64,000 nucleotides of DNA. Source: Longibaculum muris. Its GTDB lineage: Bacteria; Bacillota_I; Bacilli_A; Erysipelotrichales; Coprobacillaceae. Of this stretch, positions 1 to 64,000 are shown piece by piece (the stretch's first letter is position 1; each line of letters opens with the position of its first letter). Below the pieces are notes generated by a model. It was given only the letters and a program-made list of their open reading frames with translations. It was not told where the DNA came from and did not search any database. The translations under genes and the position numbers were made by a program. The DNA lies in NCBI RefSeq assembly GCF_004343035.1, contig NZ_SMCQ01000004.1, positions 62,001 to 126,000 of the forward strand, in the 5' to 3' direction.

Positions 1-166
1 CGATACCGTCTGCATAGAACGGACTGGAATCACCCTCGGCATCCAAACTGATACTTACTGCACCAGGGATTGCCTTTGGAGTTTCATAGGTATACTCGCC
101 ATCTGCAGTTTTTGTAAGCTTTGCAGCATGAACATTTTTAAGGTTGTATTTTACTTTATTACCCAT
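1..166 (-). CDS. Phage major tail protein (phi13-like), N-terminal part
   Basis: The gene runs off the left edge and only about 55 residues are visible. They open with [18 protein letters not shown], an opening I associate with phi13-type major tail tube proteins, which polymerise into the tail tube of long-tailed siphoviruses. The ATG at 166 has a GGAGG ribosome site at 176-180, so the start is clear. It directly follows the tail-completion gene, the normal position for this protein after the head-tail connector cluster. The identity rests on a short N terminus plus gene order. Confidence 0.72.
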
Positions 167-171
167 AGCTT

Positions 172-489
172 TTATGCCTCCATTTCAAATGAATATAGGA
201 CTTCATACATCTTTTCGCTTTCAATCCATGTTTCCAATCGGTCATAAAAAATGCCGTGACTGTCAAGCACGGATTCAACTTTCTGTTCTACCGACAAGTC
301 CTTCAAATCGGTATACAGTTCTATATGGACTTCGTTTACCTTCAGATACACTCTTCCGTCAGCTGCGAAGTTATCACTGCCGGGCAAGAGATAACAGATA
401 AACGGTGGATCTGGACTTTCTCCCTCTGCAAAATGGTCATATGCAAACGGAATATCCATTTCCTTAATGATTTGTAACAGTTCTTCCAT
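172..489 (-). CDS. Putative tail terminator/completion protein
   Basis: A 105-residue acidic protein between the HK97 gp10-like gene and the major tail gene. That slot in HK97-like siphoviruses holds the tail terminator, which caps the tail tube and docks it to the head. No motif decides the function. The mixed alpha/beta sequence (for example [17 protein letters not shown]) fits a small head-tail interface protein. I chose the ATG at 489 over the GTG three bases upstream because GGAGG lies six bases before it. It overlaps the preceding stop, as expected for translational coupling in a morphogenesis operon. Confidence 0.6.
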
Positions 490-869
490 CACATACCTCC
501 AAGTGCTCTTGCGATTTCTGTTTCCAATGTTTCAATCGCATTCTCTTCTGCCTGGGCAATGTGGGGTCTTGCAGCCACTCTTCCGCCACCACGTTTTGCG
601 TGACCGTGTTCAAGAAGGTGGGCAAGCTGATATCGGTTCTTGGAATGCACCGTCAGTTCAAGTGAATTTGAAGTTTCCTTCGTTTTCTTGACCGACCAGC
701 TCTTCGCATAGGCACCCGTATCCTTTGGAGCAGATGCAGCGATATCTTTCCTTACTGTATTTCCTGCCTTCCTTACAGACTTCTTCAAGTCATCTGTGGC
801 CAGATCAGCATACTCCTTGAGGCCGTTCATGATTTCATCTGCAAGGTTATCAATCTTTACATTTGCCAT
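489..869 (-). CDS. HK97 gp10-like neck/morphogenesis protein
   Basis: A 126-residue protein. The segment KDTGAYAKSW (about residues 50-59) and the following YQLAHLLEHGHAKRGGGRV with PHI are hallmarks of the HK97 gp10 family, which acts at the neck during head-tail joining. The ATG at 869 follows GAGGAG at a good distance, so the GTG just upstream is less likely. It overlaps its neighbours by a few bases inside a tightly packed connector cluster. Confidence 0.85.
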   Translation of the reverse strand: MANVKIDNLADEIMNGLKEYADLATDDLKKSVRKAGNTVRKDIAASAPKDTGAYAKSWSVKKTKETSNSLELTVHSKNRYQLAHLLEHGHAKRGGGRVAARPHIAQAEENAIETLETEIARALGGM

Positions 870-871
870 CA

Positions 872-1204
872 CTATCTCCTCACTTTCTCACATTTCAGTT
901 TCAGGCATTTCTTCTTGTAGTTCATGTGGTCAACAGACACGATATTATATAAAGAGCCTTCAAAAAGAACTCTGTGCTTTGTAATATCCAGGTCTGCGAG
1001 TGCCCTGCAGTATCTGACCGTAAATGAAATATCGGAATCATCAACGATAAGACCTGCCACACTCTTTTCAGAACCACCCTCGCCACTTACGGTTGCAAAG
1101 CAGGTGTGATAGTCAGTCCAGGTATTCTTATGATTGCCGATGGCATCTACAACAGTTTCATTCTTCTGTACCGTAATCTTCACATTCAAAAGTGCAATAT
1201 CCAT
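872..1204 (-). CDS. Phage head closure / head-tail adaptor protein
   Basis: A 110-residue protein of the SPP1 gp16-like head-closure family, which seals the portal channel after DNA packaging. The C-terminal pattern ISFTVRYCRAL, a TKHRVLFEGSLYNIVSVDH stretch and a basic tail is typical of these small beta-barrel adaptors. It sits between the gp6-like connector and the gp10-like protein, the standard order. The start at 1204 has GGAG upstream. Confidence 0.82.
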   Translation of the reverse strand: MDIALLNVKITVQKNETVVDAIGNHKNTWTDYHTCFATVSGEGGSEKSVAGLIVDDSDISFTVRYCRALADLDITKHRVLFEGSLYNIVSVDHMNYKKKCLKLKCEKVRR

Positions 1205-1476
1205 CAGAACACACTCCTTCTTACACCTTCAAGCAGGGAGCGAAGGGAAATGGTCAGCTGATGATGATCTGCATCTTCTCTGTGTTCATACAGATAGGCA
1301 ACTGCGTACATGACAGCAATCTTGGATGATGGAATCGCACCCAGTTCATCCACGGATAACCTTGCTATATCTGCACAGAGATTCTGCCCGGTTGTGATGA
1401 AACTTTCGATAAGCGTATCATCGTCATCAAAGTCCACTCGAAGGTAACCCTTCATCTCATCAAGATTTACAATCAT
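1204..1476 (-). CDS. HK97 gp6-like head-tail connector
   Basis: A 90-residue protein with the N-terminal pattern NLDEMKGYLRVDFDDDD followed by a helical region, as in gp6-like connectors. These form a ring below the portal and begin the neck. I start it at the ATG at 1476, eight bases after AGGTGG, not at the GTG at 1488. It is the first gene after the capsid gene and is separated from it by a repeated non-coding element, which is unusual in such a compact operon. Confidence 0.83.
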   Translation of the reverse strand: MIVNLDEMKGYLRVDFDDDDTLIESFITTGQNLCADIARLSVDELGAIPSSKIAVMYAVAYLYEHREDADHHQLTISLRSLLEGVRRSVF

Positions 1477-1499
1477 ATCTATCACCACCTAATAATCAG

Positions 1500-1600
1500 T
1501 GACACGTTATGACTGGCATTCCCTATATCTATATATAGGCTTTATTTTTTTATCCCTATAGAAAAGGATAGTAAATAGCCGTCATAGGGTGTCACACTTA
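1500..1600. repeat. Palindromic intergenic element, copy 1
   Basis: A non-coding stretch between the capsid and connector genes. Its ends form an imperfect inverted repeat: GTGACACGTTATGACTGGC at 1500-1518, and on the other strand TGTGACACCCTATGACGGC reading left from about 1594. The interior is AT-rich. The 30 bases at 1556-1585 are identical to 16650-16679 in the second copy, and the flanking parts are similar too. It is not a recognised insertion sequence and holds no open frame. Confidence 0.75.
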
Positions 1601-1607
1601 ATTATTC

Positions 1608-2798
1608 TTAACCCTTAGTAGTTGCAGTTTCTTCCTTAAGCTTTAAGATCTGTACTGCTTCAGGAAGGATAAGCTTACCATCGACTCTTTCCTTGGCTAC
1701 ATAACCAACCATGCCGTTACCAGCGAAAAGTTCACGAAGTTCTGCAAAAGAACGAGAACCACGGTCACCGATGTTGTAGTAGCTGTAATCACCGAATGCA
1801 ATCGCATTTGTAGGTGCAAAAGCAGAAGTGTGAACAGCATAGCCAAGCACTCTGTCAGGTTCTCCCTCTTTGTAGGAAGGCTGCCAGATGTAGGCACCAT
1901 TGTTGTCCTTAAGCTTTCTGATAGAAGCAAGTGTTGCATCATTCATGATGAAAGATGCGTTCTTACGATAAGGTCTCTTAAGACCATATACCAAATCGAT
2001 AAGGTCATCGGACTTGATAGCTGCAGTAAGAGTAGCTGCAATCTGACCACCACCGTTTGCTGCAAAGATACCAGTAGGCTTTCCAGTTCCGTTACCGTTA
2101 AGGAACGCATCCTCTTCGGCATTTGCTAAAGCCTTACCGAACTGAGTGATGATGTAGTTTTCAAGACCGAAGGCATTGTCATAAAGCAACTCTTCAGTAA
2201 CCTTGATTGCTACATGAAGCTTGTAGGCATCAAGATAGATCTGGTCGAATGTTGCATCACCGAAAGATAATGCTCCACCTTCCTCAATCCATGCAGCTGC
2301 AGGCTTGGTAGCTGCGATGTTAATCTTATGCTGACCTGCAGTAGTAATCTTTGTAGCAAGACTACGCATGATGTTCTCACCATCAAGCACATCGATAAGT
2401 CTGCGGTCATACTCTTCCGGCACAAGGTAACCACCATCGGCATCCACACCTTCCTGTAACACATTGCTTACATTACGGAAATTAGAACGCATTGCAGAAA
2501 GCATCGCATCCTTATAAGCATCGGAAGCACGACCCTTCTTCACTTCCTTGGCATCACCCATAAAAGGCTTACCAGTAATCGGAGAATTAACAGGCTTTGC
2601 AAGTTCCGCCTCTCTGCGTTCTGCTCTCTGCTGACGGTCGATGGCAGCAGTCAAATCCTCGATTTCCTTCTCCATCTTGTTGTAGGTTGCTGTATCCTCA
2701 TCGGAAAGCACACCGTTCTTGTCTTCGTGAGTCTCCACAAAGTTCTTTGCAGTTTCCCACACCTTTGCTCTCTTTTCGATTAAATCCTTAATAGTCAT
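1608..2798 (-). CDS. HK97-family major capsid protein
   Basis: A 396-residue protein. The first 110 residues or so are a charged helical scaffold-like delta domain that the adjacent protease would remove. After the segment NVLQEGVDADGGYLVPEE comes the HK97 fold, including TGIFAANGGG and the C-terminal FAELRELFAGNGMVGYVAK. It forms the icosahedral shell. The start at 2798 has GGAGG nine bases upstream. Its place after the portal and ClpP-like protease is the classical HK97 order. It ends at the palindromic element. Confidence 0.95.
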   Translation of the reverse strand: MTIKDLIEKRAKVWETAKNFVETHEDKNGVLSDEDTATYNKMEKEIEDLTAAIDRQQRAERREAELAKPVNSPITGKPFMGDAKEVKKGRASDAYKDAMLSAMRSNFRNVSNVLQEGVDADGGYLVPEEYDRRLIDVLDGENIMRSLATKITTAGQHKINIAATKPAAAWIEEGGALSFGDATFDQIYLDAYKLHVAIKVTEELLYDNAFGLENYIITQFGKALANAEEDAFLNGNGTGKPTGIFAANGGGQIAATLTAAIKSDDLIDLVYGLKRPYRKNASFIMNDATLASIRKLKDNNGAYIWQPSYKEGEPDRVLGYAVHTSAFAPTNAIAFGDYSYYNIGDRGSRSFAELRELFAGNGMVGYVAKERVDGKLILPEAVQILKLKEETATTKG

Positions 2799-2812
2799 AA
2801 TAGAATTCCTCC

Positions 2813-3640
2813 TTAAATGAATTTCTTGATAAAGTCCAGACGCTCCTTGATTTCTTTTGCAGGAGTGCCTTTGTTTGCAGGTGCAGAAATCTCTGCCTGC
2901 TTTGTTACGGTTTCTTTAGGCTGGACATAGTGTTTTTCCAGCTTGTTCATAAGAGCGTTGTTTACTGCCTTGCGTGAAAAAAGCATCGAATCGGAAGGTT
3001 TCTTTTCCTTCTCTTCGGTGCTTTCTTCATCTTCGTCCTCTTCTTCGGGATCAGTATTCGGTTTTGTTTCTGCTCTTGTAATGATGTCATCAGCAAAGCC
3101 AAGTTCAACGGCCTTGTTGGCATCCATCCAGGTCTCGGCATCCATCAAGTGACTAAGCTTTGATCTGGAAAGACCAGTCTTAATCACATAGGCATTGATG
3201 ATGGACTCTTTCACTTCTGCAAGCATATCGATAGCCTTCTGCATTTCTGCATGGTCACCGAATGCTACAGTTGCAGGGTTATGAATCATCATCATGGAAA
3301 CAGGGGACATAAGCACTGTGTTTCCTGCCATCGCAATGACCGATGCTGCTGATGCTGCAATACCATCAATCTTCACTGTGACATTTCCTTTGTACTGTGT
3401 GAGCATATTGTAGATCTGAGCCGCAGCCACACAGTCACCGCCCGGAGAATTAATCCATACGGTAATATCTCCACTTCCGGCATTTAGCTCATCCTTGAAA
3501 AGCTGTGGTGTGACATCATCATCAAACCAGCTTTCTTCGGCAATGGTGCCGTGTAACTCAAGGACTCGTTCTGCGACTTCTTCGTTTGCCTGGTTTAGAG
3601 TCTTGTGGCTCTTCCAGTTCCAGAACTTCTTGTTCTTCAT
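2813..3640 (-). CDS. ClpP-like (S14) phage head maturation protease
   Basis: A 275-residue serine protease of the ClpP/crotonase fold that processes the capsid delta domain during head maturation. The likely catalytic serine is about S97 in DGIAASAASVIAMAG, the histidine is H120 in MMMIHNPA, and the aspartate is in LMDAETWMDANKAVELGFAD. The C-terminal 80 residues are acidic then basic and probably disordered. The ATG at 3640 follows GGAGAGGAG; a longer upstream frame lacks a ribosome site. The start lies 83 bases inside the portal gene. Confidence 0.92.
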   Translation of the reverse strand: MKNKKFWNWKSHKTLNQANEEVAERVLELHGTIAEESWFDDDVTPQLFKDELNAGSGDITVWINSPGGDCVAAAQIYNMLTQYKGNVTVKIDGIAASAASVIAMAGNTVLMSPVSMMMIHNPATVAFGDHAEMQKAIDMLAEVKESIINAYVIKTGLSRSKLSHLMDAETWMDANKAVELGFADDIITRAETKPNTDPEEEDEDEESTEEKEKKPSDSMLFSRKAVNNALMNKLEKHYVQPKETVTKQAEISAPANKGTPAKEIKERLDFIKKFI

Positions 3641-4901
3641 CTGCTTTCTCCTCTCCGTCTGATGTATCCGGGCTTGCAGCAAAAATACCTGCATCTTCAA
3701 GCTTGGTCATGTTGCCGTTGATAAGATAAAGGTCACCACCGAGTTCTGCAGGAATTCTGTCGAGATTCTCAAGTTCCCTTATGTCATTGGCAGACATCCA
3801 GCCATTCTGTCTTGCAGTGGCATAACCGTTCATACGGCTCTGATAGTCACCACGAAGAAGTCCGTCCACATTAAACTTGATAAAATAAGATTGTTTTTCT
3901 TCTGCTGTTAACAGAGATCGAGCCATATTCTGCTCCCACCTTGAAACCCAGGGGTCAAGAGTATATTTCACAAATTCAAGTGACTGCTGCTCAATATTAG
4001 AAAAGCTCGACTTCTCAAGGTCACCTACCATGTGCGGAGGCACTCTGAAAATTCGAGCAATCTCATCTATCTGAAATTTTCTTGTTTCTAAAAACTGTGC
4101 TTCATTCGGAGAAATGGAAATTGGTGTGTACTTCATTCCTTCTTCCAAAACAGCCACCTTATGCGAATTTGCACTACCACCAAAAGTCTGCGACCATGAG
4201 TCCCTTACTTTTGATGGGTCTTTTAATGTTCCAGGGTGTTCAAGCACACCACTCGGTGCAGCACCATTGGCATAAAACTTGCTTCCATACTCCTCGGCTG
4301 CAATTGCAAGACCGATAGCATTCTTGGCCATTGCAATAGGCGAGTAACCTACAAGACCGTCAAAGCCAAGTCCCGGAATATGCATCACTTCATCAGGTGC
4401 AAGCTTAACAGAAGAGCCTTTATTGGTTGGGACATCATCTGAATTTACCTGGTACTCATAATAAAGACGTCCGTGTTCATCTCTGTCCACCTTCATCCTA
4501 TCCGGCATGAGTGGATACAGTGCGATTATCTCTCCCTTGCCATTCCTGATAATCTGTGCGTAAGCATTGCCCCACAAAAGAAGATGCGTCATTAGAGTTT
4601 CCCTGAAAACAAAACTTGTCATTTCAGGATTCGGCTCGTCATGGAGCAGTATATAAAGTGGATGCTCTGTAGCTTTTACCTTACTTCCGTTCTCATCATA
4701 TTTATAAAAATGTAATGGCAGGCTTGCCACTGCTTCTGACAAGATACGGACACAACTGTAAACGGCAGTCATCTGCATGGCAGAGCGTTCATTTACTCTT
4801 TTTCCACTCGTGCTATTGCCCATAAAAAAGCTATAGGCACTGCCACTTGTTCTGTTTGTGGGAGCATCTCTTGTCCTAAACAAGCCTTTTAGAATTCCCA
4901 T
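3558..4901 (-). CDS. Phage portal protein (HK97 type)
   Basis: A 447-residue portal, the dodecameric ring through which DNA enters and leaves the capsid. Recognisable parts are MTAVYSCVRILSEAVASLPLHFYK near the N terminus, HPLYILLHDEPNPEMTS, and the C-terminal DWMSAND-like segment GWMSANDIRELENLDRIP. I use the ATG at 4901, six bases after AAGGTG; a GTG at 4910 is possible. It lies between large terminase and protease, and its 3' end overlaps the protease start. Confidence 0.94.
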   Translation of the reverse strand: MGILKGLFRTRDAPTNRTSGSAYSFFMGNSTSGKRVNERSAMQMTAVYSCVRILSEAVASLPLHFYKYDENGSKVKATEHPLYILLHDEPNPEMTSFVFRETLMTHLLLWGNAYAQIIRNGKGEIIALYPLMPDRMKVDRDEHGRLYYEYQVNSDDVPTNKGSSVKLAPDEVMHIPGLGFDGLVGYSPIAMAKNAIGLAIAAEEYGSKFYANGAAPSGVLEHPGTLKDPSKVRDSWSQTFGGSANSHKVAVLEEGMKYTPISISPNEAQFLETRKFQIDEIARIFRVPPHMVGDLEKSSFSNIEQQSLEFVKYTLDPWVSRWEQNMARSLLTAEEKQSYFIKFNVDGLLRGDYQSRMNGYATARQNGWMSANDIRELENLDRIPAELGGDLYLINGNMTKLEDAGIFAASPDTSDGEEKADEEQEVLELEEPQDSKPGKRRSRRTSP

Positions 4902-4924
4902 GCCAATCACCTTACCTTTCTAAA

Positions 4925-6526
4925 TTAAAAGACCAATAAGCCTCGTGTATCGTAGACCGATTCAGTCACTTCATTACCACATCGGATTGCTCTATCAAGT
5001 GCCATGATTGTTGCAATGGCACCGTCAATCTTCTCCGTTGATTTTTCCTTATCTGCCTTGATGTTTCCTGCGGGGTCAGTACGGATAAAGATGTTATCCA
5101 TATTCCATCTTAAAACCGGATGACCACCGTGTGCGATTCTTTGCTCAAGCACAAGTTTCATCAGTTCCTTGGTCGGTGGACTCATATCCTTAAATCCCTG
5201 TCCGAAAGGCACTACGGTAAATCCCATGCCTTCCAGGTTCTGCACCATCTGTATTGCTCCCCATCGGTCAAAAGCAATCTCTCTTATGTTGAACCTCTCA
5301 CCAAGACTTTCTATGAAACTCTCGATGTATCCATAATGAACAACATTTCCTTCGGTTGTCTGCAGATAGCCTTTTCGCTCCCACAGATCATAGGGAACAT
5401 GATCTCTTCTCACTCGAAGTTCAAGGGTATCTTCCGGCACCCAGAAGTAAGGAAGGACTGCAAATTTGTCATCCTCATCAAGTGGTGGAAACACAAGTAC
5501 AAATGCCGTGATATCAGTTGTACTGGATAAGTCCAGACCTCCGTAACATACACGGCCTTCCAGGTCGTCTTCATTAACGGCAAAGTTGCAGGCATCCCAC
5601 TTTTCCATTGGCATCCATCGTACCGACTGTTTTACCCACTGATTAAGTCTTAGCTGTCTGAAGGAGTTTTCTTCTCCGGGATTCTGTTTTGCAGAGTCAC
5701 AGGCAGCTTTAACTTTTTCAATGGCAACTGTGATGCCAAGTGATGGATTTGCTTTCTTCCATACTTTAGGGTCTGTCCAGTCTTCCGATTCATCTGCACC
5801 GTAGATAACGGAATAAAAGGTAGGGTCAACTTTTCTGCCTGCCTCAATATCTAAAGCCTTCTGGTGTATCTCATAGCAGATGGAGTTCGTATCATTCCCG
5901 GCTGTTGTAATAAGAAAATACAACGGCTGCATACGGGCATCACCCGAACCCTGGGTCATTACATCATAGAGTTTTCGATTTGGCTGGGTGTGCAGCTCAT
6001 CAAAGATTACTCCGTGTGTATTAAAGCCATGCTTGTTTGCAACATCCGCCGACAGAACCTGGTAGGAACTGTTGGTCGGCTTATAGATGATCTTCTTCTG
6101 CGATTCCAATATCTTCACTCTTTTCATAAGAGCCGGGCAGAACCTTATCATGTCAACGGCAACATCAAATACGATTTTTGCCTGGTTTCTGTCTGCTGCA
6201 CATCCGTACACTTCTGCTCTTTCTTCTCCATCACCACATAAAAGAAGAAGTGCAACGGCAGCTGCAAGTTCCGATTTTCCCTGTTTCTTGGGAATTTCAA
6301 TATAGGCTGTATTGAACTGTCTGTATCCGTTTGGTTTCAGCACACCGAACAGATCCCTTATAATCTGTTCCTGCCAGTCTATCAGTTCAAATTTCTTTCC
6401 TGCCCACGTTCCTTTGGTATGGCATAGTTCCTCAATAAAGCTGACGGCATAATCCGCCATCTGCTCATCGTAATGAGAAGACTTCGCCATAAGCTTCGTG
6501 GGTTTATACTTTTTCAGTTTTCTCAT
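4925..6526 (-). CDS. terL: Phage terminase large subunit
   Basis: A 533-residue packaging motor. The ATPase has a Walker A-like PKKQGKSE at residues 79-86 and Walker B VIFDELH at 173-179. The nuclease begins at GLDLSSTTD (D332, D338) and ends with the late acidic cluster near INGAIAT. It drives DNA into the portal and cuts the concatemer. The start at 6526 has GGAGGTG upstream. Unusually, the small subunit is not adjacent: seven accessory genes and a terminator-like hairpin lie between them. Confidence 0.95.
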   Translation of the reverse strand: MRKLKKYKPTKLMAKSSHYDEQMADYAVSFIEELCHTKGTWAGKKFELIDWQEQIIRDLFGVLKPNGYRQFNTAYIEIPKKQGKSELAAAVALLLLCGDGEERAEVYGCAADRNQAKIVFDVAVDMIRFCPALMKRVKILESQKKIIYKPTNSSYQVLSADVANKHGFNTHGVIFDELHTQPNRKLYDVMTQGSGDARMQPLYFLITTAGNDTNSICYEIHQKALDIEAGRKVDPTFYSVIYGADESEDWTDPKVWKKANPSLGITVAIEKVKAACDSAKQNPGEENSFRQLRLNQWVKQSVRWMPMEKWDACNFAVNEDDLEGRVCYGGLDLSSTTDITAFVLVFPPLDEDDKFAVLPYFWVPEDTLELRVRRDHVPYDLWERKGYLQTTEGNVVHYGYIESFIESLGERFNIREIAFDRWGAIQMVQNLEGMGFTVVPFGQGFKDMSPPTKELMKLVLEQRIAHGGHPVLRWNMDNIFIRTDPAGNIKADKEKSTEKIDGAIATIMALDRAIRCGNEVTESVYDTRGLLVF

Positions 6527-6543
6527 TCGCCATCACCTCCACG

Positions 6544-6567
6544 AAAAAAGGACCCCTGGTGGAGTCC
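6544..6567 (-). terminator. Terminator-like hairpin upstream of terL
   Basis: On the minus strand GGACTCC, loop ACCA, GGGGTCC (one G-T pair), then six T. This is a good Rho-independent terminator shape between the zinc-ribbon gene and terL. It would split the accessory genes from the packaging genes unless read through. Confidence 0.7.
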
Positions 6568-6590
6568 CGAAAAGTATTCTTTTTCAGTTG

Positions 6591-6791
6591 TTACTGTCCC
6601 ATGCAGCTATGAATGGTGTTCAGGATTTCTTCCTGCTCATCCTTGTCCACACCGATGCTTTCAAGAGCCTCTCTTGTTCCACAGTCGGGGCAGATATAGG
6701 TTTCGTTATCCACTCTTGAAAGAGCCGGACTTCCGTGATATTCCTTGCCACATTTAGGGCAGATTGCAATTCTTCTTACTTCAGTCTTCAT
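6591..6791 (-). CDS. Small zinc-ribbon protein
   Basis: A 66-residue protein with two CxxC knuckles, CPKCGKEY and CPDCG, about 20 residues apart, so a zinc ribbon is clear. The C terminus is acidic and helical. Its function is not known; small zinc ribbons in phages often bind nucleic acid or protein partners. The ATG at 6791 has GGAGGG upstream and lies 11 bases inside the preceding gene, so the two are probably coupled. A longer frame upstream has no support. Confidence 0.75.
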   Translation of the reverse strand: MKTEVRRIAICPKCGKEYHGSPALSRVDNETYICPDCGTREALESIGVDKDEQEEILNTIHSCMGQ

Positions 6792-7251
6792 GTGTATCCC
6801 TCCTGCTAATTCTGATTGCATCAAACAGGTACTTCTCATCAAATCCAAAGGCTCGGTATCCGTCAAGGCAGGTGTTCACATAGTACCAGCTTGGAATTCC
6901 AAGTTCTCTTTCTTCATGCATGATGTAGACAAAAGCATCTCGTCTTCGCACCTTTCCCGTTCTGATGCCTTTGATATCCAGGGTCATTTCCTTTTTGTAA
7001 TAGAAGTTTGGATATCCTTCGTAACGGTCAAGTGCTTTCTCATCGGTCTCGGTAACTTCCCATATTACAACAGGAACTTCAGCACCTTCCATCGGTTCAA
7101 TGGTAAGGTAAGAACCTGTCTTGCTGCCTTTGAATAAAAGCTGATAGTCTTCAATGACCGATGTTCCAATAATCCTTGCACCCGGACATCGCATTCTCAT
7201 CTGTGGGATGTTCAGGTTGCTGCCATAGGCAATGTAGTATCGTTTACTCAT
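6781..7251 (-). CDS. Gamma-glutamylcyclotransferase-like protein (AIG2/GGCT fold)
   Basis: A 156-residue protein with the family signature YYIAYGSNL at residues 5-13 (the YGSN substrate loop) and the general-acid glutamate in DRYEGYP. GGCT-fold enzymes release 5-oxoproline from gamma-glutamyl amines or peptides. Two positions upstream is an amidoligase, and amidoligase-GGCT pairs are a reported association in which one enzyme makes and the other trims amide-linked tags. The pairing suggests peptide or protein modification, but the substrate here is unknown. Confidence 0.85.
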   Translation of the reverse strand: MSKRYYIAYGSNLNIPQMRMRCPGARIIGTSVIEDYQLLFKGSKTGSYLTIEPMEGAEVPVVIWEVTETDEKALDRYEGYPNFYYKKEMTLDIKGIRTGKVRRRDAFVYIMHEERELGIPSWYYVNTCLDGYRAFGFDEKYLFDAIRISRRDTHED

Positions 7252-7296
7252 GTGGTTTCCATCCTTTCTGAAGGGGACACCCTTCTACCACCTTAA

Positions 7297-7312
7297 GACC
7301 ACCGAAGTGGTC
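7297..7312 (-). promoter_or_regulatory. UUCG-capped hairpin in leader of GGCT-like gene
   Basis: On the minus strand GACCAC, loop TTCG, GTGGTC: a perfect six-pair stem closed by the very stable UUCG tetraloop, just after the amidoligase stop. No T-run follows, so a role in RNA stability or processing between the two genes is more likely than termination. Confidence 0.5.
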
Positions 7313-7339
7313 GACTCTTTTTATTAAGGTGTTACAAGG

Positions 7340-8284
7340 CTATCTCCTTGCAGTTCTGAATGCTGTATCTCCTGCAAGTCTTCTTGTAAGAAGGTCTCTT
7401 GCTGTCTTGAATTCGTCTCCGATGAACCCAAGTCTTAAGAGCCATGTTCTCATTGCGTATTTTGGATTTTCGTTCTGCTGTGGCTTTGGACTTGCTGTTC
7501 TTACTTCCTTTGCCATCTGGCTGAGTGCCAAGCAAAGCTGAATGTAGCTTTTAAGCTGTCCGGCATGAAGTCCGTTCTGCTTTCCATCGGCAGGTGCGTC
7601 AAACTGGAAAAGTCTGAACTCGATGGTTCCCTTTGTGAAGGTTGCGTGGTAGTTGAGCATATGGTATCGGCTGTCATTGTAGTGTTGGCTGCGTCCGTAG
7701 TTGCAACCCTGTGTGCCATACCAGATGTCTGCAAGCTTGCTCATGGTCTTTGGTTTCTTCTTATTGAGCTGCTCTAAAAATCTTGGGTCAACCGTTCTGC
7801 AGTATCTGTTCATTCTGCCTCGGTCAAGGTCAAGTGCCTCGGCTATCAAACTTTCGTGGCTTGCCATGATGTTTGCAAGGTTTCTCATGGTTTGTGGTGT
7901 GTGGTCATTTGCTCCGATGTGGATGTGAACTCCGCATCCCCTTGTTGCATCGCTCTTGGCTCCTGCCTTGCGAAGCTTTCTGATCAGTTCCTGCAAGGTT
8001 TCCATGTCCTCGTATTTAAGGATTGGGGTTACCATTTCGCATTTGTGTGCATCGTCTCCGGCAATGCTTACGTCCTTTTGAAATTTCCATTCTCTGCCTT
8101 GTCCATCCCATGCTGACCAGGTCATGTAGCCGTTCCTTGATGCTGTATTCTCGTAGCGTCCTGTTCCGAAGTATTCGGCTGCAAGCTTTGCTGCTCGCTC
8201 TCTTGTGATGCTGTTCATCTCGACCTCAACTCCGATGGTCTGCTTTTTCATTTCTTCAATCTGATGTGTGATTTTTTCGTTCAT
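7340..8284 (-). CDS. Amidoligase family enzyme (COOH-NH2 ligase)
   Basis: A 314-residue member of the Amidoligase_2 family, which forms amide bonds with ATP using a glutamine-synthetase-like active site. Visible motifs are IGVEVEMNSI (metal-binding glutamates) at about 17-26, GCGVHIHIGAND in the middle and GTIEFRLFQFDA late. The last 40 residues (YAMRTWLLRLGFIGDEF onward) closely match the C terminus of the protein encoded at 8644-9354, so this tail is a separate module. The start has GGAGG, behind a TTGATA/GATATA promoter. Its partner is the GGCT-like gene downstream. The substrate is unknown. Confidence 0.87.
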   Translation of the reverse strand: MNEKITHQIEEMKKQTIGVEVEMNSITRERAAKLAAEYFGTGRYENTASRNGYMTWSAWDGQGREWKFQKDVSIAGDDAHKCEMVTPILKYEDMETLQELIRKLRKAGAKSDATRGCGVHIHIGANDHTPQTMRNLANIMASHESLIAEALDLDRGRMNRYCRTVDPRFLEQLNKKKPKTMSKLADIWYGTQGCNYGRSQHYNDSRYHMLNYHATFTKGTIEFRLFQFDAPADGKQNGLHAGQLKSYIQLCLALSQMAKEVRTASPKPQQNENPKYAMRTWLLRLGFIGDEFKTARDLLTRRLAGDTAFRTARR

Positions 8285-8328
8285 TCTATGTACCTCCGTT
8301 TGGTGTGTTTTCCCTTTTGGTAGTACTA

Positions 8329-8357
8329 TATATCACTCTAAAAGCACACTATATCAA
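8329..8357 (-). promoter_or_regulatory. Promoter for amidoligase gene
   Basis: Minus-strand -35 TTGATA at 8357-8352, 17-base spacer, -10 GATATA at 8334-8329. The spacer and -10 contain AGAGTGATATATAG. A near-identical promoter precedes the gene at 9354, and the same 14 bases occur at the methyltransferase promoter near 27240. Confidence 0.72.
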
Positions 8358-8416
8358 GTTAATTAGCACCATATACTACACAATCTTTTGGCAGAAAAAC
8401 TGTGTATTTCTGACCT

Positions 8417-8644
8417 TTATTCTTCAGTGATCTTACGGCATTTATCCTCACCGTAGACCACATTAAGACTGCTGCCGTTGTCCCATGCAACCATAATGCT
8501 TGCAGTATCATCAACACCTCTGACCGTACCCTTCGTACCAATCGGTGGTGCCTGGAAATCATCCATTCTTACAAGTTCAACTCTTGTGCCAGCCGGATAT
8601 TCCTTTTTCACTCTTTCAACGATATCTCTGCTTGGAAAGGACAT
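8417..8644 (-). CDS. DUF4314 protein
   Basis: A 75-residue protein matching the DUF4314 pattern: RVELVRMDD, then GTKGTVRGVDDTASIMVAWDNGSSLNVVYGED. This is a small SH3-like beta barrel found in phages and mobile elements of Clostridia. Its function is unknown. It begins within the stop of the gene upstream, so the two are cotranscribed from the promoter at 9387-9415. Confidence 0.8.
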   Translation of the reverse strand: MSFPSRDIVERVKKEYPAGTRVELVRMDDFQAPPIGTKGTVRGVDDTASIMVAWDNGSSLNVVYGEDKCRKITEE

Positions 8645-9354
8645 TATTCTTCGCCTCCCTTCGCACCGTTCTTGAAAGCTGCAGAGCCTTCAAGGTTCTT
8701 AAGAAGAAGTTTTCTGTCTGCCTTGTATTCCGCTCCGATGAATCCGAGTCTTAAAAGGAAACATCTGAATGCGTATTTCTCGTTGTCGACTTCCTTCTCC
8801 TTAGCCTGGATTCTTTTCTGATTCACACTCATCTCGCAAAGTGCTGCAATGAATCGTGTGTAGGTCTGAATGCTATCTGCATCCAGGTCTTCTGAAAACC
8901 AAGGGAAGGAAACCTTGTCTTCCTCTATCTCGATGCCAAGGTCTGTAATGCCAAGAGCCTTCTTGATGAGTCCGGCTTTGGAATCAATAAGTGCCGTAAG
9001 GTTTCCCACCTTCACTTTCTCAATTGGGATTGATACCGTAAGTCCTGTGGTTTCGCCCGTTGTTGCCCCCTTATTCGGCTCACAGTCGGCTTCTTTTGCC
9101 CCCATTTGATTGTTATCCCATTCTTCTGGGGAAGTGCCTGTGGCCATTACGCAGGCATCAATGATCTTTGCTGTTTCTTCCATACTCTCTCCATCTGCAA
9201 ACTCAAGTTCTCCGTTTCTTCCTACCGTGTAGTTTCCAACCTCGTATGAGCAGCTTGGAACTCCAAGGTATCTGGCTTTAACACCGAGTTCCTTTTCGAT
9301 TGCCTTTACCATTGCTTTTCGGCTTTCGCCCTTTACATTAAAATGCAGTACCAT
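8644..9354 (-). CDS. Phage protein of unknown function sharing C-terminal module with amidoligase
   Basis: A 236-residue protein. Related clostridial phage proteins are often labelled virulence-related, without functional evidence. The N terminus (MVLHFNVKGESRKAMVKAIE) is a small alpha/beta region. The middle is low in complexity, and the last 40 residues (YAFRCFLLRLGFIGAEY onward) match the amidoligase tail. It therefore probably shares a partner or location with that enzyme. The ATG at 9354 follows GAAGGAGG; a longer frame upstream has no ribosome site. Confidence 0.7.
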   Translation of the reverse strand: MVLHFNVKGESRKAMVKAIEKELGVKARYLGVPSCSYEVGNYTVGRNGELEFADGESMEETAKIIDACVMATGTSPEEWDNNQMGAKEADCEPNKGATTGETTGLTVSIPIEKVKVGNLTALIDSKAGLIKKALGITDLGIEIEEDKVSFPWFSEDLDADSIQTYTRFIAALCEMSVNQKRIQAKEKEVDNEKYAFRCFLLRLGFIGAEYKADRKLLLKNLEGSAAFKNGAKGGEE

Positions 9355-9386
9355 GTTATGTACCTCCTTCGTTTTTGGTAGTACCA

Positions 9387-9415
9387 TATATCACTCTAAA
9401 AGGCACATATATCAA
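9387..9415 (-). promoter_or_regulatory. Promoter for the 9354-8417 gene pair
   Basis: Minus-strand -35 TTGATA at 9415-9410, 17-base spacer, -10 GATATA at 9392-9387, with the same spacer core TTTTAGAGT as the promoter at 8329-8357. The -10 lies about 33 bases upstream of the ATG at 9354. Confidence 0.72.
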
Positions 9416-9442
9416 GTTGTTTGTGTGTAGAATAAGCAGATA

Positions 9443-11290
9443 TTATTCGGTCGGAAACTGTGAGTAGTACACAATGCCTGAAAGCACGAATACCACATTA
9501 GGAAGTGCCACACCGTTGCCCCACATCTTATATTCAGCAGAATCAGAATGGGGATTGATGAGCCATTTCCTTATCTGTGCATCGGTCTTCGGCTTTGTTT
9601 CCTTACCGAGAGCCTTTGCATGGGTATCAAAGATTTCTCTCCACTCTGCAATATCTGCATCGGTAGGTTCAGGAATACCAAGGTCATCACACCACCAGTC
9701 GGGAAATCCCTGCAGTCTTGCACATTCGGTTGGTGTAAGCCTTCTTACGATATAGTCAGCTTCAAGTACTCCATTCTGAAATCCCGGATTTGTACCATTC
9801 ACAAGGCATCCACTCTTTTCTTCCGTAAAGGTAATGCATTCTGCTTTCATCTGTGGATAGAATCCATAGCTTGGACTGTCATTTACGATTGGCGGGTCCT
9901 TGTAGTCGGTTGCTACAAGTGTGTTTGCAAGTTCCTCTTCAGCTGACGTAAAGAACGATGCCTTTGAAGAACTGAACACAGGATGAGCCACTCCACTTGC
10001 TCCTGCTGCAACAAGTGTAGGTTCGACTTCCTCTTCCACCTGGAAAGAAAACTGTGCGTTGTAACCCTGGTTCATTGCAGGTCTTCCGATTCCATACGCA
10101 ACTCCATGCTGTTCTGTCGCATTAAGCGTGTACATCACATCGGATTCCTTATAGCCATCACCCTTATGAGAAGGTCTAGTTCCGTTTCCTTCGATAACAG
10201 CCATACCGCCCTGATTGCATGATGGATTGCCACCATTCCCATCAAGGCATCTGCTGGTAGTTGCCTCATAGAATCCACTGTTAGGATTTGATGACTTCAT
10301 CGCATTACTGTCCTTGGCACAGATGCCATAGACCTTTGGTACGAACAAAGTCTGATCATTGCTGCATCCAAGGGTCGCTGACTTGTCTTCCTGAATCAAG
10401 GCACCCTTGCCACCACCTTCGCAGCCACTTCTGATTTTGAGAGTCTTTGGTGTCTGCACCACAAAAGGCTGATTATTGCCACCCGTTCCAAATGTGGAAA
10501 GAACGGTCTGTGCCACTTCAAGCGGACCCGTATATCTTGAGTCCTGTCCGTGGTTTTCAAACATTAAGCTGTTGCTGCCTGTTTCTCCAATGCTCTCTGC
10601 AGAACCGTTGGCAGTTTCTTGCCACGAACGGAAGCCCTGCGGAGAATACCCAGACAAGCCTTCTGACTCAAATAGTATTTTTCCGGCACTCCAGCCTGCA
10701 AAATCTGCGACAAGGTAGATACGTTTTCTTCTCTGGGGTACTCCCCAAAATTGAGCATCAAGCTGTCTCCATGCGACTGAGTAACCGTCTCCCAGGATTT
10801 TTCCTGCACTCTGCCATTTTGAAGGTTTAGGCACTGACACACATTCATCTTTGATTTTGCAGACCTCTTCGAGGACGGCTCGGAAGTCTTCTCCCTTATT
10901 GCTTGAGAAGGCTCCTGGGACATTTTCCCAGACGATAAATCTTGGATATCTGCCATCTGTCTTACACCTCATTTCTTTTATGATTCTTACCGCCTCATAA
11001 AACAGACTGGAACGAGAGCCACCAAGTCCGTCCCTCTTTCCGGCAACAGACATATCCTGGCATGGACTTCCAAATGTAATGATGTCAACGGGAGGAATCT
11101 CCCCACCATTCATCTTGGAAATGTCACCGTAGTGTTTCATCTGCGGTAGTCTTTTCGTTGTTACACGAATAGGAAAAGGCTCGATTTCCGATGCCCACAA
11201 AGGGGTAACACCAGAAAGCAAGCCTCCTAAAGGAAACCCGGCAGAACCATCAAAAAGGCTGCCAAGGGTCAAATTATTCTGTTTCTCCAT
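9443..11290 (-). CDS. Phage DNA cytosine-5 methyltransferase
   Basis: A 615-residue C5 methyltransferase. Motif I is SLFDGSAGFPLGG (11-23), motif IV GSPCQ with catalytic C77, motif VI WENVPG (121-126) and motif VIII QRRKR (186-190). Motif IX/X are RRLTPTECARLQGFPDWW and MWGNGVALPNV near the C terminus. The target-recognition region between VIII and IX is about 330 residues, much longer than usual, with several phrases that look internally repetitive. It overlaps the upstream methyltransferase by 17 bases. A likely role is self-modification against host restriction. Confidence 0.92.
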   Translation of the reverse strand: MEKQNNLTLGSLFDGSAGFPLGGLLSGVTPLWASEIEPFPIRVTTKRLPQMKHYGDISKMNGGEIPPVDIITFGSPCQDMSVAGKRDGLGGSRSSLFYEAVRIIKEMRCKTDGRYPRFIVWENVPGAFSSNKGEDFRAVLEEVCKIKDECVSVPKPSKWQSAGKILGDGYSVAWRQLDAQFWGVPQRRKRIYLVADFAGWSAGKILFESEGLSGYSPQGFRSWQETANGSAESIGETGSNSLMFENHGQDSRYTGPLEVAQTVLSTFGTGGNNQPFVVQTPKTLKIRSGCEGGGKGALIQEDKSATLGCSNDQTLFVPKVYGICAKDSNAMKSSNPNSGFYEATTSRCLDGNGGNPSCNQGGMAVIEGNGTRPSHKGDGYKESDVMYTLNATEQHGVAYGIGRPAMNQGYNAQFSFQVEEEVEPTLVAAGASGVAHPVFSSSKASFFTSAEEELANTLVATDYKDPPIVNDSPSYGFYPQMKAECITFTEEKSGCLVNGTNPGFQNGVLEADYIVRRLTPTECARLQGFPDWWCDDLGIPEPTDADIAEWREIFDTHAKALGKETKPKTDAQIRKWLINPHSDSAEYKMWGNGVALPNVVFVLSGIVYYSQFPTE

Positions 11291-12551
11291 CCGTACCCTC
11301 CACTTCTTTTACCAGTGCAGAGTATGGGATTTTCTCACCATCTCTGATTACAAATACACCTTCTGCATCACCGGTATCCTCAACATATCTGCGAAGGATG
11401 ACGGATGCGTATTTCTCATCAAGTTCCATCGTATGACATACACGGTTCGTCTGCTCACAGGTCATGAGTGTTGAACCACTGCCACCGAATGTATCAATGA
11501 CGATTGCGTTTTCCTGACTTGAATTTCCAATCGGATAGGCAAGCAGGTCAAGTGGCTTTGAAGTCGGATGGTTCTTATTCTTCTTCGGCTTATCGAAGTT
11601 CCAGATGGTAGTCTGACTTCTGCCTGCATTCTTGCTCCAGTAGTGCTTTCCATTCTGTAAAAAGCCGTAAAGGACTGGTTCATGCTGCCACTGATAATCC
11701 GAACGGCCAAGCACAAGGGAGTTCTTTACCCAGATGCAACAGCCGGATAAGTGAAAACCTGCATCCATGAAAGCCTTTCTGAAATTAAGACCTTCTGTAT
11801 CTGCATGAAATACATAAGCCGAGCCACCCTTTTCAAGATGCTCGGCCATGTTCTTAAATGCTAAAAGCAGGAATTCATAGAATTTATCATTTGCCATCTT
11901 ATCATTTTTGATGGATAAGCCATCGGAACTTTCAAATGCCACATTGTAAGGTGGGTCAGTAATGATAAGGTTGGCTTTCTTACCATCCATAAGTGCAGCT
12001 ACATCTTCCGAAGAAGTCGCATCACCACACATCAGTCTGTGTCTTCCGACTGTCCAGATATCACCACGCTTTACAAAGGCTGCTTTCTCAAGTGCAGCTG
12101 ACAAATCGTAGTCATCATCCTTGACCCCGGAAGTATCATCCGAACCAAAGAGATCTGCAATCTCGCTTTCGTCAAATCCCGTAAGTCCGATATCGAAGTC
12201 CTCACCCTGGAGAGCCTCAATCTCAATACGAAGTAACTCTTCGTCCCATCCTGCATCCATTGCCATACGGTTGTCTGCCAGGATATATGCTTTCTTCTGT
12301 GCCTCTGTAAGGTAGTCCACAAATACACAAGGCACTTCAAGTATTCCTTCTTCCTTTGCAGCAAGGATTCTTCCGTGACCTGCGATAACATTAAACTCTC
12401 GGTCAATAATAACAGGATTGATGAAACCGAACTCACGAAGGGAAGAACGAAGTTTCATAACCTGCTCGGCAGAATGGGTTCTTGCATTATTCACATAAGG
12501 AATAAGTTTTGATACAGCTACAAGCTGCATTTCTGTAGTTGTCTTTCCCAT
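11274..12551 (-). CDS. ParB-domain / DNA N6- or N4-methyltransferase fusion
   Basis: A 425-residue fusion. Residues 8-100 are a ParB/sulfiredoxin-type domain (NARTHSAEQVMKLRSSLREFGF, then GHGRILAAKEEG). From about 165 there is an amino-methyltransferase with TDPPYNVAFE as the catalytic motif and DTFGGSGSTLMTCEQ as the SAM motif, an order typical of beta-class enzymes. This architecture is common in phages of Clostridia. It lies between the SAM-synthetase-like gene and the C5 enzyme. The start has GGAGG. Confidence 0.92.
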   Translation of the reverse strand: MGKTTTEMQLVAVSKLIPYVNNARTHSAEQVMKLRSSLREFGFINPVIIDREFNVIAGHGRILAAKEEGILEVPCVFVDYLTEAQKKAYILADNRMAMDAGWDEELLRIEIEALQGEDFDIGLTGFDESEIADLFGSDDTSGVKDDDYDLSAALEKAAFVKRGDIWTVGRHRLMCGDATSSEDVAALMDGKKANLIITDPPYNVAFESSDGLSIKNDKMANDKFYEFLLLAFKNMAEHLEKGGSAYVFHADTEGLNFRKAFMDAGFHLSGCCIWVKNSLVLGRSDYQWQHEPVLYGFLQNGKHYWSKNAGRSQTTIWNFDKPKKNKNHPTSKPLDLLAYPIGNSSQENAIVIDTFGGSGSTLMTCEQTNRVCHTMELDEKYASVILRRYVEDTGDAEGVFVIRDGEKIPYSALVKEVEGTDGETE

Positions 12552-12560
12552 AATGCCTCC

Positions 12561-13343
12561 TTAATAAAGTCCCCACTCGGCAAACTTCTCAAAGCCACCG
12601 ATGGAACGAATAAACTCTCTTGCTTCTTCCACAATTTCCTTATATGGAATACCATCAACAGCATCATCACCAATGGCACATACAAGTTCTACTGGCTTGC
12701 CAGTTCTCTGTGCCTTAAGGAATGCGTGGATATTTACAGAAACATCTGCCTTGGATAAGTCCTTGCCATGAAGACCACCGCCTGTTACGGAGTCTGCCAT
12801 ATCAGAACCAAGCTTACGATTAGTTGCCCCAGTATCTACATCCGTGCCACCAGTCCAGTCACCCAGGGGATTGATTTCTGCTGCAGGGCAGATTTCCTTT
12901 AAGTGTACTTTTTTCGCATTGCTCTGGCAGATGATGAGTCTTGCCTGATCAAGAATGTACTTTCCATCAAACGGATACACCCTATAGATGTCTCTTGCTA
13001 TCTGGGATAATGCTTTCTGCTCTTCAGTAAGTGGCATTCCCTTGAAGATACCATTGTCACCACAATGGATGCTTTCTTCCTGGTTCTTTGCAAGGTGTGT
13101 ATCCTGGGGAACTATCACAATATTTGCTCTGACATCTCCGGCAATTCTATGAATGGCTGCAGCGATGTCAAACTTATCAAGTTCAGCTGATGTTTCAATA
13201 ATTACATGAGCCTGCCCATGACCGATAAGCACCTCAACGGCAACCTTCGGATTTTCTTCTTTTGCATAAGCCAAATCAACAATGGCACCTGCTATTCTGT
13301 CAGCCACCTTATCAGGATGGCATGGATTTACTTTTTCAATCAT
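12561..13343 (-). CDS. Short S-adenosylmethionine synthetase-like protein
   Basis: A 260-residue protein; cellular MetK is about 380-400. It keeps NPCHPDKVADRIAGAIVDLA at the N terminus (HPDK at 9-12), GDNG (95-98) in place of the usual GDQG, and a GDWTGGTDVDTGATNRKLG block from 161. GGGLHGKDLSKAD follows at 188-200. The missing length comes from the central domain and C terminus. It is followed by two DNA methyltransferases, so it probably supplies or channels their methyl donor. Activity is not proven, given the changed GDQG. Confidence 0.85.
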   Translation of the reverse strand: MIEKVNPCHPDKVADRIAGAIVDLAYAKEENPKVAVEVLIGHGQAHVIIETSAELDKFDIAAAIHRIAGDVRANIVIVPQDTHLAKNQEESIHCGDNGIFKGMPLTEEQKALSQIARDIYRVYPFDGKYILDQARLIICQSNAKKVHLKEICPAAEINPLGDWTGGTDVDTGATNRKLGSDMADSVTGGGLHGKDLSKADVSVNIHAFLKAQRTGKPVELVCAIGDDAVDGIPYKEIVEEAREFIRSIGGFEKFAEWGLY

Positions 13344-13344
13344 A

Positions 13345-13896
13345 TTATTTTCCTTCCCTTGCTCTTAGGAGTCTTTCCATCAAATCATTCTGTGGAGCAG
13401 CATCATCATAATCTGTGCTGCAGTTCTCCTTCACAATCTGAAATATTTCGTTCCAGAGCCTTACTGCCTGGTTCATATAGTTGATGCCAATGTTAATGAA
13501 CGGAGATGGGATTGGTTTCTGTGTTGTTGGATGCTTTGAAAGAAATCCCAGCTTGTTGGTCATTTCTTCGCACTGAATCCATCTTGCAGAACACATCGCA
13601 TATCTTTCCAACAGCTGTGGGGATACCTTCGATGAGCATCCGATCTTGTTAAGCCAGTTCCATGTTTCCGTATATATTTCGTGAGCCTGCAGTTCACTTC
13701 CGTCTCTCTGTTCTGCAGACAGGAAGTCGTGTGGCTTTGGCATCTCCACACCTTCCACTTCAGGAATATCTAGGACTTCTAATTTTCTGCCACCCGGATT
13801 TCCGTTCTTTGCTTTCTCGGATACAGCCGTTTTCTTGCGACCTGCACCAGGTCTTGCACCACCACGGCCACCGATGTTATTCGATTTTGTAGGCAC
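13345..13896 (-). CDS. terS: Phage terminase small subunit (P27-like)
   Basis: A 183-residue protein opening with a glycine-rich basic stretch (GGRGGARPGAGRKKTA) typical of P27-family small terminases. A helical DNA-binding and oligomerisation core follows (TETWNWLNKIG, LLERYAMCSARW). It selects phage DNA for packaging with TerL. I use the GTG at 13896, nine bases after GGAGGG; a 38-residue N-terminal extension in frame is unlikely. It follows the HNH gene and starts the long late operon, separated from terL by the methylation and accessory genes. Confidence 0.88.
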   Translation of the reverse strand: MPTKSNNIGGRGGARPGAGRKKTAVSEKAKNGNPGGRKLEVLDIPEVEGVEMPKPHDFLSAEQRDGSELQAHEIYTETWNWLNKIGCSSKVSPQLLERYAMCSARWIQCEEMTNKLGFLSKHPTTQKPIPSPFINIGINYMNQAVRLWNEIFQIVKENCSTDYDDAAPQNDLMERLLRAREGK

Positions 13897-14006
13897 GTCT
13901 GTACACCCTCCTTTAATTACCCTTTTGATTTCGCATTTTTCACACGCAAGACCCCACGCCGTTCCCCGGGATCTTGATGCGTTTGGGATTTGAACCGCCC
14001 CTGGGG

Positions 14007-14393
14007 TCACTTATCGTAGCTGTACACACGATGTTTTTTACTTCCTTGATAGTCACCACGCTCGGCATGAATCTTTGCATGACATGACTTACATAAAGCA
14101 ATGAGGTTAGACCTCTCATGTGTTCCACCTTCTGACAGTGGCAGCTTGTGATGAACCTCATCAACAGGCACAAGGATTCCTTTCTCAAAACACACTTCAC
14201 AGAAAGGATGCTGTGATACATACTTGTCACGGATACGTTTCCATGCTCTTCCGTACCTACGGCGTACAGCTGGATCTCTGCCATACTTCTCGTAGGAACG
14301 AGCCGCCTGTTTCTCGTGTTCCTTGCAGTACCTTCCATCAGTAAGGTTTGGACAGCCGGGGTAACCACACGGTTTCTTCGGTAGTTTCGGCAA
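14007..14393 (-). CDS. HNH endonuclease
   Basis: A 128-residue protein with a zinc-knuckle-like N terminus (CGYPGCPNLTDGRYCKEH) and an HNH core: FCEVC, then VHHKLPLSEGG, NLIALCKSCHAKIH. HNH nucleases beside terminase genes assist packaging cleavage in many HK97-like phages. I use the TTG at 14393, eight bases after AGGAGG. An upstream in-frame extension would read through a strong hairpin and lacks a ribosome site. It is the first gene after the late promoter. Confidence 0.88.
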   Translation of the reverse strand: MPKLPKKPCGYPGCPNLTDGRYCKEHEKQAARSYEKYGRDPAVRRRYGRAWKRIRDKYVSQHPFCEVCFEKGILVPVDEVHHKLPLSEGGTHERSNLIALCKSCHAKIHAERGDYQGSKKHRVYSYDK

Positions 14394-14415
14394 CTTCTCC
14401 ACCTCCTTATGGGCA

Positions 14416-14448
14416 TAAGAAAAGCCCTGCAGGTTTCCCCACAAGGCT
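14416..14448 (-). terminator. Hairpin with GAAA loop in late leader
   Basis: On the minus strand AGCCTTGTGGG, loop GAAA, CCTGCAGGGCT gives an 11-pair stem (with G-T pairs), followed by TTTCTT. It lies just downstream of the late -10 element and before the HNH ribosome site. It could be an early terminator needing read-through, or a stable 5' RNA end. Confidence 0.55.
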
Positions 14449-14468
14449 GTAACTCATTCTATTTTGCT

Positions 14469-14542
14469 ATTATAAGTATAGCACATCCCTTATGCGACTT
14501 ATAGATGAACTCGGAGTGAACTAGGGTGAACTGGGGTGAACT
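14469..14542 (-). promoter_or_regulatory. Late promoter region with four TGAACT iterons
   Basis: On the plus strand TGAACT starts at 14506, 14517, 14527 and 14537, spaced 11, 10 and 10 bases. Reading leftwards on the minus strand these repeats precede TATAAG (14503-14498) and TATAAT (14474-14469). There is no good -35 hexamer, as expected for an activator-dependent promoter. The array overlaps the end of the DUF1492 gene, whose product is a candidate activator. The downstream genes are the HNH and terminase cluster. Confidence 0.62.
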
Positions 14543-14943
14543 CTTTCAAAGTTTTCTATTGCTCTGTTATGAATTCGCTGTGTCCACCTTAATGTGTAAT
14601 GCACCTTTGTTGCTATCTGGTTCATTGGCATAAACATCAGGTATCTGTAACGAAGGATAAGCTGTTCATACGGGTCTTCCAGTTTATCGATTTCTGCATC
14701 GATTTCCTTCTTCATATCTTCAAGCTGTTCATAGTCAGCTTTTATCTCCTCTTCCAGATCACTGATTTTGCCAAGATATCTTACAAAGGGAGGTTCAAGA
14801 TTTCTTGTTCCTGAAAACTTCTCTTCAAAGCTTGGGGAAGAAACACTTGTTGATAATTCCTTATAGCATTCCAGCTTGATAAGCTTATCGTTAATCTTGT
14901 TATTTAGAATGAACGGTCTGTTCAGATAATCTTTAGCCGTCAT
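14521..14943 (-). CDS. DUF1492/ArpU-like late transcription regulator
   Basis: A 140-residue protein: a coiled-coil middle (ISDLEEEIKADYEQLEDMKK) followed by a sigma-region-4-like helix-turn-helix (EQLILRYRYLMFMPMNQIA, then YTLRWTQRIHNRAIENFERV). This is the layout of DUF1492/RinA/ArpU regulators that switch on late genes in Gram-positive phages. The ATG at 14943 has GGAGGTGG upstream and overlaps the SNF2 stop. The last codons overlap the TGAACT iterons, so the gene carries its probable binding site at its own end. Confidence 0.82.
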   Translation of the reverse strand: MTAKDYLNRPFILNNKINDKLIKLECYKELSTSVSSPSFEEKFSGTRNLEPPFVRYLGKISDLEEEIKADYEQLEDMKKEIDAEIDKLEDPYEQLILRYRYLMFMPMNQIATKVHYTLRWTQRIHNRAIENFERVHPSSP

Positions 14944-16294
14944 AAGCACCACCTCCGATTCTCGCCTTAACCGCATCGATAAGATCTGTCTGTGTTTTCT
15001 CTTTGAGCCTTAATGCATTCATCACATCTTCATCAATGGTATCCTTTGAAATAATGTGATGTATGACAACCGTGGATTTCTGCCCCTGTCTCCATAACCT
15101 TGCATTGGTCTGCTGATAGAGTTCCAATGACCAGGTAAGACCGAACCATATAAGGGTCGAACCACCACTTTGCAAATTCAAGCCGTGTCCGGCACTCGCA
15201 GGGTGGATTACAGCAATCGGTATCTCGCCATTATTCCAATCCCTGATATCCTTTGAAGTCTTGATTTCACGGATCTTGAATCTTTCCTTGATTCGCTCCA
15301 GATCGTGGTTATACCAGTAAGCTACAAGTACAGGCTTGCCATTTGCACCTTCAATCAAGTCCTCAAGTGCATCAAGCTTACGGTCATGAATATGAAAGAC
15401 CTCTTTTTCTTCGTTATAGATAGCACCATTGGCCATCTGCAGAAGTTTGCCTGAAAGAGCAGCTGCATTTGCAGCATCAATCTCTTCATCTTCTAAAGAC
15501 ACAACCATTTCCTGCCTTAATTCGTCATATACAGACCATTCCTTTTCTGAAAGCTTTACTTCCACTTCGTTCATAATGCATTCAGGCATTTTAAGGAAAT
15601 CTGCTGACTTCATAGAAATCGTTATATCCGATATCAGTCTGTAGATAGCATCTTCCGCACCTGGTCTTGGTTTGTAGGAAAATATCATCTGTTGATTTCG
15701 TTTATCCGGCACAAAGAAATTCATACGATAATGTGTGATGTATCTTCCGAGCCTTTCTCCCATGTCAAGGATTCTGAACTCTGCCCATAAATCCATAAGT
15801 CCATTACTGCTTGGAGTTCCTGTAAGACCCACGATTCTTTTTACCTTTGGTCTTACTTTAAGAAGGCTCTTGAATCGTTTAGCCGATGCAGACTTGAATG
15901 ACGATAATTCATCAATGACAACCATATCAAAATCGAATGGAAAGCCACTTTTGTTGATAAGCCAGTCCACATTTTCTCTATTGATCAGGTAGATTCCTGC
16001 ACTTTTTCTTAGTGCCTCTTTTCGCTCCGACTCTGTACCTATGACCACCGAATAGGTCAGTCTCTTTAAGTGATCCCACTTTTCTATTTCAGCAGGCCAT
16101 GTATCTCTTGCTACTCGAAGAGGTGCGATAACCAGAACCTTTCCAACTTCAAATCTGTTATAGAGAAGTTCAAATATTGCCGTTAAGGTAATCACACTCT
16201 TTCCGAGTCCCATTTCTAAAAGGACTGCTGCCACGGGACGTTCCAATACAAAGTTTGTTGCATAAGTCTGATAATCATGAGGATTGTATTTCAT
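14933..16294 (-). CDS. Phage SNF2-family helicase
   Basis: A 453-residue SF2 ATPase. Motif I is LLEMGLGKSV (about 24-33), motif II VVIDELSS, motif III LTGTPSSNG, and the C-terminal RecA domain ends with QTNARLWRQGQKS (motif VI). Such SNF2-like proteins sit in the replication module of many clostridial phages, next to a VRR-NUC nuclease and primase, and probably remodel replication forks or recombination intermediates. The start at the ATG at 16294 follows a GGGGG stretch; a TTG five codons upstream is possible. Confidence 0.9.
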   Translation of the reverse strand: MKYNPHDYQTYATNFVLERPVAAVLLEMGLGKSVITLTAIFELLYNRFEVGKVLVIAPLRVARDTWPAEIEKWDHLKRLTYSVVIGTESERKEALRKSAGIYLINRENVDWLINKSGFPFDFDMVVIDELSSFKSASAKRFKSLLKVRPKVKRIVGLTGTPSSNGLMDLWAEFRILDMGERLGRYITHYRMNFFVPDKRNQQMIFSYKPRPGAEDAIYRLISDITISMKSADFLKMPECIMNEVEVKLSEKEWSVYDELRQEMVVSLEDEEIDAANAAALSGKLLQMANGAIYNEEKEVFHIHDRKLDALEDLIEGANGKPVLVAYWYNHDLERIKERFKIREIKTSKDIRDWNNGEIPIAVIHPASAGHGLNLQSGGSTLIWFGLTWSLELYQQTNARLWRQGQKSTVVIHHIISKDTIDEDVMNALRLKEKTQTDLIDAVKARIGGGAYDG

Positions 16295-16556
16295 CAATGA
16301 CACCCCCAATCACATCAGTGTTATCAACCACATAGCAGGGAAACCCTAAAGCTGATAACTGTTTCATTCTTCTTTTCTGTAAGGCTCTTGGTTTCTTGCC
16401 AGGAGCCTTGAGTTCTATAAAAGCCATTCTCCCTTTTGGAAGAAGAACCAGTCTATCCGGCACTCCGTCAAATCCGGGAGATGTAAATTTAATGCAGAAA
16501 CCACCTGCAAGCTTTACAGCCTTTACAAGCTTCTGCTCTACTTCTTTTTCACGCAT
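16275..16556 (-). CDS. VRR-NUC domain nuclease
   Basis: A 93-residue stand-alone VRR-NUC protein of the PD-(D/E)XK superfamily: the KEVEQKLVKAVKLAGG helix, GVPDRLVLLPKGRMAFIELK with the catalytic D, E and K, and then RALQKRRMKQL. Family members cut branched DNA structures. It overlaps the SNF2 gene start, which suggests the two act together in recombination or replication. The ATG at 16556 follows GGAGGTGG. Confidence 0.92.
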   Translation of the reverse strand: MREKEVEQKLVKAVKLAGGFCIKFTSPGFDGVPDRLVLLPKGRMAFIELKAPGKKPRALQKRRMKQLSALGFPCYVVDNTDVIGGVIDEIQSS

Positions 16557-16584
16557 TCGTGCCACCTCCATCAATGCTGAATTT

Positions 16585-16695
16585 GATGGTGTGACAGGGT
16601 AAGACTGTCATTTCCTATACTTTATATATATAGACTTAATTTTTTTACTCTATAGAAAAGGATAGTAAATAGCCGTCATTAACTGTCACACCTAC
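16585..16695. repeat. Palindromic intergenic element, copy 2
   Basis: The second copy of the element at 1500-1600. The ends pair as GGTGTGACAG on both strands, near 16587 and 16692. The 30 bases at 16650-16679 are identical to 1556-1585. It lies between the primase stop and the nuclease gene, again directly after a gene end. No open frame or promoter is evident. Confidence 0.75.
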
Positions 16696-16700
16696 TGTCA

Positions 16701-18956
16701 TTACTCTTCTTCCATAAAGTCCGTCTTGAGTCTTAAGCCTTTAATGTATCTGCCCTTACGGTCACGGTATCTTTCAAATCCGACTGTTTCCAAGGCTGTG
16801 TAGAAATCTGTTGTACTTCTTGTAAACTCACCCACCTGGGTACAGAAGATTCGATACTCGTTATATACCTCGCTCGACTTTGCCACATAGGCAGGGTCAA
16901 GTTCGCAGCGTTCACTTAAGAAGTAGGAAAGCCAATCATTACTTTCCTTATAATGCTCAATGGCATCACGCACCTTCTGTGGCGGGTCAATCTTGTAGTT
17001 GTCTGCGATTACCTTTCTTGCACCTTCGATTACCCATGTAAGGATTGCTCCACCTGCCTTTTCAAACAGATAGTCCGCATAGTTCTTGATATCAGCACTT
17101 CCTTCAATCTTGGCATCAAACGGAATAACGATAAGTCTTCTCCATGTACCCTTATCAATCGCACCGACCTTTGGCAGATGGTTGGTATAAAGTACAAGTG
17201 TATGTGTCGGAGTATATGAGAACGGATCTTTATACTTCTTTTCAGCATAGATTTCATCGGTAGAGCAAAGCTGTTTAACATTGGCAGTATTCAGTCTCAT
17301 GCCTTCTTCCAGCTCTGCTGCAATGAGCATTCTCTTACCCTTTGCCTCGGCAAGTTCCGGCTTGACATTTCTTCTGCATCCAACGGTAAGCATATCTGCA
17401 GAGATGTTTCCTGAGTATGTACCAAGAACTCTTGCGATAACATTCCAGAAGGTTGACTTACCATTGCGGCCTTCTCCATATGCGATAATGAGTGCCTCAA
17501 CATACACCTTGCCGATTGCTGAAAGACCAACCATTCTCTGAACATAATCGATAAGGTCGGTATCCTTTAAAAAGAAGGTATCAAGTGCGGCTGCCCAGAT
17601 ATCTGCTCCATCACTTGATGGGTCAACGGTTGTCTGCTTTGTGATGAAATGCTCTGGTCTGTGTTCCATCGGAAACTTGGTGCCCTGTCTTAAATCATAG
17701 GTAAGAGTCGGTGTGTTCAGCATGAACTCATCAGCATCAAGGTTTCTCTGTTCTACTTCAAGCATCGGACGAGCCTCTTTTAATGTGGCAGCAATATTCT
17801 TTGTATCTCTTCGCTTAATGGCATATTTCTTATATGCCACAGCATCTTCATACATCTCGTAGGCATGAGCCTGCTGTTTATTGAACATCTGCACTGCCTT
17901 CTTCGGACCCACGGATACAAGAATCTCCATACCGCCATTCTTTACAAGTTCATCCATAGCTTTCTTCATTTCGGTTTCAGCCTCTGCAAGCTGTCTTTCT
18001 GTCAAATCCTGGGAAACCCCCTGGGACTTTGGTTTTGACTCTTCCCAGAAACTGCCGTTGTAAACCATGTAATCAGTCGATGGGGAATAGCGAAGGATGT
18101 CCTTATACTCGGTTGCAAGAACCGTAGCTTGCCCCACATCGGAGAAGTCTTCCGGCTTTAATCTGCAGTCAGAGTTGTACTGTTCAGGTGGAATGTATCC
18201 TTCCTGGTTCGACACCTTGTTACCGAACTTTGATGCACTTCTCCATATCACCTTGAGTTCACTTTCAGGAAGTGGTGGATTACAGAGTTCTGCCTTCTTA
18301 AGGAAGATCTGATAAGCCTCTTCTGTATTTCCGTATCTCTTGATAATCTTCCCGGCAATGTGGCTCATGGTACTGTTACGCTGACCTTCCGGCACCTGCT
18401 CAAGGCTTGCATCGAAATCTGAAAAATCATCCTCTTCCAGATAATCAAGAATGGTCTTGTCACCTTCATAGAACTCCACTTCATCAGAGTCATTGCCATA
18501 AAGGAATCTTGCAGAGTCTAATGCGTTGGTATCGTAATAAGGGAAAGCATCAGCTATCTTGCGTTTCATGGCTGCATACTCTTCTCCGTCCGTTACCTTT
18601 GGTATAGGGAAGAATACATGAAATCTTGGTCTTGCCGATTTATCACCCTTTGGAAGGTTGTGGTGTCTGCTGTAAGATGCAGCGAAAACAACTCCCGGAA
18701 TTGATAATGCGATATCAAAAGGAGCAAGCCAGTCATCCGGGTTCTCTGAATGGTCATTGTCACAGTCAAGAGGAATACAGTCGGAGGATTCAAAGTTATC
18801 CTTACTGCGATAGTTTCCTTTATACTTTGCAGTGACATGATCCATCTTGGTTGCTGCGATAAAGGACTCTTTATCCGTTACAACATTCTTATTGGGATAC
18901 AGACAGTTACCGCTGTTGCCGACACAGTCTGCTGAATAAACAGTAAAATTAATCAT
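16701..18956 (-). CDS. Phage primase-helicase (AEP primase, PriCT, SF3 helicase)
   Basis: A 751-residue replication protein. The N-terminal AEP-type primase shows IPLDCDND (about 63-70) and RPRFHVFFP. A PriCT-like region follows (GQRNSTMSHIAGKIIKRYGN). The D5-like/SF3 helicase has Walker A AYGEGRNGKST (about 495-505), a Walker B-like MLIAAELEEG and an arginine motif in GTWRRLIVIPFD. It would prime and unwind DNA at the phage origin. The start has GGAGG and overlaps the DUF4406 stop. The end is marked by palindromic element copy 2. Confidence 0.93.
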   Translation of the reverse strand: MINFTVYSADCVGNSGNCLYPNKNVVTDKESFIAATKMDHVTAKYKGNYRSKDNFESSDCIPLDCDNDHSENPDDWLAPFDIALSIPGVVFAASYSRHHNLPKGDKSARPRFHVFFPIPKVTDGEEYAAMKRKIADAFPYYDTNALDSARFLYGNDSDEVEFYEGDKTILDYLEEDDFSDFDASLEQVPEGQRNSTMSHIAGKIIKRYGNTEEAYQIFLKKAELCNPPLPESELKVIWRSASKFGNKVSNQEGYIPPEQYNSDCRLKPEDFSDVGQATVLATEYKDILRYSPSTDYMVYNGSFWEESKPKSQGVSQDLTERQLAEAETEMKKAMDELVKNGGMEILVSVGPKKAVQMFNKQQAHAYEMYEDAVAYKKYAIKRRDTKNIAATLKEARPMLEVEQRNLDADEFMLNTPTLTYDLRQGTKFPMEHRPEHFITKQTTVDPSSDGADIWAAALDTFFLKDTDLIDYVQRMVGLSAIGKVYVEALIIAYGEGRNGKSTFWNVIARVLGTYSGNISADMLTVGCRRNVKPELAEAKGKRMLIAAELEEGMRLNTANVKQLCSTDEIYAEKKYKDPFSYTPTHTLVLYTNHLPKVGAIDKGTWRRLIVIPFDAKIEGSADIKNYADYLFEKAGGAILTWVIEGARKVIADNYKIDPPQKVRDAIEHYKESNDWLSYFLSERCELDPAYVAKSSEVYNEYRIFCTQVGEFTRSTTDFYTALETVGFERYRDRKGRYIKGLRLKTDFMEEE

Positions 18957-19389
18957 ATTCTCCGACCTCCTTCAAATCCTGGGTAAACCATCTGATCTTC
19001 ATTCTTCTTTTCTTGGCAACACCAATCTCACGAGCCATGCCACGGCTTATCACACCACCGAAGACCCAGACCTCTGTGCATTTGCCAAGAAGTACATAAT
19101 TGAAATGCATAGCCATCTCTCTTTCAGCCTCATTACCGTCATCCATGAACTGCGGATATAAAAGATGAGGTGTTACCGGGATAGCATTTTCATCAACAGC
19201 GAATCTGCTGTATCGTTTTGCATTCTTTACATTGGTTTCAACATCACCTGCATATGGACTGCACACATACACCAAAGGAAGATAGGCAGCCTTTTTATCA
19301 GCTGCCATTTCCTCACGGTGGATGTTGGTAAGAGCCTCATATGTGGTCGGGTCAAAGTACCCTTCGTGATTAAACTTATCAACACCCAT
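18949..19389 (-). CDS. DUF4406 (nucleoside deoxyribosyltransferase-like) protein
   Basis: A 146-residue protein with VYVCSPYAGDVETNVKNAKRY, then PVTPHLLYPQFMDDGNEAER and EVWVFGGVISRGMAREIGVA. This is the Rossmann-like fold of DUF4406, related to nucleoside 2-deoxyribosyltransferases. Phage members may act on nucleotides, but no reaction is established. It sits between the antirepressor and primase genes and overlaps the primase start by eight bases. GGAGG precedes the ATG. Confidence 0.82.
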   Translation of the reverse strand: MGVDKFNHEGYFDPTTYEALTNIHREEMAADKKAAYLPLVYVCSPYAGDVETNVKNAKRYSRFAVDENAIPVTPHLLYPQFMDDGNEAEREMAMHFNYVLLGKCTEVWVFGGVISRGMAREIGVAKKRRMKIRWFTQDLKEVGEYD

Positions 19390-19394
19390 ATCTC

Positions 19395-20162
19395 TTAATC
19401 CTCCTGTTCGATAACTGGTAAGATGCCTTCACTCTTCAAAAGGTCATAAAGGAAAAGTCTGCCCTTCTGAGTCCAGTAGGTATGCATCACACTTCTGCTC
19501 TCATCGATTGCATAGGTACGGGACTGTGTGTATCCACACTCTGCATAGTGCTGATATAAAAGCCAGGTCTTTCTGAACTTGTACTGAACCCCAAGTTCGT
19601 GAAGAAGTTCATTGAACTTGCGACCGCTCATACCGTAATCCTTTGCAATCTGTGTAATAGGTACTGTGTTCTTGTTCTGTAAAATAAGGTCATAGTAGCT
19701 TGCCTTAGGCTGAAGTTCTGCAATCTGCTGACGCTGAACAAGTGCCAGACATTCAAGCTGCTTTCTTCTCTCACGCTCTTCCTTAAGCTGTGTGAGTGCT
19801 GCAATCGCAAGATCAGGATTTTCCAAGATCTCATCGATGGCATACATTCCATGCTTACGGATAGCCGGAAGAACTTCTGATGTAACCCAGTGCTTGAACT
19901 TCTTCGCATTCGGCATCTTGCTTGAAAGGATAAGACTGTAAAGTCCAGACTCATTGATGATGATGGTTTCCTTATCCTGGTTTCCATCAAAAATCATGAC
20001 CTTGTGTCTGTCCTCTTCCTCTACATGGCGGTTGATATCTCGACTACCGTTCTGGTACCCGAGAATGTCTGCTACATCCTTGCCGACAAACATAACCTCA
20101 CCGTTTACAGTTGCTGTTCTTACAGAGCCAAACTCTGTGCTGTTAAATACTTGTAATTCCAT
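19395..20162 (-). CDS. Phage antirepressor (BRO-N and KilAC domains)
   Basis: A 255-residue DNA-binding protein. The BRO-N domain covers about 1-110 (VFVGKDVADILGY-like segment, then SGLYSLILSSKMPNAKKFKHW). A linker helix (LKEERERRKQLECLA) leads to a KilAC domain with ITQIAKDYGMSGRKFNELLHELG. Such proteins relieve repression during the lytic switch or after damage. GGAGG precedes the start, and a GC-rich hairpin lies in the leader. Confidence 0.93.
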   Translation of the reverse strand: MELQVFNSTEFGSVRTATVNGEVMFVGKDVADILGYQNGSRDINRHVEEEDRHKVMIFDGNQDKETIIINESGLYSLILSSKMPNAKKFKHWVTSEVLPAIRKHGMYAIDEILENPDLAIAALTQLKEERERRKQLECLALVQRQQIAELQPKASYYDLILQNKNTVPITQIAKDYGMSGRKFNELLHELGVQYKFRKTWLLYQHYAECGYTQSRTYAIDESRSVMHTYWTQKGRLFLYDLLKSEGILPVIEQED

Positions 20163-20190
20163 ACGAATTACCTCCTTAAATTAATTTCTC

Positions 20191-20206
20191 GGAGGTGTCA
20201 CCCTCC
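20191..20206 (-). promoter_or_regulatory. Hairpin in antirepressor leader
   Basis: GGAGG and CCTCC (20191-20195 with 20202-20206) pair around a TGTCAC loop, just upstream of the antirepressor ribosome site. On the minus strand it is preceded by CTACCAGGTAG. It may tune translation; nothing proves this. Confidence 0.4.
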
Positions 20207-20230
20207 TACCTGGTAGCCTTGGGAGAAGGG

Positions 20231-20746
20231 TTAAAAGGACGTTTTTGAAAAAACTTTTTTTAATTTGTTGATAGCACGTCTGTAACGATGGCTGACAGTG
20301 TTGGCATCCTCACCGATTTCTGCTGCGTACTCACCAACGGTGTAACCATCAAGTGCAATTGCAATGACCATATCTGCCACTGCAGGCTTAAGAAGACTTC
20401 TCAAAGTTTCACAGCAATCTTCGTATTCAAGCTGGTTATGTACTCCATCAATTGAACTGTTAAAGGCTGACTTATCAGCTGCTCTGTACATGATTGCTTC
20501 TTCGGTGTTGACCTCAACTGTTCCGTCCTTGCTCTTCATATAAGCATTGCCAGTATGACGGTCATGCTTGTGCCAGCTGTTGTAATCGGGTCTGTTGAAT
20601 CTCTCTTCGATTACATCCTGGATTCTCTGTTCGTAGTCTTCCTGGCTTTCATTTTCTGAAATGGAGATATTAAGCCATCTCTCCAATTCCACGTTTTCGA
20701 CCTCAAGGGTCTGGTACTCGTTCTCGTAACGAATCTTGATTTTCAT
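20231..20746 (-). CDS. Sigma-70 region-4-like phage regulator
   Basis: A 171-residue protein. The N-terminal half is acidic and not recognised. The C-terminal 55 residues resemble sigma region 4: LKPAVADMVIAIALDGYTV, EYAAEIGEDANTVSHRYRRA, INKLKKVF. It is the first gene of the minus-strand early operon, behind a long structured leader. It may regulate early genes, including its own promoter with GGTAG iterons. A weak AGGA precedes the ATG. Confidence 0.72.
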   Translation of the reverse strand: MKIKIRYENEYQTLEVENVELERWLNISISENESQEDYEQRIQDVIEERFNRPDYNSWHKHDRHTGNAYMKSKDGTVEVNTEEAIMYRAADKSAFNSSIDGVHNQLEYEDCCETLRSLLKPAVADMVIAIALDGYTVGEYAAEIGEDANTVSHRYRRAINKLKKVFSKTSF

Positions 20747-20754
20747 AAAGTTCC

Positions 20755-21007
20755 TGCCTTTCTGCCTGGTTCTTGCAGAAGGGCAATGGGAACAAATAAA
20801 GGCCGGTGCCTATAGAAGTACCGACCCATAAAGCCTGAAAAAGGGCATAAGGAAATAAGGGTACCTCTATCACACCTTCCACAGGTTGTCCTGTGGTTGA
20901 TGTCGATATCTGTATCCCAATGCCCTTATAGCTAATCAGGCCTTGTGATATTTATTTTTTAAGTGCCTCTGGCACTTAGTTGAATCCACCTAATGAACTC
21001 AACTAAA
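20755..21007 (-). ncRNA. Candidate structured leader RNA of phage early operon
   Basis: A non-coding stretch with many stems: CCACAGG/CCTGTGG at 20879-20896 around four bases, AAGTGCC/GGCACTT at 20961-20977, TTAGTTGA (20976-20983) with TCAACTAA (20999-21006), and a GGTCGG-type stem at 20801-20826. CCCAATGCCCTT near 20916 can pair, with one mismatch, with the GGGCAATGGG segment at 20781, which would close a multi-branched domain. The minus strand is favoured because it leads into the gene at 20746. It matches no family I can name. Confidence 0.5.
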
Positions 21008-21049
21008 GGTCAGAGAGGTAAAATAACTGCATTTGTAAATTTTCTCTGC

Positions 21050-21092
21050 GAACGCATATTAACAAACTGTGAAAGTGTAGATTTTTGCGTTC
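21050..21092. promoter_or_regulatory. Inverted repeat in the divergent intergenic region
   Basis: GAACGCA at 21050-21056 and its exact complement TGCGTTC at 21086-21092 flank 29 bases. The right half-site touches a plus-strand extended -10 (TGATATACT, 21097-21105). This is a plausible operator between the phage early operon and the plus-strand accessory operon. Confidence 0.45.
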
Positions 21093-21096
21093 TTTT

Positions 21097-21105
21097 CTGA
21101 TATAC
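21097..21105 (+). promoter_or_regulatory. Possible plus-strand promoter of accessory block
   Basis: TGATATACT is an extended -10; a weak -35-like TAGATT lies 17 bases upstream of TATACT. It would give a leader of about 150 bases before the gene at 21261. Confidence 0.4.
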
Positions 21106-21177
21106 TATTGGGTAGAACAATTTCCCAATACAGCCTTACAAGTAGCAAGCACTCGCTGTTTGCTTTTTACACTTCTC

Positions 21178-21236
21178 ATTATAGATAACTGGCTCGGTAG
21201 AACTTGGTAGTGGCTGGTAGGCTTCGGTAGTCTTGG
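21178..21236 (-). promoter_or_regulatory. Promoter with 10-bp GGTAG iterons
   Basis: GGTAG recurs at exactly 10-base steps (21196, 21206, 21216, 21226), followed by a degenerate GGGTG. Next to it, reading leftwards on the minus strand, ATCTATAAT gives a -10 TATAAT at 21183-21178. The layout and the flanking TATAGAT match the late promoter region at 14499-14542. It would drive the leader RNA and the 20746 operon. Confidence 0.55.
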
Positions 21237-21260
21237 GTGTAATGAAGAAAGAGGTGGATT

Positions 21261-22208
21261 ATGGAATTCACAGAATTTGCACAAAAAATAAAACCCATCA
21301 TCGGTGGTTCATACAGCACTCATGTCTTTACCAGAACACTGTTTGAATCAATCATCACCGAAGAAGGGTTATTACAAATTGAAGATATAAGTGAAAACAC
21401 TTTTAAGGCCTATTACAACGGTCAAACCAAAATAACGAAAATTTCTCAACGTATTTTGCCTCACATAGATCCAGAACAATTTATCGCATATTTGGATGGT
21501 TTCCCAGAAGCTACAACGCAAAGACTGTGCGACACATTTGAGTCTGATATCGAGGGGATTGACCTATATAATGCAGCTGAGAAAATTGCATATTATTTTG
21601 AAAAAATTCTTACAACAGCTGCCACACAAAAAAGAAAAAGCACTCCTAAGAGTGCTGATAAAACCCCACATGATATTCTTGAAGAAAAGATACTGGCATC
21701 TGGACAGGCAGTAGCCGATGCGTGGGGTAACGCAGTAAGCAACCTGGTAAATGGATTAGATGGAAACGATAATGCCGGAATAACAAGTGTTCAGCTTCCA
21801 GAAGAACAGCCAAATGAATCCCTCTATTCTTCTGAAGACAATTTACTGCTTGAAGAATTCACAGCAGATTATGACGAAATCATGGTTATTCTCATTGGAG
21901 AAAACTATGCTGCGTCATTAATCGACATGACTCTGCCATGTAAAATAAAAGACTTGTATGAAACCAAATGGATGTCAAAAGCAGATACATTTGCTGATCC
22001 ATCTTTAAAATCATATGTTTTTGGTTTGCTTGGCGAATTAAACAATATAAGTAGCAGCTTTTTAGTCAGTGGCTCTGCAACTCCTTTTTTAGGAAGTTCC
22101 AGAACCAAAATACGCAATTTGTATGTAAAGCTTCATCCCGACCAGTTTGCTGGGACATTTCCGTATGATGCATTTATCGATGATTGGGATGATGGAGAAT
22201 ATTATTAA
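21261..22208 (+). CDS. Unrecognised accessory protein paired with SF1 helicase
   Basis: A 315-residue protein I cannot assign. The N-terminal 125 residues (MEFTEFAQKIKPIIGG, then IEDISENTFKAYYNGQTKI) look like a compact helical domain; I believe similar N termini occur in clostridial mobile elements. A lysine-rich linker (KRKSTPKSADK) and an acidic middle follow. The C-terminal 110 residues, from LLLEEFTADYDEIMVILIG, form a second domain. There is no transmembrane segment or nuclease motif. GAGGTGG precedes the ATG. The helicase gene starts 18 bases later, so the two probably work together. Confidence 0.7.
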   Translation: MEFTEFAQKIKPIIGGSYSTHVFTRTLFESIITEEGLLQIEDISENTFKAYYNGQTKITKISQRILPHIDPEQFIAYLDGFPEATTQRLCDTFESDIEGIDLYNAAEKIAYYFEKILTTAATQKRKSTPKSADKTPHDILEEKILASGQAVADAWGNAVSNLVNGLDGNDNAGITSVQLPEEQPNESLYSSEDNLLLEEFTADYDEIMVILIGENYAASLIDMTLPCKIKDLYETKWMSKADTFADPSLKSYVFGLLGELNNISSSFLVSGSATPFLGSSRTKIRNLYVKLHPDQFAGTFPYDAFIDDWDDGEYY

Positions 22209-22226
22209 TCGGAAAGGAGGATGTTG

Positions 22227-25025
22227 ATGCCATCGATTGATGAATCCATCCGTAAAATAGACAACGTCATATGTAGGCATTTAGATGAAATAGAAAACAA
22301 TTCTCGTGGTGCTATTTCTCAAGACATTTTAGAGCAGCTGACAAAGTTCGTAAATCATGTCATGCTCAAGTTTTATGCCAACGGGAGAGAAATACCTATC
22401 ACTGCCGAAAACATAGCAAAGGCCACAGAGTTTGCACAGATAAGCAGTGAACTGTACACTTTATATAAATTCCATAATTACCTGGAAGTAGTCACCACAC
22501 AATATACATTGGATGAAGACGGCTCCGAACGACTAATGCTTAAGTATTACCAGTACCTGTTAGAAGCGAAGAATCTTATCTGGCACTACTTTGGTATTGA
22601 GGTACTACATAATTTAGATAAGTTCCCTCTTCATCTAGATGATACCTTACAGGAATACTATAAAAAGATTTCTGAAAAAATAGAACGATATCCAGTGGAA
22701 TTCCATACCGACAGCAAAGACAAATACTATATTCAGAAAATCAAACCGCTGTTTGTAAACAGAAGAATATATTATGAAATCACATTTACACCTGTAGATG
22801 ATAGAAAAAACAAATCCAAGTCTAACAGAGTAATTGCTTTTACTAAACTTCCAATTAAAAGCAATTACGCATCAAAGTTTCATCTCGTACATGAAACTAT
22901 CGAGATATTAGGAAAAACAATGCCTATCATCATTATTGACGGCTGGGAGGTATCCATTCGTGACTGTGAATTTCAAAATTTTATTAAACTGATAAAAGGA
23001 GAGAAAAAAAGAGTACCATATCCAGAGCAACGCTTAATCTGTGAGTTCCTTACTAGAACAAAGTACACTTTGACTGCCATAATGGACTTCCCGGATAAAG
23101 CATATGATAGGCTTACTCTTGAATGGAAAAACAACCTTAAATCTACGGTGTTTATTCCTATTTTAGATTACTGCAGAGAACTTATTCGAAATGGTCGTAA
23201 TGGAAAGAATGTGCTGCGATACCTTCTCTATAACATGAACAATGTTATTATTAAAGGTCAATATTCAGACGGATACTATAGCAAATACTATGAAGAATGG
23301 ATACACGCCGGAAACAGTTATCTTTCTAATTTGTACTTATCAAACGGTTGCAGGCAGTTTGATTCTTTACCATTTAACAGATCTCCTGTTGGTCACAATC
23401 CAAAATTAGGTGCTGTTTTTGATTGTATTCCGTGTAAAGACAAACGCCCGGAATTGTTCGCAAGGTTTATAAGGAATAACACTGAAGGCAGAGGACAACT
23501 CTTTACTGATGTTGATGAACTAGGTAATTTTCCTGATTACCCAAGACTCATCGAACAGTATAACGACAGTCTTTATTCAGGGCACAGACCTGAAAGTGAT
23601 TTAATGCTTGAACATAATCAAGTATTTATAAACGATTACAAACTCGATACTTGCACTGTAATTGAAAAATTACAAGAGTTGTCAGAATCCGGTATCGAAA
23701 ATTACAGTGACGATGTTGAATTTTGGCTACTATTCGGCGATTACGAAATTGACTGCGATGAAAAGAAAGACATCATCACCCGTATATTTTCGGAATCAAA
23801 GGTTGGTGTGATATACGGTTCAGCAGGTGTAGGAAAATCTACGCTAATAAACCATGTTTCTCACTACTTAAATGATGATTCCAAACTATACCTTACACAA
23901 ACGAATCCTGCCAAAGAGAACTTGATGCGAAAGATCGATGCTGAAAATACTACTTTTTCAACAATTGAAAGTTTCAAACATCAAGGCTCTGCTTTTATGA
24001 AATATAAATTATTGGTTATCGATGAGTGTAGTACCGTAAGCAATAAAGATATGGTTGAGGTTCTTCAAAAGGCAAATTTTGAAATGCTTTTATTGGTTGG
24101 AGATACTTATCAGATTGACGCCATTCAATTTGGAAATTGGTTCTCGGTATTAAAAGCATTTTTACCAGAAAGTGCTGTATTTGAACTCACCCAGCCCCAT
24201 CGAACCAAGGATGAACGATTACTTGAACTGTGGGATAAGGTCAGACAGATGGATGATACTGCAAAAGAAGTCATCGAAAGAGAAAGCTACTCCTTAAAAG
24301 TAGATGAATCCCTTCTCTCTTCTCTTGAACCTGGAGAGGCTATCCTCTGCCTAAACTACGATGGTTTATATGGAATAAACAACATCAATAGATTCCTACA
24401 GGAAAGCAATCCTAATCCTGCTGTTCAATGGGACATTCAACAGTATAAAGTTGGAGACCCGATTCTCTTCCTTGATTCAGATAGGTTCTTCCCTGTCATA
24501 CACAATAATATGAAGGGAATAATCAAGGGAATAGAAATCTTAGACCCCGGCACTCATGAAGAACGCATTCAGTTTGATGTTGAGATACCTAAAGCAGTAG
24601 ATGAAAGTGATCTCAGGCGTATTAATCTCGAACTACTTGAATGTTGGGAAAGCGAAGGAAAATCGTTAGTTAGATTTTGTGTACACAAATTAAAGAGTGC
24701 TGACGAAGATGGAGATGAAAGTACCTCATTCACTGTTGTTCCATTCCAAATTGCTTATGCTGTATCAATACACAAAGCACAAGGTCTGGAATATGACTCT
24801 GTAAAAATAGTTATTACCGATGAGGTGGAAGAATTAGTAACTCACAATATCTTCTACACTGCTATCACAAGAGCCAGAGAAAAATTAAAAATCTACTGGA
24901 CTCCTGAAGTCGAGGAAAAGGTTATTAACCGAATCAGACCACGAGATATCAGTAAAGATGTCGAACTCTTGAAAAACTATCTCACAGAAAAACAGCAAGA
25001 AGAATCATTCGATTTTTGGTTGTAA
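22227..25025 (+). CDS. SF1 (RecD/UvrD-like) helicase with large novel N-terminal region
   Basis: A 932-residue protein (start ATG at 22227, six bases after AGGAGG). The C-terminal half is an SF1B-type helicase: Walker A YGSAGVGKSTL at about 530-540, Walker B LLVIDECSTVS, the motif III region LLLVGDTYQIDAIQ, motif VI-like IHKAQGLEYDSVKI and FYTAITRAREKLKI. The N-terminal 500 residues carry no motif I recognise, but include cysteine-containing DCIPCKDKRPELF and NGCRQFDSLPFNRSPVG segments. It lies in an operon with the 315-residue protein and the repair/restriction genes. A defence role is inference. Confidence 0.85.
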   Translation: MPSIDESIRKIDNVICRHLDEIENNSRGAISQDILEQLTKFVNHVMLKFYANGREIPITAENIAKATEFAQISSELYTLYKFHNYLEVVTTQYTLDEDGSERLMLKYYQYLLEAKNLIWHYFGIEVLHNLDKFPLHLDDTLQEYYKKISEKIERYPVEFHTDSKDKYYIQKIKPLFVNRRIYYEITFTPVDDRKNKSKSNRVIAFTKLPIKSNYASKFHLVHETIEILGKTMPIIIIDGWEVSIRDCEFQNFIKLIKGEKKRVPYPEQRLICEFLTRTKYTLTAIMDFPDKAYDRLTLEWKNNLKSTVFIPILDYCRELIRNGRNGKNVLRYLLYNMNNVIIKGQYSDGYYSKYYEEWIHAGNSYLSNLYLSNGCRQFDSLPFNRSPVGHNPKLGAVFDCIPCKDKRPELFARFIRNNTEGRGQLFTDVDELGNFPDYPRLIEQYNDSLYSGHRPESDLMLEHNQVFINDYKLDTCTVIEKLQELSESGIENYSDDVEFWLLFGDYEIDCDEKKDIITRIFSESKVGVIYGSAGVGKSTLINHVSHYLNDDSKLYLTQTNPAKENLMRKIDAENTTFSTIESFKHQGSAFMKYKLLVIDECSTVSNKDMVEVLQKANFEMLLLVGDTYQIDAIQFGNWFSVLKAFLPESAVFELTQPHRTKDERLLELWDKVRQMDDTAKEVIERESYSLKVDESLLSSLEPGEAILCLNYDGLYGINNINRFLQESNPNPAVQWDIQQYKVGDPILFLDSDRFFPVIHNNMKGIIKGIEILDPGTHEERIQFDVEIPKAVDESDLRRINLELLECWESEGKSLVRFCVHKLKSADEDGDESTSFTVVPFQIAYAVSIHKAQGLEYDSVKIVITDEVEELVTHNIFYTAITRAREKLKIYWTPEVEEKVINRIRPRDISKDVELLKNYLTEKQQEESFDFWL

Positions 25026-25041
25026 AACAAGGAGGTTGATT

Positions 25042-25245
25042 ATGCGAATCAGTTACAACAAATTATGGAAGATGTTGATTGACAAAGAAATGAACAGAAA
25101 TGACCTTAAGGAGGCTGCCGGAATCAGTGCAGCTTCCATTGCCAAACTTGGCAAGGGTGCAAACATCACAACTGATGTTCTTCTCAAAATCTGTGAGGCT
25201 ATGGATTGTAAGTTGGAAGACATCATGGAAACAATAAAGGATTGA
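25042..25245 (+). CDS. Small XRE-family HTH regulator
   Basis: A 67-residue protein that is almost entirely one Cro/C1-type helix-turn-helix: NDLKEAAGISAASIAKLGKG, then TTDVLLKICEAMDCKLEDIM. Small proteins of this type in restriction-modification loci often act as controller proteins that delay endonuclease expression. The ATG at 25042 follows GGAGG at six bases, which I prefer to the TTG at 25036. It lies in the accessory operon, between helicase and Nudix genes. Confidence 0.85.
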   Translation: MRISYNKLWKMLIDKEMNRNDLKEAAGISAASIAKLGKGANITTDVLLKICEAMDCKLEDIMETIKD

Positions 25246-25255
25246 GGTGGAACGG

Positions 25256-25711
25256 ATGAATCGTAAAACCCCGGTCGAACTCACGAATATGTGTATGATT
25301 TATGATGACCAAGGAAATGTACTTGTCGAAGAAAAGCTTGTACATAACTCCAAAGGATTAATTTTCCCAGGCGGTCACGTAGAAAGCAACGAATCGGTAG
25401 CTGAGTCTATGATTCGAGAGATCAAAGAGGAAACAGGACTCACGATTAGTAATCTTCAGTTCTGTGGCATCAAAGATTGGATTGAATTAGATGGTTCTCG
25501 TTACATGGTTTTCCTTTATAAAACCAGCACATATTCTGGCAGCATTCAATCCTCATCAGAGGGAGAAATATTCTGGATGCCACTTAAAGAATTAAAAGCA
25601 AAGGAAACCCTATGGCATTTAGATATGATGCTAGAGATTTTTGAAGGCAATGGAGTAACAGAATTATATTTCAATCGAAATCTCAATACTCCTAACCCAG
25701 AACTAAAATAG
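25256..25711 (+). CDS. Nudix hydrolase (MutT-like)
   Basis: A 151-residue Nudix protein. The Nudix box is GGHVESNESVAESMIREIKE followed by ETGL (about residues 38-60), with all the metal-binding glutamates present. Proteins of this size are often 8-oxo-dGTP diphosphatases, but specificity cannot be read from the sequence. The ATG at 25256 sits after GAGGTG. The next gene is a DNA glycosylase nine bases downstream, so a nucleotide-sanitation plus base-excision pair is plausible. Confidence 0.88.
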   Translation: MNRKTPVELTNMCMIYDDQGNVLVEEKLVHNSKGLIFPGGHVESNESVAESMIREIKEETGLTISNLQFCGIKDWIELDGSRYMVFLYKTSTYSGSIQSSSEGEIFWMPLKELKAKETLWHLDMMLEIFEGNGVTELYFNRNLNTPNPELK

Positions 25712-25719
25712 GAGGTTCT

Positions 25720-26367
25720 ATGTCGACAATAGTATTAGACGAAACATCTCCAGCCATACAGCACTTATGCAAGAAAGATAAACGCCTAGCAAAAGTCATT
25801 AAAATGGTCGGACCCATCACTTATGAAGTAGAATCCAAGAACCCGTATGCTTTTTTAGTTCATGAGATCATAGAACAAATGCTCTCTGTTAAAGCTGGAG
25901 CAAAGATTTACGGTCGACTAAAAGATTTGTGCAATGGAGAAGTTCTTCCTGAAAAAATTGCTCAGTTGACCAATGAACAAATAAAAAGTATTGGCACTTC
26001 TTCTTCCAAAGTTTCTTTTATTCGTTCTCTAACCGACAAAGTAATATCTGGAGAACTCAATTTAGAAACTTTTGAACACCTCGATGACGAAGAAGTGTAT
26101 AAAAAACTATTATCCTTACGAGGAATTGGAAGTTGGACAGCAAAAATGTATCTGATATTCGTATTGGATAGGCAGGACATACTTCCCTATGAAGATGTCG
26201 CATTTCTACAATCATATGAATGGATATACAAAACTAAAGATAGGTCAAAAGAATCTATCACCAAAAGATGTAAAAAATGGAAACCTTACTCTTCTATCGC
26301 ATCGAGATACTTATATCGTGCATTAGATATGGGATTTACCAAAAGCGAGTTCCATTTATACAAATAA
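25720..26367 (+). CDS. HhH-GPD DNA glycosylase (AlkA/Ogg-like)
   Basis: A 215-residue base-excision glycosylase. The helix-hairpin-helix is KLLSLRGIGSWTAKMYLIF (about 129-147), and the likely catalytic aspartate is D159 in LPYEDVAFL, matching the AlkA pattern. There is no cysteine cluster for an Fe-S centre, so it is not a Nth/MutY-type enzyme. GGAGG precedes the start. Its position between a Nudix hydrolase and a cytosine-5 restriction-modification pair suggests repair of oxidised, alkylated or deaminated bases. The substrate is unknown. Confidence 0.85.
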   Translation: MSTIVLDETSPAIQHLCKKDKRLAKVIKMVGPITYEVESKNPYAFLVHEIIEQMLSVKAGAKIYGRLKDLCNGEVLPEKIAQLTNEQIKSIGTSSSKVSFIRSLTDKVISGELNLETFEHLDDEEVYKKLLSLRGIGSWTAKMYLIFVLDRQDILPYEDVAFLQSYEWIYKTKDRSKESITKRCKKWKPYSSIASRYLYRALDMGFTKSEFHLYK

Positions 26368-26449
26368 TAAACAACACATAATAGCTGTACGTTTTTTGGT
26401 ACATCAAAGATGATACAGTTAAATAAGTAAAGATTAAAGGAGAATAATT

Positions 26450-27214
26450 ATGGCTTATTTATCATTTATTTCAGACGAGGATTTATTGCAGTGTATTGCT
26501 GAATTACACAATACTTACGAACAGTGTCAGAGAGCCTTTACTACCGCTGACTTTTACAAGAATAAAGTTGATCCCATTAAATTCCAGTTTGATATGGCTT
26601 TCAATGGTATCAATGATAATGACTACATTAAAGCAGAGATTACACGTCAGGTTGATAAAACAATTTCAAATGCAATCGGTGACTTCCATCAAAGATTATT
26701 AGGCTGTATTGATGGCCTCAATGATTTAGGTGTTGGTAACGGTTGTGATTTGGTGAATGACCAAAAGACAATTTTTGCCGGACTGAAAAACAAACACAAT
26801 ACCATGAACAGCAGCTCTTCGGAAGCTACAATTCAGAAGTTGATTCATTTTGCTGAAGAATATCCAAATGCTACTTGTTATTGGATTCAGATTATTGCCA
26901 AAAGAAGCATTGATGAATTATGGGAAGGATCTTTCAACGGTAAGCACTATGCTCATCCTAGAGTAAGAAAAATCTCCGCAGATAGATTTTATGCATTAGT
27001 TACTGGTATTCCAGATGCGTTTTATCATCTGTGTGCCGTTCTTCCTCAGGCTACAAAGGATTATCTCGATAGCCTAAACAACAACTCACAAGGAAAAACT
27101 GAGTCTGCGTCAGTTTATTCTGAATTAAATACAAAGGCTCAACAAAACGGTAAAACTCTAATCGAGCAGATTATGGCTGACAACTTTGAAACCTATACGG
27201 GATTTAATCAGTAA
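26450..27214 (+). CDS. Type II restriction endonuclease, Eco47II family (likely GGNCC)
   Basis: A 254-residue protein. The opening YLSFISDEDLL, the KNKVDPIKFQFDMAFNGI segment, AIGDFHQRLLGCIDG, LKNKHNTMNSSSSEATIQ and the KISADRFYALVTG motif are what I know from Eco47II/Sau96I-type endonucleases, which cut GGNCC. In family members I recall, the PD-(D/E)XK core reads AE-x-KNK; here it is IFAGLKNK, with glycine (codon 111, GGA at 26780-26782) where glutamate is expected. The enzyme may therefore be inactive. A cytosine methyltransferase follows. GGAG precedes the ATG. Confidence 0.85.
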   Translation: MAYLSFISDEDLLQCIAELHNTYEQCQRAFTTADFYKNKVDPIKFQFDMAFNGINDNDYIKAEITRQVDKTISNAIGDFHQRLLGCIDGLNDLGVGNGCDLVNDQKTIFAGLKNKHNTMNSSSSEATIQKLIHFAEEYPNATCYWIQIIAKRSIDELWEGSFNGKHYAHPRVRKISADRFYALVTGIPDAFYHLCAVLPQATKDYLDSLNNNSQGKTESASVYSELNTKAQQNGKTLIEQIMADNFETYTGFNQ

Positions 27215-27218
27215 TGAC

Positions 27219-27247
27219 TTGACTTTATGAAAATTAAGAGTGATATA
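27219..27247 (+). promoter_or_regulatory. Promoter of the restriction-modification methyltransferase
   Basis: -35 TTGACT at 27219-27224, a 17-base spacer, -10 GATATA at 27242-27247. The 14 bases AGAGTGATATATAG are identical to those in the prophage promoter at 8329-8357. It begins a few bases after the endonuclease stop, so methylase can be made on its own. Confidence 0.75.
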
Positions 27248-27296
27248 TAGAAATACCGTTTTAGGATACTACGATAAGAAATGGAGGTAGCCTTAT

Positions 27297-28304
27297 ATGG
27301 CTTTTAAATCAATTGAACTGTTTGCTGGTGCCGGAGGTTTAGCCCTTGGACTAGAGCAAGCTGGTTTTGAACATATCGGTCTTGTTGAATTCGATCGTTC
27401 TGCAGCTGATACCCTTATTCATAATCGTCCATCATGGAACGTTTTATGTGAGGATGTAGAGATTGTTGCTGCACGAGACCTTGAAACAGAATTCGGCATA
27501 AAAAAGGGAGAACTTGACCTGTTAAGCGGCGGAGCGCCTTGCCAATCTTTCAGTTATGCGGGTAAAAGATTAGGACTCGATGATGTTCGAGGAACAATGT
27601 TCTATCACTATGCTACTTTTTTACATAAGTTGCAGCCAAAAATGTTTTTATTTGAAAATGTTAGAGGCTTGTTAACCCACGATAAAGGTCGCACATATGA
27701 AACGATTCGAAATATCTTCAACGATGAAGGTTATACAATTCAATATCAAGTTCTTAACGCATGGGATTATGGTGTTCCTCAAAAAAGAGAACGATTGATT
27801 ACTATTGGAATCAGAAATGACTTAGTAGAAAAATGCTCTTTCAACTATCCAGCTAAACACGATTATAAACCTTTGCTAAAAGATATCGAGTTAGAAACAA
27901 ATCCTACCGAATGTGGCAAATATTCTGAATACAAAGCAAATATATTTGCCTTAGTTCCTCCGGGTGGATACTGGAGGGATATCGACCCTGATATTGCAAA
28001 AGAGTATATGAAAACTTGCTGGTTCATGGGTGGTGGAAGAACTGGAATACTTAGAAGGTTAAGTCTTGAAGAACCTTCACTAACCGTATTAACAACCCCT
28101 CAAATGAAACAAACTGATAGATGTCATCCTTTGGAGGTTAGACCTTTCAGCGTTAGAGAAAATGCACGTATACAGACCTTCCCAGACGATTGGGAATTTC
28201 AGGGAACAATCGGTGCTAAATATCGACAGGTAGGAAATGCAGTTCCTTGTAATTTAGCAAAAGAAATCGGATTGGAATGTATTAAGACTTTAGAAATGTT
28301 ATAA
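27297..28304 (+). CDS. DNA cytosine-5 methyltransferase of the restriction-modification pair
   Basis: A 335-residue C5 methyltransferase: motif I ELFAGAGGLALGLE (7-20), motif IV GGAPCQSFS with C82, motif VI FENVRG (119-124), motif VIII PQKRER (161-166), motif IX near RPFSVRENARIQTFPDDW and motif X YRQVGNAVPCNLAKEIG. The target region is short, as in single-specificity enzymes. By linkage with the Eco47II-like nuclease it should methylate GGNCC. All catalytic motifs look intact. It has its own promoter and GGAGG. Confidence 0.95.
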   Translation: MAFKSIELFAGAGGLALGLEQAGFEHIGLVEFDRSAADTLIHNRPSWNVLCEDVEIVAARDLETEFGIKKGELDLLSGGAPCQSFSYAGKRLGLDDVRGTMFYHYATFLHKLQPKMFLFENVRGLLTHDKGRTYETIRNIFNDEGYTIQYQVLNAWDYGVPQKRERLITIGIRNDLVEKCSFNYPAKHDYKPLLKDIELETNPTECGKYSEYKANIFALVPPGGYWRDIDPDIAKEYMKTCWFMGGGRTGILRRLSLEEPSLTVLTTPQMKQTDRCHPLEVRPFSVRENARIQTFPDDWEFQGTIGAKYRQVGNAVPCNLAKEIGLECIKTLEML

Positions 28305-28323
28305 CCCCAAATATACAAAAAAC

Positions 28324-28356
28324 AGAGCCATCGATGTAATCAACCTCGATGGCTCT
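28324..28356. terminator. Bidirectional terminator between methyltransferase and ASCH gene
   Basis: AGAGCCATCGA and TCGATGGCTCT form a perfect 11-pair stem around an 11-base loop. On the plus strand ATTATTTTAT follows; on the minus strand GTTTTTTG follows. It serves both convergent genes. Confidence 0.88.
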
Positions 28357-28369
28357 ATTATTTTATACA

Positions 28370-28834
28370 TCATGCTTTACATATCATGCTGCTATCTATA
28401 AATTCGTATTCATGCGTCACTACAAAACCATCCGCATCTAATTTCTCTTCTAAATAATCAAGCAATTCTGTGTTTTCTATATAGTAATACATTTGCGGAA
28501 CTACAAATTTACTCAAATCAGCTCTAAGCTGTTCCAAATCTATGGAGTTAGTTCTTTCAAATTTGTTTATTTCCATTGCATAATTATGATGCGACAAATA
28601 TTCGTTGATTCGCTTTACGCACTCCGCGTCATCTTTATATTGTTCTTTCCACTTAAGTAAGGATGTTCTATTACTTAGATACATAATTCCACAGATAGCC
28701 TTTGTTGGAGCACTGACATAAATATAAGCCTTTACAGGTTCATCCGGGAATACCTTACGATGCTCATATATCTTTTCTCCTGATAACACTTTACGATAAA
28801 CATCGTCCCTTAAACTCATTAACATTGTTCGCAT
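28370..28834 (-). CDS. ASCH-domain (PUA-like) protein
   Basis: A 154-residue protein with an N-terminal ASCH-like domain: LMSLRDDVYRKVLSGEKIYE with EHRKVFP, then AYIYVSAPTKAICGIMYL. ASCH domains bind RNA or modified bases. The C-terminal half is helical and unassigned. I prefer the ATG at 28834, eight bases after AGGTG, to the ATG at 28852. It is convergent with the methyltransferase and is the last gene before the element end in rlmD. PUA/ASCH-like proteins can recognise modified bases, so a link to DNA modification is possible but speculative. Confidence 0.7.
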   Translation of the reverse strand: MRTMLMSLRDDVYRKVLSGEKIYEHRKVFPDEPVKAYIYVSAPTKAICGIMYLSNRTSLLKWKEQYKDDAECVKRINEYLSHHNYAMEINKFERTNSIDLEQLRADLSKFVVPQMYYYIENTELLDYLEEKLDADGFVVTHEYEFIDSSMICKA

Positions 28835-28852
28835 TTCCTTATCACCTACCAT

Positions 28853-28901
28853 TCAATATTTTTGTCTGCCCAACCTAATCTCAATACTTTTATCTACCCA
28901 A
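28853..28901. repeat. Imperfect direct repeats near the element end
   Basis: Two 21-base copies at 28853-28873 and 28881-28901 share 18 positions and have a 28-base period. They lie about 150 bases from the putative attachment site in rlmD. They could be recombinase or excisionase arm sites, or operators of the ASCH gene. Confidence 0.55.
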
Positions 28902-28976
28902 CTATAAAATTTAGATAAATTTTCCTGGGGGTTTCCTGCTTTTTCATCAATAGATTTTCAACACCCAAAACACTGA

Positions 28977-29002
28977 AAAAGCCTTATATTTCAGGCATTC
29001 TC
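28977..29002 (-). terminator. Weak terminator after rlmD
   Basis: On the minus strand GCCT, eight bases, AGGC, then TTTTTC, directly after the rlmD stop. The stem is only four or five pairs, so the call is weak. It belongs to the element side of the junction. Confidence 0.35.
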
Positions 29003-29005
29003 ACA

Positions 29006-30136
29006 CTATCCATTATGTACTTTAGTCAACAGCACCACGCACTCAACATGTCCGGTGTGTGGAAACATATCATACAAATAAACATCACTTGCTTGATAGC
29101 CAATTTCCTTGAACCATTTCAAATCTCTCGCCTGAGTTGTAGGATCACATGAAACATACACAACTTTCTTAGGTTGAAGAACTTTTACACTATGAATAAA
29201 TTCTTTGGTACTTCCAGCACGTGGTGGATCCATAATAATACTGTCGACACTTTGATGTTTGTTTGCCATTTGAATCATAAATTCTGTAGCATCATCATTG
29301 ATAAAACGAACATTATCAATATGATTCATTTTCGCATTATTTAAAGCATCTTTATATGCATCTTTATTTAATTCAACTCCTATAACCTCTTGACACTTAT
29401 CAGCCACACTCATACCAATTGTTCCAATTCCACAATATGTATCCAAGATAATTTCATCTTTTTGTGAATTTAACAACTCTTTTACCTTAGCATAAAGTTT
29501 AACACATTGTTCATGATTGATTTGATAAAAAGAACGTGCTGATATTTTAAAAGTTAAACCACATAGTTCATCAACAATAAAACCCTTTCCATACAGAACT
29601 TTTTCATTATCTGATAAAACAACACTTGTTTGTCTTTTATTAACATTTAAAACAATACTTTTCACAGTTGGACAGGCTTTGACTAACTCTTGACAAAAAT
29701 TTTTAGAGCCTTTAAACATTCCATCCGTAGCAACCAAAACAACTAATGTTTGATTTGTTGAAACAGCCCTTCTGATTAGCACATGTTTCATAAAACCTCT
29801 ATTTTTCTTTTCATCATAAATAGACATTCTATATTTTCTAAATAACGATTGGATTTTAGATAAAATCTTATGTGTTTCTTCGTCATGTAACAAACACTTT
29901 TGAGTTGGAACGATTTTATGACTTGATTCTTCGTATAATCCATATTCGTATTTCTGATTAAAAGCAACTATAACTTTATTTCTATATTCATATGGATGGT
30001 CCATTCCCTCAACTGAATGAACATTCAAATGCGGAAATAGTTTCTGACATTCTTCTTGTTTTTTTACAAGTTGTTGATGATAATCCATATTGATATATTG
30101 ACAACTTCCACAACGTTTACTTATATCACATTTCAT
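29006..30136 (-). CDS. rlmD: 23S rRNA (uracil-5-)-methyltransferase RlmD/RumA-like
   Basis: A 376-residue enzyme. The N terminus MKCDISKRCGSCQYINMDYH holds cysteines for an Fe-S cluster. The SAM site is ILDTYCGIGTIG, the substrate loop is IIMDPPRAGS and the catalytic cysteine is in VYVSCDPTTQARDLKW. It methylates a uridine of 23S rRNA. The ATG at 30136 follows AAAGGAG. The last 15 or so codons (from HTGHVECVVLL) are richer in GC than the rest, as if replaced by the incoming element. A c-di-GMP-I riboswitch lies in the leader. Confidence 0.92.
   Translation of the reverse strand: MKCDISKRCGSCQYINMDYHQQLVKKQEECQKLFPHLNVHSVEGMDHPYEYRNKVIVAFNQKYEYGLYEESSHKIVPTQKCLLHDEETHKILSKIQSLFRKYRMSIYDEKKNRGFMKHVLIRRAVSTNQTLVVLVATDGMFKGSKNFCQELVKACPTVKSIVLNVNKRQTSVVLSDNEKVLYGKGFIVDELCGLTFKISARSFYQINHEQCVKLYAKVKELLNSQKDEIILDTYCGIGTIGMSVADKCQEVIGVELNKDAYKDALNNAKMNHIDNVRFINDDATEFMIQMANKHQSVDSIIMDPPRAGSTKEFIHSVKVLQPKKVVYVSCDPTTQARDLKWFKEIGYQASDVYLYDMFPHTGHVECVVLLTKVHNG
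29020..29065. other. Putative attachment site (element-host junction)
   Basis: The 3' coding end of rlmD, specifying HTGHVECVVLLT, is locally GC-rich between AT-rich host coding and element DNA. In streptococci and related Bacillota, integrative elements and phages insert at this conserved 3' end of rumA. I infer the crossover lies here. The second copy would be at the left end, outside the window. Confidence 0.6.
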
Positions 30137-30161
30137 AAAAAAATCTCCTTTCAAATGAGAA

Positions 30162-30187
30162 AAGGTAAAAGCAAATGCTTTTACCTT
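30162..30187 (-). terminator. Terminator-like hairpin before rlmD
   Basis: AAGGTAAAAGC, loop of four, GCTTTTACCTT: an 11-pair perfect stem. On the minus strand it is followed by TTCTC, giving a short T-rich run just before the rlmD ribosome site. It is a candidate expression platform for the riboswitch upstream. Confidence 0.65.
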
Positions 30188-30299
30188 ACTTTCATACACA
30201 TGACAGAAAGGGATTTGTCAATACATGAATATCAATATATTCGGTATGAAAGCTCATATGTAAATGAACATGTAAAACATGCTGACTCCAATAAAAAAG

Positions 30300-30373
30300 A
30301 TTGGCAACTGGCTGTCTTATCTTACGACTTAGACCCTATAGCTTTGCGTCACTATTTTTCAATAGTTTAGCCA
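30300..30373 (-). promoter_or_regulatory. Cyclic di-GMP-I (GEMM-I) riboswitch aptamer
   Basis: On the minus strand the sequence reads GGCTAAAC, a six-pair stem ACTATT/AATAGT closed by GAAA, then GACGCAAAGC, TATAGGGTCTAAG, a variable stem, and GACAGCCAGTTGCC. These are the conserved core, tetraloop and tetraloop-receptor features of class I c-di-GMP aptamers. A minus-strand TATAAT sits just upstream (30396-30391). The downstream gene is rlmD, with a terminator-like hairpin about 110 bases after the aptamer. A possible 21-codon open frame in between is not supported by a ribosome site. Confidence 0.88.
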
Positions 30374-30390
30374 TTTACATATCTGTTTAT

Positions 30391-30396
30391 ATTATA
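30391..30396 (-). promoter_or_regulatory. -10 element of the riboswitch-rlmD transcript
   Basis: TATAAT on the minus strand, about 18 bases before the aptamer. No good -35 hexamer is visible at 17 bases. Confidence 0.55.
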
Positions 30397-30463
30397 ACAG
30401 TCTTTTTCTTAAAAGTATATAAACTCTTATAAAGTTTCAATTATTGAAATAAATTTTATATAA

Positions 30464-30488
30464 GAAAAAGACAAGCTATAACTTGTCT

Positions 30489-30490
<2 letters not shown>
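30464..30490 (-). terminator. Terminator of the bglA operon
   Basis: AAAGACAAG and CTTGTCTTT pair over nine bases around a six-base loop. On the minus strand TTTTTCTTAT follows. The stem overlaps the stop codon of the glucosidase gene. Confidence 0.85.
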
Positions 30491-31967
<1,477 letters not shown>

Positions 31968-31992
31968 TTATTTACCTCCTTTTTCCTATTGA

Positions 31993-33426
31993 TTACAATG
32001 TTTCTAAAAATGCCACTAAAAATTGATAAGTCTGATAAAATGATTTTAATTCTAATCTTTCATCAGGTGTATGAATATCTGCCATATTTGGGCCTAATGT
32101 GACAATATCCAATTCAGGAATTTTTCCTTTAAAAACTCCCGTTTCTAAGCCACCATGAGTGGCAACTTCACGTAATGCTTGACCTGTTTGTTTATGATAA
32201 AAAGCTTTTAATTGTTCTCTTAACACAGAATGAGGATCATAATCCCAACCAGGATAATCATTAGAAACCTCTACATAACCATCATAAAGAGAAGCAACCA
32301 ATTCCAATTGAAGGGATAATTCCTGTCTAATACTTTGTAATGGTGAACGAATAGAATATTCAATTTGAATACAATCGTCCAATGTTCTTACAACCCCCAT
32401 ATTTAATGAAACAGTTGTCAAACCAGGAATCACCTGTGATTTTTCAATCAATCCATTAATCGCAAGATACATCATTGAAATAATAGCTTCACTATCTTGG
32501 AAACGAATACAAACATCACATTCATCTTCATAAATATCAAGTTTAAAATCCGGATCACTATTAGCTAACTCTTGACGAATGTCATTTTCATATGCATCAA
32601 GTAATTGACAAATAAGATCATACGAACTAGAACTTGCAAAAGCAACGCGACATTCACGAGGAATAGCATTGTTTTTTAGTCCACCAGTCATTTCTACCAA
32701 ACGAATATCAATACCTTCTTTTAATAAATGATACATAATTCTAGCTGCAAGCTTATTCGCATTCCCTCTTGCTTTATCAATACATTCTCCAGAATGTCCA
32801 CCTAACAATCCTTTCACTTCTAAAACATAGACAGGTGAATCATTATCTTCACCAATAATTTGTTTAACCATTGTTAAATCATTACCCCCAGAAGATGAAG
32901 TACATGTTTCTCCTTCTGTCTCACTATCTAAACCAATCATTCTTTTTGCCTTAAGAATACTTGTATCTAATCCTAAGGCTCCACATAATCCAACTTCTTC
33001 TTGAACTGTAAAAACACATTCAAGAGGTGGATGTTTTAGTGCCTTGTCAGTTAAAATAGCTAACATATAACAAACTCCATACCCATCATCAGCCCCTAAA
33101 GTTGTCATAGCAGCATGTAAATAACCATCTTCAACATATAAAGCCAAAGGATCATGATCAAAATCATGATCACTATCATTATTCTTTTCATTCACCATAT
33201 CCATATGAGCCTGTAACATCAAAGGTTCATGTTTTTCATATCCTTTTGAAGCCTCTTTAAAAATAACAATATTGTTCATTTCATCTCTATAGTATTTTAA
33301 TTCATGTTCAATTGCCAATTGTTCAATATAATCAGCAATTCCCTCCTCATGATAAGAACCATGGGGAATCTGAGCAATCTCCTCAAAATAACGATTAATC
33401 AAAATACTTTCATCTAAAACAGCCAT
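31993..33426 (-). CDS. pepD: Aminoacyl-histidine dipeptidase-like M20 peptidase
   Basis: A 477-residue zinc peptidase of the PepD/M20C type. Metal-binding motifs are LMLQAHMDMV, TTLGADDGYGV, the catalytic glutamates in TVQEEVGLCGA, GLDSETEG and a late HGGLETG. It cleaves dipeptides such as Xaa-His in the cytoplasm. I use the ATG at 33426, seven bases after GGAAGGAG; a start two codons earlier is too close to that site. It lies between the Smr and glucosidase genes in one operon. Confidence 0.93.
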   Translation of the reverse strand: MAVLDESILINRYFEEIAQIPHGSYHEEGIADYIEQLAIEHELKYYRDEMNNIVIFKEASKGYEKHEPLMLQAHMDMVNEKNNDSDHDFDHDPLALYVEDGYLHAAMTTLGADDGYGVCYMLAILTDKALKHPPLECVFTVQEEVGLCGALGLDTSILKAKRMIGLDSETEGETCTSSSGGNDLTMVKQIIGEDNDSPVYVLEVKGLLGGHSGECIDKARGNANKLAARIMYHLLKEGIDIRLVEMTGGLKNNAIPRECRVAFASSSSYDLICQLLDAYENDIRQELANSDPDFKLDIYEDECDVCIRFQDSEAIISMMYLAINGLIEKSQVIPGLTTVSLNMGVVRTLDDCIQIEYSIRSPLQSIRQELSLQLELVASLYDGYVEVSNDYPGWDYDPHSVLREQLKAFYHKQTGQALREVATHGGLETGVFKGKIPELDIVTLGPNMADIHTPDERLELKSFYQTYQFLVAFLETL

Positions 33427-33442
33427 AATCATTCTCCTTCCA

Positions 33443-33688
33443 TTAAAAATCTCGCAAAATAAGTTCGGTTATTCCTGGATTCATTGATAACTCAACACGC
33501 TTTACCAAAGGATGCTTTCGATACGTTTTTCTAATCATATCCTTTAAAGCCGTTCCTCCATGATATCCATGAATAATACGAATCATATATGTTGCTGAAG
33601 ATGCTTTCTTTAATGCTGCATCTATTCTTGTCCTGGCTTGAAACTGATTCATACCATGAACATCTATTTCAATTATTCCTGCATTCAT
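33443..33688 (-). CDS. Smr domain protein
   Basis: An 81-residue single-domain Smr protein: IIEIDVHGMNQFQARTRID, then IRIIHGYHGGTALKDMIRK and HPLVKRVEL. Smr domains are nucleic-acid nucleases or binders found at the end of MutS2 and alone. The HGYHGG motif is intact in place of HGxGxG. I start at the ATG at 33688, since the ATG at 33706 lacks a ribosome site. Short spacing links it to the MATE gene upstream and pepD downstream. Confidence 0.85.
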   Translation of the reverse strand: MNAGIIEIDVHGMNQFQARTRIDAALKKASSATYMIRIIHGYHGGTALKDMIRKTYRKHPLVKRVELSMNPGITELILRDF

Positions 33689-33717
33689 ATTTTCACCACT
33701 ATTCATTATAACAATTC

Positions 33718-35046
33718 TTAAATTAATTGTCTATTCATCCATTTACCACTCAAATATCTCCATACAAAGAAAATCACACGAACAATCCAATCAACAAACA
33801 TCGCAATCCAAACACCAATTAACCCTAATCCCATATATTGTCCTAAAACATAGCTTAAACAAAATCTAAAAATCCACATTGATGAAGCTGATACAATCAT
33901 TGTATATTTAGCATCATTAGAAGCTCTTAAAGCGTTAGGGAAAGTAAAGGATAGTGGCCAAACAGTTGCAGCAAAGAAACCATGCATAAAGATACATTGA
34001 TAAGCTAAATCAATAGTTTCTTTTGATAAAGAATAAAAAGTTAAAATTGTTGGTGTTGCTAATAAAATAATAGCAATTAAAACAAGCATTGAAAGATAAG
34101 TGATTTTCATAATTTTCTTAATATAATAACGCGCCTGTTGATAATCATTAGCGCCAACACATTGCCCAACTACTGTAACCATCGCAAGTCCCATCGCCAT
34201 ACCAGGAATAATTTGCATTTGTGCAATATTATTAGAAACTGCATTTGCCGCAATTGAATAAGTTCCAAACGTAGCAATTAAACTTTGAACCAATATCTTT
34301 CCAAATTGAAACATCCCATTTTCTAATCCTGAAGGAACACCAATTGATAAAATCTTCTTAATATAAGTAAAATCAAATGACCAATGTTTCATATCATCAA
34401 TTCTTAACTCATTATCACTATGAATAAGCATATACAAAATCACAATACATGCCACTGCCCTCGCAATCAAAGTTGCTAAAACAGCCCCAAATACACCCCA
34501 TTGAAAACCAAAGATAAAAATTGCATTCAAGACAATATTAATCGCATTCATAATTGCACTATTAATCATTGAAATCTTAGAATTTCCTACTGCCCTAAAC
34601 AAAGCTGCTCCAGAATTATACAAAGCAATAAAAGGATAAGAAAGCGCTGAAAATAAAAAATAAATTTCAGCATTTTTCATCACATCTACTTCAACATTAC
34701 CAAAAATCAAATGTAACAGTGAAGCATTAAAAAAGACCACAATAACCATCATTATCGCTGATAATAAAGCCGTAATCAAAATCAATTGTTTAGCTGAATA
34801 TCGTGCTTTTTCATGGGCTTGCTGGCCAATAAACTGTGCTGCCACAACGGCTCCTCCGGTTCCCAACGCAGCAAAAATATTAATTAATAAAATATTAATT
34901 CCATCAACCAATGAAACTGCTGAAACAGCAGCTTCGCCAACATTTGATACCATAATTGTATCTGCAAAACCAACTGTCACGGCTAATAATTGTTCAATGA
35001 CTAATGGAATCATTAATTTCTTTAAATCACGATTAGAAAATAACAT
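33718..35046 (-). CDS. MATE family efflux transporter
   Basis: A 442-residue membrane protein with about 12 predicted helices in two homologous halves. The N-terminal PLVIEQLLAVTVGFADTIMV and the internal repeat near IGVPSGLENGMFQFGKILVQ are typical MATE signatures. These proteins export cationic drugs or metabolites in exchange for Na+ or H+. GGGG precedes the ATG. It belongs to the operon ending in bglA. Substrate is unknown. A second, different MATE gene lies at 56308. Confidence 0.92.
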   Translation of the reverse strand: MLFSNRDLKKLMIPLVIEQLLAVTVGFADTIMVSNVGEAAVSAVSLVDGINILLINIFAALGTGGAVVAAQFIGQQAHEKARYSAKQLILITALLSAIMMVIVVFFNASLLHLIFGNVEVDVMKNAEIYFLFSALSYPFIALYNSGAALFRAVGNSKISMINSAIMNAINIVLNAIFIFGFQWGVFGAVLATLIARAVACIVILYMLIHSDNELRIDDMKHWSFDFTYIKKILSIGVPSGLENGMFQFGKILVQSLIATFGTYSIAANAVSNNIAQMQIIPGMAMGLAMVTVVGQCVGANDYQQARYYIKKIMKITYLSMLVLIAIILLATPTILTFYSLSKETIDLAYQCIFMHGFFAATVWPLSFTFPNALRASNDAKYTMIVSASSMWIFRFCLSYVLGQYMGLGLIGVWIAMFVDWIVRVIFFVWRYLSGKWMNRQLI

Positions 35047-35076
35047 ATTCGTTCACCCCACGAACCTATTATAATC

Positions 35077-35808
35077 CTAAAAATATTTCTTTTGTACTTC
35101 TTTCATTTTTTGAAATTCTCGTTTTGTCAATTGACGAAATTGTCCCTCTTTTAATTGCTCATCTAATAAAATTCCAGCAAAACTCATTCGCTTTAAGGCA
35201 GTCACTTGATTATCACAAGATAAAAACATCTTCTTTACTTGATGATATCTTCCCTCATGAATCGTTACATAACAATGAAAATCATCAATAATCTCTAACC
35301 TTGCACTTTGACACCTTATTTTTTGATCAATCACAATACCTTCTTTAAAAAGATCAATTAATTGTTCTTTTAATGGTTTCAAAACAGTGACCAAATATGT
35401 TTTTTCAACATGATAATCTGGTAATAATAATGCTTTAGATAAAGAAGCATCATTGGTTAATAATAAAAAACCTGTCGTATCTTTATCTAATCTTCCCACA
35501 CAATAACAATCTTTTCTATCAATCAAATCAATAACACAAGGATACTTTTTATCATGATTAGCACAAATATATCCTTTAGGCTTATTCATCATATAATAAA
35601 CAAAAACATTTGTATCAATAACTTGTCCATCGACTTTTATCACATCATCTTCATTCACTTGAAAATCAATATCACTGATAATATCTTCATTAACGTGTAC
35701 ACGACCATGTTTTATCAATGTCCGACATTGTTTGACATTTCCTAATTGATTTTTCATTAAAATAAGATATAAAGGTTTAATGAGTATTTCTTCCTCTCCA
35801 ACAATCAT
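35077..35808 (-). CDS. Pseudouridine synthase (RsuA/RluB/RluF family)
   Basis: About 243 residues. An S4 RNA-binding domain comes first (KNQLGNVKQCRTLIKHGRVH), then the synthase core with the catalytic aspartate in VGRLDKDTTGFLLLTND and KTYLVTVLKPL, RYHQVKKMF. It isomerises a uridine in rRNA. The start is uncertain: the first ATG inside the S4-proximal frame (35808) lacks a ribosome site, while GGAGAGGAAG sits eight bases before an ATT codon at about 35778. It overlaps the ParB-like gene end. Confidence 0.87.
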   Translation of the reverse strand: MIVGEEEILIKPLYLILMKNQLGNVKQCRTLIKHGRVHVNEDIISDIDFQVNEDDVIKVDGQVIDTNVFVYYMMNKPKGYICANHDKKYPCVIDLIDRKDCYCVGRLDKDTTGFLLLTNDASLSKALLLPDYHVEKTYLVTVLKPLKEQLIDLFKEGIVIDQKIRCQSARLEIIDDFHCYVTIHEGRYHQVKKMFLSCDNQVTALKRMSFAGILLDEQLKEGQFRQLTKREFQKMKEVQKKYF

Positions 35809-36061
35809 TTGAACGAATGTTATCATTATTTTTAATAACGATACAAACCTCTCGTCCACGTTTATAATGAGGATTGTCTTTAAGAATATCAGTTAATGCT
35901 GATAAGCGTTTATGACCATCAACACATTGGTAATAATCACCATTTTGATAAACCGCAATCGGAAATGAAAAACCAATACGAACAATCGAATCATAAAGTT
36001 CTTTTGAATAAGAACAATAGTTAAATTCAATGGATGATAAATCTATTTTATGAATACGCAC
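35777..36061 (-). CDS. ParB/sulfiredoxin-like domain protein
   Basis: A 94-residue single ParB-N-like domain: IDLSSIEFNY, IVRIGFSFPIAVYQNGDYYQ, CVDGHKRLSALTDIL (the GHKR motif matches the ParB GHRR box), then a basic tail. Stand-alone versions are of unknown function. A GTG start at 36061 follows GAGGTG. Its 3' end overlaps the pseudouridine synthase. It is the first gene of the operon and is divergent from the RpiR regulator. Confidence 0.75.
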   Translation of the reverse strand: MRIHKIDLSSIEFNYCSYSKELYDSIVRIGFSFPIAVYQNGDYYQCVDGHKRLSALTDILKDNPHYKRGREVCIVIKNNDNIRSNDCWRGRNTH

Positions 36062-36078
36062 AAAATCACCTCTTTAAA

Positions 36079-36140
36079 ATTATATCATTTTTTTCATAAA
36101 ATCAAAATGATTATCTTTTTACTTTATATCATGATATAAT
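36079..36140. promoter_or_regulatory. Divergent promoters with 16-bp palindromic operator
   Basis: Minus strand: TATAAT at 36084-36079 for the ParB-like gene, with TTTTGA 17 bases upstream. Plus strand: TATAAT at 36135-36140 for the RpiR gene. A perfect 16-base palindrome, TTATATCATGATATAA, at 36124-36139 overlaps the plus-strand -10, so it could be an autoregulatory operator. Confidence 0.65.
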
Positions 36141-36162
36141 AAAAAACAAGGGAGGTAACTAT

Positions 36163-36912
36163 ATGAATATCTTATTAAGTCGTATCCTCACATATTTAAA
36201 TGGGACATTATTTCATGATTTTCATTATAAGATTTGTACTTTTGTTATTTTTCATTATTTAGAAATGGAAGATATGAGTGAAGAAAAGTTCTTAGAGTTG
36301 GGAAGTTTTAAAAAAGAAGAACTCTATGCTTTTATAGCTTTATTAGGATTTAATCAATATGAGGAATTTAGAGAAACATTAGTGAATCATCATCAGACAC
36401 GTTTAAATCAAATTAGAGTAAGAATGCTTGGTGTTGATAGTCGAGATTTTATTGAAAAAATGGATAAAGATTGTAGTGATGATGAAATGGAAACTATTAT
36501 TAGTGATATTTGTGCTAAATTATATAAAGCGAAAAGAATTGTTGTTTTTGGTGCTTTATACCCTATTTCTATTGCGATTGAACTACAAACTGATATGATT
36601 ACTTTTGGGAAACCTTTTATTCAATATCATAGCTATGACCCAATTGTTATGGATGAAAAAGATGTTGCGATTGTAATTAGTGCAACTGGTAGATATCTAG
36701 AAGGATTTAAGAAATCTAAAGAAGATGTTCATATTGAAAATGCTCAACAAATCTTAATTACACAAAATAAGAAATATTTAAGAACTGAAACAAGTCCAAA
36801 TTGTAAAGTTATTTATGTTCCAGGTAAATTTGATAGTATTAACTTTAATTATCAGATTATGACGATTTGTGATTTAATACGTCTCCATTATTTCCAACAA
36901 TACTATTTATAA
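36163..36912 (+). CDS. RpiR/MurR-family transcriptional regulator
   Basis: A 249-residue protein. An N-terminal helical HTH region (about 1-75; FKKEELYAFIALLGFNQYEE) is followed by a SIS domain from about 115 (KRIVVFGALYPISIAIELQ, DVAIVISATGRY). RpiR proteins sense phosphosugars through the SIS domain. The usual SIS serine of GxGxS is not obvious here, so ligand binding may differ. Likely targets are the divergent operon with bglA and itself. GGGAGG precedes the ATG. Confidence 0.85.
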   Translation: MNILLSRILTYLNGTLFHDFHYKICTFVIFHYLEMEDMSEEKFLELGSFKKEELYAFIALLGFNQYEEFRETLVNHHQTRLNQIRVRMLGVDSRDFIEKMDKDCSDDEMETIISDICAKLYKAKRIVVFGALYPISIAIELQTDMITFGKPFIQYHSYDPIVMDEKDVAIVISATGRYLEGFKKSKEDVHIENAQQILITQNKKYLRTETSPNCKVIYVPGKFDSINFNYQIMTICDLIRLHYFQQYYL

Positions 36913-36915
36913 AAG

Positions 36916-36939
36916 AGTTGATTGATATCAACTTTTTTT
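36916..36939 (+). terminator. Terminator after the RpiR gene
   Basis: AGTTGAT, loop TGAT, ATCAACT, then seven T. A compact Rho-independent terminator just after the stop. Confidence 0.9.
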
Positions 36940-36952
36940 GTGCACGAATAGA

Positions 36953-36982
36953 TAGTTATGCACATTTTATTGTGCATAACTA
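36953..36982 (-). terminator. Long hairpin after trpZ
   Basis: TAGTTATGCACA and TGTGCATAACTA form a perfect 12-pair stem with a six-base loop, between the convergent RpiR and ABC-transporter operons. No clean T-run follows on the minus strand, so it may act as an mRNA 3' end or weak terminator. Confidence 0.6.
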
Positions 36983-36997
36983 AAAAGATAGCAACAA

Positions 36998-37792
36998 TTA
37001 GTTACTATCTCTCAACAATAGACGATCATTATAATCATGTGTAGAAGTAGAATACAAATGAATCAATTCATCAACAGTCATATTCTTTCTTCTCTCTCCT
37101 TCAATTAAAGCAATAATTTCTCCATCTTTCATAATCATTGTTTTATTTCCATATCGAAGTGCATCTTCCATGTTATGGGTTATCATAAGGGTTGTAATAT
37201 GGTTTTCTTCAACAAGCTTTGAAGATATAGATAACACTTTTTGAGCTGTTTTGGGATCTAAAGCTGCAGTATGTTCATCTAATAAAAGTAACTGTGGTGT
37301 AACATAAGTCGCCATCAATAAAGTCAGTGCTTGTCTTTGTCCTCCAGATAAAGTTCCAACTTTGACATCAAGCCTTTCATCTAAACCAAGATTCAATTCT
37401 TTTAAAGCTTGTTTCATTTCTTGTTTATGAGTGTGAGAAAATAATTTAAGACTAAAATGTTTACCCCTTTGTGATGCTAATGAAAGATTTTCTTCAATTG
37501 TCATAGATGGAGCGGTTCCTTTTAAAGGATCTTGAAATAATCGTCCGATGAAACGTGAACGTTGATATTCTGGCATATCACTTAAATCTTTTTGATTTAA
37601 AATAATCTGCCCCTGACTGGCTTCAACTGCCCCAGCAATCGTTTGAAATAAAGTTGATTTCCCAGCCCCATTGCTGCCAATAATAGTGACAAAATCACCA
37701 TCTTCTAAAAGGAGATTAATATGATTTAAAGCTACTTTTTCATTCACAGTTCCTGGATTAAAGACAACCTTGACATCTTTTAACTCTAACAT
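36998..37792 (-). CDS. trpZ: ABC transporter ATP-binding protein (TrpZ-like)
   Basis: A 264-residue ATPase: Walker A IGSNGAGKSTLFQTIAG (about 39-55), signature GTLSGGQRQALTLLMA, Walker B LLLLDEHTAALDP and switch histidine ITHNMEDAL. It powers the transporter with the two genes upstream, with which it overlaps by seven bases. The UGG T-box in front of the operon identifies the system as tryptophan-related. Confidence 0.92.
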   Translation of the reverse strand: MLELKDVKVVFNPGTVNEKVALNHINLLLEDGDFVTIIGSNGAGKSTLFQTIAGAVEASQGQIILNQKDLSDMPEYQRSRFIGRLFQDPLKGTAPSMTIEENLSLASQRGKHFSLKLFSHTHKQEMKQALKELNLGLDERLDVKVGTLSGGQRQALTLLMATYVTPQLLLLDEHTAALDPKTAQKVLSISSKLVEENHITTLMITHNMEDALRYGNKTMIMKDGEIIALIEGERRKNMTVDELIHLYSTSTHDYNDRLLLRDSN

Positions 37793-38649
37793 CTTTTCTT
37801 CCTCCTTTTCATTTGTGTTGATGCAATTGCTAAGACAACTAATAATGCAGATAATAACTTCAAATCACCTGAAGGTAGTCCTAACTGCAATGCTACAGTT
37901 AAAATACCTCGATAAAAGATTGCTCCTATAATAACCGCAAGCAGCTGAAATATAATCTTATCTTTTTTAATAAAAGTCATACCAACAATAATACTTGCAA
38001 GACCAATGACCATCATTCCAGTCCCACTATTAATATCAGCAAATGTTTGATGTTGTGTAAAAACCGCTCCTGACATAGCGACAAAACCATTCGCTAAAGA
38101 AAGACCTAGAATTTTCATCTTATCTGTATCAATCGAACTTGCTCGAACCATATCTTCATTATCCCCACAAGCACGAAGCGCTAAGCCAAGTTGTGTTCTT
38201 AAAAAATAGTGCAAAAATAATGCGATTAAGAAAACAATGAGACCAATAAGAATCAATTTATCATAAGGCTGTAAAAATGATAATGAAGAAAAGATTGTTG
38301 ATTCTTCAAATAAAGAAATACTTGGAGAATCATTCATGATTCTTAAATTAATGGAATATAAGCCAGTCATTGTTAAAATCCCAGCAAGCAAAGGCATGAT
38401 TTTAATTTTAGTAATCAATAATGCTGTCACAAGACCAGCAAAACACCCTGCTAAAAATGATACAATAATCCCTAAATAAGGGTAAGAGTGAACAGTGAAG
38501 ATTGCACTCACTGCACACCCTAAGGTAAAACTTCCATCAACTGTTAAATCAGGAAGATTTAAAATCTTATAGCTGATATATAAACCAAGTGATAATATAG
38601 CAAATATTCCACCTAATTCTAATGCGCCTAAAATGATTGTCATATTCAT
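37786..38649 (-). CDS. trpY: ABC transporter permease (TrpY-like)
   Basis: A 287-residue membrane permease of the branched-chain/ribose-type fold with about eight or nine helices. LNLPDLTVDGSFTLGCAVSA near the N terminus and ALRACGDNEDMVRASSIDTDKMK are characteristic of the family accompanying TrpX-type binding proteins. It forms the transmembrane channel in the cell membrane. GGGG before the ATG; it overlaps the ATPase gene. The tryptophan assignment comes from the leader RNA, not from the permease itself. Confidence 0.9.
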   Translation of the reverse strand: MNMTIILGALELGGIFAILSLGLYISYKILNLPDLTVDGSFTLGCAVSAIFTVHSYPYLGIIVSFLAGCFAGLVTALLITKIKIMPLLAGILTMTGLYSINLRIMNDSPSISLFEESTIFSSLSFLQPYDKLILIGLIVFLIALFLHYFLRTQLGLALRACGDNEDMVRASSIDTDKMKILGLSLANGFVAMSGAVFTQHQTFADINSGTGMMVIGLASIIVGMTFIKKDKIIFQLLAVIIGAIFYRGILTVALQLGLPSGDLKLLSALLVVLAIASTQMKRRKKRC

Positions 38650-38660
38650 AAAATCAACCC

Positions 38661-39644
38661 CTATTTCATCATTGATAATGACTTGTCATTTGATATACTA
38701 TCTGGTAATTGTATTCCTAATTGTTGATAAATCTTCTCATTAACATAAATATTTAAATGATCTTTAAAGACTTTGACAGGAATATCTTTAACATTCTTTC
38801 CCTTTAAAATCTGATCAACCATATTTGCTGTTTCTTTCCCTAAATCCTCATAATTAATACCAACATTTAAGAAACCACCATCTTGAACCATTGAATCAGC
38901 CCCAACATATAAAGGAATCTTCGCTTTCACACAAGCCTTAGAAACCACATTCATAGCACTTGCTACAGTGTTATCATTCGGTGCAAAGATAGCATCTGAT
39001 TTTGCTGTTAAAACATCAATTGCACTTTGAACTTCATTAACCCCTGTCACTGTTGCTTCAACAATTTCAATTCCTTTTTCCTTAGCAAAAGCTTTTGCTT
39101 TATTAATATTTGTCACTGAATTCGCTTCACCTTTGTTATAAATCACACCAAGTTTCTTTAATTGTGGATTCACTTGCATTGCTTTTTCTAAAATCAATTC
39201 CACTTGAATCTCATCACTTGTTCCTGTTATATTCTTATCTGGTTTTTCTAAAGATGAAGTTAATTTTGCTCCAATTGGATCACTGACTGCGGCAAAGACA
39301 ACTGGTGTGTCAGTCGCTAATTTTGCTGCTGATTGAGCCACTGGTGTGGCAATTGCCATGACAACATCTGGATTCTTTCCTTTAAAATCCTGAATAATAC
39401 TTGCTGCAGTGTTGTTATCACCTTGAGCATTCTTAAATAAATACTCAACATTTTCACCATCTTTATAACCTAATGTTTGCATTTGTTTGTCAAATGCATT
39501 TTTAATTGTATTCAATGATGTATGTTCAACATACTGAATAACTGCAACCTTCTTAACATCTTGGGAAGCTTTTTCACTTCCACACCCCACTAATAAACTT
39601 GTAGCTAACGCTGCTACCATCATACCCTTAACTAATTTTTTCAT
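38661..39644 (-). CDS. trpX: ABC transporter substrate-binding lipoprotein (TrpX-like)
   Basis: A 327-residue lipoprotein. The signal peptide ends in the lipobox LLVGCGSE, with the lipidated cysteine at about residue 21. The mature part is of the ABC_sub_bind family (VAVIQYVEHTSLNTIKNAFD, PVVFAAVSDPIGAKL, AIFAPNDNTVASAM). It binds the substrate outside the membrane. I start at the ATG at 39644, ten bases after AAGGAG; an in-frame start seven codons earlier would include the ribosome site. First gene of the operon behind the T-box. Confidence 0.92.
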   Translation of the reverse strand: MKKLVKGMMVAALATSLLVGCGSEKASQDVKKVAVIQYVEHTSLNTIKNAFDKQMQTLGYKDGENVEYLFKNAQGDNNTAASIIQDFKGKNPDVVMAIATPVAQSAAKLATDTPVVFAAVSDPIGAKLTSSLEKPDKNITGTSDEIQVELILEKAMQVNPQLKKLGVIYNKGEANSVTNINKAKAFAKEKGIEIVEATVTGVNEVQSAIDVLTAKSDAIFAPNDNTVASAMNVVSKACVKAKIPLYVGADSMVQDGGFLNVGINYEDLGKETANMVDQILKGKNVKDIPVKVFKDHLNIYVNEKIYQQLGIQLPDSISNDKSLSMMK

Positions 39645-39734
39645 TTTTCTTTCTCTCCTTTTCATTTATTTTTTTATTAAATCAAAAGAAGCTACACCAT
39701 CGTTTTCTATTCATTACAATTCCCCCCCTCTTGT

Positions 39735-40000
39735 TAGCATAAAACAAAAAACACCTGTCCTATCAAAGGACAGATGTAATAATCTGCGGTACCACCTTTA
39801 TTGGTTACAATGAACCCACTCTGTAAAATGCTAACACATTTTTGCTTTATAACGTAAGCTCACGTCGCAGGATACTCGTTACCTTTCCCCTTTGCCCTCG
39901 TAGGTCCATTTACTTAACTGCCACTATCTAGCTTCCACCACCCTAGACTCTCTAAAAGTACATCTTTAAGTTTTATCTCCTACTCATTGGTTTGTTGTAT
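39735..40000 (-). promoter_or_regulatory. T-box leader, tryptophan specifier (UGG)
   Basis: On the minus strand the leader has the T-box core GGTGGTACCGCAGATT (around 39784-39798), followed by a terminator stem with ACATCTGTCC and GGACAGGTGT around 39742-39776, then six T. Stem I starts with AGAGAGTCTAGG, and the probable specifier is TGG followed by A at 39908-39906. It would sense uncharged tRNA-Trp and turn on the transporter operon when tryptophan is low. Confidence 0.92.
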
Positions 40001-40002
40001 AC

Positions 40003-40031
40003 AATTTAACATAGAATTTATAGTGTGTCAA
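40003..40031 (-). promoter_or_regulatory. Promoter of the T-box operon
   Basis: Minus strand: -35 TTGACA at 40031-40026, 17-base spacer, -10 TAAATT at 40008-40003, immediately before the T-box leader. Confidence 0.75.
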
Positions 40032-40097
40032 TAAAAAATATATTTTTTTGTTATTTAGATAAAAAAGCATATTATATTTATGATTTTTCCATTTATA

Positions 40098-40961
40098 TTA
40101 TGGTATTTGTAAAATTGGATAAGTATAACCCTGTGTTGTTTGCATAATAACTTTACACTTTATAGTTGAACCAAAAGAATCATCTAAATTATAAACACAA
40201 CCATCAGCATAAAATTTATAAACACAAACTTCTAATTCTTTACCAACCATTGCTTTAGTGATTTTCTCATTACAAATATACATTGCATATACATAACGAA
40301 ATTTATGTTCACACATACGATTATCCGTTTCTTTCTTTTCAAAAATTATTTTCCAGCTAAAATAATCAGAATTAATTCCAGAATCATTTAGCCACCTAGA
40401 AATTGCACTTCCAATCCCATGCAATTTACCTCCAGTTGCCTCTTTACTAGGCGCTTCAGAATCTGCAACACTTCCTACTGCTTTTGTATTAAAATAATCT
40501 TTAATTTGACTCATCGGTTCTTCAGATGTCATAATTATTTCAGCTATTGTACTCAAATCTGGATTCGTTTCAATAACAAATTCATTTGATTCTTTTGTAT
40601 ACAACACATATGTTGTTTCATCATATTTATATCTAAAATAACTGATTTTATCATTTTCAAATCTTAAATCTTTTATTGTTCCACTACCATTTGCTTTAGA
40701 AACATAGGATTGAAGTATATCATTATTAACTTCATAATATGTCCCTGAACTAGAGTGATATGTCCCATTCAAAGAAGCACGATTAGATCTTGAACCACTT
40801 TCAGCAACGTGAAAAACAGATTGGGCTTCATTTATAATTCTTTTTTCATGTACATCATCAAAATAACTCATTGATACTGGCACTGCTACAGCCATTAAAA
40901 TAGCTAAAATAACAACTGTTACAATAATTTCTACTAATGTAAAACCTTTTTGATTATTCAA
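40098..40961 (-). CDS. Prepilin-like protein with type IV N-methylation signal
   Basis: A 287-residue pilin-like protein. QKGFTLVEIIVTVVILAIL at the N terminus is a class III prepilin signal with the conserved E5 and hydrophobic helix. The mature part is large and has no assigned domain. I use the TTG at 40961, six bases after AGAGGTG; a GTG start three codons earlier is possible. It is the last gene of the pilus operon, just after pilT. A minor pilin or fibre component is likely. Confidence 0.82.
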   Translation of the reverse strand: MNNQKGFTLVEIIVTVVILAILMAVAVPVSMSYFDDVHEKRIINEAQSVFHVAESGSRSNRASLNGTYHSSSGTYYEVNNDILQSYVSKANGSGTIKDLRFENDKISYFRYKYDETTYVLYTKESNEFVIETNPDLSTIAEIIMTSEEPMSQIKDYFNTKAVGSVADSEAPSKEATGGKLHGIGSAISRWLNDSGINSDYFSWKIIFEKKETDNRMCEHKFRYVYAMYICNEKITKAMVGKELEVCVYKFYADGCVYNLDDSFGSTIKCKVIMQTTQGYTYPILQIP

Positions 40962-40972
40962 GGTTATCACCT

Positions 40973-42019
40973 CTAAATCATTTGCTGTAATTCAGCAATA
41001 TTATCTGTATATTGGATAGCACTTTCTCTTGAAATCTTACCTTGTCTTAAAAGAGAAACCAAACACATATTTAACGATTGCATACCAAATTGTGAGCCAG
41101 TTTGAATCATACTATTAATTTGATGACCTTTATTTTCTCTAATTAAATTTGCAACTGCTGGTGTTGCAAGCATAACTTCTAATGCAGCTACACGCGATTT
41201 TCCATCTGCTGTAGGTATTAATTGTTGTGTAACAACAGCATTTAAAACTCCCGAAAGTTGTGTACGAATCTGCTCTTGTTTATGAGGAGGGAATACATCC
41301 ACAATACGATCAATTGTTTTTGCTGCTCCAATTGTATGAAGTGTTGAAAAGACTAAATGTCCAGTTTCAGCTAAAGTCATAACGGCTTGAATAGTTTCAT
41401 AGTCACGCATTTCTCCAACTAATATAACATCTGGATCTTCTCTTAATGCACTTTTTAAGGCTGTATCAAAAGACTCAACATCGAACTCTACTTCTCTTTG
41501 ATGAATTAGTGCTAAATCTTGTCTATAAACATATTCAATAGGATCCTCAATTGTTAAAATATGACATTTACGATGATGATTGATTTCGTTAATCATTGCA
41601 GCTAAAGTCGTAGACTTTCCAGAACCAGTAGGTCCTGTTAATAAAACCAATCCTCTATTGTCTTTTGTTAATTTATTAAGAATTGGAGGTAATTGTAGTT
41701 CTTCTAAAGAACGTATACGTTCATAGATAACTCTTAATGCCGCACATAATTGCCCTCTTTCTTTATAAACATTGACTCTGTAACGATTTATATTTTCCAC
41801 ATAAACTAAATCAATATCTTTACCAGCATTTAATCTTTCTTTTTGATTTTCATCCAACATTGATAAAATCATTTCAACTACATCTTCAGTAGTATATGAA
41901 TGTTCATAAGGAAAAAGTATCCCATTATTACGCATCATAATATGATTTTCCCCACCTAAATGAACATCAGAATATCCATTATTACGGGCAAGATGTAAAA
42001 TATCATCAAGTCTTTGCAT
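40973..42019 (-). CDS. pilT: Type IV pilus retraction ATPase PilT
   Basis: A 348-residue secretion-type ATPase: Walker A LLTGPTGSGKSTTLAAMI (about 122-139), the Asp box ALREDPDVILVGEMRD, the His box GHLVFSTLHTIGAAKTIDR, and the AIRNLIRENK-like C-terminal region AVANLIRENKGHQI. PilT depolymerises pili and powers twitching. GGAGG precedes the ATG. It lies between pilB and the last prepilin gene. Confidence 0.95.
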   Translation of the reverse strand: MQRLDDILHLARNNGYSDVHLGGENHIMMRNNGILFPYEHSYTTEDVVEMILSMLDENQKERLNAGKDIDLVYVENINRYRVNVYKERGQLCAALRVIYERIRSLEELQLPPILNKLTKDNRGLVLLTGPTGSGKSTTLAAMINEINHHRKCHILTIEDPIEYVYRQDLALIHQREVEFDVESFDTALKSALREDPDVILVGEMRDYETIQAVMTLAETGHLVFSTLHTIGAAKTIDRIVDVFPPHKQEQIRTQLSGVLNAVVTQQLIPTADGKSRVAALEVMLATPAVANLIRENKGHQINSMIQTGSQFGMQSLNMCLVSLLRQGKISRESAIQYTDNIAELQQMI

Positions 42020-42030
42020 ATGACTACCTC

Positions 42031-43704
42031 CTATCTTTCATAATATGAAATCTTTAACAATTCGTTAACTGTTGTTTTACCTTCTTCAACTAGTTTTAAT
42101 GTTTCTTCAAATAATGAATGATAATTTTGATTAACCTTTACATAATCAAAAATATCACTAATATCATTTTTATCACTAATCATTCGACGAATACGTTTAT
42201 CAATCAAAATCATTTCATGAACAGCAATACGTCCTTTATATCCAGTATGATGGCATGCCGGACATCCAACACTTTGATAAACATATTCAATATCTTTTCC
42301 CATTATACGTTTATCATCATCATTAGCCTTTACTTTTTTAGCACAATGTGGACATACTTTTTTAACTAAACGTTGAGCCACAATCCCAACAACACTATTA
42401 GAAACCATATAAGGTTCAATCCCCATATCTTCAAGTCTAACAATCGTACTAATCGCATCATTCGTATGTAATGTAGATACAACTAAGTGGCCAGTAATAG
42501 CAGCTCTTACGGAAATAGAAGCAGTTTCAGCATCACGTGTTTCACCAACCATAATAATATCTGGATCCTGACGCAAAATAGCCCTTAAACCACTTTCAAA
42601 AGTCAATCCTGCTACATTATTGACTTGCATTTGATTAATTCTATCTAATGTTTTTTCAACTGGATCTTCAATCGTCAATATGTTCACATCGCGTTTAGCT
42701 AACTTTTCCATAATCATATATAATGTCGTAGTTTTCCCAGAACCAGTCGGACCAGTTACATAAATGATACCATTAGGATTATCCATCATTTTCATCATTT
42801 TTTCATAATTTTCATCATTCATACCAAAATGATTAGCATAATCAATAGGTGTATTAGAATTTAAATATCTTAAAACAATTTTCTCTCCATGAACAGTTGG
42901 AACAATAGATACACGAAGATTCATTCTTTCTCCATTAATCGTTATAACAAAATGTCCATCTTGAGGAATTCTTTTTTCAGAAATATCAAGATTCGCAAGA
43001 ATCTTTGTACGAACAACCAAAGCATTGTGAATATTTTTTTGTAATTTCATGGATTCAATCAACATTCCATCAATTCTCATTCGCACTAATGTTTCATTAT
43101 CAAATGGCTCAATATGAATATCTGAAACATTACTATTAAAACCATTTGTTAATAAAGAATTTAATAATTTAACAACAGGTGTATCATCAGCTTCACTATC
43201 AAAAATTTCCTCATCAGACATTTGAAATTGATTCGTTTGTTGATTTGCAACATCCGCAGCATTTCTAGCACGAACCTCAGAATAATAATATGAAATAGCA
43301 TTTTTTACTGCTTCTGTTGTCGCTAAAGAAATAGCTAAATCCATTCCAGTTACTAAACGAATATCTTCAAAACCGTAGAAATTCATTGGATCACTTGTTA
43401 CAACACCTAAGGTATTTCCTTTAATCTCAGTAGATAAAATATTATATTTTTTAGCTAATGTTTCAGGAATTCTACTTACTGCTTCCACATCAATATTAAC
43501 ACTATTCATATCTACAAAAGGTTCCCCTAATTTAACTGATAAAGCCTGCAATGTTTGTTCTTCTGTTACAAAACCTAAATCAATTAAATGCTGACCTAAT
43601 CTCTTACTTCTATCATTCTTTTGAGCATCTAATGCCAATTGTAACTGTTCTTCATTAATATATCCTTGTTCTTTTAATACCTCACCTATTGGTATCATTT
43701 TCAT
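42031..43704 (-). CDS. pilB: Type IV pilus assembly ATPase PilB with MshEN-type N terminus
   Basis: A 557-residue extension ATPase. The N-terminal 130 residues carry tandem MshEN-type motifs (IGEVLKEQGYINEEQLQLAL and RLGQHLIDLGFVTEEQTLQA), a domain that binds c-di-GMP in MshE. The arginine is missing in the first motif. The core has Walker A VTGPTGSGKTTTLYMI, AILRQDPDIIMVGETRD and HLVVSTLHTNDAIST, plus a zinc site CPHCAKKVK/CPACHHTG near the C terminus. It drives pilus polymerisation with PilC. Confidence 0.95.
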   Translation of the reverse strand: MKMIPIGEVLKEQGYINEEQLQLALDAQKNDRSKRLGQHLIDLGFVTEEQTLQALSVKLGEPFVDMNSVNIDVEAVSRIPETLAKKYNILSTEIKGNTLGVVTSDPMNFYGFEDIRLVTGMDLAISLATTEAVKNAISYYYSEVRARNAADVANQQTNQFQMSDEEIFDSEADDTPVVKLLNSLLTNGFNSNVSDIHIEPFDNETLVRMRIDGMLIESMKLQKNIHNALVVRTKILANLDISEKRIPQDGHFVITINGERMNLRVSIVPTVHGEKIVLRYLNSNTPIDYANHFGMNDENYEKMMKMMDNPNGIIYVTGPTGSGKTTTLYMIMEKLAKRDVNILTIEDPVEKTLDRINQMQVNNVAGLTFESGLRAILRQDPDIIMVGETRDAETASISVRAAITGHLVVSTLHTNDAISTIVRLEDMGIEPYMVSNSVVGIVAQRLVKKVCPHCAKKVKANDDDKRIMGKDIEYVYQSVGCPACHHTGYKGRIAVHEMILIDKRIRRMISDKNDISDIFDYVKVNQNYHSLFEETLKLVEEGKTTVNELLKISYYER

Positions 43705-43723
43705 ATATCTCTCACCAACCTTT

Positions 43724-45214
43724 TCAATATAATTTCTTCCAAACTAAACCATAACTAGTATTATACTCACCTCCTGGATTTAAATAGTTGCTATATAATT
43801 GTCCTTCATAATATCCTGTATTAGCGATATTAGTTGTATAATTTTTAATGACATCTAATGTTTCATCCGTCAATATATCACATTGTGCTTCAAAATGACT
43901 CTTAACACTTCCATTGTTTGCCACTGATAATATACTATCTCCCTTAACATAAGCACTATTCTCATCATAATCTAATTTAATCTCTTGCCAACCAAATTTT
44001 CCATTAGATTTTTCTCCTGGCTTAGCATCATTATTAAATACACGATAATAATAATGATAAAATGTACCTGTTACTGAAGTATCAAGAATTCTTACAAAGC
44101 CACTAGGATCTGTTGGAGGATCGCTAAAAAATACTGGATATTGACTATTTTTTTTAGGATCATAATCAACAATTTTTGAAAGATCTATTTTATCAAGCTT
44201 TGATATAATTGTTTTTTCATCATAATTAGCATATTCATTAGGTTTTATTTCATATTTCGTACTTTTAGCTTCTTCTTCAGAAATTTCTTCCCAGTTTTTA
44301 TTCCAAATATTATCAGGTACAGGGTTATAAGGAAGTAAACCTAAATTACGATAATATTTACCATTATAAATAATAACATCCCCTAAAGAATATTTACTAT
44401 TTAATGTCCATTCTGATGTCAATCTTTTCCAGAAAGAAGATGAAACCCCTGGCTCATCACATCCAGAATTAGTTGTATTATTGTATAACCACCAGTAACC
44501 ATTATGAAAGACTCTATCTCCTTCCCTATAAAAATATGATGATGAATAAAACCATCTATTTGTCCCTAAATCCATAGATAATAATTGGTCAGCAACTGTC
44601 CCATCACCTTCAATTGTATTATCATTATCAGACTGATCAATTATTCCTTTATCCTTATTTGCATAAAATAACCAATAGCCATCATTTGATAATTGTTTAT
44701 AATCAGATGTATAAAAAGTTTGTTCTAAAATTTGCTTATTTGTAGATAAATTAAGAAATATAACCGTATCTCGATTCGTATATGTTACTTCATTTTTATT
44801 ATTTACTAAATTATATTTAATATCTAACCGTTGATTTGATTGGGAAGTACCATCACCTTTCATAGCAATAGAGAGATTCTTCTTATTTGTAAAATTTTTA
44901 TCAAACACTCTCGCTCCATCATGATATAATTCATTATCTTTAATATAGAAATAATGCCAGTCAGAATCTTCTAAATAATTAGGCACCATACTATTATCTT
45001 GTTCTATAAATCTTACATCAGTCGAATATTTAATTTCGTCTCTAACATAATCAGTTATAGAATCTATACATCTTTTATCTAAATCCATTTCTGTTGTTGT
45101 TGTTAAAAAATTAGAAGATGATAAAATAATTCCTCCAGCTATAAGCAAAACAATTGACCCTATAGCAATTGAAACAATAATTTCCACTAAAGTAAATCCT
45201 TTACTTTTTTTCAT
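43724..45214 (-). CDS. Minor pilin with two carbohydrate-binding-like repeats
   Basis: A 496-residue prepilin: SKGFTLVEIIVSIAIGSIVL at the N terminus, a pilin domain to about 190 that is closely similar to the neighbouring 187-residue protein, then a large C-terminal extension. Within it, about 224-265 (GDRVFHNGYWWLYNN, CDEPGVSSSFWKRL) and 269-310 (YSLGDVIIYNGKYYRN, WNKNW) resemble CBM5/12 chitin-binding-type modules. A tip adhesin of the pilus is a reasonable inference. GGAG precedes the ATG. Confidence 0.82.
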   Translation of the reverse strand: MKKSKGFTLVEIIVSIAIGSIVLLIAGGIILSSSNFLTTTTEMDLDKRCIDSITDYVRDEIKYSTDVRFIEQDNSMVPNYLEDSDWHYFYIKDNELYHDGARVFDKNFTNKKNLSIAMKGDGTSQSNQRLDIKYNLVNNKNEVTYTNRDTVIFLNLSTNKQILEQTFYTSDYKQLSNDGYWLFYANKDKGIIDQSDNDNTIEGDGTVADQLLSMDLGTNRWFYSSSYFYREGDRVFHNGYWWLYNNTTNSGCDEPGVSSSFWKRLTSEWTLNSKYSLGDVIIYNGKYYRNLGLLPYNPVPDNIWNKNWEEISEEEAKSTKYEIKPNEYANYDEKTIISKLDKIDLSKIVDYDPKKNSQYPVFFSDPPTDPSGFVRILDTSVTGTFYHYYYRVFNNDAKPGEKSNGKFGWQEIKLDYDENSAYVKGDSILSVANNGSVKSHFEAQCDILTDETLDVIKNYTTNIANTGYYEGQLYSNYLNPGGEYNTSYGLVWKKLY

Positions 45215-45258
45215 TATTTCATCTCTCCTTTACGTTATATAAAACTTACGCAATATCG

Positions 45259-45822
45259 TTATTTATCATTTTCATTCAGATAAAATAACCAATATTCAGT
45301 ATTTAATAATTCTTTATATTCTGCAGTATAAAGTCCCTGTTTAAGTATTTTTTGATCTACAGATAGATTAATAAACAAAATTGTATCCCTACTTGAATAT
45401 ACTAAATCATTATTATTGTCTAACAATTTATATTTTATATCCAAACGATGATTCGATTGGGTTGTTCCATTTCCTTTCATCATGATAGAAAGACTTTTCT
45501 TATTAGTAAAATTTTTATCAAAAACCCTTTCACCATCATGATATAATTCTCCATTTTTAACATAGAAATAATGCCAATTTAAGTCATCATCAGAATAATC
45601 AGGTACAAGTTTACTATCTTTTGGAATAAATCTAACATCTGTAGAATACTCTATTTCTCCTCTAACAAAATCAATAATTGAATCTAAAGATTGTTTTTCA
45701 ATATCAATATTAACCGGTTTTGATGAAGACAAAGTAAATCCAACTATTATAAATATCATTATTAATCCAACAGTAATTGAAAAAATCATTTCAATTAAAG
45801 TAAAACCTTTACTCGTTTTCAT
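45259..45822 (-). CDS. Minor pilin, short paralogue
   Basis: A 187-residue prepilin with SKGFTLIEMIFSITVGLIMI at the N terminus. Its whole length matches the first 190 residues of the next gene (for example HYFYVKNGELYHDG and FDKNFTNKKSLSI). It stops just where that protein continues into the binding-like repeats. It therefore derives from a tandem duplication, with loss or gain of the C-terminal part. I use the ATG at 45822 after GGAG. It may be a second tip subunit lacking the adhesive part. Confidence 0.82.
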   Translation of the reverse strand: MKTSKGFTLIEMIFSITVGLIMIFIIVGFTLSSSKPVNIDIEKQSLDSIIDFVRGEIEYSTDVRFIPKDSKLVPDYSDDDLNWHYFYVKNGELYHDGERVFDKNFTNKKSLSIMMKGNGTTQSNHRLDIKYKLLDNNNDLVYSSRDTILFINLSVDQKILKQGLYTAEYKELLNTEYWLFYLNENDK

Positions 45823-45839
45823 TATCTTATCTCCATCCA

Positions 45840-46775
45840 TTATTTTTCAATCATATATATGTTAAATCTATATTTATTACGGTTATCATAAATTTCTTCT
45901 GGTGTATAGGCCTTTCCATCACGAATACTAATCGCTTTTGCATCTTGATAACCATTTTTAGAAAAGGCGCTTTGCAAATTCCCGCGGGCCCAATTATCTC
46001 TTTCATCAAACAAAGTCCCTCCATTAGGACCCAATAAAACTGTTCTATTTTGATAATCTCCATATGGGGTTTCAAAACCAATAACATCATATGATGAATC
46101 AGCTTGTTTTTGAATCTGATACCATATGATATCTCCCTTTATATTTAAATAAGCGGAAATAGAACTTTTTATTTGAGATTGAGTTGCGACTCTGCTTAAG
46201 CAACTTAAAACATATTTTTCATTATAATATGTCTCAGTAGCAGACTTTTTTATTTTAATGCTTTCGTCAGAATAATATTGATAAGTAACACCACCATCAT
46301 AATTATGATTTATGTTAACTTTTATATATGATGGGAAAGAAGCTTGAGTGCTTGCCATAGGCCAACGCATACGAAATCTTATAGTTGCTTCTACCATTTC
46401 ATCATCAGATGGAGTTTCATTGTCAACCCATTCATTTAATTGATTAGATGATATAAACTTAGAAAATTTGATATCAAACATATCTGAAGAACTGCCAACC
46501 ATTTTTTCTTGAGATACTGTAGAACACTTAAACGATGTAGATGTTCCATCATCAAAAGTGAAAATCATTGAGTCAGAATAAAGACTTATATCATCATTGT
46601 CAGTCGCAACAATTGAATTATATAATGTATTCGTTTCTGTTTTTATGATAGAACCTTCACTCGCAATAACTGATACATTATAAAAACCTACTAAAAACAT
46701 TCCTCCTGCAATAGCAAGTATAGCAAAAGTAATTATCGATTCAATTAAAGTAAATCCCTTTTTATTCATTTTCAT
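45840..46775 (-). CDS. Minor pilin
   Basis: A 311-residue prepilin: KKGFTLIESIITFAILAIAG with a conserved glutamate and hydrophobic helix. The C-terminal part (PYGDYQNRTVLLGPNGGTLF) has no known domain. A start at the ATG at 46775 is preferred; an in-frame TTG at 46793 is possible and a weak GGGGA lies between. It overlaps the upstream gene end and sits between the PilX-like gene and the duplicated minor pilins. Confidence 0.78.
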   Translation of the reverse strand: MKMNKKGFTLIESIITFAILAIAGGMFLVGFYNVSVIASEGSIIKTETNTLYNSIVATDNDDISLYSDSMIFTFDDGTSTSFKCSTVSQEKMVGSSSDMFDIKFSKFISSNQLNEWVDNETPSDDEMVEATIRFRMRWPMASTQASFPSYIKVNINHNYDGGVTYQYYSDESIKIKKSATETYYNEKYVLSCLSRVATQSQIKSSISAYLNIKGDIIWYQIQKQADSSYDVIGFETPYGDYQNRTVLLGPNGGTLFDERDNWARGNLQSAFSKNGYQDAKAISIRDGKAYTPEEIYDNRNKYRFNIYMIEK

Positions 46776-47220
46776 GGTTGTATTCATCCCCAATCTTAGA
46801 ATAAGTTACTTTTTTCCATTGACCGCTTTGTTTCATCAATGTTAATTGTATTTCTTCAGTTTGATGATTATATATAGATGTTACTTGAATATAAATTATA
46901 TTTTTGTCATTGTTATCATATTTAATAACTGCAGATATTTCACCTGCATGACCATTCGGTAATTGAACATCAGTTATTTTTCTATCAGTATAGTTATTTG
47001 AAGGTAAAAATAATTCCTCACTATTATTTATTTGACCAGCAATAGTCTCTATGACAGAAATACCATTTAAATATGCCTGTTTTCTTGCATGTTCATTAAT
47101 TGCTCTTTTTTGGTAAGATGTTGCAATAGCAAGTGCAGTCCCTAATATGATGAAAATAATTAGAACTATAACTATTCCTGTTACAATTGTAGAACCACGT
47201 TCATTCATCTTTTTCATCAT
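46762..47220 (-). CDS. PilX-like minor pilus protein
   Basis: A 152-residue protein with an N-terminal basic start and one hydrophobic helix, NERGSTIVTGIVIVLIIFII, as in PilX/pseudopilin-type proteins that lack the full GFTLxE signal. The rest is a small beta-rich domain. It follows pilO and precedes the prepilins, the usual position for minor pilus subunits. The ATG at 47220 sits after GAGGTG. Confidence 0.68.
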   Translation of the reverse strand: MMKKMNERGSTIVTGIVIVLIIFIILGTALAIATSYQKRAINEHARKQAYLNGISVIETIAGQINNSEELFLPSNNYTDRKITDVQLPNGHAGEISAVIKYDNNDKNIIYIQVTSIYNHQTEEIQLTLMKQSGQWKKVTYSKIGDEYNHENE

Positions 47221-47232
47221 TGACACCTCACT

Positions 47233-47970
47233 TTACTGTTCTGCCATATAAATAACAATTTCTAATGATACTGTTGCAGGTTTTGTTGGATCAGTAGATT
47301 CACTAAAATTAAATTTAGAAATTTCTACCCCTTTCATCTTATTAAATTCATCAATTGTTTTTGTTATTTGATTTAATGTTCCCGTTACTGAAACATTAAC
47401 TTTTGCTTGAAAGACATAATCCTTTTCTTCTTGTTTTTTCTTTTTCTCATCAGTTTTATCTTTGCTCGTTTCATCATCTTTGTCTTTTTCATCTGTTTTA
47501 TCTTTTTCATTAGTTTTATCTTTTTCATCAGTTTTTGTTAATTCTTTTATTTTTTCATCTGTTTCATTAGTCGTTGTTTCTTTTTTATCATCTTTAGCTT
47601 TTTTTATTTTCACTGCTGTAACATCAGATAATGTTAATGATGTAGGAGTCAATCCTTGCGATAAAAAAGTTGTTGTTATTAATTTATCTATTTTTTAAGT
47701 AGATAAAATAGGATTATAATTTTCTATAACTTGTTTCAAATTATCTTGTTCAACTTTTAACTGATCTGGTGCTCCAAGATAATCTGTTAACTCTATTTGT
47801 AAAGCAGTATTTTCCATCAAAATATCTTGATATTCTTTATTTAATACAGTATTTTTATCCAAAGCTGGAACAATAACAAAAAACCATCCTCCTACAACTA
47901 TTAAAAAACAAACAAGAAAATACAATAATTTTTTCTCTCGACTAGATAATTGGTCTACAATTTCTTTCAT
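47233..47970 (-). pseudogene. pilO: pilO-like gene interrupted by an in-frame stop
   Basis: The N-terminal part, 47695-47970, encodes 91 residues: a transmembrane helix (LLYFLVCFLIVVGGWFF) and coiled coil ending NYNPILST. A TAA at 47695-47697 stops it. The same frame then continues without a break (KIDKLITTTFLSQGLTPTSL) into a Lys/Asp/Glu-rich linker and a PilO-type ferredoxin-like domain (VNVSVTGTLNQITKTIDEFN). One base change (TAA from GAA) would restore a normal PilO. It may be a nonsense mutation, a sequencing error or read-through. Confidence 0.82.
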
Positions 47971-47971
47971 A

Positions 47972-48616
47972 TTATTGTGCACCTCCATCTAACAAAATAA
48001 CTATGCTAAATGAATAAAATGTTGTTTCACTGGTTGTTGTTATCTCTTGACCAGTCAAAGCATCAAATTCACCAGTACCAACAGTGTTTGTTTTTTTCGT
48101 TTGCTGATAACCATTATAAGAAATATTAGTCATTTGATATTTTGTTTTTAAATTAGAAATATATTTTTCAATATTTTGAACATTCATTGAAGTAAATGAA
48201 GCTGCAATTGTTTTTGCTTCTTGATCAAAGCTTAATGAATTTAATGTCATATTTGATAATAATGAATTTTTTAATGTTAAAACTTGTTTTTTTGTAAGTT
48301 CTGGTAAACTTGCAATAGTGTTATCAACAGATTGTAATGATGAATAAGTTGCTTTTAATGTTGCTAGCTTATAATATGGTTCTTTATCAGTAGCATCTAT
48401 TTTCAATTGAATTTCTTCATTTAATAATTGAACATCATCAATTTTATTTTGAACTGTTCTATTCATCACAAATATAAAAATAAATGCCATTGCAAAAACA
48501 AGAAATAATCCTAAAGGAATACTTACATATTTTAATACTTTTGATGACTTTGAAGGACCTTCTTTTCGATTATAGGCCGCAAGTAAGTCTAATTCTTTAT
48601 TTTGAATTCTAAACAT
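47972..48616 (-). CDS. pilN: Type IV pilus assembly protein PilN-like
   Basis: A 214-residue protein with a short cytoplasmic N terminus (FRIQNKELDLLAAYNRKEG), a transmembrane helix (SIPLGLFLVFAMAFIFIFV) and a periplasm-facing (outside) coiled coil plus small alpha/beta domain. PilN binds PilM through its N terminus and PilO through the rest. The ATG at 48616 follows GAGG; an ATG five codons upstream is possible. It overlaps or touches both neighbours. Confidence 0.82.
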   Translation of the reverse strand: MFRIQNKELDLLAAYNRKEGPSKSSKVLKYVSIPLGLFLVFAMAFIFIFVMNRTVQNKIDDVQLLNEEIQLKIDATDKEPYYKLATLKATYSSLQSVDNTIASLPELTKKQVLTLKNSLLSNMTLNSLSFDQEAKTIAASFTSMNVQNIEKYISNLKTKYQMTNISYNGYQQTKKTNTVGTGEFDALTGQEITTTSETTFYSFSIVILLDGGAQ

Positions 48617-48627
48617 TATTAACGACC

Positions 48628-49530
48628 TCACTTTCTCTTAAAATATCCAACACAATAGGCATAATCATTAATATCAAAAGATACTTCATTATTATTGACA
48701 GCATATATCGCCTTTGATTTAGGCAATCGATTAGCAATAATGCCTAAAGAAGTTCTTATTCTATCAAATAACTTTTGCTCTTTTTCTTGATCTAATCCAA
48801 AGAAATAAATATCTGTTAATGGATGATCTTGCTGACTTGATGAAGCAAATTGTTTCAATTGAGAAATAACTCCTATAACTTCATTTTCAAATTCTAAAGT
48901 CCCCTTAGTAGAAAAAATTCTTGAACGATTTGTCAAAATATATTCATTGTTAATAAACAAAACACTGATTACATTTTGACCATCTATTTGGGTGATTGCA
49001 TATGACTTATCAAGAAATCCTGCTAATTGTTTGACAAGACTCATTAAAACATTAATAGCATAATCAATTGCAACAATAGCAATTCCAGATTCATTAAAGA
49101 CTTCCAAATAACTATCAATAAATTGTCTTTCTACTCCTACACAAAAGATTTTACTTGCACCTTTAACAGTTTCATCATCTCCTATATAAGAATAATCATA
49201 TACAACATCCTCACTATTACTATCAACAGTAGATAATTCATCTTTAACAAACTGTAAAATTTCTTTTTCTCGCATTTTTGGAATACTAGCAGATTTAGCC
49301 AAAATCTTTGCACTATCTACGACCAAAACAGCCTCAGTAATTCCCTTATCATATACAACTTTTAATTTCTGTTTCAAATCATAATCATCAATAATGACCC
49401 CATTTAACATTGTTCCCTCATTAAGAGGAAGTTGAAAATAATCATTAACTCTTAAAACATCTCTTTTAGATTCAGCAGTCACAACAGATATATTCTCACT
49501 TGAAATATATATCACTGTTCCATTTTTCAT
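48628..49530 (-). CDS. pilM: Type IV pilus assembly protein PilM-like
   Basis: A 300-residue actin-like ATPase fold: the N-terminal VIYISSENISVVTAE, the middle VLVVDSAKILAKSASIPKMR and the conserved IVAIDYAINVLMSLVKQLAG region. PilM is the cytoplasmic ring anchoring PilN/PilO. AGGGGG precedes the ATG. The gene order pilC-pilM-pilN-pilO is standard. Confidence 0.82.
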   Translation of the reverse strand: MKNGTVIYISSENISVVTAESKRDVLRVNDYFQLPLNEGTMLNGVIIDDYDLKQKLKVVYDKGITEAVLVVDSAKILAKSASIPKMREKEILQFVKDELSTVDSNSEDVVYDYSYIGDDETVKGASKIFCVGVERQFIDSYLEVFNESGIAIVAIDYAINVLMSLVKQLAGFLDKSYAITQIDGQNVISVLFINNEYILTNRSRIFSTKGTLEFENEVIGVISQLKQFASSSQQDHPLTDIYFFGLDQEKEQKLFDRIRTSLGIIANRLPKSKAIYAVNNNEVSFDINDYAYCVGYFKRK

Positions 49531-49544
49531 AGTTATACCCCCTC

Positions 49545-50735
49545 TTAGCTTGATCCAATGCTTCCATATAAAGAATAAAGAGGAAGCATGACTGATATAA
49601 TAATTGTACCTATAATAACACCCAAAATAATAATCATTAATGGTTGCAATAATGTCACCATTTTTTCAGTTGCCAGTTCTGCTTCATAATCAAAATCATC
49701 CGCAACATTTAACAAAGTTTGATCCAATTTACCACTTTCCTCACCAATATAAACTGAACTTGCAAGTTTAGGATCAAACCCATCAATAATTGAAATTGCT
49801 TGACTTAAATTTGTTCCATCACGCACCTGTTTAATGACTTCATCAAATTGACTGGCTATATAAACATTATTAATTGTTCCTCTTGCCAAAGCTAATGAAT
49901 TTAACATGGATACTCCACTTGTGTAAAGTGAACTCATACTTCTAGCAAAACGAGCAGTATAGATAATTTTTGTTAGATATCCTACTTTAGGACAATGTAC
50001 CTTAAATTTATCCCAAGCAAATCGTATCTTAGTCACTCTCATACTCATTGTAATAATACATATTATAATTAAAACTCCAATTAAAAACCATTCCCAATTA
50101 GCTATCATTGCTTTAGAAATCCCAAACATAACTTGAGTAATCAAAGGAATTGGCGCATCACCAAACATATCAAAGAAATTAGGCAAAATAAGTGTAAATA
50201 CCGCAATGACTACAAAAATCGTTACAACAACCAAAATCATCGGATACATCATTGCACTCTTTACTTTATTTTGTAATTTATTATCTTTATCGAATTGTGT
50301 TGCGAGTTTCATAGATGTCTTATCTAACATTCCCGTTGATTCACTAGCCCTAAACATATTAATCATAAGTGAAGGAAACATTTCTCCTTGTGCAGCCAAA
50401 GCATCTGATAACGACAACCCTTGTTGAAGCTTAACATAAATATCTTTATATAGGGCCTGTAACTTTGGATTAGGTGTTCTTTTTGCTATGATATTCATTG
50501 CCATGATCAAAGAAATACCAGAAGAAACCATCGTTCCTAATTCTCTACAAAACTCTGATAAATCATTTAACTTCATTTTTTTACGATCTTCTTCTTTTAC
50601 AATCTCTTTACATTTCAAAAGATATAAATTCTCAGAACGCAATAAAGTGACAAGTTCTTCACGAGAATTGACCTCTCTCTTGCCATGATATTTCTTAGAA
50701 TTTATATCCTTTGCAATATACTTAAACGTTGCCAT
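49545..50735 (-). CDS. pilC: Type IV pilus inner-membrane platform protein PilC
   Basis: A 396-residue GspF/PilC protein: two T2SSF domains, the first containing EFCRELGTMVSSGISLIMAM and the second FARSMSSLYTSGVSMLNSLA, with three membrane helices (for example PLMIIILGVIIGTIIISVMLP at the end). It is the platform on which PilB acts. GAGG precedes the ATG. Confidence 0.94.
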   Translation of the reverse strand: MATFKYIAKDINSKKYHGKREVNSREELVTLLRSENLYLLKCKEIVKEEDRKKMKLNDLSEFCRELGTMVSSGISLIMAMNIIAKRTPNPKLQALYKDIYVKLQQGLSLSDALAAQGEMFPSLMINMFRASESTGMLDKTSMKLATQFDKDNKLQNKVKSAMMYPMILVVVTIFVVIAVFTLILPNFFDMFGDAPIPLITQVMFGISKAMIANWEWFLIGVLIIICIITMSMRVTKIRFAWDKFKVHCPKVGYLTKIIYTARFARSMSSLYTSGVSMLNSLALARGTINNVYIASQFDEVIKQVRDGTNLSQAISIIDGFDPKLASSVYIGEESGKLDQTLLNVADDFDYEAELATEKMVTLLQPLMIIILGVIIGTIIISVMLPLYSLYGSIGSS

Positions 50736-50755
50736 AAACGTTCCATCCTCTCATA

Positions 50756-51523
50756 TTATAATCCAAACAAAGCTAAATACCAGCTTAACAATTCATTCCC
50801 ATACAACAACGATACAAACATTCCAAAACAAATATACGGACCAAAAGCAATATGACCTTTCTTATCAACCTTATGTGTTAACATTAAATATCCTGCATAA
50901 CATCCAGCAATAATAACAGCTATAAACATGCCAACCAATACCAATTTCCAACCTAACATTAACCCACATACGGCAATCAATTTGATATCTCCTCCACCAA
51001 AACAATCAGGAATAATCAAGTTCATTAAATACATTGGTCCACTAACAATAAAAAATCCAATAAGACATTCCCACAAACTATTATGATTAAAAGGATAATA
51101 CAAAACACAAACAACTAAACAAGCAATCACTAAAGAATTAGGAATTGTCATTGTATCAAAATCAATCATTGTAATAGCCACTAAAATCATTGCAAACACA
51201 AATGAAATCAATGTCATCCAATGGATTCCATAACGATAAAAACACAACATTCCTAGCATTCCACCAATAAACTCCAATATTGTATCCCTCATAGGAATAG
51301 GTGAACGACAATATCGACATTTTCCACCTAAACACAAATAACTAACAATTGGAATTAAATCAATAGCTTTTAATTGATGTTGACAACTTGGACAAAAACT
51401 TCTTCCTTTTGCCACACTGATTCCTAAAGGCAAGCGATAAATAACAACATTTATAAAACTTGCAACACAAGTTCCAATAACAAACATATAAATATACAAG
51501 AATATAAGTATTGTTTCCATCAT
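50756..51523 (-). CDS. pilD: Prepilin peptidase PilD
   Basis: A 255-residue membrane protease and N-methyltransferase. Cytoplasmic zinc-type cysteines CPSCQHQL and CRYCRSPIP, the catalytic aspartates in MIDFDTMTIPN and GGGDIKLIAV, and about seven helices are all present. It cleaves the GFTLxE prepilins of this operon. AGGG precedes the ATG. It follows pilA across a long hairpin. Confidence 0.95.
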   Translation of the reverse strand: MMETILIFLYIYMFVIGTCVASFINVVIYRLPLGISVAKGRSFCPSCQHQLKAIDLIPIVSYLCLGGKCRYCRSPIPMRDTILEFIGGMLGMLCFYRYGIHWMTLISFVFAMILVAITMIDFDTMTIPNSLVIACLVVCVLYYPFNHNSLWECLIGFFIVSGPMYLMNLIIPDCFGGGDIKLIAVCGLMLGWKLVLVGMFIAVIIAGCYAGYLMLTHKVDKKGHIAFGPYICFGMFVSLLYGNELLSWYLALFGL

Positions 51524-51567
51524 TTATCACCCTTCTATTATTATAACTGATTTGCTTAAAGAATGAA

Positions 51568-51596
51568 ACCCTCTCTCAAAAAGAGAGAGGGTTTAA
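51568..51596 (-). terminator. Strong hairpin after pilA
   Basis: AAACCCTCTCTC and GAGAGAGGGTTT pair over 12 bases with a five-base loop, directly after the pilA stop. No T-run follows on the minus strand, so it may stabilise the pilA mRNA 3' end or partly stop transcription, giving more pilin than assembly proteins. Confidence 0.7.
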
Positions 51597-51600
51597 AAAC

Positions 51601-52119
51601 TTATTCAAATTCGTCACCTACATAAACTTTTCCATTTAATTCGATAGCAATTCCTTTACCATCCAAATTAAAAGTCATTACTTTAAAATCAGGACTAGAC
51701 AATGTTGTAGTACCAGATGGAGCTGTAATTTCAGACTGATCAGTAACAGTTATCACATCACCTTTTTGAGTAATTTTAGCACTAGTATACAACTTAATGT
51801 TAGTTGCGTTCTTACCATCACCTATAGCCGTATTGATAGTTCCTTCTGCCTTTGCTGTATCGCTTATCATTGCTGCCCATTCCTCTGCATCGATTTTCTT
51901 ATCACCAGCATAAGCTTTAGCCATTTCAGCTTGAGCAGTTGTCATGACAGTTCTTGCTTGTGCCATGTATTTAGCATTATCAGCTTCGCTTAAGTATTTC
52001 ATAACTGAAGGTACTGCAACAGCCATTAATACAGCCAAAATAACAACGACTACTATGATTTCAATTAATGTAAAACCTTTCTTATTCTTTTTTAATTCTC
52101 TAAGTTTTTTGATATTCAT
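51601..52119 (-). CDS. pilA: Major type IV pilin PilA
   Basis: A 172-residue prepilin. KKGFTLIEIIVVVVILAVLM is the signal and helix, followed by a conserved AVPSVMKYLSEADNAKYMAQ. The C-terminal globular part ends GKVYVGDEFE. Its size, short leader and first position behind a strong promoter suggest the major subunit. It has an atypical 14-residue leader with many lysines. GGGAGG precedes the ATG. Confidence 0.9.
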   Translation of the reverse strand: MNIKKLRELKKNKKGFTLIEIIVVVVILAVLMAVAVPSVMKYLSEADNAKYMAQARTVMTTAQAEMAKAYAGDKKIDAEEWAAMISDTAKAEGTINTAIGDGKNATNIKLYTSAKITQKGDVITVTDQSEITAPSGTTTLSSPDFKVMTFNLDGKGIAIELNGKVYVGDEFE

Positions 52120-52145
52120 TTCAAAAACCTCCCTTTCATACTTAG

Positions 52146-52174
52146 ATTATAATACCAAAAAAAGGATTCATCAA
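52146..52174 (-). promoter_or_regulatory. Promoter of the pilus operon
   Basis: Minus strand: -35 TTGATG at 52174-52169, 17-base spacer, -10 TATAAT at 52151-52146, about 30 bases before the pilA start. The upstream sequence is A/T-tract rich. There is no riboswitch here. Confidence 0.82.
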
Positions 52175-52220
52175 GAAAAATCACAAAAAAATAACAAATA
52201 AATTGTAAAAATATCACAAC

Positions 52221-53075
52221 TTATGAGTTTTCTCGCTGATTTTGTAAATACATGTAGAATGTCACCATAAAAATCACAAAATATCCGATAATAGAAAGGT
52301 AATCTGGGATTTGTCCAAAGGCAATAAATCCTAATAATGCTGCAAAAATAACTTGTGAATAATCATAAATAGAGATGTCGCGACCAGCAGAATGTGAGTA
52401 CGCAGATGTTACTGCAAATTGTCCACCTGCAGCAGCAATTCCAGCTAATAATAAGTAAGCGATTTGCTGAAAAGTCATAGGTTGAAAGTTAAATATTAAA
52501 TACGGAATAACACTCAAACATGAAAAAAGTGAAAAGTAAAAGACAATTTGTGGTCCTTTGACTCCTCTTTGTGACAACATTCTTACTAGTGTATAAGCCA
52601 TTCCTGCACTCATAGCACCTATCATAGCTATTAAAGATGCAAATAGCTCACTATTTGCAAAGCTTGGTTTAACAACAAATAACATTCCTATAAAAGCAAT
52701 AATAATAGAAAGAATTTGTTGTTTGGATACTTTTTCTTTTAATAATAGAAAAGAAAAGATAATAACAAAAAATGGGGCTAATTTTTGAATGATGGATGCA
52801 TCTGATAATAATAAATGATCAACGGCATAGAAATTAGCAATAATTCCAATTGTCCCTAAAATAGCGCGTAAAAGCAAGAGCGGAACATTTTTCTTTTCAA
52901 TATGAAAACCTACCCCACTTTTCTTTAAGATTGCTAAGGCGATAAACGCAGCAATAAAATTTCTAAAGAAACTCTTTTGAATAGCCGGTAAATCACCAGA
53001 TAATTTAACAAATAAATTCATTACAGCAAAACATAATGCTGATATAACAATAAACATAATTCCTTTGTTTTTCAT
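52221..53075 (-). CDS. EamA-family (DMT) transporter
   Basis: A 284-residue membrane protein with ten predicted helices in two EamA repeats; SFFRNFIAAFIALAILKKSG and the second-repeat region AGMAYTLVRMLSQRG support this. Members of this family export amino acids or other metabolites. It lies upstream of the pilus operon, on the same strand. Substrate unknown. Confidence 0.88.
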   Translation of the reverse strand: MKNKGIMFIVISALCFAVMNLFVKLSGDLPAIQKSFFRNFIAAFIALAILKKSGVGFHIEKKNVPLLLLRAILGTIGIIANFYAVDHLLLSDASIIQKLAPFFVIIFSFLLLKEKVSKQQILSIIIAFIGMLFVVKPSFANSELFASLIAMIGAMSAGMAYTLVRMLSQRGVKGPQIVFYFSLFSCLSVIPYLIFNFQPMTFQQIAYLLLAGIAAAGGQFAVTSAYSHSAGRDISIYDYSQVIFAALLGFIAFGQIPDYLSIIGYFVIFMVTFYMYLQNQRENS

Positions 53076-53207
53076 ACTCTCACCTCAATGTTCATTAATA
53101 TATCTTATTTTACTCTATTTGTAAAAGGAAATACTTTTTTAATTCCACTAAATAACCATAGCATTCTATTTTGAAAAACTATATAATAATGACAAGGGAG
53201 TGATATT

Positions 53208-56207
53208 GTGGACTTAAAAAATGGGAAATATCTTCTAGAAATTTATCAGCATTGTAAAGACTTTCGACGTTTCTTTTTAGGAAGTCATTATGATCATATT
53301 TTTCAATCTTTATTAAATATATTAAATAATATTATGGAAGTAGATAATATTTGTGGTTTCTTTTATAAAAATGATCATTATCCTTATCATTATTACAGTG
53401 TTATTTCTCATGATCATGATGAAGAATTTGATCAATATTATCAACAACTTAATCAACACTATCATTTAAAAGAAATCAAACCACAATTAGAATCATATTT
53501 AGAAAATTATACTTTTGTTTATGGATTACCATTGGATTGTGAAGATAAATTTTATGGTTATCTCTTTTTCTGTCGTGATGAAAAAGATTTTAATAAAGAA
53601 GAACGTGAATTTTTAAATACTTTAAGTCAAATTTATGCTGATATTTTTAATAATAAAGAAACCTATCAAAGAAGAATTTTTGATCAATCAGTTTTTGGAA
53701 AGATTTTAAATAGTGTTCATGCGAATATTGCTATTACGAATCCATTAACTGATGAAATTCTTTATATCAATGATACTGCTAAAAAAACATATCAAATCAA
53801 AGATAATGTAATTGGTTTAAAATGTTATGAAGTTTTTAAAAAAGATCAAAAAGAAAGATGTCGTGTTTGTCCTTTAAATCGTTTATTAAAGAACCCTAAT
53901 GAATCTCATACTTGGGAAGAATATAGTGATTATAAACATAAATATTTTCAAAATCATGATTCTTTAATTGAATGGTTTGATCATACGATTGTTCATTTTC
54001 AATATTCTATTGATATTACTGATCTAAAAGAAATTCAAAGAGAAGCACATTATGATAGTTTAACTGAAATCTTTAATCGAAGAACTGGTAAAAAAGCTTT
54101 AAATGAACAATTATTAAAAGCTAAAAAAGAAAATAAGAATTTAATTGTTTGTTTATTTGATTTAGATCATTTAAAAACAACAAATGATGCTTTTGGACAT
54201 CAACAAGGAGATTTCTTTTTACGTACTGTAAGTAAAGAAGTCACTACAATATTAAATCATGATGATATTTTCTTTAGATTAAGTGGTGATGAATTTGTTG
54301 TATCTTTCTACGATAATACGATATCCAATGTTCATAATTTAATGATTCAGGTTTTAAATGTTTTAAAACAAATCAAAAAACAAGATAATATTCCTTTTGA
54401 TTTAAGTTTTTGTTTTGGTTTATATGAAGTTGGTCCTCAAACATCTTTATCTATTAATGATATTATCAGTGAAGCTGATGAAAAGATGTATAACTTTAAA
54501 GTCAAAAGTCATCTTAAAAAAGCCATGCGTGAATTAGACTTATCAAAAGTTAATGTCAATGAATTTACTTATAACCAAGAATTACTTTATAATGCTTTAG
54601 CCAAAAGTACAGATGATTATATTTTTATATGTAATATGAAAACTGGGGTTTTTAAATATACTCCAGAAATGGTTAAAGAATTTGATTTTCCTAGTGAAGT
54701 GCTTACGAATGCAGCTGCTGTTTTTGGCAGCAAGATTCATAAAGATGATAAATATGAATTTTTAAATAGTAATCAACAAATTATTGATGGAAGAACGGAT
54801 AGTCATATTGTTGAATATCGGGCTTTAAATAAGAATAATGAATATGTTTGGTTACGTTGTCGTGGACATGTGGAATATGATGAAAATGGTGAACCATGTT
54901 TATTTGCCGGATTTATTTCTAACCTTGGAAGAAAGAATTATCGTGATAATTTGACCGGTTTATATAATGGTTTTGAATTAGAAAAAAGAATTCAAGAAAC
55001 AACGAGTCATTTTGCGATGATGATTTTAAATATTGCAAACTTTAAAAATATTAATCAATTCTATAATCGGCACTTTGGTGATCAAGTCTTGAGGATTGTT
55101 GCTCAAAACTTACAAACCTTATTACATAAGCAAACAACTATCTATAAATTAGATGGTGATGAATTTGCTCTTATACTAAAAGATGCAACACCACAGGATT
55201 TATGCCAAGTTTATGAAAAGATTCAAAAGTATGCGAAACAAGAACATTCTTATGAAGGCAAATCTTATTCATGTCATTTTAATGCTGGAGCAGCTTTTTC
55301 ACCACATGATGGAACAACTTATTCTAAGCTTCGTCGTAACTGTGAAATCGCCCTGCAGCATAGTAAACACTATGCCTATGGAAAATTAACCCTCTATAAT
55401 CAAGATATTGCTGATAAAAGAAATCAGACCTTACGTGTCTTACATGCTTTAAAAGAATCTATCAACAATAACTTTGAAAATTTCTGTTTAGTATTCCAAC
55501 CAAAAGTCACTTCTTCTTATCATGCTTTAACCGGTTTTGAAGCCTTGATTCGTTGGAATCACCAAGATTTCCCTCACATCGGCCCTGGTTTCTTTATTCC
55601 AATGCTAGAAGAAAGTGGCGATATTATACAACTTGGTGATTGGATTTTTGAACAAGCTATCATTAAACTCAAAGATTTTTCACGCTATGATAAAGATATC
55701 AATATGAGTATTAATGTTTCTTATTTACAATTAATGGATGATAAATTCGTTGATTTTATAAAAGAAAAAGCAACTTTACATCAAGTGAATCCTTATCATA
55801 TCATTATTGAATTAACAGAAACATCAATTGCTAAAAATAATGAATTAATTGTTAATAAAATTCAACAATTACGTCAATTTGGTATGCGAATTGCAATGGA
55901 TGATTTTGGTACTGGTTATTCATCCCTATCTTTATTAAAGAATGAACCTTTGGATATCATTAAAATTGATCAATCTTTTGTAAGAAATATTACTGAAGAT
56001 TCTTTCAATTATGCATTTATGAATGCTATTATTGATTTATGTCATCAAATTGATTTAAAGGTCATTGTTGAAGGGGTTGAAACAAAAGATGAATTAGATG
56101 TTATTGAAAAATTTAATCCTGATTATATTCAAGGATATTATACTGGTAAGCCAATGGATTATAATCATGCTATTTGTCTTTTAAAGAAAAATATTGACAA
56201 TAAGTGA
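53208..56207 (+). CDS. GAF/PAS-GGDEF-PAS-GGDEF-EAL c-di-GMP protein
   Basis: A 999-residue cytoplasmic protein. A GAF-like region covers 1-160; a PAS region contains CYEVF and CRVCPL. The first GGDEF covers about 279-440 with SGDEF at 357; a second PAS follows. The second GGDEF starts at about 578 with DGDEF at about 648. The EAL domain from about 750 has FEALIRW, IELTET, DDFGTGYSSLSLL and VEGVET, all consistent with an active phosphodiesterase. It probably sets c-di-GMP levels, which link to the pilus and riboswitch. GTG start at 53208 after GGGAG. Confidence 0.92.
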   Translation: MDLKNGKYLLEIYQHCKDFRRFFLGSHYDHIFQSLLNILNNIMEVDNICGFFYKNDHYPYHYYSVISHDHDEEFDQYYQQLNQHYHLKEIKPQLESYLENYTFVYGLPLDCEDKFYGYLFFCRDEKDFNKEEREFLNTLSQIYADIFNNKETYQRRIFDQSVFGKILNSVHANIAITNPLTDEILYINDTAKKTYQIKDNVIGLKCYEVFKKDQKERCRVCPLNRLLKNPNESHTWEEYSDYKHKYFQNHDSLIEWFDHTIVHFQYSIDITDLKEIQREAHYDSLTEIFNRRTGKKALNEQLLKAKKENKNLIVCLFDLDHLKTTNDAFGHQQGDFFLRTVSKEVTTILNHDDIFFRLSGDEFVVSFYDNTISNVHNLMIQVLNVLKQIKKQDNIPFDLSFCFGLYEVGPQTSLSINDIISEADEKMYNFKVKSHLKKAMRELDLSKVNVNEFTYNQELLYNALAKSTDDYIFICNMKTGVFKYTPEMVKEFDFPSEVLTNAAAVFGSKIHKDDKYEFLNSNQQIIDGRTDSHIVEYRALNKNNEYVWLRCRGHVEYDENGEPCLFAGFISNLGRKNYRDNLTGLYNGFELEKRIQETTSHFAMMILNIANFKNINQFYNRHFGDQVLRIVAQNLQTLLHKQTTIYKLDGDEFALILKDATPQDLCQVYEKIQKYAKQEHSYEGKSYSCHFNAGAAFSPHDGTTYSKLRRNCEIALQHSKHYAYGKLTLYNQDIADKRNQTLRVLHALKESINNNFENFCLVFQPKVTSSYHALTGFEALIRWNHQDFPHIGPGFFIPMLEESGDIIQLGDWIFEQAIIKLKDFSRYDKDINMSINVSYLQLMDDKFVDFIKEKATLHQVNPYHIIIELTETSIAKNNELIVNKIQQLRQFGMRIAMDDFGTGYSSLSLLKNEPLDIIKIDQSFVRNITEDSFNYAFMNAIIDLCHQIDLKVIVEGVETKDELDVIEKFNPDYIQGYYTGKPMDYNHAICLLKKNIDNK

Positions 56208-56234
56208 TAAAACATTTAGAATAGTCATGCACTA

Positions 56235-56289
56235 AAAGCTATAGATTTCTCTATTTCTGATTATAAATAGAATATCTATAGCTTTTTTT
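56235..56289 (+). terminator. Terminator after the GGDEF-EAL gene
   Basis: AAAGCTATAGAT pairs with ATCTATAGCTTT (12 pairs), with an inner CTATTT/AAATAG hairpin, followed by TTTTT. It ends just before the next gene's ribosome site. Confidence 0.85.
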
Positions 56290-56307
56290 ATGAAAGGAGT
56301 ATCTATT

Positions 56308-57657
56308 ATGGAAAATAAAAATCCGATGGGTTATAAACCGATCTTTCCACTTTTGATGTCAATGGCTTTTCCCCCAATGATATCAATGCTTATTCAATCA
56401 CTTTATAATATTATTGATAGTATCTTTGTTGCTCAATTGGGAGAATCAGCTTTAACTGCAGTTTCTTTAATTTATCCTTTACAAAATCTATCTTTAGCTT
56501 TTTCTTGTGGAATTGGGATTGCAATGAATGCTATTATTGCTAGACATTTAGGGGCTCACAATGATCAAGAAGCTTCCGATGTTGCAAGTCAAGGGATTGT
56601 GATGAGCTTATTACATTCCTTATTATTTGTTGTGATTGGTTTGTTTTTTATCCGTCCTTTTGTTTCAATGTTTTCATCTCATCAAGAAGTGATTCAGTAT
56701 GGTATTCAATATGGAACAATTGTTATTACTTTTACATTTTTTTCTTTTGTTCATTTGGCTATTGAAAAGATGTTTCAGGCAAGTGGGGATATGATTATTC
56801 CTATGATTATGCAAATCGTTGGTGCTGTTGTCAATATTGTTTTAGATCCTATTTTAATCTTTGGTTACTTTGGTTTTCCTGCTTTAGGTGTTAATGGAGC
56901 TGCGATTGCAACAATCTTAGGACAAATGAGTGCTTGTTTTTTATCTATCTATCTTTTTTATAAACATAGTCAACATATTCATGTTTCTTTCAAACATTTC
57001 AAAATTAATTTTCAAACTTTTAAAAATCTCTATAGTATTGCCATTCCTTCTGGTGTCATGTTATGTATGCCATCATTACTTGTTTCCGTTTTAAATGGTA
57101 TTTTAGCTTCAATTTCACAAAGTGCTGTTGCTTTCTTTGGAATTTACTTTAAACTCCAGACATTCATCTATATGCCTTCTAATGGGGTAATTCAAGGAAT
57201 GCGTCCAATTATTAGTTATAACTATGGAGCTAAAGAGAAAAAGCGAATGGATGAAACGATTAAAATGGCTGGATTATCAATCAGTGTCATTTTATTACTT
57301 GGAACCTTATTGTTCTTTTTCTTCCCTCAAACAATCTTAAAAATGTTTAATGCTAATCAAGCTATGTTAGATATCGGAATCAGTGGTTTACGTATTTTAT
57401 CCTTAGCCTTTATTCTTTCAACAATTGGGATTGTGATGGCTGGTGTTTTTGAATCATTAGGAAAAGGATCACTTTCTTTAATCATTTCCTTATTAAGACA
57501 ATTCATTATTATCATTCCAGCTTCTTTATTACTAATTCCATTTCTAGGACTTAATGGTGTTTGGTTAACCTTCCCACTTTCTGAAATTATCGCTTCTCTT
57601 GTTGCCTTTATTTTATTTATAAAAGTATATAAAGGGATTAATCCAAAACAGGATTAA
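56308..57657 (+). CDS. MATE family efflux transporter (second)
   Basis: A 449-residue membrane protein with about 12 helices; SMAFPPMISMLIQSLYNIID, SIFVAQLGESALTAVSLIYP and the second-half repeat IPSGVMLCMPSLLVSVLNG are MATE hallmarks. It is unlike the MATE at 33718 and closer to the NorM/DinF group. The ATG at 56308 follows AAAGGAG, which overlaps the upstream in-frame ATG at 56290. Substrate unknown. Confidence 0.92.
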   Translation: MENKNPMGYKPIFPLLMSMAFPPMISMLIQSLYNIIDSIFVAQLGESALTAVSLIYPLQNLSLAFSCGIGIAMNAIIARHLGAHNDQEASDVASQGIVMSLLHSLLFVVIGLFFIRPFVSMFSSHQEVIQYGIQYGTIVITFTFFSFVHLAIEKMFQASGDMIIPMIMQIVGAVVNIVLDPILIFGYFGFPALGVNGAAIATILGQMSACFLSIYLFYKHSQHIHVSFKHFKINFQTFKNLYSIAIPSGVMLCMPSLLVSVLNGILASISQSAVAFFGIYFKLQTFIYMPSNGVIQGMRPIISYNYGAKEKKRMDETIKMAGLSISVILLLGTLLFFFFPQTILKMFNANQAMLDIGISGLRILSLAFILSTIGIVMAGVFESLGKGSLSLIISLLRQFIIIIPASLLLIPFLGLNGVWLTFPLSEIIASLVAFILFIKVYKGINPKQD

Positions 57658-57663
57658 TCCCTT
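57632..57663. terminator. Shared terminator inside convergent gene ends
   Basis: AAGGGATTAATCC and GGATTAATCCCTT form a perfect 13-pair stem with a six-base loop. It lies within the last codons of both the MATE gene and the convergent DUF308 gene, which overlap by four bases. Confidence 0.8.
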
Positions 57664-58202
57664 ATTTGTTTAACAAATTGACTACTACGATGTAAGATCA
57701 ACAAGTTGAGCAAGCCATCATAAACGAGACATATTCCAATCATCATTACTGAAACCAAGGCGGCATCAAATGGATTGACAACAATAATCATTCCCAAAAT
57801 CAACAATAAAACTGATAACACAAAATCATATAACCATCTTTCAAAACCCCATTGACGTAATTGAAAAGACCTCACAATATTCAAAATCCCTTCAACCACA
57901 ATAAACATTCCAATTACAAAAGGAATCATCATAATCACAATATCACTTCTTAAAATCATAAAAATTCCTACTGCACACAACAAAAATCCAGTCAATAAAT
58001 CATAACCAAAACGATAAGAGAAATCATTTGAAAAATATCTAATCATATCCATGATTCCACAAATCAAAATCACTCCAGCAATTCCATAACAAACAATCAA
58101 ACTGGTTGTATCTGGAAAAAGAATCAGAATAATTCCCATTATTATGGTTATAATAGAATACATAACAACACCTTTTTTTAATCCTTGTAGTAAATCTAAC
58201 AT
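57654..58202 (-). CDS. DUF308/HdeD-like membrane protein
   Basis: A 182-residue membrane protein with six predicted helices; IITIIMGIILILFPDTTSLI and the repeated G-IL-IVVNP patterns fit the HdeD/DUF308 family, of unknown function (acid resistance in E. coli). It is convergent with the MATE gene and shares its terminator. Confidence 0.82.
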   Translation of the reverse strand: MLDLLQGLKKGVVMYSIITIIMGIILILFPDTTSLIVCYGIAGVILICGIMDMIRYFSNDFSYRFGYDLLTGFLLCAVGIFMILRSDIVIMMIPFVIGMFIVVEGILNIVRSFQLRQWGFERWLYDFVLSVLLLILGMIIVVNPFDAALVSVMMIGICLVYDGLLNLLILHRSSQFVKQIRD

Positions 58203-58265
58203 TTTACCACCCTCTCTTTAGTTCTATTATTATCCCAGCTTATTAACAATATATGAACACATTCA

Positions 58266-58299
58266 TTGATTTTTTTTATTTTTTGTATACAATAGATAA
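58266..58299 (+). promoter_or_regulatory. Promoter of the metal permease gene
   Basis: TTGATT, then a T-rich spacer of about 16 bases, then TACAAT, before AGGTG and the ATG at 58315. No manganese riboswitch is visible. Confidence 0.55.
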
Positions 58300-58314
58300 A
58301 AGGCAGGTGAAGAT

Positions 58315-59133
58315 ATGGACATACTTATCGATACAATCAAAGATACAATACTCATTATTCCTATTCTTTTTGTTATGTATCTTTGTTTAGAATATTTTGA
58401 ACATCGACAAACCAATCAAAGAGTAGAATATTATTTAACTCACTATGGTCCTCTGCTTGGTGCTGTCTTAGGAATTATTCCACAATGTGGATTTGGAGTT
58501 TTGGCTAGTCTCCTTTTTATTGAAGGAAAAATGACATTAGGAAGTTTGATTAGTGTCTTTATTGCAACAAGTGATGAAGCTATCCCCATTCTTTTAACCA
58601 ATCCTGAGATGTATACATCTTTAATTGGTATTATTTTTATTAAATTTATATTTGCTATTATTGTGGGTTATGCAGTTGATTTTCTTTTTAAAAATCAATC
58701 TTTTGAACATTTTCATACCCATATTGAACATACTCATGAACATTCTATTATTATTGAAGCCCTTTTTAGAACATTTAAGATTTACGCTTTTATCTTTGCC
58801 GTAAATTTTGTTTTATCATTGGCTATCGAAACGATTGGTTCAACAACTCTTTCTTATCTGCTTCTTGATCGTTCGATGGTTCAACCAATCGTAGCTGCAA
58901 TCTTTGGCTTTATTCCTAATTGTGCAGCAAGTGTTATTTTAACTCAGCTCTACATTAGCCAAGTTCTCAGCTTTGCATCATTAGTTGCTGGTTTAATAAC
59001 CAATGCAGGTTTAGGTTTACTCGTCTTATTACAAAACAAAATAGATATGCGTATCTTTATTAGAATATGTATGATTCTTCTTTTAAGTGCTTTGCTTTTG
59101 ACTTTACCTATACAGTGGTTCTATCTTCACTAG
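58315..59133 (+). CDS. Putative metal/arsenic efflux-type permease
   Basis: A 272-residue membrane protein with about eight helices and an inverted-repeat layout. The first repeat has GIIPQCGFGVLASLLFIEGK and ATSDEAIPILL, the second GFIPNCAASVILTQLYIS. A histidine-rich loop, FHTHIEHTHEH, lies between them and probably binds metal. These features match the family annotated as putative manganese or arsenic efflux. Which metal is not decidable. Convergent by 26 bases with the next gene. Confidence 0.72.
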   Translation: MDILIDTIKDTILIIPILFVMYLCLEYFEHRQTNQRVEYYLTHYGPLLGAVLGIIPQCGFGVLASLLFIEGKMTLGSLISVFIATSDEAIPILLTNPEMYTSLIGIIFIKFIFAIIVGYAVDFLFKNQSFEHFHTHIEHTHEHSIIIEALFRTFKIYAFIFAVNFVLSLAIETIGSTTLSYLLLDRSMVQPIVAAIFGFIPNCAASVILTQLYISQVLSFASLVAGLITNAGLGLLVLLQNKIDMRIFIRICMILLLSALLLTLPIQWFYLH

Positions 59134-59623
59134 ATGGAACCATTTTTGCATAATAAACTTGTGATGGTAAATAAAACAGCCAAATCAAAGGTATATTAAT
59201 TTGTAATATAAATTGTAAAGCAACACAAATATCACATAATGCTAGCAATATCAAAGTCACTCTTAAAAAATGATGTTTTTTGATTGCTGTTATTATATTT
59301 ACAAGACTCATTAAAGCATAGACAAACGCTAATAAATAGATATTTGGATATAAAAAACTTAATAATCCCAAATAGAAAAGATAATCATTTGCTAGCTGAC
59401 GATGATAAAGACATTGCACAAGCATAAACAAGGCAATCCCTAACTTATAATAATCACCCCACAACAAAATATAATCCGCTAACAAAATCAGAAAAAATAT
59501 ATGATATCCTCTTTGTTTATACAAACAATAGAAAAAACAAACAACAATACTGAAATATTTAATCCAACTCAATTGACTTATTACAATAAGAAAATAAAGA
59601 AAACCTTCAATAATCAGAAACAT
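59108..59623 (-). CDS. Membrane protein of unknown function
   Basis: A 171-residue protein with five or six hydrophobic helices (FLIIEGFLYFLIVISQLSWI, FFLILLADYILLWGDYY, LIWLFYLPSQVYYA). No family is recognised. It lies 21 bases after the PHP phosphatase gene on the same strand, so it is probably cotranscribed. Its 3' end overlaps the metal permease gene. Confidence 0.6.
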   Translation of the reverse strand: MFLIIEGFLYFLIVISQLSWIKYFSIVVCFFYCLYKQRGYHIFFLILLADYILLWGDYYKLGIALFMLVQCLYHRQLANDYLFYLGLLSFLYPNIYLLAFVYALMSLVNIITAIKKHHFLRVTLILLALCDICVALQFILQINIPLIWLFYLPSQVYYAKMVPSSEDRTTV

Positions 59624-59644
59624 ATCTTTATTTTTCCCTATTTT

Positions 59645-60430
59645 TTATAATTTATGAAAAATAGGTTGCATTTTTTCAAAAGTACAAAACTCCTTAAATC
59701 CAATTTTCTTTAGTTCTTCTTTAACATAAGCTATCTGATAGCCAACATGCCCTTCTTCATGAGTATCAGAACCAATCGTTATTATTTTCCCTCCCAACTC
59801 ATAATACCATTTTAAAATCGTTCTTGAAGGCGTTAAATCATTCAAGCCATATCGAAAACATGATGTATTGACTTCAATCCCTTTACCATGCTCAATTGCA
59901 TATTTTAAAATATCAACAATGATATCTTTCATCAACTCATCAGGATAAACACCCAATTGATCATACCTTTTTATCATATCCAAATGACCTAAAACACTAT
60001 AATCATCAAATGCCTTCATCACATCATAAATAGCCTGATAATAACCACGATTATACATCTCTTGACTCTTATCCTTTTGATATTGATAAGTCCAAAATTC
60101 AATATCATCAATCTGATGATTTGATAAAATAATAAAATCAAAAGGATACTCTTTAAAATCATTTTGATAATCTTTGATTGTATGTTTTTGAACCCCAAAT
60201 TCACAACCAAATTTAATTGTTAATTGATCCTTATACACTTCCTTTAACTGTAAATATCTTTGATAATATTTCTCATAATCAACAACATAATCTCCCATCG
60301 TCCCATAATCACTATGCTCAGTTATACAAATCTCATCCAACCCCAACTCAATAGATTTTAAAATCAAATCTTCCATATGATATTTCGAATCATTGCTTAA
60401 ACTTGTGTGCATATGATAATCTGCTAACAT
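59645..60430 (-). CDS. PHP-family histidinol-phosphatase-like protein
   Basis: A 261-residue PHP domain protein: MLADYHMHTSLSNDSKYHME at the N terminus, DEICITEHSDYG, the internal SVLGHLDMIKRY and a late TIGSDTHEEGHVG, all metal-binding motifs of HisJ/HisK-type phosphatases. It may act in histidine synthesis or on another phosphate ester; no his genes are near. I use the ATG at 60430, six bases after GAGGTG. Confidence 0.88.
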   Translation of the reverse strand: MLADYHMHTSLSNDSKYHMEDLILKSIELGLDEICITEHSDYGTMGDYVVDYEKYYQRYLQLKEVYKDQLTIKFGCEFGVQKHTIKDYQNDFKEYPFDFIILSNHQIDDIEFWTYQYQKDKSQEMYNRGYYQAIYDVMKAFDDYSVLGHLDMIKRYDQLGVYPDELMKDIIVDILKYAIEHGKGIEVNTSCFRYGLNDLTPSRTILKWYYELGGKIITIGSDTHEEGHVGYQIAYVKEELKKIGFKEFCTFEKMQPIFHKL

Positions 60431-60561
60431 TGTCATCACCTCATCATTAGTATACATCTTTTCTAATATCAAAAAAAATTATAATCAAATTATGAAAATA
60501 AAATTTCATTTCTATCTTTTTGTATTATAATAGTTTTAACAAAACAAAGGAGGAATTTTTC

Positions 60562-61581
60562 ATGTTAACAATTGGATTTATTGGTAATGGAAAAAGTGCA
60601 AATAGATATCATATGCCTTTTATCCTACAAAGACCTGATAAAATAAAAGTAAAAAAAATTTACACTCGTCATCACGCAACAGACAAATGGGATGAAGTTC
60701 CTGGAGTCATTTATACTGAAAGCTTAGATGATTTATTAAACGATGAAGATATTCAAGTTGTAGTGATTTCAACCCCTTCCGCTTTCCATTATGATTATGC
60801 TAAAAAAGTTTTGAATGCAAATAAACATTGTGTTGTTGAAAAACCTTTCGCAGATACATATGAACAAGCCAAAGAAATCTTTGATTTAGCTAAAGAAAAA
60901 GGGTTGATTGTAGAGTGTTATCAAAATAGAAGATTTGATAGTGATTTCTTAACTGTTCAAAAAGTTATCGAATCTGGTAAACTTGGTGACTTATTAGAAC
61001 TTGAAATGCATTTTGATTACTATCGTCCTGAAGTTCCTGAATCTGTTCATGAGTTCAGTACCATCAACTCGTATCTCTATGGTCATGGTTGCCATACACT
61101 TGATCAAGTCATTTCTTACTTTGGTAAACCTGATGATATTCATTATGATGTAAGACAACTCTTAGGTGAAGGTCGAATGAATGATTACTTTGATTTAGAC
61201 TTATACTATGGAACATTAAAAGTATCTGTTAAATCAAGTTATTTTAGAATTAAAGAAAGACCAAGCTTTGTCGTTTATGGTAAAAAGGGGATGTTTGTCA
61301 AAGCAAAGAAAGATAAACAGGAAGAACACTTAAAATTATTCTATATGCCTACACATGATGATTTTGGAGTAGACTTACCAAGTGAATATGGAACATTAAC
61401 TTACTATGATGATGAAGGACATTATCATGAAGAAAAAGTTATTTCTGTCAATGGAGATTATGGTCGTTATTATGACGCGTTATATGAAACAATTATCAAT
61501 CATGCTAAACCATTAGTAACACCAGAACAAACTTTATTACAAATTGAAATCCTAGAAAAAGGGATTCAAGGATTAAAATAA
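60562..61581 (+). CDS. Gfo/Idh/MocA-family oxidoreductase
   Basis: A 339-residue NAD(P)-dependent oxidoreductase. The Rossmann motif is IGFIGNGKSANRYHMP, then VVVISTPSAFHYDYAKKVL and HCVVEKPFADTYEQAKE (the EKP motif). It acts on sugars or related compounds. The ATG at 60562 follows AAAGGAGG; the in-frame start at 60520 has no support. It ends at a terminator. Confidence 0.93.
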   Translation: MLTIGFIGNGKSANRYHMPFILQRPDKIKVKKIYTRHHATDKWDEVPGVIYTESLDDLLNDEDIQVVVISTPSAFHYDYAKKVLNANKHCVVEKPFADTYEQAKEIFDLAKEKGLIVECYQNRRFDSDFLTVQKVIESGKLGDLLELEMHFDYYRPEVPESVHEFSTINSYLYGHGCHTLDQVISYFGKPDDIHYDVRQLLGEGRMNDYFDLDLYYGTLKVSVKSSYFRIKERPSFVVYGKKGMFVKAKKDKQEEHLKLFYMPTHDDFGVDLPSEYGTLTYYDDEGHYHEEKVISVNGDYGRYYDALYETIINHAKPLVTPEQTLLQIEILEKGIQGLK

Positions 61582-61613
61582 AACAATGAGCATGGAGCTC
61601 ATTGTTTTTTCTA
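61581..61613 (+). terminator. Terminator after the oxidoreductase gene
   Basis: AACAATGAGC and GCTCATTGTT pair over ten bases around a short loop, followed by TTTT. Confidence 0.9.
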
Positions 61614-61883
61614 TACAACTTCCTTTGACAATTGGATAGTTTTCAATTCCGTGCGTACTCGTTTCATATCTAATAAAAAAACTAAATAGGAAATACCAAA
61701 AAACTCTTTAATTGAAAATAGAATCATCAAAAATATATTACATTCATTGTAATATAATAGCTACATCCAACAAATTAAACAGATAAATTGATGACCTTAA
61801 TAATTTCTTTTATCTCATCACTCCATCCCCTACTCTTATTATTAAGAATACATTTTACAAAAAACAAGCAAAGCTACCTAAAT
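61614..61883. other. Intergenic region, no gene seen
   Basis: About 270 AT-rich bases with no supported gene. A perfect eight-pair inverted repeat (ATATTACA/TGTAATAT at 61735-61755) overlaps a plus-strand TATAAT at 61753, but no gene follows on that strand. Confidence 0.6.
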
Positions 61884-61911
61884 GAAAAGGACGTTTTCAC
61901 GTCCATTTTCA
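61884..61911 (-). terminator. Terminator after the gene at 61926
   Basis: On the minus strand GGACGT, loop GAAA, ACGTCC, followed by TTTTC and flanked by complementary A/T runs. A compact terminator. Confidence 0.75.
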
Positions 61912-61925
61912 AATTATTTTTATAG

Positions 61926-62180
61926 CTATAAAGAAAACTTCGAATCAATATAAAGATGAGTTGAATCATCGACTGCATAAGATGCAACAAGCCATTTACT
62001 CGCTAGAAACTCATTAATGATACTAAGGAGATCACTCTCATCATACTTCTTTCCGTTTCTTTGTAGTCGCAAACCACAAGAGGCACAACCGGCAATTGTA
62101 TGTAAAGAATATTCAATTCCCTGTTGTTTGAAAAATTGATTGATTTGTTCAACCATCATAACATCTACCATACTTTTCAT
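61926..62180 (-). CDS. Conserved small protein of unknown function
   Basis: An 84-residue protein. TIAGCASCGLRLQRNGKKYD carries a CxxC pair, and the C terminus LASKWLVASYAVDDSTHLYI looks like a small alpha/beta fold. Nothing identifies its role. GGG before the ATG and a terminator after the stop support it as a real single gene. Confidence 0.6.
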   Translation of the reverse strand: MKSMVDVMMVEQINQFFKQQGIEYSLHTIAGCASCGLRLQRNGKKYDESDLLSIINEFLASKWLVASYAVDDSTHLYIDSKFSL

Positions 62181-62240
62181 AATTTATCACCCATTAAGAG
62201 TATACCAACTCTTTTAGATAAATCCTAGTCAAATACTGTT

Positions 62241-62507
62241 TTAATGAATATCTCTTAGTGACAAACCAACTTCTAAGCCCCTTTTAAATTGAACAAAACC
62301 ATATTCAAAATAAAATTCATTAAATTTATCTTCTAATTCATATAATTCATTCTCTGACAAAACAACTTTTTCATTTTCTTTACGTTCATGAAATTCTTCC
62401 ATCATATTTAAATAAGAATCATCCACCTCGGCTAACATTTCTGCTTCCATATCAGCTAAAATAATATCTGATGTATAAATCTCACGAATAATATCTTCTT
62501 GATTCAT
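62241..62507 (-). CDS. Small acidic protein of unknown function
   Basis: An 88-residue acidic helical protein (DIILADMEAEMLAEVDDSYL, then a helix ending FEYGFVQFKRGLEVGLSL). The C terminus resembles small DUF6809-like proteins of Bacillota, but I am not certain. GGAGG precedes the ATG. Confidence 0.6.
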   Translation of the reverse strand: MNQEDIIREIYTSDIILADMEAEMLAEVDDSYLNMMEEFHERKENEKVVLSENELYELEDKFNEFYFEYGFVQFKRGLEVGLSLRDIH

Positions 62508-62571
62508 CTTTCATTCCTCCCTCATTTTTATTATAACAAGATATCAAATAATTTGCTATAAGAAAATATAT

Positions 62572-62823
62572 TTAAGGGTGATAACTTTCAATAAACCAGC
62601 GATTTCTTTCATAAAATAAATTTCTTATCTTTCCATCAATCATGCATTCATATAAGAGCCCACATCCTCCAACCTGTGAACTTGCTTTTCGAATATCAAG
62701 AATTTTATCAATCCGAAAACTCTCTTTGCCCTCACGACTTTCCCAAATCATATAAAGTGGTTTAAGCTTGCCTTCTTTATTTGTCATCACAATCATATCT
62801 ACATAACGTTTATATAATCTCAC
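62572..62823 (-). CDS. Small protein cotranscribed with dinB
   Basis: An 83-residue protein with beta-rich segments (YMIWESREGKESFRIDKIL, GGCGLLYECMIDGKIRNLFY). Similar small proteins follow Y-family polymerase genes in many Bacillota. A GTG start overlaps the dinB stop by four bases, so translation is coupled. Function unknown. Confidence 0.65.
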   Translation of the reverse strand: MRLYKRYVDMIVMTNKEGKLKPLYMIWESREGKESFRIDKILDIRKASSQVGGCGLLYECMIDGKIRNLFYERNRWFIESYHP

Positions 62824-64000
62824 AATGATTTAAACCACCCTTCAGGATGAATAACATGATCTTCTTTAGGATTAAAGTTTGTCAATTCTCTATGAATTTC
62901 CATACAACAGCGCTTAATTTTTTCAAAGCCAAATTTATTTCTAATTTCATCAATAGCTCTATCAATTTTCTTTTCCTTTTGACGTTGATTTTCATCAACA
63001 AAAAGACTTAATTGAACATGAGAAGAATCATCAGCTAATTGACTTACACAAACACTTACACTTCGATAGGGACGATCTAAATACCCATAACAAGACCCTA
63101 AACAATTTTCCTGTAAAAGTTGTTCAACAACCAGCATGATTTCACTAGAAATATTCGTTGCTATATCAATCTTCTTTTGCCTTGTATAACTGTTCAATTC
63201 ATTATCACGTAAATGAATCGATATCACTGAACCTTTAAGATTTCTGTCCTTTAAACGTGATGCCACTGATTCTACCAAAACTCTAAAAACATCTTTAGCT
63301 TCTTCAAAAGTAGAAAGATCATGCATAGCAGTTATTCCATTTCCTATCGATTTTGGCATTCTTTCATTATCAGATAATGCAACCTCACTCACATCCATCC
63401 CATTGGCAAAATACCAAATCATTTCGCCATTTTTTCCTAAAAATGATTTCAAATATTCTTTATGACTTCTTGCAATATCACCAATTGTATAAATTCCTTT
63501 ATCTTTTAATTTATTGGTTGTAGCCTTACCAACATAAAACAAATCTTCCACTGGTAAAGGATAAACAACATCTTTAAAATTCTTTTTAGAAATCACTGTA
63601 AAGCCCATTTTTTTATCAAAATCACTACCCAATTTAGCAAATATTTTATTATAGCTTACTCCCATTGAAACAGATAATCCTAATTCATGATAAACACGCA
63701 TTTGAATTTCTTTAGCAATCGCAATCGGATCACCTCCAAATAATCTTTGTGACGATGTTAAATCAATCCAAGCTTCATCAATCCCAAAACTTTCAACCTT
63801 ATCTGTATATTCACGATAAATATTTTTAACTTCTTCACTATAATACTTATAATCTTCATAATGTGGTTGAATCACTAATAGATGCGGACATTTTTCATAA
63901 GCCTCACGTAATGATTCACCCGTTTGAATATGAAATTCTTTAGCTAAGTCATTCTTAGCCAAAACAATTCCATGACGTGACTTTTCATTTCCACCAACAA
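62820..64000 (-). CDS. dinB: DNA polymerase IV (DinB, Y family), 5' end missing
   Basis: The gene runs off the right edge; 393 residues are visible, starting within the palm (NEKSRHGIVLAKNDLAKEF). The catalytic SFGIDEAWIDLT and DPIAIAKEIQMRVYHELGLS, GVSYNKIFAKLGSDFDKK, the HhH region and the little-finger domain (GSVISIHLRDNELNSYTR) are intact. It copies damaged DNA with low fidelity. The true start lies outside the window. It is the first gene of a two-gene unit with the small protein downstream. Confidence 0.92.
   Translation of the reverse strand, partial: VGGNEKSRHGIVLAKNDLAKEFHIQTGESLREAYEKCPHLLVIQPHYEDYKYYSEEVKNIYREYTDKVESFGIDEAWIDLTSSQRLFGGDPIAIAKEIQMRVYHELGLSVSMGVSYNKIFAKLGSDFDKKMGFTVISKKNFKDVVYPLPVEDLFYVGKATTNKLKDKGIYTIGDIARSHKEYLKSFLGKNGEMIWYFANGMDVSEVALSDNERMPKSIGNGITAMHDLSTFEEAKDVFRVLVESVASRLKDRNLKGSVISIHLRDNELNSYTRQKKIDIATNISSEIMLVVEQLLQENCLGSCYGYLDRPYRSVSVCVSQLADDSSHVQLSLFVDENQRQKEKKIDRAIDEIRNKFGFEKIKRCCMEIHRELTNFNPKEDHVIHPEGWFKSL

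Follow-up and report, generated by a model that had tools for sequence, protein, structure and literature searches.

The prophage block at 21261-28304 of the window (the whole 64,000-nucleotide stretch of Longibaculum muris DNA analysed here) is made up of a constant two-gene core, usually with a small HTH gene, and an exchangeable cargo, carried at one rlmD site by one phage lineage. The core encodes a 315-residue protein, P1, and a large helicase, HEL, and this pair is the interesting part of the block; the restriction pair that follows is an ordinary, standard type II system. A sequence-only reading had taken all seven genes for one unnamed defence system. Such a system is ruled out because the cargo varies across loci: only P1 and HEL, most often accompanied by the HTH gene, stay the same, and the other four genes are exchanged. 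HEL, moreover, is already listed by PADLOC as the defence candidate PDC-S53. The search against PADLOC likewise recognised the last two genes as type II restriction, and P1 as LmuA only in part.

Layout and prophage setting

Seven plus-strand genes, as listed among the open reading frames, fill positions 21261-28304 with successive gaps of 12, 10, 1, 8, 82 and 82 nt. P1 (21261-22208) lies directly 5′ of HEL, as it does in all the examined loci that have P1. HEL (22221-25025, 934 aa) is an SF1B helicase matching AAA_30/UvrD_C_2. These are succeeded by XRE (25036-25245), a small HTH_26 protein of 69 aa; NUD (25247-25711), a Nudix hydrolase of 154 aa (PF00293); GLY (25720-26367), an AlkA/OGG-like HhH-GPD DNA glycosylase of 215 aa (PF00730); REase (26450-27214), a type II endonuclease of 254 aa (PF09553 RE_Eco47II, E 2e-76); and MTase (27297-28304), a C5 cytosine DNA methyltransferase of 335 aa (PF00145, E 2e-81). 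The block lies on the strand opposite to the phage early genes (14933-20746, minus strand; SNF2 helicase, VRR-NUC-like, primase, antirepressor and sigma/ArpU-like). Its 3′ boundary is an unassigned minus-strand gene at the element end (28370-28852; PADLOC PDC-M11B, phrog_3136), beyond which lies the host gene holding the attachment site, an rlmD-type 23S rRNA uracil methyltransferase (29006-30199, minus strand). The sequence-only reading had thus placed the block correctly, with its tight spacing, between oppositely oriented early genes and the element end. Omega values of 0.02-0.28 show purifying selection on HEL, P1 and those cargo genes that could be tested (0.05-0.28 for P1 and HEL alone), and therefore the open reading frames of the block are real. 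Promoter and terminator scans returned sites no more numerous than in shuffled sequence. A c-di-GMP-I riboswitch upstream of host genes (30300-30382, minus strand) and a T-box leader (39763-39996, minus strand) are unrelated to the block.

The prophages phi1605 and phiEr670 of Erysipelothrix integrate at rlmD, the known integration gene of their group, as does the window element; the same group carries antibiotic resistance genes (PMC12785378). The integration gene of m46.1 is rlmD under the name rum (PMC4260502). The window element also shares with the phi1605/phiEr670/m46.1 group the presence of serine recombinases at the far end of the prophage. This end lies outside the window, where three such ORFs, recognised from sequence, stand at the start of L032 and a partial one, recognised likewise, at the end of L031. 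No long direct att repeat was found (longest chance match, 14 nt), which is expected with serine recombinases. In L047, and likewise in four genome loci (cluster c25), the cargo is followed by an rlmD-like gene. The window prophage has a second restriction-like pair at its recombinase end, in which an HTH_26 gene comes after a GmrSD_N-domain gene (L031:17308-19262).

The early region at 9443-13343 has its own C5-type methyltransferase, together with genes for a SAM synthetase and for a ParB-DNA methylase (11274-12551). The streptococcal prophage phi1207.3, of a related phage group, likewise has ParB-methylase, C5 methylase and SAM synthetase genes, shares these and serine recombinases with the group of the window prophage, and carries a C5 restriction cassette, SpyI, as cargo (PMC4260502). 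SpyI uses an McrB-like AAA protein and an LlaJI-like subunit, unlike the window cassette, and the gene list consulted names neither P1 nor HEL (PMC4260502).

Constant core and exchanged cargo

P1-HEL adjoins phage early genes in phi1605, TPDSL_ph1, 13 viral contigs and 20 bacterial loci, and in the phages and viral contigs the order is P1 then HEL, with the small HTH gene (XRE) usually third. The same P1-HEL-XRE core is found in phi1605, where an AlwI-like type IIS cassette replaces the Eco47II one. With the near-duplicates L058/L062 and L069/L070 counted once and short contigs omitted, 23 of 25 informative loci have some restriction or modification gene. The proposal that the prophage carries a cassette linked to restriction, probably for defence, holds up in this respect: the core is mostly found in the company of restriction genes, and most relatives have the block unbroken.

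The cargo of the core loci includes AlwI, SacI, SinI, Eco47II, MmeI, type I, Mrr, GmrSD and Vsr types, and C5 methyltransferases (18 altogether) occur in most loci. We find AlwI-type IIS genes in L034 and MmeI in L071, both assigned from family list, gene sizes and annotation combined, SinI in L060, type I in L069, Mrr-ResIII in L067, GmrSD in L049 and L066, and N4/N6 methyltransferases in L056 and L062; part of the labelling of neighbouring genes relies on custom profiles and on motif patterns. Two loci have no restriction or modification gene, L063 carrying an ABC exporter and L068 a RepA/ParB element.

A comparison with L047 is informative as to how these parts travel. Its GLY, REase, MTase and element-end gene are 90-98% identical to those of the window at the protein level (95% for the element-end gene, which accompanies the Eco47II cassette there and is 75% identical in TPDSL_ph1), with dS of 0.48, 0.33 and 0.37 for GLY, REase and MTase. 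Its core has diverged, HEL being 86% and P1 62% identical (dS 1.18 and 1.79), and XRE and NUD are absent. Because dS is low in the cassette of L047 beside the high dS of its core, the sequences indicate that cassette and core move independently. In L044, HEL is 97% identical to that of the window (dS 0.26), yet the C5 cassette is a different one.

XRE is probably part of the restriction cassette rather than of HEL, because XRE-family genes open restriction-modification operons in L072, L080, L093 and L131. NUD recurs in 7 other loci, each with a C5 methyltransferase, and GLY is intact beside such a gene in L035, L047, L064 and L140. One or other is present in about three quarters of the core loci with a C5 methyltransferase. 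Outside these we find only a GLY fragment beside an N4/N6 methyltransferase in L056 and GLY in L092, where the contig stops before the neighbour can be seen. In L050 a Vsr mismatch endonuclease occupies the NUD/GLY slot. This pattern would fit repair of deaminated 5-methylcytosine, a tentative suggestion given that the loci are related to each other and that the glycosylase is AlkA/OGG-like. REase scores 256.5 bits against PF09553, above the cut-off of 25.9, and is by homology a putative GGNCC cutter; the C5 methyltransferase adjoining it on the same strand, 82 nt away, is its putative cognate partner. Such adjacency on one strand of PF09553 and PF00145 genes is that of Eco47II-family type II systems, here additionally joined to Nudix, glycosylase, HTH, P1 and HEL genes.

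HEL, P1 and restriction genes

PDC-S53 matches HEL over nearly its full length (1224 bits, residues 3-924, profile positions 1-897 of 900). It is a listed single-gene phage defence candidate, and candidate only; in the window HEL stands beside P1 and a restriction cassette that can be exchanged. No published function or anti-phage activity for HEL or PDC-S53 was found in the literature searched. The sequence-only reading had called HEL an SF1 helicase; a helicase it is, more exactly of class SF1B (RecD/Pif1/Dda-like), with intact motifs at about 528-890, the Walker A residue being K539, preceded by some 520 residues of no known family. The C-terminal motifs are common to RecD2, Dda and Pif1, and the N-terminal half (1-526) is unrelated to them. 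HEL is not RecD2 (TIGR01448, 90.7 bits against an equivalog cut-off of 500), nor does it form a Gabija-like pair, being weakly GajB-like (25.5 bits) with no GajA in the block. The N-terminal half is conserved, 71 sequences being 37-97% identical to that of the window. Its model, a confident one (pLDDT 87.7, pTM 0.84), gave no significant whole-fold match among the solved or viral structures of PDB and BFVD. A local beta region gave weak matches to the OB folds of single-strand-binding proteins, and because of these we tentatively suggest that this half may bind single-stranded DNA. HEL is split into two ORFs in L049 (8346-11153) and L051 (10001-12819), through decay or sequencing error.

P1, described earlier as an unknown protein, has no Pfam match. 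Its residues 1-137 match the PADLOC LmuA model (PDLC03857) with E 2e-15 over positions 1-147 of 327. The remainder of LmuA is unmatched, and with no SMC-family LmuB among the seven genes, membership of Lamassu is ruled out. P1 combines a conserved C-terminal domain (about 187-313) with a variable N-terminal one (about 1-125), of which at least three forms occur; two of these forms match the N-terminal part of LmuA in PADLOC. AlphaFold predicts only helices, joined by an unordered linker, and a fold search of PDB with this model gave nothing significant. Among the best-scoring 80 of at least 487 HEL relatives, P1 is confined to the phage-associated branch; no convincing match to its C-terminal domain was seen in P1-less HEL loci, and among 295 genomes of the phylum its N-terminal domain is present in that of the window only. 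In L043 (8609-9988) and L064 (7050-8426) P1 contains an insertion of ~145 aa that resembles its C-terminal domain and may be a diverged duplicate of it. No nuclease motif was recognised in P1 or HEL, including the N-terminal half of the latter; no toxic domain was found in either, and no RNase domain was seen.

Outside the phage lineage, HEL is again linked to restriction genes. A scan of GTDB genomes returned at least 487 relatives, of which the best-scoring 80, a non-random sample, were analysed; they come from Bacillota, Bacteroidota, Proteobacteria, Patescibacteria, Elusimicrobia and others. Restriction-modification genes lie within 9 kb in 24 of the 60 P1-less loci (about 40%), and in 15 of these they share a directon with HEL; the other 36 have none in reach, some being short contigs and some truly lacking them. 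HEL and hsdS share 11 nt in L082; in L102 HEL sits between hsdR and hsdM, in L088 it starts 14 nt after hsdR, and in L112 it comes 37 nt after hsdS. In L131, within an hsd operon, it overlaps a GajA/OLD-like gene by 4 nt. A YgjP-like metallopeptidase lies between hsdR and HEL in L072 (7928-8626), and a member of the same cluster is near HEL in L125. As a control, none of 20 RecD2 loci from the same order, given the same treatment, had restriction-modification genes (Fisher p 4e-5 for all 80 loci and 4e-4 for the P1-less ones, treating phylogenetically non-independent loci). The RecD2 genes are chromosomal housekeeping rather than mobile genes, and general clustering of defence genes could still explain the difference. 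The positions of HEL within operons are the stronger argument.

Possible roles of the core

The likeliest reading, to which we give about an even chance, is that the block is an anti-phage cassette working on the side of lysogeny, in which HEL acts after cleavage as a general companion of restriction systems. REase would cut incoming unmethylated DNA and the C5 methyltransferase would shield that of the lysogen; XRE probably controls the cassette, and GLY and NUD probably limit mutagenic side effects of cytosine methylation. HEL would most likely load on the DNA ends or single strands made by restriction, possibly aided by P1 with its exchangeable recognition domain, and by unwinding or translocating along the DNA would help to finish off the cleaved foreign genome. 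Counting against such a companion are the P1-less loci without restriction genes, the two P1-HEL loci L063 and L068 that also lack them, and the limits of the control and of the sampling, together with the absence of a recognised nuclease motif and of whole-structure matches for HEL or P1.

Next in order, and rather unlikely, is that P1-HEL is a self-contained anti-phage system merely co-located with restriction in defence islands. The many HEL loci with no restriction genes within 9 kb would be accounted for, as would small plasmids carrying HEL with no such gene recognised, its single-gene status in PADLOC and its other defence-like neighbours (GajA/OLD-like, AbiU-like, PDC-S41). Against such a system stand the 23 of 25 core loci that have restriction genes, and the presence of HEL in the same operon as hsd genes in several unrelated lineages. 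We consider it improbable that P1-HEL is not defensive and instead guards the DNA of lysogen or phage against breaks from self-restriction, or helps the phage to replicate. The helicase domain is RecD2/Dda-like, and the repair-like GLY, Vsr and NUD occupy the same slot; however, P1-HEL opposes the lytic genes, occurs on plasmids and on chromosomes without the phage, and has every type of restriction gene among its associates.

Least probable of all is that HEL, with P1, guards restriction, normally silent and triggered by phage inhibition or persisting breaks to harm the cell or phage replication. PrrC acts as such a guard beside type I systems, and the place of HEL inside or at the end of hsd operons is reminiscent of prrC; a sensor of a shared outcome would fit its linkage to restriction types that differ in mechanism, and the N-terminal domain of P1 resembles that of the effector LmuA. 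However, no toxic domain was found in either protein, and most HEL copies associated with type I systems are without P1. The anticodon nucleases PrrC and RloC, also accessory genes of type I loci, are a different protein class.

If HEL is a companion of restriction, its reach may be wider than this prophage. Restriction is usually regarded as complete once the enzyme has cut. We put forward, with less confidence than the companion reading itself, that HEL may represent a widespread class of restriction-coupled helicases, as yet unrecognised in function, a shared second stage for type I, II, IIS, IIL and IV systems that would act on the DNA they produce or where restriction has failed, P1 being a phage-specific adaptor with an exchangeable recognition domain. 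The phage lineage swaps its restriction specificity like a cartridge beside a constant core. If the wider proposal is true, a helicase tied to several restriction types in several phyla would point to an overlooked, common post-cleavage or guard stage of restriction.
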